A stretch of 37,163 nt of DNA. Source: a virus. The stretch covers positions 1 through 37,163 of IMG/VR virus record IMGVR_UViG_3300034198_002268; one strand, written 5' to 3'. Shown in pieces: positions 1 to 37,163 of this stretch. The notes beneath the pieces are model-generated. The model worked only from the letters and a program-made list of their open reading frames with translations. It ran no database searches and was not told the DNA's origin. The translations under genes were made by a program, and so were the position numbers. Position 1 is the stretch's first letter. Each line of letters opens with the position of its first letter.

Positions 1-303
1 ACTATCTTAAACGCTTACGCTGTAAATGTTACACTAGGAACAAGTGCGACATTCTATTATCAACTACTATCTCAAACAGCTGAGGGGTATGTATCTCAAC
101 AAGTGGCACAAGGAAACTTGAGCATGACTGGTGAAGCATACGCTCAGTGGGAAGTGGACTCCTACGCATGGGACTGGGTAGCATCAGAGCTGAACCTAAC
201 CATCACTGGTGACTATGTCCCACCTGTACCACCATCTCCAGAGCCTACTCCAACTCCAATTGTTGAGGAAACTGTTGCAGAAGAAGGAGTTAGTGCAGAA
301 TAA
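1..303 (+). CDS. C-terminal part of a hypothetical (probably virion) protein, 5' truncated by window edge
   Basis: The reading frame is open from the first base, so 100 residues are visible and the start lies upstream; a GTG at 103 is internal and not a likely start. The visible part has a Ser/Thr/Gln-rich stretch, an aromatic acidic segment (WEVDSYAWDW), then a Pro-rich tail (PPVPPSPEPTPTP) and an acidic end. I recognise no domain. Pro/Thr tails of this kind are linkers or exposed ends in surface proteins. The place just before the lysis cassette suits a late virion protein, but this is inference. A promoter-like box and a new gene follow within 30 bases. Confidence 0.6.
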   Translation, partial: TILNAYAVNVTLGTSATFYYQLLSQTAEGYVSQQVAQGNLSMTGEAYAQWEVDSYAWDWVASELNLTITGDYVPPVPPSPEPTPTPIVEETVAEEGVSAE

Positions 304-313
304 AAAATAGTGT

Positions 314-321
314 TATATTTG
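314..321 (+). promoter_or_regulatory. TAnnTTTG -7 promoter box (TATATTTG)
   Basis: TATATTTG matches the Bacteroidota sigma-A -7 consensus TAnnTTTG exactly. It lies 11 bases before the ATG at 333 and 17 before the ATG at 339. At the expected -33 position there is only TTAG (290-293), one mismatch from TTTG. The box falls in the 29-base gap between two genes. Confidence 0.5.
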
Positions 322-332
322 TCAAAAATTAA

Positions 333-734
333 ATGTTTATGAAAATCAAACTAAAAGACCTCGTGCTCTTAAGACAAGAGCTTAATGGGTTGTCTGATCG
401 GACAACTGGACAAGTTTTCTACAAGGGACTGCTTTTGCAGGAGATTCATTTTAAAGCAAAGTATCATCTTTCAAAACTTTCAAAAGAAGTTGAAAAAGAA
501 TTTGAACACCTTGCTGAATCTGAAAAAGAACTATTTAAAAAATACTTTGGTGAAACAGAGCCAGAACAAACAAAGGAATTCTTTGAGAGTGAAGCTTTTA
601 TAAACTATAGTACTGTTAGGGCTGAGCTATTTGATGAGGAGATTGACTTTAATGATTTCTCTTTTTCAATAGATGACTTTGATTTTAAGTCAAGTGAATC
701 TTACTCAACATTTATTGAGTTATTCCTAAAATAA
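333..734 (+). CDS. Conserved-looking hypothetical protein, acidic C-terminus
   Basis: 133 residues. The N-terminus (MKIKLKDLVLLRQELNGL) is amphipathic. It is followed by a helical Lys/Glu-rich middle (residues about 50-95) and a strongly acidic, Phe-rich end (FNDFSFSIDDFDF) closing in FIELFLK. The overall plan, a short basic start with LxxLNxL and an acidic aromatic end, recalls small DUF1617-like proteins of tailed phages, but I would not assign that family from sight. Two starts are possible, ATG 333 or ATG 339, two codons apart. The gene has its own promoter-like box at 314-321 and is followed by a direct repeat and a terminator, so it may be transcribed alone. Function unknown. Confidence 0.75.
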   Translation: MFMKIKLKDLVLLRQELNGLSDRTTGQVFYKGLLLQEIHFKAKYHLSKLSKEVEKEFEHLAESEKELFKKYFGETEPEQTKEFFESEAFINYSTVRAELFDEEIDFNDFSFSIDDFDFKSSESYSTFIELFLK

Positions 735-769
735 TACTACGAAATTAAGTAGTAATACTACGAAATTAA
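732..769 (+). repeat. 17-bp direct repeat, two copies with 21-bp period
   Basis: TAATACTACGAAATTAA occurs at 732-748 and again, identical, at 753-769. The first copy contains the TAA stop of the preceding gene. ACTAC and GTAGT also form short inverted repeats inside the unit (736-740 with 748-752). The repeat sits just before a terminator hairpin. Confidence 0.75.
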
Positions 770-778
770 TTAGGATAA

Positions 779-820
779 GAAACTCCCACTTCAGCATAAG
801 CTGTGGTGGGATTTCTTTTT
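779..820 (+). terminator. Rho-independent terminator
   Basis: GAAA-c-TCCCAC (779-789) pairs with GTGGGATTTC (806-815), with one bulged C and an inner AGC/GCT helix around an ATAA loop. The hairpin runs straight into TTTTT (816-820). It closes the unit of the 333-734 gene and isolates the lysis genes downstream. Confidence 0.75.
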
Positions 821-837
821 ATGTCGCAAAAAAGCAT

Positions 838-845
838 TATTTTTG
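838..845 (+). promoter_or_regulatory. TAnnTTTG -7 promoter box (TATTTTTG) for the lysis cassette
   Basis: TATTTTTG matches the Bacteroidota -7 consensus and is 20 bases before the first lysis gene at 866. It comes right after the terminator at 779-820, which supports a new transcript starting here. The -33 region is T-rich with no clear TTTG. Confidence 0.5.
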
Positions 846-865
846 ATAAAAAAAAGATTAGATAA

Positions 866-1075
866 ATGAGTAATATTCCACCATTCGAGCAGGTGCTAGG
901 TTTAGGCGTTATAGGGGCAGTTACTTCGGTAATGAGTATGAATGAAACCCTTAAATTCCTAATTTTAATTTTGACGTTTCTAGGTTTGTTAATCAAGCTT
1001 TGGGAACAAATCAAAAAAAGCGAGTTTTTTTTAAATGATGTTAAAAATATCTGGCGCAAAATATTTAAGAAATAA
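866..1075 (+). CDS. Small membrane protein, holin candidate
   Basis: 69 residues. A hydrophobic stretch at about 10-24 (VLGLGVIGAVTSV) is followed by a clear membrane helix at about 28-46 (LKFLILILTFLGLLIKLW), then a basic tail rich in Lys (ending WRKIFKK). Size, one or two membrane helices and a positive C-terminus are typical of phage holins. The gene opens a tight cassette: its TAA overlaps the ATG of the next small membrane protein by one base, and the endolysin follows. It cannot be told from sequence alone which of the two small proteins is the holin and which, if either, is an antiholin. It has no Shine-Dalgarno sequence; a promoter box lies at 838. Confidence 0.65.
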   Translation: MSNIPPFEQVLGLGVIGAVTSVMSMNETLKFLILILTFLGLLIKLWEQIKKSEFFLNDVKNIWRKIFKK

Positions 1076-1287
1076 TGAAAAAGTTTTTTGATTGGGCTAA
1101 AGGATTTGTATCTGAGAATGGTGAAGCATCAAGCAAAAGATTTGTTGGTGTCATTAGCGCAATAGCATTATGTTGGACTCTTTATTTTAATCCTAATGAA
1201 CCTCTTGTTTATTCAGTAGCTGCCCTATCTGCCGCTGCATTGGGTATTACCGCAGCTGAAAAGATATTTAAAAAACCTACAAATTAA
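1075..1287 (+). CDS. Small two-helix membrane protein, holin-like
   Basis: 70 residues. The amphipathic, basic N-terminus (MKKFFDWAKGFVSENGEASSKR) is followed by two hydrophobic segments, about 22-38 (FVGVISAIALCWTLYF) and 45-62 (VYSVAALSAAALGITAAE), joined by a short NPNEP turn, and a basic end (KIFKK). This layout fits small two-helix phage holins. It overlaps the upstream membrane-protein gene and the downstream endolysin gene by one base each, so the three are probably translationally coupled. The holin role is inferred from position and topology; no family-specific motif was recognised. Confidence 0.7.
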   Translation: MKKFFDWAKGFVSENGEASSKRFVGVISAIALCWTLYFNPNEPLVYSVAALSAAALGITAAEKIFKKPTN

Positions 1288-1892
1288 TGAATACTCAAAA
1301 TCTAGCAACAAAATTACCAAAGGCTGCATCTTCTTATATGCTGCAAATTGTCGATAAGTACGATATTAAAAACCCTTTGAATCTTGCTCACTTTCTAGCA
1401 CAGATAGCTCACGAGTCTGGTAACTTTCAATTTGTTACTGAGAATTTGAATTATTCTGCTGAAGGTCTTAGAAAGATATTTCCTAAATACTTTGCTGATA
1501 ATATTACTGCAATGAAGTATGCAAGGAATAGTGAGGCAATTGGTTCAAGAGTATACGCTAGTAGAATGGGTAACGGTGACGAGGCGTCAAAGGAAGGATT
1601 CAAGTTTAGAGGTAGAGGATATATTCAGTTGACAGGTAAGAGCAACTACAAAGCTTTTTCTGATTTCATTAAAGAAGACTGTGTGGCAAATCCAGATCTA
1701 GTAGCAACAAAGTATCCAATGGATTCAGCAATCTGGTTCTTTGACAAAAATAAACTTTGGGATATTTGCGCTAAAGGCTCAGGTGATGATACCGTAACCG
1801 CAGTTACTAAAAGAGTTAACGGTGGAACTCACGGTCTAGCAGATAGAATTACTAAATTTAAACTATACTATTCACTACTAGAGCAAGATTAA
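1287..1892 (+). CDS. GH19-type endolysin (chitinase-like muramidase)
   Basis: 201 residues, a complete single-domain glycoside hydrolase family 19 lysozyme. Visible hallmarks are LAHFLAQIAHESGNF (residues 33-47) with the presumed catalytic acid E43, a second acidic candidate E52 in TENLNYS, and the substrate-groove block RGRGYIQLTGKSNY (about 110-123). GH19 phage enzymes cut the glycan strands of peptidoglycan; here that would release progeny. No signal peptide is seen, so access to the wall needs a holin, and two candidates lie directly upstream with one-base overlap. A spanin-like gene follows after one base. The fold assignment is firm; the exact bond cut is from family knowledge. Confidence 0.9.
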   Translation: MNTQNLATKLPKAASSYMLQIVDKYDIKNPLNLAHFLAQIAHESGNFQFVTENLNYSAEGLRKIFPKYFADNITAMKYARNSEAIGSRVYASRMGNGDEASKEGFKFRGRGYIQLTGKSNYKAFSDFIKEDCVANPDLVATKYPMDSAIWFFDKNKLWDICAKGSGDDTVTAVTKRVNGGTHGLADRITKFKLYYSLLEQD

Positions 1893-1893
1893 C

Positions 1894-2427
1894 ATGAACA
1901 AGAATATTCTAGAAGTATTGGCTTGGTTTATTTTCGGGTGTATTGTTACTATTATAATTTATCCACACGAAGAACATGAAAGTGCTTTTGAAGTTGTAAC
2001 TGAAGTTAGGACTGATACTGTATTCATTAATCATGTTGAAACTGTTTACATTCCTAAAAAAGAAATAAAAACGGAAGTTTTAAGGGATACAATCTTGGTT
2101 GATTATAAGCCTACTATTAGCTCATTTGAGACTACATTTCCATTTGAGTATGGAAGTACTAAGGTTAGTGGTGAAGTCCTTGGAGAGGTACTTAAAATGA
2201 CCGCTACTAACGATTATAAAATACCAGTTGTTACAAATACAATTACTGAAACAAGAACAGAAACAATAGTCAAAAAGGCAAAGGGTATTTACCTTGGCGG
2301 TGCAGTGAACTCTTTGCTTGAGCCAAGTGCATCAGTATCTTATTTAGACAACAAGTATTTATTTAGTTACCAGTACCAACCATTTAGTCGCACTCATCAA
2401 ATTGGTATTAGTAAGAAATTGTTTTAA
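1894..2427 (+). CDS. DUF6808-like spanin candidate with N-terminal membrane helix
   Basis: 177 residues. A hydrophobic anchor spans about 8-23 (VLAWFIFGCIVTIII). A periplasmic-looking region rich in Thr, Val and Glu follows, with repeated VxxVxTDTVxI-type strands. The last 48 residues alternate polar and hydrophobic residues, as in beta strands, and end in a terminal Phe (IGISKKLF), like outer-membrane barrel strands. Proteins of this plan beside phage lysins of Bacteroidota are labelled DUF6808 as I recall. The position one base after the endolysin is where Rz-type spanins sit. A single protein anchored at both membranes would be a spanin of unusual build; this is inference. Cys16 after IFG is a weak lipobox alternative. 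Confidence 0.65.
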   Translation: MNKNILEVLAWFIFGCIVTIIIYPHEEHESAFEVVTEVRTDTVFINHVETVYIPKKEIKTEVLRDTILVDYKPTISSFETTFPFEYGSTKVSGEVLGEVLKMTATNDYKIPVVTNTITETRTETIVKKAKGIYLGGAVNSLLEPSASVSYLDNKYLFSYQYQPFSRTHQIGISKKLF

Positions 2428-2459
2428 TTTGCGATATTAGATAAAAAAACTCATATTTG
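2428..2459 (+). promoter_or_regulatory. Promoter: TTTG (2428-2431), 20-bp spacer, CATATTTG (2452-2459)
   Basis: This is the best spaced promoter candidate in the window. A -33 TTTG is followed by exactly 20 bases and a -7 box one mismatch from TAnnTTTG. It lies in the gap after the lysis cassette and would drive the packaging and head genes from 2477. The expected transcript would have a leader of about 10 bases. Confidence 0.55.
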
Positions 2460-2476
2460 TATTTAATTATAATCAA

Positions 2477-2707
2477 ATGGCACAAATCGAAAAAACACAA
2501 CTAGAGAAGATCCACAGTCTACGAGTAGCTTACGCAACAGCTAAGTTGAGAATTGCTGAGATCGAAATTGAAAAGCAAGGTCTTTTCATTCAACTTTCAA
2601 AGGTATCTGAGCAGATCTTCGAAGAAGAAGAAGCTATCAAGGCTGAGTTCGGGGAGAACGCAGTTATTGACCTAAAAACAGGTGAGGTGACCAATGGTAA
2701 TTCGTAA
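2477..2707 (+). CDS. Small coiled-coil protein, function unknown
   Basis: 76 residues, almost all helical. Heptad-like spacing of Leu/Ile runs from residue 8 to about 60, with many Glu, Lys and Gln, then a short turn-rich tail (DLKTGEVTNGNS). It opens the packaging cassette just after the promoter at 2428-2459 and overlaps the next gene by 14 bases. Coiled coils of this size at this place could be assembly helpers, but nothing in the sequence identifies a role. Confidence 0.7.
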   Translation: MAQIEKTQLEKIHSLRVAYATAKLRIAEIEIEKQGLFIQLSKVSEQIFEEEEAIKAEFGENAVIDLKTGEVTNGNS

Positions 2708-2927
2708 AGTATCTATTGGTGCAGACTACAAGGGAAGCTCTATGCATTACGTTGTAGGTCAGCCTGTGTTTAACGATTCCTATAAGATACACCTGATTAG
2801 AGAGGTTAATAGACGCATTGAGATATTTGTTATTCATGGTGAGGAAGGATCAGGTGAGATTTACCTGTGGAAGACTTTTAATGAGAACATGCCAGCAACT
2901 TTGGAGTTTAATTTAGACTTTGAATGA
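2694..2927 (+). CDS. Small beta-rich hypothetical protein
   Basis: 77 residues. An early block (VIRKVSIGADYKGSSMHYVVG) is followed by alternating strands, including IEIFVIHGEEGSGEIYLWKTF, and an acidic end (LEFNLDFE). It is conserved-looking and similar in feel to small proteins I associate with Bacteroidota phages, but no function is known to me. The ATG is embedded in the end of the upstream gene, and its stop overlaps the next start as ATGA, so it is co-translated with the chaperonin-like gene that follows. Confidence 0.7.
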   Translation: MVIRKVSIGADYKGSSMHYVVGQPVFNDSYKIHLIREVNRRIEIFVIHGEEGSGEIYLWKTFNENMPATLEFNLDFE

Positions 2928-3502
2928 GATCACCATTTCACTTTATCGTGGAGCCTGTAGGTGGTTCTAGGTATGATAACGTGAAGAGCATTTCAGGTAT
3001 AGACTTTATAACTAGCTCTTCAAAAGAGGATCATAAGGCATCAAATAGATATGCTAAGGTTCTTGCTACTCCTATAGGGTATACTGGAGATGTTATGCCA
3101 GGAGATACTGTTATTGTTCATCATAATGTGTTTAAGTATTATAACGACATTCATGGTAATGAGAGAAGCGGAAGGTCATACCTATTTGAGAATATCTTCT
3201 TAATAGATGATGATCAGTTTTTTCTTTACAAGAGAGAGAACGAGTGGAAAGCTCATTCTAGATATTGCTTTGTTATGCCAGAAAAGAGAATGGATAACTA
3301 CATTCTTTCAAAGATAGGTAACGAGGAATATCTTAGGGGAACACTTATATATCCTAATCAAGAACTTATAGACAAGGGGTTGAATAGTGGTGACAAGGTC
3401 GCATTTACTCCAGAAAGCGAGTATGAGTTTGAGATAGACGGTGTTATATTGTACAGAATGTATTCTAAAAATGTTTGCCTAGAGTTGAATGGAATTAAAT
3501 GA
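2924..3502 (+). CDS. Tandem GroES (Cpn10)-like co-chaperonin candidate
   Basis: 192 residues that read as two Cpn10-like halves. Half one (about 5-103) has the GroES order: FHFIVEPV strand; a flexible SGIDFITSSS segment where GroES carries its GroEL-binding mobile loop (GGIVLT); YAKVLATP; GDVMPGDTVIVHHNVF, matching the GroES turn VKVGDIVIFNDGYG; and FENIFLIDDDQFFLY, matching the DNEEVLIMSESDILAIV end. Half two (about 112-190) repeats SRYCFVMPEKR, LRGTLIYP, NSGDKVAF, IDGVILYRM and CLEL, but its loop is short. GroES-type proteins cap GroEL; T4 gp31 does so for capsid folding. The place upstream of terminase, portal and capsid genes suggests a similar job. The fold call is by motif order only, and is not certain. 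Confidence 0.6.
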   Translation: MRSPFHFIVEPVGGSRYDNVKSISGIDFITSSSKEDHKASNRYAKVLATPIGYTGDVMPGDTVIVHHNVFKYYNDIHGNERSGRSYLFENIFLIDDDQFFLYKRENEWKAHSRYCFVMPEKRMDNYILSKIGNEEYLRGTLIYPNQELIDKGLNSGDKVAFTPESEYEFEIDGVILYRMYSKNVCLELNGIK

Positions 3503-3767
3503 AACAAAGAGAAAGATTATCAGTGCTGGCCGAAAGGCTGTAATGCACTTGATAGAAGTTGCTGAGGAGAGGATTATCTCTGGAGGTGAGGAAGATCTTT
3601 CTGCTGACAAGCTTAAAAATGCTGCTGCAACTAAAAAGCTTGCAATATTTGATGCTTTTGAAATACTTGACAGGATTGAGGCAGAGCAAGAACTGCTAAA
3701 TAAAACAGACGAGGATGAAACTGGAAAAGGCGGATTTGCTGAAAGAAGAGCAAAGAGACACGGGTAA
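3489..3767 (+). CDS. Small terminase subunit candidate
   Basis: 92 residues, helical and charged: RKIISAGRKAVMHLIEVAEERI, then an acidic hinge, KLKNAAATKKLAIFDAFEILDRIEAEQELL, and a basic end (FAERRAKRHG). Small terminase subunits are short helical DNA-binding oligomers encoded directly before TerL, and this gene overlaps the TerL start by 53 bases. It could bind the packaging start site and stimulate TerL. There is no recognisable helix-turn-helix signature that I would swear to, so the call rests on place, size and composition. Confidence 0.55.
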   Translation: MELNETKRKIISAGRKAVMHLIEVAEERIISGGEEDLSADKLKNAAATKKLAIFDAFEILDRIEAEQELLNKTDEDETGKGGFAERRAKRHG

Positions 3768-5997
3768 ACCGCTGTACACTATAGTTGATATTATACCCGA
3801 AAAGGATAGAATCAAAGGTAATACCAAAAAGATATACCAGTATGGGTATAATTCTGAGTATGATCTTGTGGTTATATCTAAGGACGGAACTATAGGTGAG
3901 ATATATCAAATTAACGGTCTCAAGATAGCGTTACCAGAGGAGCCTAAAAAAGTTTATAGCAGGTCTGACAGGAAAGAAGATCAGTACTGGAATAGATTTG
4001 ATTTTTCACCAGAGATGTCTAAAATAAAGTCAATATTTCAGTGGAACCACCTGCCTCTTCGTAATAGAAATAACTGGATAGGCTATATTGATCAGGAGTT
4101 TGATAGAAGAGATAATGGTTTCTGGTTTAAGAACAACGGGTTGTCAACATACATCACTGGTGGTCACTACATGTACTTGCAGTGGTCTAGCATTGACGTT
4201 GGTTTCCCAGACTTTAGAGAGGCAAATAGAATACTGTACATATACTGGGAGGCTTGCAAGGCTGATCCACGATCGTTTGGAATGGTTTACTTAAAGATCA
4301 GACGATCTGGATTTTCTTATATGGCCGATGGTGAGATTGTGAACATTGGAACAAACATTCACAATGGGCGTATAGGAATATTGTCAAAGACTGGACCAGA
4401 TGCGAAAACGATGTTTACGGATAAGGTTGTTCCCACGTTTAGAAATTATCCATTTTTTTTCAAGCCTATTCAGGACGGTATGGACAATCCAAGAACTGAA
4501 CTGGCATTTAGAATACCATCCTCTAAGATTACTTCAAAGAACTTTAAGACGATGCACAGTGATGAGGATAAAGAGGAAGGTCTTAACACTACAATTGACT
4601 GGAAGAATACTGCCGACAACAGCTACGATGGTGAGAAGTTACAGTTACTAGTTCATGATGAAAGCGGTAAGTGGTCTCAACCAAATAATATTTTAAATAA
4701 CTGGCGTGTAACAAAAACATGTTTGCGTCTAGGTAGAAAGATCATTGGTAAGTGTATGATGGGCTCTACATCTAATGCGCTTGACAAGGGTGGAGAAAAC
4801 TTTAAAAGATTGTACGAGGACTCAAGGCCAAACAAAAGATCTGATAACGATCAAACTAAATCTGGTCTTTATGCTTTGTTTATACCTATGGAGTGGAACA
4901 TGGAAGGCTTTATAGATAAATACGGTATGCCAGTATTTAGAAAGCCTGAAAAACCAGTAATTGGTGTCGATGGTGAGCCTATAAACATTGGGGCTATAGA
5001 CTATTGGGAGAACGAAGTAAAGTCTCTTAAAAGCGATCCTGATGCACTTAACGAATTCTATCGTCAGTACCCTAGAACAGAGTCACACGCATTCAGAGAT
5101 GAGAGTAAGCAGTCTATATTCAACCTTACAAAGATCTACACTCAGATTGACTTCAATGACAGTTTGATTGCAGGAAGTTTTACTACTAAAGGATTTTTTA
5201 GCTGGAGAGATGGTAAGAAGGATACAGAGGTTGTATGGACTCCAGACCCAAGGGGTAGGTTTAATATATCTTGGGTGCCTCCACGTGCTCTTCAGAACAG
5301 GGTAGAAAGAAAGGGTGATTTATTTTATCCACTAAATGAGCACATCGGTTCGTTCGGCTGTGACTCCTATGATATATCTGGCACTGTAGATGGTTTTGGA
5401 TCTAACGGAGCACTCCATGGTCTTACTAAGTTTAATATGGAAGACGCTCCAAGTAACGAGTTCTTTTTAGAATATGTAGCAAGACCTCAGACAGCAGAGA
5501 TATTTTTTGAGGAAGTGTTGATGGCCTGCTTCTTTTATGGTATGCCAATTTTGGCAGAAAATAACAAGCCAAGATTGTTGTACCACTTTAAGAATAGGGG
5601 CTATAGACACTTCTGTTTGAATAGACCTGACAAGCCTTTGTCAAAGTTATCAACAACAGAGAGAGAACTAGGAGGAATACCTAACTCAAGTGAAGACGTA
5701 AGACAGGCTCACGCATCAGCCATTGAAACATACATTGAAAAAAATGTTGGGTTTGATGTAGAGGCTACTTATAGAGATCCATCCGAAATGGGATCAATGT
5801 ACTTTAATAGAACTTTAAATGATTGGGCAAAGTTTGATATTAGTAATAGAACAAAGTATGATGCCTCTATTAGTTCTGGTCTAGCTATTATGGCTAATCA
5901 AAAGCACATGTATCAGCCTGAAAGAAAAGAGTCAAAAATAAGCATTAAATTTGCAAGATACAAGAACAATGGGACAACCAGTCAAATAATTAGCTAA
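3715..5997 (+). CDS. Terminase large subunit (TerL)
   Basis: 760 residues. The ATPase half carries a P-loop region at about 194-203 (KIRRSGFSYM) and a clear Walker B, LLVHDESG, with D315 and E316. The nuclease half, an RNase-H-like fold, shows FGCDSYD with D550, and KYDASISSGLA with D716, matching the metal-binding acids of TerL nucleases. TerL drives DNA into the procapsid through the portal and cuts it to length; the portal gene begins on the TAA of this one (TAATG). The P-loop lacks the usual GK(S/T), having RRSGFS instead, a deviation I associate with TerL of some Bacteroidota and crAss-like phages. The length, 760, is on the long side. The start ATG 3715 lies inside the preceding small gene. 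Confidence 0.9.
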   Translation: MKLEKADLLKEEQRDTGKPLYTIVDIIPEKDRIKGNTKKIYQYGYNSEYDLVVISKDGTIGEIYQINGLKIALPEEPKKVYSRSDRKEDQYWNRFDFSPEMSKIKSIFQWNHLPLRNRNNWIGYIDQEFDRRDNGFWFKNNGLSTYITGGHYMYLQWSSIDVGFPDFREANRILYIYWEACKADPRSFGMVYLKIRRSGFSYMADGEIVNIGTNIHNGRIGILSKTGPDAKTMFTDKVVPTFRNYPFFFKPIQDGMDNPRTELAFRIPSSKITSKNFKTMHSDEDKEEGLNTTIDWKNTADNSYDGEKLQLLVHDESGKWSQPNNILNNWRVTKTCLRLGRKIIGKCMMGSTSNALDKGGENFKRLYEDSRPNKRSDNDQTKSGLYALFIPMEWNMEGFIDKYGMPVFRKPEKPVIGVDGEPINIGAIDYWENEVKSLKSDPDALNEFYRQYPRTESHAFRDESKQSIFNLTKIYTQIDFNDSLIAGSFTTKGFFSWRDGKKDTEVVWTPDPRGRFNISWVPPRALQNRVERKGDLFYPLNEHIGSFGCDSYDISGTVDGFGSNGALHGLTKFNMEDAPSNEFFLEYVARPQTAEIFFEEVLMACFFYGMPILAENNKPRLLYHFKNRGYRHFCLNRPDKPLSKLSTTERELGGIPNSSEDVRQAHASAIETYIEKNVGFDVEATYRDPSEMGSMYFNRTLNDWAKFDISNRTKYDASISSGLAIMANQKHMYQPERKESKISIKFARYKNNGTTSQIIS

Positions 5998-8435
5998 TGC
6001 GCAAAGAGTCAAATATAGACATATCTCCAATTCAATTTCCAAGCCAACTTGCAACAGATGCAGAGAAGGCAAGTGAGGAGTTTGGATTGAGAGTTGGCCA
6101 GGCCATACAATACGAATGGTTTCGCAGAGACAGTGGATCTGCAAGGTATTATAACCAATGGAAAGACTTTAACCGTCTTAGATTGTACGCTCGTGGAGAG
6201 CAGCCTATTCAGAAGTATAAGAATGAACTAGCTATTGACGGAGACCTTTCTTACCTAAACATTGACTGGACTCCAGTTCCTATTATCCCTAAGTTTGTAG
6301 ACATAGTTGTTAACGGAATGTCTGACAGACTATTTACTATTAAGGCTTACGCTCAAGACGCTCTTTCAGCTGAGAAAAGAAATCAGTATCAGGACATGAT
6401 CGAGGGAGAGATGGCTGCGAAAGAAGTTCTCCTACAAGTTCAAGATAAGTTTGGTGTAGATCCATTCATGGTAAGCCCAGAAGACTTGCCAAACGATGAT
6501 GAAGAACTATCTCTATTTATGCAGCTTAACTACAAGCCAGCTATTGAGATTGCTGAAGAGGAAGCGATTAACACTATTCTTTTAGAAAATCACTACGATG
6601 ATATTAAGAGACGTTTTGATTATGATCTAACCACTATTGGTATTGCAGTTGGTAAGCATGAGTTTCTACCTGGAGAGGGTGTGAAAATTAATTATGTAGA
6701 CCCAGCTAATGTTATCTACAGTTATACAGAAGATCCATACTTTAGAGATTGCTTCTACTGGGGAGAGGTAAAGACAGTTCCAATTACTGAACTTATAAAG
6801 ATCAATCCAAGACTAACAAAAGAAGAGCTAGAAGAAATATCAAAGACTAATCAGTCTTGGGGTGAGTACTACTCTGTGTCAAGGTTTTATTCTGACAATG
6901 TATTTTCAAGAGACACATGTACTCTATTGTACTTCAATTACAAGACCACAAAGACTTACGTTTACAAAAAGAAAATTCTAGAGGGTAATGCTTCTAGAGT
7001 AATTGAGAAGGACGATACATTCAATCCTCCAGTAGAGATGATGGAGGAAGGCAGGTTTGAGAGAATAGAGAAGACTATCGATGTTTGGTACGAGGGAGTG
7101 ATGGTTGCTGGTACTAGAATTGTATTGAAGTGGCAGTTGATGGAGAACATGGTTCGTCCTAAGTCAGCGTCTCAGATGGCAATGCCAAACTACGTTGCTG
7201 TTGCTCCACGAATGTACAAGGGAACGATTGAGTCTTTGACTAGACGAATGATTCCTTTTGCTGATCTTATTCAGATCACTCACTTAAAGTTACAGCAGGT
7301 TATTTCTAGAATGGTGCCAGACGGTGTATTCATTGATGCTGATGGTCTAAATGAAGTTGACTTGGGTAATGGAAACGCATACACTCCAGAGGATGCTTTA
7401 AGACTATACTTCCAAACTGGTAGTGTTGTTGGACGTAGTTATACTGGAGATGGTGAATTCAATAACGCAAGGGTTCCTGTACAGCCTCTCACAGGCACTA
7501 CGGGGCAGTCTAAGATGGCCGCACTAATAAATAACTATAACCACTACCTAGAGATGTTGCGTGGCGTGACGGGTCTAAATGAGGCTCGTGATGGAAGCGA
7601 TCCAGATCCACGTGCTTTGGTTGGTGTGCAGAAACTTGCAGCACTTAACTCAAACACTGCGACAAGACACATTCTTGATGCAAGTCTGTTTATGACTAAG
7701 ACATTTGCTGAGGCATTAAGTGTTAGGGTTTCTGATATATTAGAGTATGCTGACTTTGCAGAAGAGTTTGCCATGCAGATCGGTAAGTACAATGTAGGTA
7801 TACTAAGAGATATAAAGGACTTATACATACATGACTTTGGTATCTTCATTGAGCTTTCTCCAGATGAGGAACAGAAGGAGAGACTTGAGCAGAACATTCA
7901 GATTGCTCTATCTAGAAACGATATCAATCTTGAAGATGCTATTGACATCAGAGAGATCAAGAACATTAAGATGGCTAACCAGCTGCTTAAGGTTAAGAGA
8001 ACTAAGAAGATGGAGCTTGATCAGAAGAACGACATGATGAAGCAGCAGATGCAGGCCCAGATTAACATGCAGTCTCAACAGGCTGCTGCTCAAATGGAAG
8101 TTCAGAAGATACAGCTTGAGACAGAGAGTAAGATTCAGCTCAAGCAGGCTGAGGCAGCCATGGATCTTGAGAAGCTTAAGGGAGAGGCTATGTTGAAGCT
8201 ACAGTTGATGGAGCGAGAGTTTCAGTACAACATGCAGCTGAACGGTATGCAGACCCAGTTGCTAAAGGATCGAGAGGAGATGAAGGAGGACAGAAAGGAT
8301 GAGAGAATTAGTAAGCAGAACAGTCAGCAGTCAAAATTAATTACTCAAAGAAAAAATAATTTACCTCCAATGAAGTTTGAATCAAATGAGGATAGTTTAG
8401 ACAAATTTGATCTAGCTTCATTCGAACCAAAATAA
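5997..8435 (+). CDS. Portal protein
   Basis: 812 residues directly after TerL with TAATG coupling. The body contains typical podovirus portal stretches: an early tyrosine- and tryptophan-rich clip/stem region (YYNQWKDFNRLRLYARGEQ), IPKFVDIVVNGMSDRLF at about 93-110, and RRMIPFADLIQITHLKLQQ at about 418-437. From about 630 to 790 there is a long Gln/Met/Glu/Lys-rich coiled coil, ending in a disordered tail. In the virion a dodecameric portal sits at one capsid vertex, docks TerL during packaging and then holds the tail adaptors. Identification rests on size, position between TerL and scaffold/capsid, and overall pattern. The long C-terminal coiled coil probably forms the inner barrel seen in T7- and P22-type portals. 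Confidence 0.85.
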   Translation: MRKESNIDISPIQFPSQLATDAEKASEEFGLRVGQAIQYEWFRRDSGSARYYNQWKDFNRLRLYARGEQPIQKYKNELAIDGDLSYLNIDWTPVPIIPKFVDIVVNGMSDRLFTIKAYAQDALSAEKRNQYQDMIEGEMAAKEVLLQVQDKFGVDPFMVSPEDLPNDDEELSLFMQLNYKPAIEIAEEEAINTILLENHYDDIKRRFDYDLTTIGIAVGKHEFLPGEGVKINYVDPANVIYSYTEDPYFRDCFYWGEVKTVPITELIKINPRLTKEELEEISKTNQSWGEYYSVSRFYSDNVFSRDTCTLLYFNYKTTKTYVYKKKILEGNASRVIEKDDTFNPPVEMMEEGRFERIEKTIDVWYEGVMVAGTRIVLKWQLMENMVRPKSASQMAMPNYVAVAPRMYKGTIESLTRRMIPFADLIQITHLKLQQVISRMVPDGVFIDADGLNEVDLGNGNAYTPEDALRLYFQTGSVVGRSYTGDGEFNNARVPVQPLTGTTGQSKMAALINNYNHYLEMLRGVTGLNEARDGSDPDPRALVGVQKLAALNSNTATRHILDASLFMTKTFAEALSVRVSDILEYADFAEEFAMQIGKYNVGILRDIKDLYIHDFGIFIELSPDEEQKERLEQNIQIALSRNDINLEDAIDIREIKNIKMANQLLKVKRTKKMELDQKNDMMKQQMQAQINMQSQQAAAQMEVQKIQLETESKIQLKQAEAAMDLEKLKGEAMLKLQLMEREFQYNMQLNGMQTQLLKDREEMKEDRKDERISKQNSQQSKLITQRKNNLPPMKFESNEDSLDKFDLASFEPK

Positions 8436-8448
8436 ATTAAATAATAAC

Positions 8449-8456
8449 TAAATTTG
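8449..8456 (+). promoter_or_regulatory. TAnnTTTG -7 box (TAAATTTG) before the scaffold and capsid genes
   Basis: TAAATTTG is an exact match to the Bacteroidota -7 consensus. It ends only 7 bases before the ATG at 8464, so a transcript from it would be leaderless or nearly so. It stands in the only non-coding gap before the scaffold and capsid genes, where a strong late promoter would be expected. No good -33 TTTG is seen. Confidence 0.45.
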
Positions 8457-8463
8457 TAATCTA

Positions 8464-9522
8464 ATGGAATTAAAAGTAAGAGTGTTAGACGATGTAGAGC
8501 AGAAGTCTGCTCAGCAAGTCGAAGAAGAGTTGCTTAAAAAGCACGAAGAGCAAGTTTCTGCTCCAGCAACTATAGAAGAAACTGTAGTTGTTGGGCAAGA
8601 AGATTTAAGCGAGGATAAAGTCCTTGACTTTCTTGACAAGAAGTACGGAAAGAAACTCTCAAGCGTAGAGGATCTATTCGCAGTACAAAAGGAAGAACTA
8701 CCAGAAGATGTTTCTGCGTTCTTGAACTTTAAAAAGGAAACTGGAAGAGGTCTTAATGACTTTTTCAAAATTAATACTGACTTGGATTCACTAAATCCAG
8801 ATCAAATATTAAAAGAATATTACTCTCAAAAGGAGAGTGATCTTGATACTGAAGAAATCGATTACTTAATAGCTGACAAGTTTAGCTATGATGAGGACCT
8901 CGATGACGAGAAGGATATCAAGAAAAAACAGATTGAAAAGAAAAAAGAACTTGCAAAAGCTAAGAAGTTCCTTGAGGAACAGAAGCAGAAGTACAAGGCA
9001 CCGCTTGAGTCAAGCTATGGTAGCCTTTCTGTTGAGGATCAAGAGGCACTTAAAGCTTACAAGGAATATTCAGCTAGAAATAGCGGTAACCAAGAGCTAG
9101 AACAACGTCAGGCAGAATGGTTTCTTAAGAAGACGGATGAAGTTTTCAATAGTGAATTCAAAGGTTTTGATTTCAAGATTGGAGACAAAGAACTAAAGTT
9201 TTCACCAGGAGACCACAATGAACTGAAGAAGGCTCAGTCTAACATCAATAACTTCATTGCGAAATTCGTAAATAATGATGGTTTGATTGAGGATGCAAAA
9301 GGTTATCACAAGTCATTAGCTGTTGCTATGAACCCAGAGAAATTTGCTAAATTTTTCTATGAGCAGGGGATTGCTGACGCTGTCGAAAAGGAAGCTAAAT
9401 CAAGCAAGAACATAAACTTCGAAGTGAGAAGATCCCCTGAAGTGATTAACAAGGGAAGTTTCAAGGTTACTAGCGTAGGAGACACCGATGGTCGAGGTCT
9501 TCGAATTAGGTTTAAAAAATAA
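8464..9522 (+). CDS. Scaffolding protein candidate
   Basis: 352 residues, very rich in Glu, Asp and Lys, mostly helical. An acidic first half contains EEIDYLIADKFSYDEDLDDE, followed by a Lys/Glu coiled coil at about 155-180, then a more mixed segment (ALKAYKEYSARNSGNQELEQRQAEWF), and a basic end (GRGLRIRFKK). Placement between portal and major capsid genes, the acidic helical make-up and the basic C-terminal tail (which in P22 and phi29 scaffolds binds coat protein) support a scaffold that guides procapsid assembly and then leaves. No protease gene is visible nearby, so removal by exit rather than cleavage would be expected. Not recognised by any specific motif. Confidence 0.65.
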   Translation: MELKVRVLDDVEQKSAQQVEEELLKKHEEQVSAPATIEETVVVGQEDLSEDKVLDFLDKKYGKKLSSVEDLFAVQKEELPEDVSAFLNFKKETGRGLNDFFKINTDLDSLNPDQILKEYYSQKESDLDTEEIDYLIADKFSYDEDLDDEKDIKKKQIEKKKELAKAKKFLEEQKQKYKAPLESSYGSLSVEDQEALKAYKEYSARNSGNQELEQRQAEWFLKKTDEVFNSEFKGFDFKIGDKELKFSPGDHNELKKAQSNINNFIAKFVNNDGLIEDAKGYHKSLAVAMNPEKFAKFFYEQGIADAVEKEAKSSKNINFEVRRSPEVINKGSFKVTSVGDTDGRGLRIRFKK

Positions 9523-9534
9523 AACAACAAAACA

Positions 9535-10953
9535 ATGGCAGGATCAGTACAAACTGTACCTGGCTTTCAATTACAGCCAAGTGCAGAGCGAGTAGCCCTC
9601 GCAACTAACTACATTACCGACTTTAACTTCTTGAACCAGTATCTACCTGATACCTATGAGAAAGAATTTGAGCGTTACGGTAACCGAAGCGTAGCATCTT
9701 TCTTACGATTGGTGAGCGCAGAATTGCCTTCCACTTCTGACTTGATCAAGTGGACTGAGCAAGGACGTCTTCATACTAAGTATGTAAACGTAACTCAAGA
9801 TGGAGCCGCTGGCGACTCCAACGCAACTTTTACAGTACCTGTTGGTCAATTGACTGGTAAAGGATTTGTAAACGGTAGCATTGCTATTCGTGTGGGACAG
9901 ACTGTCCTTATCTCTGAAGAAGGAGCTGGTGCTCAAGGTCTAAACAAAGGTATCGTTACTGCTGTTGACTATGCAGCAAGAACTTTTGACGTAGCTTACT
10001 ACGAAGCCGCTGGACAAACTTTCGCAGCAACTAAGACTGTATCCGTATTCGTTTATGGTTCTGAGTTTAAGAAAGGAACTCTTGGAATGGAGAACTCTCT
10101 TGAGTCTGACGGTGAGATCTTCGAGAACTCTCCAATCATCATCAAAGACCACTATGCAGTATCTGGTTCTGACATGGCTCAGATCGGATGGGTAGAGGTT
10201 GAAGGTGACAATGGCCCAGGTTTCTTGTGGTACCTAAAGTCTCAGCACGAGACTCGTCTTCGTTTCGAAGATTATCTTGAGACTGCAATGATCGAAGCTA
10301 TCCCTGCCGCAGGTTCTGCTGCTGGATCTGCTAAGGCATTGGGCTTCAAAGGATCTGAAGGTCTATTTGATTCAATCGGTAAGAGAGGTAACGTATGGTC
10401 AGGTGGTAACCCATCTACTTTGGATGATTTCGATAGCATCGTTTCTCGTCTTGACAAGCAGGGATCTATCGAGGAGAACGTAATCTTCTTGGATCGTCAG
10501 TTTGGATTCGACATCGATGATATGTTGGCAGCTCAGAACAGCTACGGAGCTGGAGGTACTTCTTACGGTCTATTTGACAACGATGAGAAGATGGCTCTTA
10601 CTCTTGGTTTCACTGGCTTCCGTAGAGGTTATGACTTCTACAAGTCTGACTGGAAGTACTTGAACGATCCAACCATGCGTGGTGGATTGATCGGTGGTGC
10701 TGTGTCTGGTGTTCTTGTTCCAGCTGGAACTACTACTGTGTACGACAACGTACTTGGTAAGAACGCTAAGCGTCCATTCTTGCACGTTCGTTACAGAGCT
10801 TCTGAGACTGAAGATCGTAAGTACAAGACTTGGGTAACTGGTTCCGCAGGTGGAGCTCAAACTTCAAGCTTGGATGCAATGGAAGTACACTTCTTGTCTG
10901 AAAGAGCGTTGTGCACCATGGGTGCTAACAACTTCTTCTTGTTCGAGAAGTAA
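9535..10953 (+). CDS. Major capsid protein
   Basis: 472 residues. The N-terminal part (LNQYLPDTYEKEFERYGNR, SVASFLRLV, then SDLIKWTEQGRLH) strongly recalls major capsid proteins of crAss-like and related Bacteroidota podoviruses. Middle and C-terminal parts are Gly/Ala/Ser-rich with regular strands. Position after portal and scaffold, size in the HK97-fold range and a codon choice visibly more G/C-rich and uniform than in neighbours (frequent GGT, CGT, AAC, TTC) fit a very highly expressed coat protein. The leader AACAACAAAACA before ATG has no Shine-Dalgarno but is A/C-rich, as in strongly translated Bacteroidota genes. A strong terminator lies just after the stop. Confidence 0.88.
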   Translation: MAGSVQTVPGFQLQPSAERVALATNYITDFNFLNQYLPDTYEKEFERYGNRSVASFLRLVSAELPSTSDLIKWTEQGRLHTKYVNVTQDGAAGDSNATFTVPVGQLTGKGFVNGSIAIRVGQTVLISEEGAGAQGLNKGIVTAVDYAARTFDVAYYEAAGQTFAATKTVSVFVYGSEFKKGTLGMENSLESDGEIFENSPIIIKDHYAVSGSDMAQIGWVEVEGDNGPGFLWYLKSQHETRLRFEDYLETAMIEAIPAAGSAAGSAKALGFKGSEGLFDSIGKRGNVWSGGNPSTLDDFDSIVSRLDKQGSIEENVIFLDRQFGFDIDDMLAAQNSYGAGGTSYGLFDNDEKMALTLGFTGFRRGYDFYKSDWKYLNDPTMRGGLIGGAVSGVLVPAGTTTVYDNVLGKNAKRPFLHVRYRASETEDRKYKTWVTGSAGGAQTSSLDAMEVHFLSERALCTMGANNFFLFEK

Positions 10954-10962
10954 TAGTAAAAT

Positions 10963-10994
10963 AGGAGGGGCCGTTTGGCCTCTCCTTTACTTAT
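10963..10994 (+). terminator. Rho-independent terminator after the capsid gene
   Basis: AGGAGGGGCC (10963-10972) pairs with GGCCTCTCCT (10977-10986) around a GTTT loop, ten pairs with one G-T. It is followed by a short T-rich tract (TTTACTTAT). It starts ten bases after the capsid stop codon, so it would cut transcript levels for the genes that follow relative to the capsid. Confidence 0.8.
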
Positions 10995-11007
10995 AAAACA
11001 CAGAGAC

Positions 11008-11649
11008 ATGGACAATGTACAAAAAGCCCTTGCGGCTCAAAGAAAAAGAAGAGCTGACATTCAGTCTGCTTACGATTCTAGAAAGAAAAGTGCTGTTGAA
11101 TCTAGATTGAAGCCTACACCTGTTAAAAGCAGTGTTAGCTCGGTGGGTGTTTCAGACTCAGTTTCTAAAGCTATTGAAGCTCAAAGAAAAAGAAGATCTG
11201 ATATTCAATCAGCCTACGATTCTAAGAAGAAGAGTGCTATTGAAGCCCGTAAAGGAATTGTATCTCCTACGAAAACAACCCCTACGGCTCCAATTAAATC
11301 TACCTCTAAGCCTGATGGTTATTCTGACTACATGAATACTGTTAGAGGTGAGTCTTTTAAAACATCAGCCCCAAAGAAATCTTCTGCACCTAAAGCACCT
11401 TCGATTGCTCAGAAAAGAGCTTCTTTTGCAGCTGCAAATGCTCCTGTTTCGACTAAAACTACTAGTCCTGGTATCAGTGGGATGGGTGTTGCTGGTCTTT
11501 CTAAGGCTGCTCCAAAATCAATTGCTCCAGCTAGAACTTACACAGACAAAGAAAAGCAGATTAGTTCTTTACTTGCTACTGGTAAGAAAAAGGATGGAAC
11601 TATGAAGGCATCTGCACAACGTAAAATTCAAAGAATTCGTAAGAAATAA
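11008..11649 (+). CDS. Basic, repeat-containing, histone-H1-like protein
   Basis: 213 residues from the ATG at 11008. A TTG at 10975 in the same frame lies inside the terminator hairpin and is rejected as start. The protein is extremely rich in Lys, Arg, Ser, Ala and Pro. Two near-identical 27-residue units lie at about residues 5-33 and 54-82; each contains QRKRR-(A/S)-DIQSAYDS followed by a KKSA-(V/I)-E block. The rest is low-complexity Lys/Pro/Ala and ends KIQRIRKK. This composition resembles H1-type or virion DNA-binding proteins. Position straight after the capsid suggests a packaged protein that binds DNA or the inner capsid, but no enzyme-like motif is present. Confidence 0.65.
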   Translation: MDNVQKALAAQRKRRADIQSAYDSRKKSAVESRLKPTPVKSSVSSVGVSDSVSKAIEAQRKRRSDIQSAYDSKKKSAIEARKGIVSPTKTTPTAPIKSTSKPDGYSDYMNTVRGESFKTSAPKKSSAPKAPSIAQKRASFAAANAPVSTKTTSPGISGMGVAGLSKAAPKSIAPARTYTDKEKQISSLLATGKKKDGTMKASAQRKIQRIRKK

Positions 11650-11661
11650 ACAAACAAAACA

Positions 11662-12153
11662 ATGGCTATTAAAAAAAATGACCCACCTAAAAAAGGTAAA
11701 ACCACTTTAGGTGCTGGTACAGGAACTGGGATTACAAAGTATGCCGCTGAAAACGCTAAGCAAAAAGCTATTAAAGAGGCAGCAAGAAAGTCTGCTGCTG
11801 CTGCTATGAAAAAGCCTGCTGCGAAAAAACCTGCACCTGCTCCTAAAAAAGCTGCTGCACCTGCTCCTAAAAAGGCTGCTGCACCTGCTCCTGCACCTGC
11901 TCCTGCTGTTGCAGCAAAGAAGCCTAGTACTATTAATAAAAGAGCACCATTAATGGATGTTCCTGTTGGTAACAAAGGATATAGAATGTCAATTGATACT
12001 ACAAACATGAACAAGCCAGATGAACAGACCTATAACTATATTATTAAGGATTCAACTGGAAAAGTTACATCAAAAGGAAACATGGCAAGACAAGGTTATA
12101 CTGGTAAGTCTGGAGCTAGAGAAGTAGTTAATAAGTTCAAGGCAAAGAAGTAA
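11662..12153 (+). CDS. Histone-H1-like AKP-repeat protein with a small C-terminal domain
   Basis: 163 residues. Residues about 1-20 are basic (KKNDPPKKGK). Residues about 30-90 form an Ala/Lys/Pro repeat tract (AAKKPAPAPKKAAAPAPKK and so on), the signature of H1-like bacterial and viral DNA-binding tails. The last 70 residues look folded: GYRMSIDTTNMNKPDEQTY, YIIKDSTGKVTSKGN, SGAREVVNKFKAKK. It follows the other basic gene after 12 bases and has the same leader as the capsid gene (AACAAAACAATGGC), which suggests strong translation. A role in compacting the packaged genome, or as a linker, is inference. A terminator follows. Confidence 0.65.
   Translation: MAIKKNDPPKKGKTTLGAGTGTGITKYAAENAKQKAIKEAARKSAAAAMKKPAAKKPAPAPKKAAAPAPKKAAAPAPAPAPAVAAKKPSTINKRAPLMDVPVGNKGYRMSIDTTNMNKPDEQTYNYIIKDSTGKVTSKGNMARQGYTGKSGAREVVNKFKAKK
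11833..11907 (+). repeat. Tandem 24-bp and 12-bp DNA repeats inside the AKP gene
   Basis: A 24-bp unit, GCACCTGCTCCT followed by AAAAARGCTGCT, occurs at 11833-11856 and 11857-11880 with one base difference. It is followed by two copies of the 12-bp half GCACCTGCTCCT at 11881-11904. In-frame repeats like this can expand or shrink by slippage without breaking the gene, changing the length of the Lys/Pro/Ala tail. Confidence 0.85.
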
Positions 12154-12162
12154 CAATTAACT

Positions 12163-12191
12163 GAGGGAGTCGCTGTGGCTCCCTCTATTTT
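12163..12191 (+). terminator. Rho-independent terminator
   Basis: GAGGGAGTC (12163-12171) pairs with GGCTCCCTC (12177-12185) around GCTGT, nine pairs with one G-T. It is followed by TATTTT. It ends the unit of the two basic proteins. Confidence 0.75.
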
Positions 12192-12210
12192 CAATTTAAT
12201 TTAAAATCAA

Positions 12211-12942
12211 ATGGAACAATTAAAATCGAGAACTTATGTTCTCCTAAGATCAGATGCGCCACTTAGCTTGATGATCCCATCAAAAGGGACAGCTAGAAGA
12301 CCGCTACTTTACTTTGACGGTAAAGCTAACAGACAGTTGAGGTATTCAGCAAATCAACCAAGCCCATTTATTGACGAGCAAGACGGCAATGTGCTTCTTG
12401 AGCCAATTGTGTTTGAAGATGGTATGCTACACGTACCAGAAAGTAATCCAGTGCTCCAGCAGTTTCTTTATTATCATCCAGGAAATGGTAAGATTTTTGA
12501 AGAACTAGATCCAGAGAAAGACGCTCAGAATGATCTTATTGATTTAGACATTGAGGTCAACGCACTTATTGCTGCTAAGTCAATGGAAATTTCAATGATG
12601 GAAACAGTTGCAAGAATTGGGCTTGGTATTCAAGCAGACAAGAAAACTTCTTCTGAACTAAAGAGAGACGTTCTTGTTTTTGCTAAGAGTTATCCAATTA
12701 GATTTATGGAGATCTTAAATGATCCAATGCTAAGAGTTCAGGACATTGTGGCCAGAGCATTTGAGCAGCAGATTCTTAAGATGAGAAATAAAGGAAGAGA
12801 TATTTATTTTAACCTTTCAGATAATAAGAGTAAGTTCATGACGATACCATTTGGGGAACATAGAATATCAACCGTATCTAAATACCTACAGACAGATGAC
12901 GGCATTGAGACACTGAAGTTATTAGAAAGAAATGTTGAGTAG
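12211..12942 (+). CDS. Conserved head-proximal protein, function unknown
   Basis: 243 residues. The N-terminal half is beta-rich: LKSRTYVLLRSDAPLSLMIPS, RRPLLYFDGKANRQLRYSANQ, and DEQDGNVLLEPIVFEDGML. The C-terminal half is helical (KRDVLVFAKSYPIRFMEILND, ARAFEQQILKM). I recall proteins with this N-terminal pattern beside capsid and adaptor genes of related phages, but no experimental role. It lies between the basic proteins and the adaptor genes, has a terminator on each side (12163-12191 and 12952-12979), and starts after an A/T-rich leader without Shine-Dalgarno. A head completion or structural role is plausible. Confidence 0.7.
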   Translation: MEQLKSRTYVLLRSDAPLSLMIPSKGTARRPLLYFDGKANRQLRYSANQPSPFIDEQDGNVLLEPIVFEDGMLHVPESNPVLQQFLYYHPGNGKIFEELDPEKDAQNDLIDLDIEVNALIAAKSMEISMMETVARIGLGIQADKKTSSELKRDVLVFAKSYPIRFMEILNDPMLRVQDIVARAFEQQILKMRNKGRDIYFNLSDNKSKFMTIPFGEHRISTVSKYLQTDDGIETLKLLERNVE

Positions 12943-12951
12943 TGTAAATTA

Positions 12952-12979
12952 AGAGAGGGTAATACCTCTCTTTTTTTTT
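12952..12979 (+). terminator. Strong rho-independent terminator
   Basis: AGAGAGG (12952-12958) pairs with CCTCTCT (12965-12971) around GTAATA, followed by a run of eight or more T ending at 12979. The next promoter box begins three bases later. Confidence 0.9.
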
Positions 12980-12981
12980 AC

Positions 12982-12989
12982 TATCTTTG
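12982..12989 (+). promoter_or_regulatory. TAnnTTTG -7 box (TATCTTTG) for the adaptor and tail genes
   Basis: TATCTTTG is an exact Bacteroidota -7 match, directly after the T-run of the preceding terminator and 15 bases before the ATG at 13005, giving a leader of roughly ten bases. The T-run fills the spacer and no TTTG is found at -33. The identical octamer TATCTTTGTATAAA recurs at 34427 (14 bases shared). Confidence 0.6.
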
Positions 12990-13004
12990 TATAAAAAGAA
13001 TGGG

Positions 13005-13706
13005 ATGATAAATTCAGTAAGAAATACGGTTCTATCTGTTTTGAACAAGAATAATTACGGCTACATTAGCCCAAATGATTTTAACCTATTTGCCAAGCAA
13101 GCACAGATAGACATCTTTGAAAATTACTTCTACAGATACAACTTTCAGATTCAGAAAGAAAATGCTAGACAATCTGGAATTGGATATGCTGATATAAAGA
13201 AGCAGTATGAGGAAGTTATTGACTCATTTTCAAAAATTGTATCACTTACTAAGGCATCTGGTACTTTTACTCTTCCTACTGATTATTACACTATAGTTAG
13301 AGTTATACAAACAAACGGTGTCGGAAAAATGGTTGAGGTTGAAAAGGTATCTCTAGCTAGAGCTCAACAGCTTTTAATGTCAAACCTTACACAACCAATC
13401 GATTTGTTTCCAGCATACGTTCAGTCAGAAAATAAGATAACGGTTTATCCAGATACAATTTCAACTGGCGTAACTTGTTATTACGTTAGATATCCTAAAG
13501 ACCCTAAGTGGACATACACTCTGGTCTCTGGTGAACCATTGTTTAACCAAGGAGCTGTTGACTATCAGGACTTTGAACTACCTTCAACTGACGAACCTAC
13601 TTTGATAGCTAAAATATTGCAATACGCTGGAATGTCTATCCGAGAAATTGAGGCTGTTCAATTCGGTAATCAGGAGGAAGAAAAAGAAATTGTTATTGAG
13701 AAATAA
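13005..13706 (+). CDS. Head-tail adaptor (tail tubular protein A-like / ring protein)
   Basis: 233 residues from ATG 13005; an upstream TTG at 12987 lies inside the promoter box and is unlikely. The N-terminal helices (SVLNKNNYGYISPNDFNLFAK then AQIDIFENYFYRY) and the central strand block around TLPTDYYTIVRVI and YPDTISTGVTCYYVRYPKDP match the pattern of podovirus adaptor proteins (T7 gp11, P22 gp4-like), which bind under the portal and extend the channel. It overlaps the next adaptor-like gene by one base (TAATG), and the nozzle gene follows. Residue-level homology cannot be proved by eye. Confidence 0.65.
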   Translation: MINSVRNTVLSVLNKNNYGYISPNDFNLFAKQAQIDIFENYFYRYNFQIQKENARQSGIGYADIKKQYEEVIDSFSKIVSLTKASGTFTLPTDYYTIVRVIQTNGVGKMVEVEKVSLARAQQLLMSNLTQPIDLFPAYVQSENKITVYPDTISTGVTCYYVRYPKDPKWTYTLVSGEPLFNQGAVDYQDFELPSTDEPTLIAKILQYAGMSIREIEAVQFGNQEEEKEIVIEK

Positions 13707-14680
13707 TGGGACTATACAATAAATATCTATCTGATCTTCAGTACTATAGCAACAATGGAAATGTTCCAGAGGATGCTAACTGGGGATCTTATCAGTACAT
13801 ATCTCTAGAAGATATTGTCAACAACTTTATGTTGATGTATCAGGGAGACCATGAGTTAATGAATAACTTAAATAGATACAAAGTATTGTTCTATGCTAAG
13901 AGGGGTATTCAGGAGCTCAACTTCGATGCAATGAAGGAGATTAAGGTTCTTCAGCAAAAAGTTGGTCCTAATTTAAAGTTCATCCTTCCTTCTGACTACG
14001 TAAACTGGGTTAGAATATCTTTATACAAAGATGGTTTAATCCTACCGTTGACTGAAAATATTCAGGTTAACTTTGCTAGAGAGTACGTTCAGGACAACAA
14101 CTTTAAAGTTGTGGTTGATGAAAATGGTGTAGTTATTGATGCTGAAAATTCAGATTTAGATTTAGATAGATTAGACAACCTTCAAAAAAGTATTTACCTT
14201 AATCCATCTAGCCCATACCACAATATGTGGGGATGGGAGTATGGAGGAAACTGGTACTTTGACTATAATGTTGGTAGCAGATATGGCTTAAATACTGAGA
14301 CTGCTAATCAGAATCCAACATTCAAAATAGACAAAAGATCTGGAGTAATAAATTTTAGTAATGAGATGGCTTACGAGTCATGCATACTTGAATACATTTC
14401 AGATGGAATGGAATACACATCTACAGCTAACTTGCCTGGAATGCCAGTAGCATCCAGAAATGATTCTGCAATCAGCGTAAACAAAATGTTTGAGAGCTAT
14501 ATCTATTCATTTATTAAGTATTCAATATTAAGTAATAAGCTTAATGTACAGGAGTATATTGTAGCTAGGGCTAAAAAAGAAATGAGTGCCCTATTAAGAA
14601 ATGCAAGAATCAGAATTAGTAATATTCACCCAGGTAGATTACTCATGAACATGAGGGGTCAAAACAAGATGATAAAGTAA
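13706..14680 (+). CDS. Second adaptor/ring-like tail connector protein
   Basis: 324 residues. It begins MGLYNKYLSDLQYYSNNGNV, then has LEDIVNNFMLMYQGDHEL, YAKRGIQELNFDAM, FILPSDYVNWVRISLYKDG and a C-terminal helical part (YIVARAKKEMSALLRNARIR). The middle shares the shape of the previous protein (helix, LPSDYV strand, RI/RV strand). This suggests a duplicated adaptor fold, as in crAss-like phages with more than one ring protein. Its role is probably to connect the portal ring to the nozzle. It is coupled to the previous gene by TAATG and separated from the nozzle gene by two bases. Confidence 0.6.
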   Translation: MGLYNKYLSDLQYYSNNGNVPEDANWGSYQYISLEDIVNNFMLMYQGDHELMNNLNRYKVLFYAKRGIQELNFDAMKEIKVLQQKVGPNLKFILPSDYVNWVRISLYKDGLILPLTENIQVNFAREYVQDNNFKVVVDENGVVIDAENSDLDLDRLDNLQKSIYLNPSSPYHNMWGWEYGGNWYFDYNVGSRYGLNTETANQNPTFKIDKRSGVINFSNEMAYESCILEYISDGMEYTSTANLPGMPVASRNDSAISVNKMFESYIYSFIKYSILSNKLNVQEYIVARAKKEMSALLRNARIRISNIHPGRLLMNMRGQNKMIK

Positions 14681-14682
14681 GT

Positions 14683-17600
14683 ATGGATTTAGTAAAAACC
14701 TTCGTAAAGGGCAGGATGAATAAGAGCCTTGATGAGAGGCTTATACCTGATGGCGAATATATTGATGCCATGAATGTTCGTGTTGGCTCTACTGAGTTAT
14801 CCGATGTTGGTGCTTTAGAAAATACGAAAGGAAATAATAAGATTTCAAACATACTATACAATAATGTTCCACTTTCAAGTAGTGCTGTCTGTATTGGCGC
14901 ATTTGAAGACGGTGTAAATGACACTATATACTGGTTTATTCACTCTCCAGCAGACAACGTAGACATGATTGTCTCAATGAATGTTGAGACTGGTTTTACT
15001 GTATACCACGTGGTTAGTACATCTGTGCTAAATTTTAGCAGAGATTACTTAATTAATGGAATAAATAAGATAGAAGACTTGCTTTTTTTTACAGATGGAT
15101 ACAATCCTCCTAGAAGAATAAATGTAAACAGATCATACCCTAGTGAACCTATTCTTACTGAGTCTGATATTTCTGTAATTGTTGCACCTCCTTTTGAGTC
15201 ACCTTCTATTAGATTGATAAATATATCTGGAGATGAAAACTATATAGAGGATAAGTTTTTATCATTTTCTTACAGATATAAATATTTGAACGGAGAGTAC
15301 AGTGCTATGTCTCAATTTAGCGAGATAGCATTTGAACCTGGATTCTTTAATTTTAACTTTAGTACATTTACAAACAGTGGAATGAGAAATAAATTCAACG
15401 CTGTTAATGTAACATTTGATACTGGTAGTGAAAGTGTAGTTGCGATTGACTTGCTTTTTAAAACATCAATTTCTTCTACTATAAATGTAATAGAAAGGTA
15501 CGATAAAAAACTTTTAGGTATTACAGATAATTCAGACTATACGGTTCAGTTTAGCTCTAAAAAAATATTATCCACGCTGCCTCCATCTGAAATTTTAAGA
15601 ACATTTGATAACGTACCAATTGTTGCTAAAGCTCAAACTTTGATGTCAAATAGAATTTTCTATGGAAACTACAAAGATGGTTACGACATTGTAGATTCAA
15701 ATGGAAAAAGAATTAATGTAAGATTTAATGCATCAATTGTTTCAGAAGAACTTGGATATCTAGAAGTTCCTTCAGTTAGATCATCATCTCAGTACAACAT
15801 AGTTCCACTTGGCCCTCACACTTATAGTAACACCTTAACAACTATAGATTTTACTGGAATTGATTTAAAAGAGGGAGCCGCTATAGGTATAGATTTATCT
15901 TTGAGTGGAACACTAGTTTCAGACCCAGATTATTCAAACGACATAATTCAATCTTTTTATTTTCAATTACAGAAAGATTACTCATCTGTTTATGAATTGG
16001 TAACTAGCCAAGAGTTTATTGATGAAATAGGATCTCAAACATTTCATGGAAACGTGGATGATTGTGGTACTGATGATGAGGGTACTTCTTTTACTGATCA
16101 AATAGCTTGTCAAGCTGTACCACCAACTGGATTTTCTAGCTATGGCTACGGTATAAATACTGTTGGAGAAGGAATTAAAATAATAGCTAATCCTGGATCT
16201 TCTTCTTTTTCATTACAGATGATTGTAATGGTTTATCAGAGTAATGTTAATCCTACAATATTTGATTATGAATACTTTTCTATAAGTTCAGTTTCTGCTG
16301 AGTACATGACTCAGTCTGATGCAAGCAGTTTGCATAGCAATAGAGATTTTTCTTTAGGTATAATATACATGGATGATTTTAATAGAGCAACAACTGTATT
16401 AACATCTGAAAATAATTCTATACATATACCTCCTGCAAATTCAGTAAATAAAAACTCTATAAAGGTAGACATACTATCCCCTCCTCCATTTTGGGCTAAA
16501 AAATATAAGTTTGCTTTATTGCCTTCTGGATTAGATTATGAAATAATATATAGCACTCTTTACTTTTTTAATCCTGGAGATAACACTGTTTTTCTAAATT
16601 TAGAAGGTGATAATCAAAATAAGGCTAAAGTTGGGGATAAGCTTATTGTTAAAAGAGATAGCACTGGACCATTAAGCAATTTAGTTAAATGTGAAATCTT
16701 AGATATTTCAGCACAACCTTTAGATTTTATTCAAGGTGGACAAGAGGAGCCATCTGGTCTTTACATGAAAATTAAGCCAGTAGGCTTTTCTATAGACACA
16801 GAGACTCCATCAGTATTAGGTGGAAAGACGATTTCTGTTAGTGGTAAAGACTATCCAGCTTTAAGTATACCAGTATTTACAGAAGAACCTGCTGGCACGT
16901 TTACTCCTTGGGAAATAACAGATGGAAGTATTGTTAGATTTGATTTAATTCTTAATAGACCATATAGAAATGAAGATAGAGGTCAAAGAAGATATAGCTA
17001 TAAAAAAGAATATGTAGCCTCATCAGACTATGCTAACCTTCGTGACTTTGTGTTAGCTCAAAATATAGACTTTAGCACAGGGGATAGTACTGTTAGCGGT
17101 GATGAGACAGAAAATGAAAATGTTTTTATTTCAGCACTTGGAACTACATTTCCATCAGCTACTGGTGGTATAAATAAATATCAGTTTTATGAAAGTCCTG
17201 CTTCATCTGGCAAGTTGTATTTTGGAATAAGAACAGGTACTCCTGGTTATAGTAATCCTGAATCATCAATTACTGGATCTATAACTATTGTTAGACAAAA
17301 TGGAATTATTGTATTTGAAACAGAGCCAACAGAAGCGGCTGATGACATTTACTATGAGGGAAGTCAGACATTTGAAATAGTTGGAGGAGCACATTCTCAA
17401 AATAGTATAGTACTAAACTTTCATGATTGCTTTACATTTGGTAACGGAGTAGAAAGTTATAAGATTGAAGACGCTCTTGCTGCACCTTACTTCAGACTAG
17501 GAGAAAGATTTTCTTCAGTGTCAGCAGAAGAATTTAAACAAGCTAATAGATATGCGTCTATAACTTATAGTGGCGTGTTTAATCCTGAGACAAATCTTAA

Positions 17601-18894
17601 CAAGTTAAATGAGTTTAACCTTGGTCTAGCAAACTTCAGTGACTTAGAACGTAGATTTGGTTCTATTCAAAAGATGTCTGGAAGACAGACAGATATCCTT
17701 GTTCTACAAGAAGATAAGATATCTTATGTACTTGCAGGTAAAAATGTTCTTTCTGATGCTGCTGCTGGTGGTGGAGCTATTGCAGCAATACCACAGGTTC
17801 TTGGAAATCAAATTGCGAGAATTGAAGAGTATGGAATCAGCTTAAACCCTGAGAGTTATGTTGAGTGGGGATTTGATAAGTACTTTACGGATCAAAAAAG
17901 AGGATCGGTAATAAGACTATCTGGCGCAGGAACAAGCGAAGACCTATCTGTTATTTCTAATGAGGGCATGAGATCTTGGTTTAGAGATCTATTTATAAGT
18001 GATGGCAAGACTCAAAAGTTAGGTGGATTTGACCCTTATATGGGTGAGTATGTTCTTAGTTCAAACAACTTTGAGATAAATCCAGATCAAGCTAGTGTAG
18101 GGTGTGGAACAGAAATACAGATAAACTCTGGAACAACTGGATTGCAAAACATAAATATTGATCTTGGAGATTATGAAGGTGAGTCTACTGTAACATTGAC
18201 AATTGATCAAATAACATCTGGACAGACGCTTAATGTTTCTTTTGTTTACAACGGAGTAACATACAGTACTGGTAATACTAGCATTTCAGATACGTTCTCA
18301 TTTAATAAAGGAGCTAAGGATAATGGTATACTTAGTGTTGCACAGTCTGGAGGAGTTGCATCTTACAGAATAGTTGTTGGATGTCCTGACGTAACGGACA
18401 TTACAGTAATTAACGTTACGGTAAATGATAAGTCTTATGAAGGCAAAGTAATAACAGATGAATATTCTGTCGGTGAATTTATATCTGGTAATTTAATAAG
18501 CATGCTTGGAGGAACAACGATGCCAATAGTTTCTAACTATTCTACGTTGTCTGGTCCAGAAGGATTTGGTTCAATACCTAGCAATGGGGATACGGTTGTA
18601 ATTAGATCTGTTAAAGGAACTACTGGAACTATGGAGTTTAATCCAACAACTCATAAGTTGAGATATTTAATTTCAAACACCTTGTATACAAGTACAAACA
18701 TATTATCTTTACTAAACGCTTCAACAATAGCTACTCCAGTGCTAAACCCTTCAGCTGGTGTTTACACGGCTGGTTTTACTTACAACAGCGGATCAAATTA
18801 CCTTTACATTATACACGACTACAGAAATATTTACAGTACAGAATTGTGTTATAGCAACGTATCAGCAGAAGAAGCTTGTTGCGACTGCGTATAA
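14683..18894 (+). CDS. Tail nozzle / stabilisation-type protein, 1403 residues
   Basis: The start (FVKGRMNKSLDERLIPDGEY then IDAMNVRVGSTE) is the typical opening of podovirus tail stabilisation or tubular-B-like proteins, including crAss-like stab proteins; T7 gp12 and P22 gp10 hold this place. Most of the chain is beta-rich. A block near 965-1100 contains YKIEDALAAPYFRLGERFSS and FGSIQKMSGRQTDILVLQEDKI. Residues about 1140-1240 form a Cys-flanked beta module (CGTEIQINSGTTGLQ to RIVVGCPDV) that also occurs in the next gene. The end is Cys-rich (EEACCDCV). It closes the tail tube and probably carries receptor contact surfaces. It follows the second adaptor after two bases. Confidence 0.75.
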   Translation: MDLVKTFVKGRMNKSLDERLIPDGEYIDAMNVRVGSTELSDVGALENTKGNNKISNILYNNVPLSSSAVCIGAFEDGVNDTIYWFIHSPADNVDMIVSMNVETGFTVYHVVSTSVLNFSRDYLINGINKIEDLLFFTDGYNPPRRINVNRSYPSEPILTESDISVIVAPPFESPSIRLINISGDENYIEDKFLSFSYRYKYLNGEYSAMSQFSEIAFEPGFFNFNFSTFTNSGMRNKFNAVNVTFDTGSESVVAIDLLFKTSISSTINVIERYDKKLLGITDNSDYTVQFSSKKILSTLPPSEILRTFDNVPIVAKAQTLMSNRIFYGNYKDGYDIVDSNGKRINVRFNASIVSEELGYLEVPSVRSSSQYNIVPLGPHTYSNTLTTIDFTGIDLKEGAAIGIDLSLSGTLVSDPDYSNDIIQSFYFQLQKDYSSVYELVTSQEFIDEIGSQTFHGNVDDCGTDDEGTSFTDQIACQAVPPTGFSSYGYGINTVGEGIKIIANPGSSSFSLQMIVMVYQSNVNPTIFDYEYFSISSVSAEYMTQSDASSLHSNRDFSLGIIYMDDFNRATTVLTSENNSIHIPPANSVNKNSIKVDILSPPPFWAKKYKFALLPSGLDYEIIYSTLYFFNPGDNTVFLNLEGDNQNKAKVGDKLIVKRDSTGPLSNLVKCEILDISAQPLDFIQGGQEEPSGLYMKIKPVGFSIDTETPSVLGGKTISVSGKDYPALSIPVFTEEPAGTFTPWEITDGSIVRFDLILNRPYRNEDRGQRRYSYKKEYVASSDYANLRDFVLAQNIDFSTGDSTVSGDETENENVFISALGTTFPSATGGINKYQFYESPASSGKLYFGIRTGTPGYSNPESSITGSITIVRQNGIIVFETEPTEAADDIYYEGSQTFEIVGGAHSQNSIVLNFHDCFTFGNGVESYKIEDALAAPYFRLGERFSSVSAEEFKQANRYASITYSGVFNPETNLNKLNEFNLGLANFSDLERRFGSIQKMSGRQTDILVLQEDKISYVLAGKNVLSDAAAGGGAIAAIPQVLGNQIARIEEYGISLNPESYVEWGFDKYFTDQKRGSVIRLSGAGTSEDLSVISNEGMRSWFRDLFISDGKTQKLGGFDPYMGEYVLSSNNFEINPDQASVGCGTEIQINSGTTGLQNINIDLGDYEGESTVTLTIDQITSGQTLNVSFVYNGVTYSTGNTSISDTFSFNKGAKDNGILSVAQSGGVASYRIVVGCPDVTDITVINVTVNDKSYEGKVITDEYSVGEFISGNLISMLGGTTMPIVSNYSTLSGPEGFGSIPSNGDTVVIRSVKGTTGTMEFNPTTHKLRYLISNTLYTSTNILSLLNASTIATPVLNPSAGVYTAGFTYNSGSNYLYIIHDYRNIYSTELCYSNVSAEEACCDCV

Positions 18895-18909
18895 GAACCT
18901 TCATAAAAT

Positions 18910-19815
18910 ATGGCAACATACTACATAGATACAAATGATTTTAGCACTGCTACCAGTATATGGACAAATTCAAATTTGACCATAAAAGCTACTGATGGAT
19001 TTTATCAAAAAGATGGTTTCTACAGACAAATGTCTGGAGGAGAACTACTACCTTCTACTATTTGCCCAGAATGTGCTGTCCCTTGCGGTGGTACAATAAG
19101 TGCTAGTGGTAGTCAAGGAATATATTATCTTGATACAGATTTGGGTACATCTACTGGGGCTGTTGTTATTAAGTTTGATCCTTTTGGTATACCTGATGGT
19201 ATATTAGCTGTATACAATAGCATAACCTACAATGGATTATCATCTCCAGCATGGGGGTGGAGACAAGGTACAGCTGGTCTTGCTACATACATTGGATCTA
19301 CAGGACAAGATTGTGGTGTGGTTGCAGGGTCACCATATACTTTAAATGAATATGAGTATAATGGAACCACTTTTGCTTCATTGGGTACAACTACAACTGT
19401 GACTGTATTGGCAGGGCAAATGCAGCTTACAGCAACACAACCTGGGCTATCCGTTATGGTAATTCCAAAGACATTAGCAAGTCCATCTTTATTGAATCTT
19501 AGTTTTATTGGACCATGCTCAGGAACTGCTTTTAATATTTCAGTTGCATGTCCAACTGCGCTACCATCATTTGCATCTAGTACTGTTAATGCAAGCAGTG
19601 CATTGGCTTGTGCAGCTACTATAAGCCCAACATACTATGTCGCATTTGTAACTGGTGGGTCAGGAGTACTTGGGTTAAATGACTTAGTATTCAGTGACGC
19701 TAATGGTCAGTTTAAACTAGGAGCAGGCTACTATAAGACTACAGCTGCTGGTGCTAACAATTGGTACCAAGTAAATGCCAATGGCGTAATTATTGCATTT
19801 GGAACTTGTCCTTAA
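18910..19815 (+). CDS. Tail-associated protein with Cys motif and beta module
   Basis: 301 residues. The first 45 residues (YYIDTNDFSTATSIWTNSN, ATDGFYQKDGFYRQM) are followed by CPECAVPCGGT, a CxxCxxxC motif. About 60-215 is a beta module resembling that in the C-terminus of the preceding nozzle: CGG.I...GS.G.Y.LDTDLGTSTGAVVI up to FNISVACPT. The last 75 residues repeat short strands (NDLVFSDANGQFKLGAGYY) and end FGTCP. No signal peptide or enzyme motif. Place after the nozzle and the shared module suggest a surface or receptor-binding tail component. The Cys pairs may form disulfides or bind metal. Assignment is by context. Confidence 0.6.
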   Translation: MATYYIDTNDFSTATSIWTNSNLTIKATDGFYQKDGFYRQMSGGELLPSTICPECAVPCGGTISASGSQGIYYLDTDLGTSTGAVVIKFDPFGIPDGILAVYNSITYNGLSSPAWGWRQGTAGLATYIGSTGQDCGVVAGSPYTLNEYEYNGTTFASLGTTTTVTVLAGQMQLTATQPGLSVMVIPKTLASPSLLNLSFIGPCSGTAFNISVACPTALPSFASSTVNASSALACAATISPTYYVAFVTGGSGVLGLNDLVFSDANGQFKLGAGYYKTTAAGANNWYQVNANGVIIAFGTCP

Positions 19816-19820
19816 TAAAT

Positions 19821-20579
19821 ATGGCAAACTACACACTAACATATAGCCCAGGAGTAGAAGGATGGCCTTCATTTTATTCATACTATCCAGACTTCATGAT
19901 AGGAATGAATCAATTCTTATATACATTCAAGGGTGGCAATCTTTATCGCCATAACGTGAACGAGAGCAGAAATACCTTCTATGGTACATTTACACCATCA
20001 ATGGTTAGAGGTATAATAAACCAATCTCCTATAGAGAAGAAAGTATTTAAAACGATATCTCTTGAATCTAACGCTTCTTGGTCTGCAACTTTAATTACTG
20101 ATCTAGAGTCTGGATTTATTGAAAAGTCTTACTTTGAAAACAAGGAAGCTACTTTCTTTTCATTTATCAGAGGAGTAGATAGTGCAAGTCCAAACTTAAG
20201 CCTAAGATCTACTCAAGGTATTGGGTCTTCTACATCAGTTAATTCTTCAACTCCAGCATCTACTGTTGTTAACTTTTCTTTTGCAATTGACTCAATGATT
20301 AGTGTTGGTGATTTAGTTTACGAGTCTAACACTGGATTAAATCAAGTATTTTTTTGTGGACCAGTTATCTCAAGAACAAGTAATGCAATAACAATAAATT
20401 GCTCTGGATCAGGTAAAACAATACCAACTTCAGGAAGATATTTAATATACGTTAAGAATCAAATTGCTGAATCACATGGATTGAGAGGTGATTTCTTAGA
20501 CTACACTATAACAAATAACGATAACTTTGCTATTGAATTATTTGCTATTCGTTCAGAGGTATTCAAATCCTTTCCGTAA
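19821..20579 (+). CDS. Conserved tail structural protein
   Basis: 252 residues from ATG 19821 (MANYTLTYSPGVEGWPSFYS); the frame is open upstream to 19761 but that part overlaps the previous gene in another frame. The opening YSPGVEGWPSFYSYYPDFM and FLYTFKGGNLYRHNV is a pattern I have met in structural proteins next to nozzle genes of related phages. The middle is Ser/Thr-rich and the C-terminal part beta-rich (SAITINCSGSGKTIPTSGRY-like strands). It starts five bases after the previous stop. Likely part of the tail; exact role unknown. Its final codons contain the promoter-like box for the next gene. Confidence 0.65.
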   Translation: MANYTLTYSPGVEGWPSFYSYYPDFMIGMNQFLYTFKGGNLYRHNVNESRNTFYGTFTPSMVRGIINQSPIEKKVFKTISLESNASWSATLITDLESGFIEKSYFENKEATFFSFIRGVDSASPNLSLRSTQGIGSSTSVNSSTPASTVVNFSFAIDSMISVGDLVYESNTGLNQVFFCGPVISRTSNAITINCSGSGKTIPTSGRYLIYVKNQIAESHGLRGDFLDYTITNNDNFAIELFAIRSEVFKSFP

Positions 20580-20584
20580 ATTTG
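20577..20584 (+). promoter_or_regulatory. TAnnTTTG -7 box (TAAATTTG) giving a leaderless start
   Basis: TAAATTTG matches the -7 consensus and overlaps the TAA stop at 20577-20579. The ATG of the GNAT-like gene begins four bases after the box, so transcription about 5 bases downstream would start at or near the A of ATG. No -33 TTTG at the right distance, so this may be chance. Confidence 0.35.
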
Positions 20585-20588
20585 CATT

Positions 20589-21002
20589 ATGCTGCACGTC
20601 AGAAAATTAAATAGTCAGGATTACGAAGAGAACTTAGTGAAGTGGTGGAAAGACTGGAGATGGACACCTCCTCCAGTAGAATTTCTACCAGACAACGGAG
20701 AGGGAGGATTTATGGTTTGTGATGAAGACTATCCAGTTGTGGCTGGTTTTCTATACGTAACTAACTCTAGCGTAGCTTGGCTAGAGTTTATTGTGTCCAA
20801 CATGGAGTATAAGCACAAGGAGAATAGAAAGCAAGCTGTTAGAATGCTGATACTAACTCTAGAACAACTAGCTAAAATAAGTGGTAAAAAATATATTTAC
20901 TCAACTCTTAAAAACGAATCATTGATAAACTCTTACTTGGAGTGTGGATTTGCCAAGGGAACGAGTAACTCACAAGAAATGATAAAAACAATATGGCAGT
21001 AG
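20589..21002 (+). CDS. GNAT-like acyltransferase protein, T7 gp13-like position
   Basis: 137 residues. The order fits a compact GNAT fold: N-terminal VRKLNSQDYEENLVKWWKDW; central strands GFMVCDEDYPVVAGFLYVT and VAWLEFIVSN; an acetyl-CoA-loop-like helix region ENRKQAVRMLILTLEQLAK; and a C-terminal KKYIYSTLKNESLINSYLECGF, typical of GNAT motif B. It lies immediately before three probable internal virion proteins, as T7 gp13 (about the same length) lies before gp14-gp16. It may therefore be a structural or assembly protein rather than an active enzyme; a clean R/Q-x-x-G-x-G/A pyrophosphate loop is not present (KHKENRK instead). It overlaps the next gene by ten bases. Confidence 0.7.
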   Translation: MLHVRKLNSQDYEENLVKWWKDWRWTPPPVEFLPDNGEGGFMVCDEDYPVVAGFLYVTNSSVAWLEFIVSNMEYKHKENRKQAVRMLILTLEQLAKISGKKYIYSTLKNESLINSYLECGFAKGTSNSQEMIKTIWQ

Positions 21003-21793
21003 CAACTACAACAGCAATAGCAGCAGGATCAGCCTTACTATCGGCAGGTGCTTCATTTAAAAGATCCGTAGACGAAAAAAGAAAGTTTAAACAGGCTGAG
21101 GAAGCAGCTGCTGGATTGATGGAGGATGCTAGAAAGCAATATTCCACAAACTTTGCTGAACAACTTCGAGTGCCTTTAGAAGGATATGAGATGGCTTCTA
21201 ATTTGAATAGAGATGCGTTATCTCAAAATTTAGATGCACTGAGAGAGTCTGGTCAGAGAGGTATAATTGGCGGTGTAGCTGGTTTACAGAGACAAGCTCA
21301 AGAAGGTGCAGAACAACTAAGAATGGGAATGCAGCAAGACCTATATGAGAGAGATAAAGCTATTGTTTCAGAAGAGTCTAGACTAAGAGATATTCAAGCA
21401 GAGATTGACTTAGGTGAAGCAGCTGGTGCTCAACAAGCTGCTGCTGATGCTCAAGCTTTGAGTGCTCAAAATATGCAAGCTGGTTTTGGATCTTTAACAT
21501 CAGCCGCCACAAGTTTGTACGAAGGTTCAGACTTGTATAATAAAGCTCAGGGTGCTAAAATGGCTGACAAGTTTGGGGGTGGGTTAACTGGGAATCAAAA
21601 AACTGGATTAGCAGATAGATTTTCTAATTTATCAAGTGGGCAAATGAAATTTCTACGTCAACAAGATCCTAATTCATATTCTCCATTCTTAAAAACTCCA
21701 GAAAATCTTGCTAAAGCACAACAAACAGCTTTAGCTGGGATTAAAAAAGGAGCCTTGGGTCAAATGCCGTTACCTAAAATCACTGGAAGATAA
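20993..21793 (+). CDS. Internal virion protein, T7 gp14-like candidate
   Basis: 266 residues. A short hydrophobic N-terminus (AVATTTAIAAGSALLSAGAS, residues 2-21) could insert in a membrane. The rest is helical and Ala/Gln/Glu-rich (KFKQAEEAAAGLMEDARKQ, AEQLRMGMQQDLYERDKAIV). The end is Gly/Lys-rich. In T7 the smallest ejected protein, gp14, has this size class and goes into the outer membrane. Here the place between a GNAT-like gene and two larger helical proteins is the same. It overlaps both neighbours (ten bases upstream, TAATG downstream). Position and composition only; no specific motif. Confidence 0.6.
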   Translation: MAVATTTAIAAGSALLSAGASFKRSVDEKRKFKQAEEAAAGLMEDARKQYSTNFAEQLRVPLEGYEMASNLNRDALSQNLDALRESGQRGIIGGVAGLQRQAQEGAEQLRMGMQQDLYERDKAIVSEESRLRDIQAEIDLGEAAGAQQAAADAQALSAQNMQAGFGSLTSAATSLYEGSDLYNKAQGAKMADKFGGGLTGNQKTGLADRFSNLSSGQMKFLRQQDPNSYSPFLKTPENLAKAQQTALAGIKKGALGQMPLPKITGR

Positions 21794-23439
21794 TGTCAAC
21801 ATATTATAATTACGTAAGAAGAGGAACCGAGTCTCAAGTAGACTGGGGGAAGATTGGGAAAGGATTGTCTGATGAGATTATTAGAATATCTCAAGATAGA
21901 GAAGCCAAGAGAACTGAGCTTGATAAGCTAAATACTGATCTAATTAGATCAGCGTCTCAGGTTACTGCGCCAGAGCAAGAGTATGTTAGAAACTTAGTGC
22001 TCAACGGTACTAACGAGATGAAGAACCTTGCGTTAACAAATAACAATCTATTAAAAAGAGGAATTATAACTCCAGCTCAGTATAGAATGGTAATGGAGAA
22101 CATGAGTGCTGGAGTAAGTGATCTAGACAAGGCTTCTAAGGAGTTTGACTCTTCATATAAGAAAAGTATGGAAAGACTCGCTAAAGGCGAGATGGGATTC
22201 AGAGAACAAAAATTAAAAGAGAACCTTTTCAAGTATGGTAATCTTAAAGATAAGACTTTGTACGTTGCTCCTGATGGATCCATGTATATAACTAGCATTG
22301 ACGATAATGGAAACCCTGTTGCTGATCCTAGAAAGATGATGAACACTGGTGTGCTTGCTCAAGGTCTAGGTCAAGAAATAACTTCTTTTGACTTGAATGC
22401 TAACCTAGAAAAGGGTGTAAACTCAATAGGTTCTGTTGTGGAAGTTCTAAGGAAGAATGGAGTTCTAACAACAGAGTCTCCGATGAATAATCCAAAGTAT
22501 AAACAGGCTCGTGATCTTTACATAGACTCTATAATGGGAGACCCAAATAATGTGGTTGATATATTAGGAGACTTCCTTGGTAGAGAAGATATTGCTCAAG
22601 ATGTTAACGGAAACTTTATGCCAACAGAACAACAAACTAAGGAGGTAAGAGAAAAGATTACTTCAATGTTTGATGCGATGGTTTCTAAGAAAGATGTTCC
22701 TATGCCGATTCAGCAATCAAGTGGAGGCGGAGGCGGAGGAAGTGCTCTTGCTAAAGAGACTGAACTTGGTAACAACGTGAAAAGATTCTTAACTGGAGAT
22801 GGACTAGATTCTAAGTCAGCAGCTCAAATAATAGGTAGTCAAAATCCTAACATTCGATCACTAGTTAAGGAGAATGGAGTTATTAAAATATCAATGAATG
22901 ATGGAGGTTACCAGGAATTTGACCTAAATCAAGAAGGTGCTAACGCTGAGATAATAGGAAGAGGTCTTATTGGATTCGCACTTGGAAATAAAATATCTAA
23001 CGTAGATCAGGTATTGAAAAGAGCAGGGATAACTCCTACGCTTGGTTTATCATTAGATCCTGTATATTATGAATATCAGCAGGGTGGAAAGACAGATGTT
23101 TTGAGTAAAACTCAAATATTATCTCCAGATGGTAAGACTATTGTTTTTGCATCTAACGCACTCAATCAGATAGACCCAGATGCTGATGTAGATGAGGATA
23201 TTCAAGCTGTTTTAAGTCAAATTGATCCAAGACTTACTGTAACTACACAAAGTAATTTAATTGGTAAAGATAGATTAACTTTGTTTTTAGATGGACAAGA
23301 AGTCAACACAATAGATTATGACGATCCTAAAGATAGGATTGAACTAATAAAACTAATAGATCAAGTTAGGACTCAAGGAGCGCAAGGCACAACACAAAAA
23401 GGAGGAACAACACCAGTAACAGGGGGTCAATCTAGATAA
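21793..23439 (+). CDS. Internal virion protein, T7 gp15-like candidate
   Basis: 548 residues. The N-terminal region is helical (YYNYVRRGTESQVDWGKIGKG, DEIIRISQDREAKRTELDKL). It continues with long charged helices to about 300, a flexible linker at about 309-317 (SSGGGGGGSALAK), then a mixed region with regular strands to a Gln/Gly/Thr-rich tail (TQKGGTTPVTGGQSR). It begins on the stop of the gp14-like gene (TAATG) and is followed after ten bases by the giant polyvalent gene. By synteny with T7 it would form part of the ejected core that bridges periplasm and inner membrane. No enzymatic motif was found. Confidence 0.55.
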   Translation: MSTYYNYVRRGTESQVDWGKIGKGLSDEIIRISQDREAKRTELDKLNTDLIRSASQVTAPEQEYVRNLVLNGTNEMKNLALTNNNLLKRGIITPAQYRMVMENMSAGVSDLDKASKEFDSSYKKSMERLAKGEMGFREQKLKENLFKYGNLKDKTLYVAPDGSMYITSIDDNGNPVADPRKMMNTGVLAQGLGQEITSFDLNANLEKGVNSIGSVVEVLRKNGVLTTESPMNNPKYKQARDLYIDSIMGDPNNVVDILGDFLGREDIAQDVNGNFMPTEQQTKEVREKITSMFDAMVSKKDVPMPIQQSSGGGGGGSALAKETELGNNVKRFLTGDGLDSKSAAQIIGSQNPNIRSLVKENGVIKISMNDGGYQEFDLNQEGANAEIIGRGLIGFALGNKISNVDQVLKRAGITPTLGLSLDPVYYEYQQGGKTDVLSKTQILSPDGKTIVFASNALNQIDPDADVDEDIQAVLSQIDPRLTVTTQSNLIGKDRLTLFLDGQEVNTIDYDDPKDRIELIKLIDQVRTQGAQGTTQKGGTTPVTGGQSR

Positions 23440-23449
23440 TTAAAAAAAA

Positions 23450-26400
23450 ATGGACGAACAATTATTAAAAGATTATGTAGCCACATATCTTAATCCTAAG
23501 TATAATGGAAACTGGGATGTAGTAAATGAAAAGTTCCCTGAGTTGGCTGGAGTTGACAAGCAATTATTAAAGGATTACGTTGCTACATATACCAACCCAA
23601 ATTACAATGGGGACTTAAATGTTATAAATTCAAAGTTTCCAGAGCTATTTCCTAATAAAAAAAAAGACGTTACAGATTTATCTACGGCAGATGGTACATT
23701 GGTTTCGCCAAGCGGTGAAAAAGATACTGCACTAGAGAGAACTTTTGGTAAAAACCCATTAACAGACTTCTTTGGTGACATTTATAGATCTTATGAGGCT
23801 GGTTCCTCTAAGGTTGAAAACATAGATCCAACGATGAATATTTTTGGCAAGAAGGCATCTGAGATAGATGATGAGTCATTGAAATCATTCGTTGAGTCTG
23901 CAAATAAACTTAGTAAAACCCCAGTAACAGATGAGATGCGTCAGTATCAAAAAGATGTTAATGAAGCTGGTGGAGGATTTTTAAACTCAATTATTCAGGC
24001 AGTTAAAAACCCTGGTATTATACCTCAGCTTGTTGTTGACTCATTTTCAATGATGGTCCCAATAACAGATGAGGGAGTTAGTTCATACGCTCTTGCTGGA
24101 GCTGCTGCTGGGGCAGGAACTGGTGCTGGAGTTGGTGCTGGAGTTGGTGCTCTTGGAGGTCCTTTAGCTCCAATAAGTGTTACGGCTGGTGCCGCTGCTG
24201 GCGGTCTCAGAGGCTTGATGGCAGGTATGTCAGCAACAACTGAAGTTGCGTTGTCTTATGGACAGTACCTTCAGGAGGAGGCTCAGAAGAGAGGTCTTGA
24301 GTTTAATGAGCAAAATGTTAAAAAATTATTAGAAGATCAAGCGGTTGTAGATGGAGCAACAAATAGAGCTCTATCTAGAGGTGCTACTATTGGTCTTGTT
24401 GATGTTGTTACGTCTGGATTCGCAGGAAAGGCATTAGGAGCAACAAAGGCTGCTGTAAAGGGAACGACTGGTAAAGTACTAGGAACTGGAGCTGCGCTTA
24501 CTGTTGAATCAGTAGGTGAAGGTGCTGGTGAAGGTGCTGCTCAAGTAGTGTCTGGGCAAGAGGTTTCTGGAGAAGAGATTGCCCTTGAAATGCTTGGTGG
24601 TGTTGGAGGTGGCGTATTTAACGTGGCTGTAGAAAACTTGGTTGGAACTGAAAAAATAGGTAGATACAAAATAAATGGAGAAGAAGTATCTAAGAATAGA
24701 CTAAACAGATTCCTTCAAACTGCAACTCCAGATGAGGTTGCAAAAACCAACATTGAGATTACAGACGATAACGATGTACTAGCAGTTGCTGAAGATAAGA
24801 AGAAGGAGGCGTTGCTTGCTGGTCAGATAGACCCAGCTGTCACTGAAGAGACTGACAAGTCTAGACTTGTTAAGCTAGAGAAAGAAAGAGCAAAGCTAAA
24901 AGGTCTTGATACTAAGTCCGCTCAGAACAGAGTTAAGGCTATAGACGAAGAAATTGATTCTATTACTGGTAAGTATACATTAGAAGAAAAGCCAGCCGCT
25001 GAAACTATTGAGTACAAGATAGATGGTTCTAAAATGGACCGAGCTAGATTTGTTGCTGCTGTAGATGAGGCCAAGAATGAAGAAGCTCTCAACGAACTTG
25101 AGACTACCGATCCAGAAGTTCAGAAAGTAATTGATGCTAAGAGAGCTCAGTTTACTGGAGAGATACAGCCAGAGGTAAAGCTAGAGACACAGCCAGTGAC
25201 AATTAATGTCACGGATAAGTACACTGTAGATGAGGTTGATAGAGTAAAAACACTTCCAATTGAAAATGAGGATGGTGCTACCATGAACTTGGATGGTACC
25301 AAGTACGAGAAGGGTGGAGTGGTTATTCCATTGGCATCTAGAAATCTACCTATATCAGAACTTACACCTGAGAAGATAGACGAGTTTGTAAAAGAGAACT
25401 CAGAGTCTATCGGGTCTGACATGGTTAAGGTTGGTATCTACAAGTTCCCAAACAGTGATCAGGCTTCCATAGACATTAACATCGTAGCAGACAGATCAAG
25501 AAGAGATGAGGCTATTGAAATTGCAAGAGAGCTTGGTCAGGAGTCAATATTTGACTTAGATACATTCGAAAACATCAAGACTGGTGCTGACGGTAAGAAC
25601 CCTAAAGTTTTGACTTCTAAAGAGTTTTTAGCTATTCAGGATAGATTATCTAGACCAACGCAAACGGAGGTCACAGTGGCCCCAGAAACGTCTTCAAACT
25701 ACGCAAACATGACTGAAGATAACGAAGGAAACTTTGTGTTCTTCCATGTTGGCAAGAAGGGTTATGGCACAATTAAGAAAGGCACTGGAGCATCTCAAGT
25801 AACTTCAAGAGAAGAGGCATCTGCATTATCTAAGGTTGGTGGTCTAGCAATGTACTACACCGCTCCAGAGCAGACAGAAAGACAAAGTGCCGATGGTGCT
25901 AAGTACGCAGTAAAGGTACCTAAGAACAAGGTGTATGACTTCAACACTGACAAGCTAAACTTAATTGATGAGGCTAGACAGAGACATGAGTCAGAGAACC
26001 CTGGGAAAGCGTTTGACACAAACTCTCAGATTGCCTATGTAACAAAGATTGCTGGCGAGAAAGGTTTCGACATGGTCGTTGCTGATTGGGCTGGAGGAAC
26101 TAGAGCACAGACGACTAAGGAACTCACACCTGTTGACGTACAAGAATCTACTGGAAATGTTATTGAAAAGAATTTTGATAACCAGTATGAGTCTAACAAG
26201 ACTAAAGGATTTACTCCAGTTGTACCTAAGAGAAAGGCAGACAAGCTACAAGCTCTTTACGAAAAGATCAACGAGGTAAGAAATGCAGAGAAGAGGTATG
26301 ACAATCTTTACAGTTTGTACACTGATTCTTCGAAGTACAATCAGGAAGAGATCACTGACTTGATCGAGAAGTCTGACCTATCCCAAGACATCAAGAACGA

Positions 26401-29400
26401 GTACAAAGAGATTCTTGGATCAAAAGAGGAGACCAGAAGATCTGAGCAGAAGAAAGCAGCTCCAACAAACATAGAGGAGTCTATTAAGAACTCTGCAAAG
26501 ACACTTCAGACATCATTCCCTGGAGTTAATGTTATTGTAGCAGATAATACTGAGGACGCTAAGAACCAAATTGTAGAGCAACTTACTCCAATTGTTGGAG
26601 AAGAAAATGCAAAAACTATTGCAGATCAAATAGAGACAGCCAGAGGGCAGGCGGTATTCTATAATGGCAATCCAATAGCTGTCGTGGTAAACAAAGAGAA
26701 GGCAATATCAAACACTGCTGCACATGAGGTTTGGCACTTGATATTGAGAGAGGCTTTTGGAAAGAATCCTAAGAAGTTTAAGAGCTTCCAGAATGCTATT
26801 TCTAGAGAACTTAAGAGTGCTGGATACGCTGATATTGCAGATTATCTTGACACATTCTCAGCTGAATATGAGGGTGATGCCGTATACGAAGAATACTTGG
26901 CAGAGCTTGGTGGATTGCTAACCACAAAAGGTTTCGATCCTAAGAACCTAACAACACAAGAGAAGAGCATACTTAACAAGATCAAAGAGATCATCAACAA
27001 GTTTGCTAAGTCAATTGTTGGTCAGGATGTATTCTTGAAGGATGCCAAGCCAGAGAACATTCTACAGTTCATGATTAGTGTGTCTGACTTAGTTGCTAGG
27101 GGAGAGGATGTAAGACCAGCTATTGGAAAGTCTGAAGTGAAAAAGACTAAAGCTAAAGTTGATATTGTAAAACAATCAACCGAGGCGTTCTCTGGGAAAC
27201 TTGGAGAAATGGGTATATCTATTGGAGTTACAAATCCAAAAACAGGGAAAACTAAAGTTACAAACTTTGATGTAGCTACAGGTCTGAATGAGTATTATAC
27301 TAAAAAATACGGAGTAATACCTCCTGGAGACTTTTCTCAGAAAGCTGTAGACGCTTTAGCAGACTATGCATCTGTGGAAATGCTATTTTCAATGGCTAAA
27401 TTTGGAGACAAATCTGGTAAAGGATGGTACACCGAAGACTACTCTCAGGCTCTAGATATACTTTCATCTATTGATCCAGATATAAATAAAGATCCAAAGA
27501 TAAAAGCAATAACAACTTCTATCATAGCTGTAGCATCTAACTCAAGTGGAGTTTATGATAATCTTACAAGAGTAATATACGGTATAAGTGAATATAAGAA
27601 AACTGGTAAGATTCCTTTAAATGTAGGGACTGGAAAAGGACAAGAAGCAATTGCAACTGGTATTGATAGATACAACAAGGTTGTTGAAAAACTAGGCAAT
27701 GATCCAGTTAGAGTTAAGAAATTCATGAGCCAAATAGATAAGGTTTCTGAGTTAAAAAAGAAACTTGTTAAAGAGTTTGACATGAAGAGCTGGGCCGATG
27801 CCAAGAAGGAACTTGCAACTGATCCAGACTGGAATGACTCAGAGACATTGCCAATGTCTGTTTTAATATTTGGTCCAAAAATTGGAGCATTCTGGTCTAA
27901 TCTTTCTGGACTAGATGGAACACCGACTATTGATAGATGGTGCATAAGAACTATCTATAGATATAAAGGAGATATGAGGGCTAAGATATCATCTTCGGAT
28001 ATGAAATCATTCATGACTGAAAATGGAATAGAAGGAGCATCTCAATCAGACGTTATATCTTTGGCTCAAGAACATTCAAAAATGTTTAAGAGAATACTTG
28101 CTGGTAAAGGTGAGTACGCTTCTTTGCCAAAGGCTGAAAGAAATGAATTATTAAAGCCCTATAGAAAGGGAGATCAAATTTGGTCTAAGGCACAAGGAGT
28201 TGTTAACGATATATCTGAAGGAATAGATGAGTCTGTAGACAATAAGGCAAAGTATGGTAGAGATTTTAGAACCTTTACTAAAAATGTTTTTGAAAAAGCT
28301 AGAGATATTGTTGTTGATAAAACTGGAATAAAACTATCTGTTTCTGATGTTCAGGCTATACTTTGGATATATGAAAAGAATTTGTTTGGTGAACTTGGAG
28401 TTAAACAGAGAGAAGACTCAACGTATTCATCTGCCGCAAACTCAATTATAAATAAGGTTAAGTCTGGGCCTTTAACTGTTGAAATGCTCAAGAGTGGAGA
28501 CTTGAAAGCACTTGAAACAGAGAAAATATCAGAAGATGGACCAATGGGTGATATATATACTTTTGGTGATAAACAATTCAAAAGTGGATTAGATTCTAGA
28601 GAGAAAAGATCTAAAGAATCAATTGAGATATCAAAACAAATAACTACAGATAAAGACGCAAAGCCTGGCTTCGAAGCTACTATTGCAGCAATAAATGAGA
28701 CTGTAGAAGATAGAAAAATTTGGAGAAAAGAAAATAAAGTTAACCAGAAGCAAAAAAGAAATCCTATAGTTGAAAAGGCTGTTAAAGATTATTACAATGG
28801 ATTAATAAACCAAGATCAATACATTGAAATAGTTAAAAAAAATCAACCTATTAAAACATTTAAAAGTGTTCCAGCTCTTCCTTCAGTAAGAGATATAGTT
28901 AATTCATTGGATGAAAATAAAGTTGCAACTGGTATTGTTGGTGTTACAAAAAATATTGAAGACGGAGATAAAGTAGCCTCTAGACTTGATATACCTGCAT
29001 ACGAAGACTTTGATACATGGGTTGTTTCTGTTCATGATGGAGATAAAGAGGGAAAATCAATAGCTTATGGGCAAACAGCAGTATTAAAAAATGTTAATTT
29101 TAAAACATTTCCTGGTCCAGCCATAAGGATTGCGATGGGAACTCAAAGTAAATCCACTATAGCAAGAATATTTGGTAACTGGGTTAATGAAGATCCTGAA
29201 GCAGTCCACGATAGAGCAAAGAAATTAATGGATGATCCTGAGTGGACTCAGGTTGGCATGAATCCGTTCAGACATAGTTACTTCTATGATAAGACTGATG
29301 GCATGCCAGTTGCAACAGCAGATGAAGTGGTTCAAGTAGGAGCATTGGTATTAGCAAAAAATGCTAAGAAAGTACTTCCATCTGATCCAATGTTTACCAC

Positions 29401-32400
29401 TAAGTCAGCTGAAGGGCTTGAAATTCAATTTCAAAAGCAGCTACCAGCTAGAGTTAACGAGCAGATCAATAACATTATCTCTGAGCAGAAGGCACTTGGA
29501 AACAAGCCAGTAGAGATAGCTAAAGAGGCTGCTAAGTACGTTAAGACTACTGACGCATATAAGAAGCTTGGAGACAGAGACAAAGCTAAAGTAATTGGTG
29601 GTATCAAGAGACTTTCTGGCATGAGAGTTAGAGTGCTAGTAGATGAATATGCAAATCTTAAGGATCAGTTAAGAGCAGCTGAGAAACTTTCTGACGCTAA
29701 CAAAAAACTACCAAACTATAAGCAGACTCTATCTGAGTTAGTTAACTCAGTGAGAGCTCTAGTTAAGGCTGGTAAGATCAGCACATTCAGAGCTGGTGTA
29801 ATTATAGGAAGAATAGTAAAGACCAACCTAACAAGTCCTGAGTCTGTAAACAAGACCATTAACTACATTGCAGATATATTTGACAATGCAAATTTGGCTA
29901 TGAAGATTAGCCGAGCAAAGTCTCTTGTTAAGAATGCTAAGAGAAATATTAACTCAAAGATTGGTCAGAACCCAGATCTATTCAACGCTGGAAAGATACT
30001 GGTATCAATAGATCCTGCCTTTATACCTACCCCAATGATCGATGACTACTTAGATATAATGGAGGTTATTGGAGAGAGAGCTAGGGTTCTATCAATTAAA
30101 GACTCTGGAGAGCTTACAGCTAAGATGAACGTAATCATCAACGCTGTGATTAATGAGTCTGAAGATGTAGTTAACTCTGCCGAACAGGAGAAGATCAGAA
30201 TGACTCCAGAAGAAAGCGTTGTGGCTGCACAATCATTAATTGATCAGATAAAAGCAGATAAGTTAGAGACCTCTAACATTATTGATGTAAATGATGCTGC
30301 CGTGGCTAGAAAAATTGCATCTATCACAGAAAAAGATATGATGGATTTACTGTCAATAGATAAGGATGGTATCACAGACTTCTCTAAGCTAAAGCTATTA
30401 CTTGGAATTAGGGAAAACATTAAAGCTGGAATTGTTACTAATGAAGCCATGCTTATGGCTACAGCTGTAGCGCAGAACAGAAACGTAGACAAATTGTCTA
30501 CAGTTGTAGGAAAGGTAACTGGGCCTAAGATTCTTAATGGTGTAACTAGAACTATCTCTAAGATTAAAGGAGCTATAACAGGTAAGTCTGGAGTTCTTGA
30601 GGCTATTAGATCTACACCTCTAGAATTTATCGATGACGTTATTGGCAACTTTAACGATAAGACCATCTATAACCTAACATTCGGTTTACTTGGATCTCCA
30701 AAGGGAAGACTAGACGCAAGACTAGCAGACCTATCTGCGAAGGCAGATGCGGCAGAGAAGTTACTACAGAGTGCTGGTAGAACAGATAACGCTGTTGTTG
30801 AGGCTAAGTACAAGATCATGGCACTACAATTGCAGAGAGAGTTTGATTCAAACCCAGGAAGCCCATCTGTGGCTCCTGCTATCGAGTTTATTGACGCAAC
30901 ACTTAGAGCTATATCTAGAAAAGAGTCTTCACTTACAAATAATGACGCAAGGATACTTGAGAAGATCAAAAAGGACTTTGGAGTTAAAGATGCAGATGGA
31001 AATCAAACTCTAAATACTAAAGCCATTGAAAATTCTTTGAAAGAGAATGACAAGAAAGCTATGTCTTTGATTGATGAGATCAACGCTGCTCAAGCATCTG
31101 AGGCACTGTTTACAAGTTCTGTAATTAGAGGTGCTAGAGTTAACATTATTAACAACTACGTACACCACGCTGTCCTTAGCAAGAATCAATCTTTGGAGGC
31201 TGAGTCACTTATAAATAAGCTGCTAGGTAGAGGTGCAAATGGTAAGCCATCCACTAAGGCTGGCACATTGAACGAAAGAACTCCTGGGGCTAAGGCTATC
31301 ATGTTTGATCCAATATCTGCGTCAATGAGAGGTGCTAGAGAAACCCTAACAGACTTCTATATGACTCCAGCGATCAGAGAGGTTACAGGATCACTTAATA
31401 AGCTTAAGGACAAGGTGTTTGATGATCCAAATTCAACTCAGGATCAAAAGGATATTGCTCAGTCTCTGGTAGAATCTGTAGAGGAAGCATTGGAAGTTAC
31501 ATTCCAAAATCACTTTAGCTCAGACACTAACTTTGAGGCTTTAGTTAAGGCTATACAAAAACTAGGGTATCAGACCACATTGGCTTCTATCCCAAGAGCT
31601 ATTGCAGAACTTTCATCTAACATGTCGTTCGCAATATTATCCGATCCAAAGACAACTACAGACGCACTGAAGCATACTAAGTTTGCTTTCTCTTCGAACA
31701 TGCTAGGTTTCTTGGAGAAGATTGGTAGTGCTGAATCAACTAGACTTGCGGGAACTCAGATCCTAACTGGTAAGTATGCTGAGGGTGGGTTTGCATCTGG
31801 ATATGGAAGAACAAGTAAGTCCGCAGCATCATCTAAGATAATGGACTATGCGTCATTCATAACAAGAATGTCTATTGGTAAACTATACAGAGTGGCTGAC
31901 GTAACTTCAGATCTATTGATATCTACACCAGATAAGGTGGTATCAAAGGCTTACTATGTTGCTGACTTTGTAAACAACTTTGAGAAAGAGACTGGCGTAA
32001 AGTTAACTGAAAGCGATCTAAGAAAGATATCAGACGGAACATCTGAGTACTTGTCTCCAGAGTATGAGACAGCACTACAGAAGGCACGACAAAAAGCAGA
32101 CTCAGACATTGTTCGAATGGCCGCTTCTGGAAACTCGTTCAACACAATTCTTAAGAACGTGCCAAGAAAGAAAGATGCCGCAATGATGTCAGCATACAGA
32201 GCGATAAACTCTTTCATGTCTAGGTTCTATTTAACTGAATACGGAACATTAAGATCTGCCGTGATAGCATTGTTCAAGAGTGGACAGATAGACAAGAAGG
32301 CAGCAACAGCTATAATTGCAGCATCTGTAACCAGAATGAGCATGTATGTTGTTGCATATTCATTATTAAGTTCTATCTTTGACTCAATTATCGGAGACGC

Positions 32401-33073
32401 ACTTGATTTGGAGGGAGAAGATGAAGACGATGAGGACCTAATGACTAGAGCAAAGAGAAGCATGGTAGGAACTGGAGTTGGTGTTCTAAGTAGAAGAACT
32501 CTAGGAAACATTGGTTATACTCCAGTAGCGTATGCTATCGAGCAACTAAATGCTGATCTTGGTGAAGATTTCGGACTAAGAGATGGCGAGTATGATCCTT
32601 TCAAGAATTCATTGGTTTATTCTAAGGTTTCTGAGTCAGACTTGAAAACAAAGAGCCCTTACGAAGTTCTTGGCAAGGCTTTTGCTGGTCCTTATGCTCC
32701 AGCACTATCAAGCATAACAAGAACTGCAACTCTATATGGCAGAGCTACTAAAGAAGGATCTAAGCCAGAAACTCAAAAGAGAGCAATGGATGAGCTAGAA
32801 AGCAGAATGGCACTAGAGGCAGTAGGTAACCTTGGATTGATTCCTTTGTACAAGGATGTTAGAAGAATCATGATGAGCGACTTTTACGCAAGAAATTACG
32901 ATAAAAAAGAGTCTCCTTCTTTCACCATCACTCAAAAACAGATAGATTTGATACGTAAATCAAACCCTACGGCAGCGAGACAGCTTCAGTCTATATATGA
33001 TACGCAGAAAGCTGAAGAGAAAAAAGTTAGAGATTTTAAGAATAATTTAGAAAAACAAACCAAATCTAATTAA
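23450..33073 (+). CDS. Giant polyvalent virion protein, 3207 residues, probably ejected into the host
   Basis: One uninterrupted frame of 9.6 kb. In order: two 34-residue repeats (about 3-70) built on QLLKDYVATY, NPxYNG and KFPEL; a Gly/Ala-rich glycine-zipper region at about 212-260, apt for membrane insertion; Glu/Lys spacers; a domain at about 764-905 (FFHVGKKGYGTIKKG, MYYTAPEQTERQSADG), similar to ART-like or other polyvalent domains; a zincin site HEVWH with H1092, E1093, H1096; a domain at about 1270-1650 with FGPKIGAFWSNLSG, TPTIDRW and QAILWIYEKNLFGELG; another at about 1790-1985 with WTQVGMNPFRHSYFYDK; long helical spacers; and C-terminal hydrophobic helices near 2950-2985 before an acidic patch. 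Phage polyvalent proteins are delivered with DNA. It takes the T7 gp16 position but lacks an obvious transglycosylase. Confidence 0.8.
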   Translation: MDEQLLKDYVATYLNPKYNGNWDVVNEKFPELAGVDKQLLKDYVATYTNPNYNGDLNVINSKFPELFPNKKKDVTDLSTADGTLVSPSGEKDTALERTFGKNPLTDFFGDIYRSYEAGSSKVENIDPTMNIFGKKASEIDDESLKSFVESANKLSKTPVTDEMRQYQKDVNEAGGGFLNSIIQAVKNPGIIPQLVVDSFSMMVPITDEGVSSYALAGAAAGAGTGAGVGAGVGALGGPLAPISVTAGAAAGGLRGLMAGMSATTEVALSYGQYLQEEAQKRGLEFNEQNVKKLLEDQAVVDGATNRALSRGATIGLVDVVTSGFAGKALGATKAAVKGTTGKVLGTGAALTVESVGEGAGEGAAQVVSGQEVSGEEIALEMLGGVGGGVFNVAVENLVGTEKIGRYKINGEEVSKNRLNRFLQTATPDEVAKTNIEITDDNDVLAVAEDKKKEALLAGQIDPAVTEETDKSRLVKLEKERAKLKGLDTKSAQNRVKAIDEEIDSITGKYTLEEKPAAETIEYKIDGSKMDRARFVAAVDEAKNEEALNELETTDPEVQKVIDAKRAQFTGEIQPEVKLETQPVTINVTDKYTVDEVDRVKTLPIENEDGATMNLDGTKYEKGGVVIPLASRNLPISELTPEKIDEFVKENSESIGSDMVKVGIYKFPNSDQASIDINIVADRSRRDEAIEIARELGQESIFDLDTFENIKTGADGKNPKVLTSKEFLAIQDRLSRPTQTEVTVAPETSSNYANMTEDNEGNFVFFHVGKKGYGTIKKGTGASQVTSREEASALSKVGGLAMYYTAPEQTERQSADGAKYAVKVPKNKVYDFNTDKLNLIDEARQRHESENPGKAFDTNSQIAYVTKIAGEKGFDMVVADWAGGTRAQTTKELTPVDVQESTGNVIEKNFDNQYESNKTKGFTPVVPKRKADKLQALYEKINEVRNAEKRYDNLYSLYTDSSKYNQEEITDLIEKSDLSQDIKNEYKEILGSKEETRRSEQKKAAPTNIEESIKNSAKTLQTSFPGVNVIVADNTEDAKNQIVEQLTPIVGEENAKTIADQIETARGQAVFYNGNPIAVVVNKEKAISNTAAHEVWHLILREAFGKNPKKFKSFQNAISRELKSAGYADIADYLDTFSAEYEGDAVYEEYLAELGGLLTTKGFDPKNLTTQEKSILNKIKEIINKFAKSIVGQDVFLKDAKPENILQFMISVSDLVARGEDVRPAIGKSEVKKTKAKVDIVKQSTEAFSGKLGEMGISIGVTNPKTGKTKVTNFDVATGLNEYYTKKYGVIPPGDFSQKAVDALADYASVEMLFSMAKFGDKSGKGWYTEDYSQALDILSSIDPDINKDPKIKAITTSIIAVASNSSGVYDNLTRVIYGISEYKKTGKIPLNVGTGKGQEAIATGIDRYNKVVEKLGNDPVRVKKFMSQIDKVSELKKKLVKEFDMKSWADAKKELATDPDWNDSETLPMSVLIFGPKIGAFWSNLSGLDGTPTIDRWCIRTIYRYKGDMRAKISSSDMKSFMTENGIEGASQSDVISLAQEHSKMFKRILAGKGEYASLPKAERNELLKPYRKGDQIWSKAQGVVNDISEGIDESVDNKAKYGRDFRTFTKNVFEKARDIVVDKTGIKLSVSDVQAILWIYEKNLFGELGVKQREDSTYSSAANSIINKVKSGPLTVEMLKSGDLKALETEKISEDGPMGDIYTFGDKQFKSGLDSREKRSKESIEISKQITTDKDAKPGFEATIAAINETVEDRKIWRKENKVNQKQKRNPIVEKAVKDYYNGLINQDQYIEIVKKNQPIKTFKSVPALPSVRDIVNSLDENKVATGIVGVTKNIEDGDKVASRLDIPAYEDFDTWVVSVHDGDKEGKSIAYGQTAVLKNVNFKTFPGPAIRIAMGTQSKSTIARIFGNWVNEDPEAVHDRAKKLMDDPEWTQVGMNPFRHSYFYDKTDGMPVATADEVVQVGALVLAKNAKKVLPSDPMFTTKSAEGLEIQFQKQLPARVNEQINNIISEQKALGNKPVEIAKEAAKYVKTTDAYKKLGDRDKAKVIGGIKRLSGMRVRVLVDEYANLKDQLRAAEKLSDANKKLPNYKQTLSELVNSVRALVKAGKISTFRAGVIIGRIVKTNLTSPESVNKTINYIADIFDNANLAMKISRAKSLVKNAKRNINSKIGQNPDLFNAGKILVSIDPAFIPTPMIDDYLDIMEVIGERARVLSIKDSGELTAKMNVIINAVINESEDVVNSAEQEKIRMTPEESVVAAQSLIDQIKADKLETSNIIDVNDAAVARKIASITEKDMMDLLSIDKDGITDFSKLKLLLGIRENIKAGIVTNEAMLMATAVAQNRNVDKLSTVVGKVTGPKILNGVTRTISKIKGAITGKSGVLEAIRSTPLEFIDDVIGNFNDKTIYNLTFGLLGSPKGRLDARLADLSAKADAAEKLLQSAGRTDNAVVEAKYKIMALQLQREFDSNPGSPSVAPAIEFIDATLRAISRKESSLTNNDARILEKIKKDFGVKDADGNQTLNTKAIENSLKENDKKAMSLIDEINAAQASEALFTSSVIRGARVNIINNYVHHAVLSKNQSLEAESLINKLLGRGANGKPSTKAGTLNERTPGAKAIMFDPISASMRGARETLTDFYMTPAIREVTGSLNKLKDKVFDDPNSTQDQKDIAQSLVESVEEALEVTFQNHFSSDTNFEALVKAIQKLGYQTTLASIPRAIAELSSNMSFAILSDPKTTTDALKHTKFAFSSNMLGFLEKIGSAESTRLAGTQILTGKYAEGGFASGYGRTSKSAASSKIMDYASFITRMSIGKLYRVADVTSDLLISTPDKVVSKAYYVADFVNNFEKETGVKLTESDLRKISDGTSEYLSPEYETALQKARQKADSDIVRMAASGNSFNTILKNVPRKKDAAMMSAYRAINSFMSRFYLTEYGTLRSAVIALFKSGQIDKKAATAIIAASVTRMSMYVVAYSLLSSIFDSIIGDALDLEGEDEDDEDLMTRAKRSMVGTGVGVLSRRTLGNIGYTPVAYAIEQLNADLGEDFGLRDGEYDPFKNSLVYSKVSESDLKTKSPYEVLGKAFAGPYAPALSSITRTATLYGRATKEGSKPETQKRAMDELESRMALEAVGNLGLIPLYKDVRRIMMSDFYARNYDKKESPSFTITQKQIDLIRKSNPTAARQLQSIYDTQKAEEKKVRDFKNNLEKQTKSN

Positions 33074-33075
33074 TA

Positions 33076-33921
33076 ATGCAAATCAAAGTTCAAAATGACT
33101 CGTTTCTTGTAGAGGTACCTCTTAAGGATTCGGGAGATTACAAGAGCATTTTGTTTATTTCTGATCTACACTTCGATTCTAAGAAATGCAACAGAAAAGC
33201 TTTAAAGTCTATGATGGATGAAGCAGTTGAAAGAGACGCATCCATAGCAATCTTCGGAGATATCCTAGATATCATGGGAGCTAAGTTTGATCCAAGATCA
33301 AGTAAGGGCGACATTAGACCAGAGTACAGCACCAACAACTACTTCATGGACGTGTTGGATGACGCAGTAAGATTCTTTGGTCCGTATTCAGACAGGATTT
33401 TATTCTTGTCTATGGGTAACCATGAGGACTCAGTAAAGAAGAGACACGAGTTTGATCTTCTTTCTATCATGTCCTATAAGTTAAAGCAAGAGTACAACTG
33501 GAAAGGTTTACTAGGTCCTTACGAAGGATGGATTCTTTTCAGAGTATTGGAAGGATCAACAAACCACAACAGAGGCACAGTAAAGGCTTACTACACGCAC
33601 GGAGCTGGAGGTAACGCTCCAGTAACAAGAGGTGTTATTCAGAGCTCAAGAAGACAGGTACAGATTAGTGCAGACATGTTTATATCTGGACACATCCACA
33701 CTCAGTTCTCATTTCCAATCCCACAGAGAATGGTTAACAGCCACGGTGTAGAAGAGATTAAGGACATTGTACACCTACAGCTAGGATGTTTCAAGGAAAG
33801 CCACAGAGGATCTTGGGAAGCACAGAGAGGATTCGGACCAGCAAACATTGGTGGCTACTGGGTTAAGTTTTTTGTGAAGGACAAGAAGCCTAGATTTATT
33901 GAAGAAAGAACTATTTACTAA
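33076..33921 (+). CDS. Calcineurin-like metallophosphoesterase
   Basis: 281 residues with all metal-binding blocks of the family in order: SDLHFD (D30, H32), GDILD (D62, D65), GNHE (N115, H116), THGAGG (H175) and GHIHT (H206, H208). Such enzymes bind two metals and cleave phosphomono- or diesters; members include nucleases and nucleotide phosphatases, and the substrate here cannot be told. It begins two bases after the giant virion gene and its TAA overlaps the next ATG, so it belongs to the late transcript and might be packaged or act on DNA ends late in infection (inference). Length is normal for a single-domain member. Confidence 0.88.
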   Translation: MQIKVQNDSFLVEVPLKDSGDYKSILFISDLHFDSKKCNRKALKSMMDEAVERDASIAIFGDILDIMGAKFDPRSSKGDIRPEYSTNNYFMDVLDDAVRFFGPYSDRILFLSMGNHEDSVKKRHEFDLLSIMSYKLKQEYNWKGLLGPYEGWILFRVLEGSTNHNRGTVKAYYTHGAGGNAPVTRGVIQSSRRQVQISADMFISGHIHTQFSFPIPQRMVNSHGVEEIKDIVHLQLGCFKESHRGSWEAQRGFGPANIGGYWVKFFVKDKKPRFIEERTIY

Positions 33922-34163
33922 TGAAAGCAACAGCTAAGTATTACAAAGAGAACCCAGAGGCAAAGAATAAAAAGGCTAAGTACGACAAGGAGTACAACGA
34001 GAATACGGTTTCCGATAGAGTAGAGAGGAACAGAGCCAGAAGAGAGGCAATGAAGAAGGGGAGAGTTAGGAAGGGAGATGGTATGGATGTTGACCATGTT
34101 GATGGGATCAAATCAAAAAAGACCAAAGTAATGACAGCTTCAAAAAACAGAGCAAAGAAATGA
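33921..34163 (+). CDS. Small basic conserved phage protein with HNH-like remnant
   Basis: 80 residues. MKATAKYYKENPEAKNKKAK followed by YDKEYNENTVSDRVERNRARR is a family pattern I recall from many marine phages, usually next to structural genes and of unknown role. The middle DGMDVDHVDG and the end TASKNRAKK resemble the DHxDGN...N core of HNH nucleases, but the second histidine and zinc ligands are absent, so activity is doubtful. It is strongly basic and may bind DNA. It is linked to the phosphoesterase by TAATG and to the next gene by an ATGA overlap. Confidence 0.7.
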   Translation: MKATAKYYKENPEAKNKKAKYDKEYNENTVSDRVERNRARREAMKKGRVRKGDGMDVDHVDGIKSKKTKVMTASKNRAKK

Positions 34164-34405
34164 ACACGTATGAAAATCCATTTGCAGGAAGCACACTAAA
34201 AGTATTGAGAGCTATTGATGAATCAAAGCTATCGATGTGTGCCATGCAAGACAAAATCAAATCAATACCGATAGAAGAAGAAAATGAGTTTTACACATTA
34301 TTCAATGACGGGACTCTTATCAAGCGAACAAGATCAAAGTTTCCAACAAGCGGATACCTTAAGGGAGAGCCTAGAATCTCATTTACAGAGTACTACGGAT
34401 TTTGA
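34160..34405 (+). CDS. Small hypothetical protein
   Basis: 81 residues: an N-terminal segment with helix-forming LKVLRAIDESKLSMCAMQDKI, an acidic patch (EEENEF), and a C-terminal beta-like part (FNDGTLIKRTRSKFPTSGY). Not recognised. It overlaps the small basic gene by four bases (ATGA), so it is the last gene of the long late operon that starts with the tail genes. A promoter for the next gene overlaps its stop codon. Confidence 0.65.
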   Translation: MNTYENPFAGSTLKVLRAIDESKLSMCAMQDKIKSIPIEEENEFYTLFNDGTLIKRTRSKFPTSGYLKGEPRISFTEYYGF

Positions 34406-34434
34406 TATTGACATTTTATTTTTTATTATCTTTG
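34401..34434 (+). promoter_or_regulatory. Promoter: TTTG (34401-34404), 22-bp spacer, TATCTTTG (34427-34434)
   Basis: Exact -7 consensus with a TTTG 22 bases upstream, two bases more than usual, and an A/T-only spacer. The transcript would begin about 34440 and run through an A-rich leader (CCAAAAACAAAAAAAGAAA) into the ATG at 34460. This leader type goes with strong translation in Bacteroidota. Confidence 0.65.
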
Positions 34435-34459
34435 TATAAACCAAAAACAAAAAAAGAAA

Positions 34460-34750
34460 ATGGAGAAGTTTTTAAGTATCCCAGTAACAAATGAGCAGCG
34501 TCAGTTGATTTCTGCTACAGGTATTGTATTAATTGTGCAAGCATCAACAACTACTGTCACTGTACATTACAAGTCTAGCACAGGAACTGATGTTTTGACA
34601 ATTACTCACGCAACAGCAGCTGCTGGTAATGAGACTATGCGTGATGCTATTCAAGATGCTGTTGTGAGTGCATTGGCTACATCATGGACTAAAGTAGCGT
34701 TTCAGGTTAATAACCTACCGTTTGCCGTATCAGGTATTGCAATTGCTTAA
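34460..34750 (+). CDS. Small, separately transcribed structural protein candidate
   Basis: 96 residues. It begins MEKFLSIPVTNEQRQLISAT, then alternating strands (IVLIVQASTTTVTVHY, DVLTITHATAAAGNE), one helix (TMRDAIQDAVVSALATSW) and an end rich in Val/Ala/Gly (AVSGIAIA). I recall proteins of this pattern from environmental phages, without a proven role. It has its own promoter (34401-34434), an A-rich leader and its own terminator (34772-34800), an arrangement for a separately controlled, abundant product such as a head decoration or other virion protein. That role is inference. Confidence 0.7.
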   Translation: MEKFLSIPVTNEQRQLISATGIVLIVQASTTTVTVHYKSSTGTDVLTITHATAAAGNETMRDAIQDAVVSALATSWTKVAFQVNNLPFAVSGIAIA

Positions 34751-34771
34751 TATTTCCTGATACATAGTAAT

Positions 34772-34800
34772 AAAGCCCAGCAAACACTGGGCTTTTCTTA
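34772..34800 (+). terminator. Rho-independent terminator
   Basis: AAAGCCCAG (34772-34780) pairs perfectly with CTGGGCTTT (34787-34795) around CAAACA, followed by T-rich TCTTATT. It ends the single-gene unit at 34460-34750. Confidence 0.88.
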
Positions 34801-34801
34801 T

Positions 34802-34809
34802 TACCTTTG
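34802..34809 (+). promoter_or_regulatory. TAnnTTTG -7 box (TACCTTTG)
   Basis: TACCTTTG matches the -7 consensus and lies two bases after the terminator tract and 17 bases before the ATG at 34827. No TTTG at -33, since the hairpin occupies that region. Confidence 0.5.
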
Positions 34810-34826
34810 CGTTTAAACTATTATTT

Positions 34827-34958
34827 ATGGCAGCTAAAGGTAAGGCATCAGGGGAATCTAGGAAGATCTCATTCGGTAAGAATAGAACAGGAGTAGCAAA
34901 GAAAAGCTTCTCTAAGTATGAGGAGAAGCCTAAAAAGTATAAAGGTCAGGGTAGGTAA
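34827..34958 (+). CDS. 43-residue basic small protein
   Basis: ATG at 34827 gives a 43-residue product: MAAKGKASGESRKISFGKNR, then TGVAKKSFSKYEEKPKKYKG, then QGR. It is strongly basic and probably disordered or DNA/RNA binding; KPKKYKGQGR is a typical end of small phage proteins of this type. Support: its own -7 box at 34802-34809 after a terminator, frame open with no internal stop, and a stop that abuts exactly the stop of the convergent minus-strand gene (34958/34959), leaving no wasted base. Function unknown. Confidence 0.6.
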   Translation: MAAKGKASGESRKISFGKNRTGVAKKSFSKYEEKPKKYKGQGR

Positions 34959-35294
34959 TTACTTGTCTTCTAGTTTAATTTTTCCATCCAAGTACATTAT
35001 AACAAGTTCACTGATCTCTGAGAATTTCTCTGGATCTTCTATAGAGAAGAGTTGATCAAACATATTTGTTACTGCAAAGAACCAATCTCTAGCAGGGCTA
35101 TTGTCAACGTAAGAGAATGACTTGCTTGATATCCTCTCAAAGTTAACTTTAAGATTTTTTAATTTAGTTTCTAGTGCTGGATCATAGACCTTTAGTGTAC
35201 TTGTTTTAGACAACTGATCTAGCATAAGTTCGTTCAGTGCTTCGAACCTCATATAGCAGGTTACTTGGTCTTTTAATTTCTGAGGTACTTCCAT
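34959..35294 (-). CDS. Hypothetical protein, last gene of the minus-strand unit
   Basis: 111 residues, helical and charged: EVPQKLKDQVTCYMRFEALN, ELMLDQLSKTSTLKVYDPAL, then NMFDQLFSIEDPEKFSEISE and a Lys-rich end. Not recognised. Its stop touches the stop of the convergent plus-strand small gene. Upstream (35295-35462) lies a palindrome-rich non-coding stretch that may hold its promoter and operator; no clean TAnnTTTG box was found there on this strand. Confidence 0.65.
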   Translation of the reverse strand: MEVPQKLKDQVTCYMRFEALNELMLDQLSKTSTLKVYDPALETKLKNLKVNFERISSKSFSYVDNSPARDWFFAVTNMFDQLFSIEDPEKFSEISELVIMYLDGKIKLEDK

Positions 35295-35462
35295 TAACTT
35301 ATAGATTTAAAATAGATTACAACTTGTAAACTTATAGGTGTTTATTCGGATGTTATTCGAAATAGGTCCCAATAAATGACAATATTAGGGACGAAATATG
35401 TCGCTAAAACTCACAATATTTGCGACATTTGGCACGGTATAATTGCATGAATTTTTATTAAT
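35295..35462. promoter_or_regulatory. 168-bp non-coding control region with repeats and hairpins
   Basis: Five elements are visible. AACTTATAG occurs twice (35296-35304, 35329-35337), 33 bases apart. Between them is a perfect palindrome, TTACAACTTGTAA (35317-35329). TTATTCG occurs twice (35342-35348, 35353-35359). GTCCCAATA pairs with TATTAGGGAC (35366-35392, one bulge). AAATATGTCGC pairs with GCGACATTT (35394-35430, two-base bulge). None of the hairpins is followed by a T-run on either strand, so operator or RNA-structure roles are likelier than termination. The region separates the 35463-35678 gene from the last minus-strand gene. Confidence 0.5.
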
Positions 35463-35678
35463 TTAAATATTATTTTCGCTTTCATCTCTCATAATATCCT
35501 TGAGTTGACCCCAAATAGCTTCGCTTAGATCACCCCAATACATTTCGCATTTGCCGTCCTTAAATGGTGGATTCATAAAATAGGATTGCATATACTCGCT
35601 TGGCTTTGCAGTAAAGCGGTAACAAGTTTCTCTGTAGGGACAATCTGTCCCTACGCACATTGTGATATCTGGACTCAT
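35463..35678 (-). CDS. Small four-cysteine protein, possible metal binding
   Basis: 71 residues. Cysteines at 8, 13, 19 and 44 (C-x4-C-x5-C-x24-C), the first three in MCVGTDCPYRETCYRF, then KPSEYMQSYF and KDGKCEMYWGD. The spacing suggests a small zinc or iron-sulfur site, or disulfides outside the cell. I recall similar small proteins in Bacteroidota phages without known function. Its ATG overlaps the stop of the preceding 211-residue gene by one base (TAATG), so the two are co-translated. Confidence 0.7.
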   Translation of the reverse strand: MSPDITMCVGTDCPYRETCYRFTAKPSEYMQSYFMNPPFKDGKCEMYWGDLSEAIWGQLKDIMRDESENNI

Positions 35679-36313
35679 TATATTTCGTTTATATCGTAGT
35701 AAAAAGAATTTTCACTTGTACTCACCCATCTGTCGCTCTCTGACTCCACGCACTGAAGCTCGGTGTCAACCTTAAACTCCTTGGGCTCTACAGGGAAGTC
35801 ATTGGTAATAAAGTTTGAGTCTTTCCAATAAATCCTGTTGTTAGGCTGGCACATCAGGTACCCTTCGTCAGCCAATAGGACGTGGCCACACTTGTAGTCG
35901 GTAGGCTCGTCAGAGTAAGGGTTGTTGAACCAATCCACGGTGAATAGATAGGTAGCCCACACGAGAGTCTTGTCCTTGAGTATAACCTTGCATCGCTTCT
36001 CTGCTAGGTATAAGTACTCAATTATACTTACGTTCTCGCTGAAGCAATCCCATAGCTGCTTGAAGTCACTAGGGATGTCATTGGTTGTTTCACTAAAGAA
36101 CAACTCAGAGATAGGCACACGGCTCCTTAACATCCCGTAGTCGGTCATGATGTGGAAGGTAAGAATCTTACCAGCCACACTCTGGATAGCGAATGCGTAG
36201 CAGCTATCGTAAATAGCGTTGTCTTCCTGTTTCTTTGTCAACCAACTCCTGCGAACCTTTAACTTCATGTTAGGGATGTTGGCGTTCAATACATTCTGCT
36301 CGTTGGTTATCAT
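35678..36313 (-). CDS. Conserved-looking hypothetical protein, 211 residues
   Basis: Mixed alpha/beta sequence with many aromatic residues. Notable stretches are RRSWLTKKQEDNAIYDSCYA, then ILTFHIMTDYGMLRSRVPISEL, LVWATYLFTVDWFNNPYSDEP and KCGHVLLADEGYLMCQPNNR. No signal peptide or membrane helix. Not recognised. G/C content is visibly higher than in the neighbouring genes, with several CGT/GGC-type codons, which may mark a different origin. It overlaps the upstream 68-residue gene by four bases (ATGA) and the downstream four-cysteine gene by one base. Confidence 0.75.
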   Translation of the reverse strand: MITNEQNVLNANIPNMKLKVRRSWLTKKQEDNAIYDSCYAFAIQSVAGKILTFHIMTDYGMLRSRVPISELFFSETTNDIPSDFKQLWDCFSENVSIIEYLYLAEKRCKVILKDKTLVWATYLFTVDWFNNPYSDEPTDYKCGHVLLADEGYLMCQPNNRIYWKDSNFITNDFPVEPKEFKVDTELQCVESESDRWVSTSENSFYYDINEI

Positions 36314-36516
36314 TTCTTTCCGTAGGTTTCGTTGTAGTATTCTTCTGCCAAATATGGATGTGATCTATACCCATCAAGAAAAGAATCCATAATCTGTTCC
36401 TTCTCCATCCCCTTGGCTTCTTCAAGCCAACAAATAAAATCACGAATTTCTTTTGAACTAATATTAAAAGCCATCACTTTTGATGATAAATAATCTACTG
36501 CTGTTTGTTTTTTCAT
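36310..36516 (-). CDS. Small conserved phage protein (MKKQTAVDYL type)
   Basis: 68 residues: KKQTAVDYLSSKVMAF, then ICWLEEAKGMEKEQIMDSFL, DGYRSHPYLAEEYYNETYGK. The pattern 'TAV(D/E)(Y/W)L ... EAKxMEKEQI ... A(E)xYYNETY' is one I know from many Bacteroidota genomes and phages as a small protein of unknown role. Helical and acidic. It begins a new sub-unit of the minus-strand genes after a 124-base non-coding gap, and its stop overlaps the next ATG as ATGA. Confidence 0.75.
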   Translation of the reverse strand: MKKQTAVDYLSSKVMAFNISSKEIRDFICWLEEAKGMEKEQIMDSFLDGYRSHPYLAEEYYNETYGKK

Positions 36517-36640
36517 AATTATATGTAAATGGATTTTTTATTGCACTTTTGTCCGAGTTATACGTCAAAGCATATAAAAACAGATCTTAATGTAAGAGAT
36601 AGTTTACAATTTGATGTCCTTTTGTAAAAAATAATTATAC
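36517..36640 (-). other. 124-bp non-coding gap upstream of the 36310-36516 gene
   Basis: No open frame of note on either strand. It is very A/T-rich and should contain the leader and perhaps a promoter for the 68-residue gene. The nearest approach to a -7 box on this strand is ATGCTTTG, not an exact match. No terminator hairpin is visible. Confidence 0.4.
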
Positions 36641-36769
36641 TTACTCAAATAAGTCTTCTCCTTTATAGTCAGGATGATTTTTATGCATACGATTGATGCC
36701 TCTGATCCAAAGAATGGAAACTATTGATGAGACAACTACACTAACACCAATTACAATTAAATTTTTCAT
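36641..36769 (-). CDS. 42-residue single-pass membrane protein
   Basis: Reading from ATG at 36769 gives MKNLIVIGVSVVVSSIVSIL then WIRGINRMHKNHPDYKGEDL and FE. Residues about 4-21 form a membrane helix, followed by a basic stretch and a short acidic tail, so the C-terminus is probably cytoplasmic. Its start overlaps the TGA of the Nmad1-type gene as ATGA, strong support for a real, coupled gene. Function unknown; small membrane proteins in early phage operons often act on host envelope or defence, but nothing here shows this. Confidence 0.65.
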   Translation of the reverse strand: MKNLIVIGVSVVVSSIVSILWIRGINRMHKNHPDYKGEDLFE

Positions 36770-37062
36770 ACATTTTTATTTGAGGTCGCAATTTGCGACT
36801 GTTGATTATCAGAAATTTTAAGCAATATTAAATAACCAATCAAATCATTTACCACATCCTCATCATCTTTCTCTAAGCTTCCATTCTTGATTCTCTTTAG
36901 TTTATCATCTATTCTGATCAGTAGTCCTTGTTTTGCGGACAACTGACTGAATACTCCTAGAGGCTCTAAAGCAGAGTTTCCGTACTTACGATTCTTGTCA
37001 ATAAGCATTTTCTGAATCTGCTCAAGAACTTCTTCTACTTGGATTGCAAATGGTGGTATCAT
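36766..37062 (-). CDS. Nmad1 / DUF1599-type protein (nucleotide modification associated)
   Basis: 98 residues. The three blocks of the family are present: KNRKYGNSAL (23-32), LLIRIDDKLKRI (47-58) and DEDVVNDLIGYLILL (67-81), the last carrying the acidic residues expected in an all-alpha MazG-like site. Proteins of this family are linked by gene neighbourhood to modified-base or nucleotide-pool functions in phages; their reaction is not firmly known to me. It overlaps the genes on both sides by four bases (ATGA), placing it in a metabolic or early operon. The C-terminal codons contain a perfect 15-base palindrome. Confidence 0.8.
   Translation of the reverse strand: MIPPFAIQVEEVLEQIQKMLIDKNRKYGNSALEPLGVFSQLSAKQGLLIRIDDKLKRIKNGSLEKDDEDVVNDLIGYLILLKISDNQQSQIATSNKNV
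36785..36799. repeat. Perfect palindrome GTCGCAATTTGCGAC
   Basis: Seven-base arms (GTCGCAA/TTGCGAC) around a central T, within the last codons of the Nmad1-type gene. The same arm, GTCGCAAA or its complement, recurs at 823-830 and 35419-35426, both in non-coding DNA. Confidence 0.7.
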
Positions 37063-37163
37063 ATTGTTTTAATTGTGGCATATCTGCCGTAATAAAAATG
37101 GCTACCTACTAACAACTCACATCCCAATTGTAGGCAGGTGGGATCGCTTAGCCTTGTAGTCAG
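37059..37163 (-). CDS. C-terminal 34 residues of an unidentified protein, cut by window edge
   Basis: The minus strand is open from the window end to a TGA at 37061-37059, which overlaps the next ATG (ATGA). The visible part reads LTTRLSDPTCLQLGCELLVG then SHFYYGRYATIKTI. Support is the exact coupling to the downstream gene and the absence of stops; too short to identify. Confidence 0.55.
   Translation of the reverse strand: MTTRLSDPTCLQLGCELLVGSHFYYGRYATIKTI

Follow-up and report, generated by a model that had tools for sequence, protein, structure and literature searches.

The window, the whole 37,163-base stretch of DNA that was analysed, is an IMG/VR record that may be a partial genome, and its source is an aquatic Bacteroidetes phage. 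Its terminase is 70% identical to that of a Manatee Spring podovirus and 46% identical to those of Flavobacterium elemo phages. The main gene block is co-directional and encodes an endolysin, a GroES-like protein (2924-3502), the terminase large subunit and portal (3715-8435, plus strand), head proteins, a homologue of the crAss-type muzzle (tail) protein (14683-18894, plus strand; PF25731, phrog_14478), further structural proteins, and a giant ORF, which is the last large gene of the head/tail block. Genes annotated as GroEL and as a 10-kDa chaperonin adjoin in the Manatee Spring relative (L016, 8970-10860). A short tandem repeat at 11815-11906 encodes an Ala/Pro/Lys-rich stretch within the ORF at 11662-12153, and a calcineurin-like metallophosphoesterase or DNA-repair-exonuclease-like gene (33076-33921) begins 3 bases past the stop codon of the giant.

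The giant ORF runs uninterrupted on the plus strand from an ATG at 23450 to a stop codon ending at 33073, encodes 3207 residues, and takes up about a quarter of the window. An earlier sequence-only reading had proposed a single gene here, and the intact frame bears this out, as does a relative on another contig (L001) with 84% identity to the giant over its whole length. Together with mosaic relatives (L002, L003, and L106), this full-length relative shows the giant to be a selected gene. The same reading had described blocks that look like separate domains; these correspond to modules at residues 754-902, 1003-1223, 1325-1646, and 1742-1989 that are found separate or reordered in other phages, and they form discrete domains instead of a single coiled coil.

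Module borders were drawn by comparing the giant with the loci of its relatives, and all features lie on the plus strand. The N-terminus (residues 1-68; 23450-23653) consists of two repeat units of about 34 amino acids, as had been noted from the sequence, with the motif DYVATYxNPxYNG at residues 8 and 42; related N-termini are present in at least eight other giants. A Gly/Ala-rich region (residues 154-400; 23909-24649), with runs at 214-243 and 323-352, is common to T7-like and other giants, and module X (residues 571-744; 25160-25681) is mobile between giants. These are followed by a predicted ART-fold domain (residues 745-905; 25682-26164), a predicted zincin-like metallopeptidase domain (residues 1003-1223; 26456-27118), an exchangeable cassette (residues about 1225-1725; 27122-28624) with a domain of predicted HhH-GPD (DNA-glycosylase superfamily) fold (residues 1290-1660; 27317-28429), an L5 gp82/phrog_586-like domain (residues 1742-1989; 28673-29416), and a C-terminal scaffold (residues 1990-3164; 29417-32941) that is conserved across cassette variants. 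The family phrog_32588 matches residues 2330-3162; despite this match, a tblastn search of the phage collection with the C-terminal 1190 amino acids gave zero matches. In other giants the module order is permuted, including ZIN-HhH-ART-ARTPV-X, ZIN-CASB-ART, X-ZIN-HhH-gp82, and GZ-ARTPV-HhH. The HhH and gp82 modules occur together in 25 loci, 12 times within one ORF. The multi-domain alignments A4, A11, A12, and A13 had misplaced rows and were left out of the structure work.

The zincin-like assignment of residues 1003-1223 is supported by motif and predicted fold. The HEVWH site lies at residues 1092-1096 (26723-26737), and zincin structures are among the fold matches for residues 1006-1180 of the predicted model. 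H1092, E1093, E1148, and E1152 are each conserved in 42/42 aligned relatives and H1096 in 29/42, and the zincin inferred earlier from HEVWH is thus upheld by its conserved glutamates and fold matches. An HExxH motif is present in 65 of 86 HhH-bearing ORFs, compared with 1 of 86 after shuffling. In 13 of the 42 relatives, column 1096 aligns a Glu in place of the second HEXXH histidine; either the rows are misaligned, since there are HEXXXH variants, or the site is variant or inactive.

The ART-fold model was made from the closely related region of L106, which is 95-98% identical to the giant. Fold matches for residues of about 745-909 are AcrIF11 (Z 6.8, with a Foldseek probability of 0.77), MbcT (5.9), diphtheria toxin (5.5), and NatT (5.2), the Z scores being modest at 5-7. 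H766 and Y803 are invariant in 40/40 aligned sequences, and the candidate third catalytic residue is either Q887 (37/40) or E891 (23/40). No ART-PolyVal (PF18760) profile match was found, and comparison of the 754-902 family with ART-PolyVal by hhalign was not significant; homology to ART-PolyVal was rejected on these profile comparisons. Some giants carry both the ART-fold module and ART-PolyVal. The model and the invariant residues therefore support a predicted ART-fold domain at residues 745-905 that is distinct from ART-PolyVal at the sequence level; the ADP-ribosyltransferase-like domain suspected at 754-905 stands as a fold, but not as a match to the Pfam family.

The third putative enzymatic module lies in the block at residues 1270-1650, which is predicted to fold like the HhH-GPD DNA-glycosylase superfamily. 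The AF2 model of the region was built on 45 sequences and has pLDDT values of mostly 80-98 over the block. The four best structural matches for residues 1290-1651 of the model all belong to the HhH-GPD superfamily: Qng1 (Z 10.3), MUTYH (7.9), and two structures of phage PUGT (7.7 and 6.5), although every value after Qng1 falls under 8, where arrangements arising by chance are also seen. For neither whole model did Foldseek reach a significant E-value against the PDB, and the fold claims for the giant are based on VIA re-alignment together with motifs. Without recourse to the model, the motif FGPKIGAFWSNLSGLDGTPTIDRWCIRTIYR parallels the core of E. coli Nth, with 18 residues from Lys to Asp and an Arg five past the Asp; the spacing from Lys1477 (codon 27878-27880) to Asp1495 (codon 27932-27934) is the K-18-D of endonuclease III. 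Both residues are invariant in 41/41 aligned sequences, as are the Trp, both Arg, and a distal Q-A-W-E set. The GxK is kept in 21/21 sequences retrieved through the Asp-side seed alone, and an Asp at K+18/19 in 43/43 retrieved through the Lys-side seed alone. In the AF2 model, the Lys comes right after the start of one helix and the Asp right before the start of the next. Helix starts in these positions are expected of an HhH-GPD fold. Sequence-profile tests were negative: PF00730 did not match the block, hmmsearch of the PDB with the family profile failed to support HhH-GPD, and hhalign of the family to 12 HhH-GPD proteins was not significant. For this reason membership is claimed at the level of the fold only, and not as Pfam HhH-GPD. 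The domain thus resembles endonuclease III, MutY, Qng1/DUF2419, and PUGT in its predicted fold, in a hairpin Lys 18-19 residues before the Asp, and in the Arg after the Asp, but differs in having no significant profile match, in being almost confined to phages, and in being embedded in giant proteins.

The fold matches alone suggest more than one possible activity. Qng1, a queuosine-monophosphate N-glycosidase, outscores the next match by over 2 Z units, as would be expected if the domain of the delivered giant acted on a nucleotide or nucleoside, for example to destroy a defence signal or cofactor. The Lys at the lyase position of endonuclease III and the spacing of the Arg more closely resemble DNA glycosylases, however, and a nucleotide substrate is considered unlikely; DNA and nucleotide substrates are separated only by this comparison of Lys and Arg in the sequence. 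Two PUGT structures among the four best matches would also suit a DNA hypermodification transferase, like the phage 5-PmdU glycinyltransferase, in place of a hydrolase. This is quite improbable, since the searched window proteins showed no recognisable 5-hmdU pathway gene (the contig being part of a genome) and a delivered transferase would presumably lack an activated substrate in incoming DNA. A DNA glycosylase-like activity is the preferred assignment, in which D1495 would be the catalytic acid and K1477 would occupy the position characteristic of bifunctional glycosylase/lyases.

The family of this block is present in at least 197 viral contigs, mostly within giant proteins, and in 12 loci of a collection of 84,980 genomes, several of which are MAG contigs with giant ORFs; it is nearly confined to viruses. 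Sub-threshold matches of DUF7178 (Pfam) and phrog_3842 fall on the catalytic core in four giants and cover about 45 residues only. These matches lie below the curated cut-off, and DUF7178 may be related to the family. The predicted DNA-glycosylase-like module is a previously unrecognised component of the giant, and the word "glycosylase" is absent from the main text of the 2017 survey of polyvalent proteins (PMC5512222). The sequence-only reading had listed a protease and an ADP-ribosyltransferase-like domain as effectors, both of which are retained as predicted folds; the HhH-GPD fold had been missed, as had the exchange of modules.

Exchange is clearest in L002, which is 91% identical to the giant over residues 1-1223 and 98% identical over the aligned C-terminal part. 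Despite these flanks, the two proteins are unrelated between 1225 and 1725. At the left border the identity per 25 residues falls from 0.96 to 0.24 and below, and it returns to roughly 0.5-0.7 in the gp82 domain. The replacement, cassette B, has about 390 residues and sharp borders; the same unrelated cassette is found in L002, L106, and L003, and in L003 it replaces both the HhH and gp82 modules. Cassette B also occurs in elemo-like giants, between the zincin and the ART-fold domain. It has no Pfam or PHROG match, and much of it is at low pLDDT in the predicted model. The exchange thus keeps to one reading frame and to the borders of modules. L002 looks to have an exchanged gp82 domain too, with 66% identity between flanks that are 91-98% identical. 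Because near-identical phages replace the HhH-GPD module wholesale, it is more likely to be an effector specific to a host or a defence than a function essential for entry or general repair.

Candidate self-cleavage linkers at module borders ([ILV]x[FY][SQ][KR] and variants) were rejected, as the motif was not above shuffles in 84 non-redundant giants; one variant chosen post hoc was raised (6 compared with 1.05 in shuffles) and is not relied on.

The giant might instead be a structural ejection conduit or tape-measure-like protein in which the embedded domains are inactive relics. A C-terminal scaffold that is long and helical, weak Pfam matches of the giant to tape-measure-like and spectrin-like families, and a hydrophobic stretch at residues 2951-2985 are all compatible with such a role, but invariant putative catalytic residues across divergent relatives and movement of modules as intact units are not expected of relics, making this explanation very improbable. 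The hydrophobic stretch peaks at 1.48 on the Kyte-Doolittle scale over 19 residues, below the usual threshold of about 1.6; of the C-terminal membrane helices read from the sequence, one moderately hydrophobic stretch is left. The membrane conduit proposed earlier draws on this weak hydrophobicity.

Several comparisons bear on packaging. The elemo counterpart of the giant is annotated as a structural protein. The T7-like Limnohabitans phage DC33 has a giant with the 1325-1646 domain and Gly-rich region in common with that of the window. The DC33 gene lies immediately behind two others, one for an internal virion protein and one for a protein with an endolysin domain, and this is the position of T7 gp16. 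No match to the gp14, gp15, or gp16 families (Pfam, PHROG) was found in the giant or in the window neighbours searched, and no transglycosylase was found. Replacement of T7 gp16 by the giant, as proposed earlier, thus agrees with the position of the related DC33 gene but not with family membership. Reading the giant as an N4-type virion RNA polymerase was rejected, there being no polymerase family match in Pfam and PHROG searches. DC33 (L018, PQ492659.1) is filed under Inoviridae but has T7-like internal virion genes in a genome of 39 kb, and this taxonomic placement looks wrong. A late intracellular polyprotein that is not packaged is the least probable of the alternatives, given a giant that is the last large gene of the head/tail block, a counterpart annotated as structural, and a T7-like relative with its giant in the gp16 position.

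The explanation that best fits the giant is a polyvalent protein carried as virion cargo by a crAss-like Bacteroidetes podovirus. A polyvalent protein joins at least two biochemically disparate domains in a single polypeptide (Iyer et al. 2017, PMC5512222), and an ART fold, a zincin, and an HhH-GPD fold are predicted in this one; the multidomain polyvalent protein recognised earlier is upheld by the first two. Like the proteins of that survey, the giant links several unlike enzymatic domains in a single phage polypeptide, has zincin and ART modules, and is predicted to be delivered with DNA. The DC33 giant carries LPD22 and ART-PolyVal domains, whereas the window giant matches no Pfam LPD or ART-PolyVal model; it adds the HhH-GPD-fold module and the exchange of modules between near-identical phages. 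Polyvalent proteins have been proposed to enter the host with the DNA and to be processed by zincins (PMC5512222). The muzzle-bearing phage crAss001 stores large cargo proteins in its capsid and tail and provides a model for ejection (PMC10172136); like the window phage it is short-tailed and has large late-encoded proteins, but its cargo includes RNA-polymerase-related proteins, and no polymerase was recognised in the window giant. From these two precedents and the gp16 position in DC33 we infer packaging, ejection, zincin-dependent release, and the activities of the ART-fold and HhH-GPD-fold modules.

On balance, then, phage particles probably carry the giant and eject it together with the genome. 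It would be held in the virion or conduit by its N-terminal repeats, its Gly-rich region, and its C-terminal scaffold, with the effector modules in a bay between the N-terminal parts and the scaffold. The zincin would most likely cut the chain, freeing modules, or act on host proteins; the ART-fold domain would most likely modify host proteins with NAD; and the HhH-GPD-fold domain would most likely act on DNA as infection begins, by cleaving an N-glycosidic bond. It is more tentatively suggested, at somewhat less than even likelihood, that virions widely deliver an HhH-GPD-fold N-glycosidase/lyase as an exchangeable effector in giant ejected proteins, so that base excision would serve phages as a weapon or counter-defence at the very outset of infection. 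Brig1, a host defence glycosylase, attacks phage bases (PMC13216743), and a virion-borne glycosylase, if true, would be the reverse of such defences. Phage-delivered enzymes act ahead of any phage gene expression, and for most of their domains no function has been assigned; in so common a protein class, a glycosylase-fold module that retains its Lys/Asp pair offers a direct and cheap biochemical test. Near-identical phages with naturally swapped cassettes supply allele pairs through which the host or defence that a given module addresses could be sought.

Other giants and their neighbours show further variation. The gp82-like domain (SRLDIPAY...DPEWTQVGMNPFRHSYFYDK), of mixed alpha/beta structure with pLDDT 80-96 in the predicted model, is among the commonest modules (457 viral contigs) and is often in its own ORF adjoining an HhH-bearing ORF (loci L004-L014 and L106-L184). 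A Hydrogenophaga MAG contig (L236) has a 5293-aa ORF with the order GZ-ARTPV-HhH-ARTPV. The L022 giant has a methyltransferase domain (PF13489) at residues of about 1990-2081, the L025 giant a weak GNAT match at about 726-784, and the L107 giant a ParB-like DGHHRW motif at about 1620-1650, after the HhH module.
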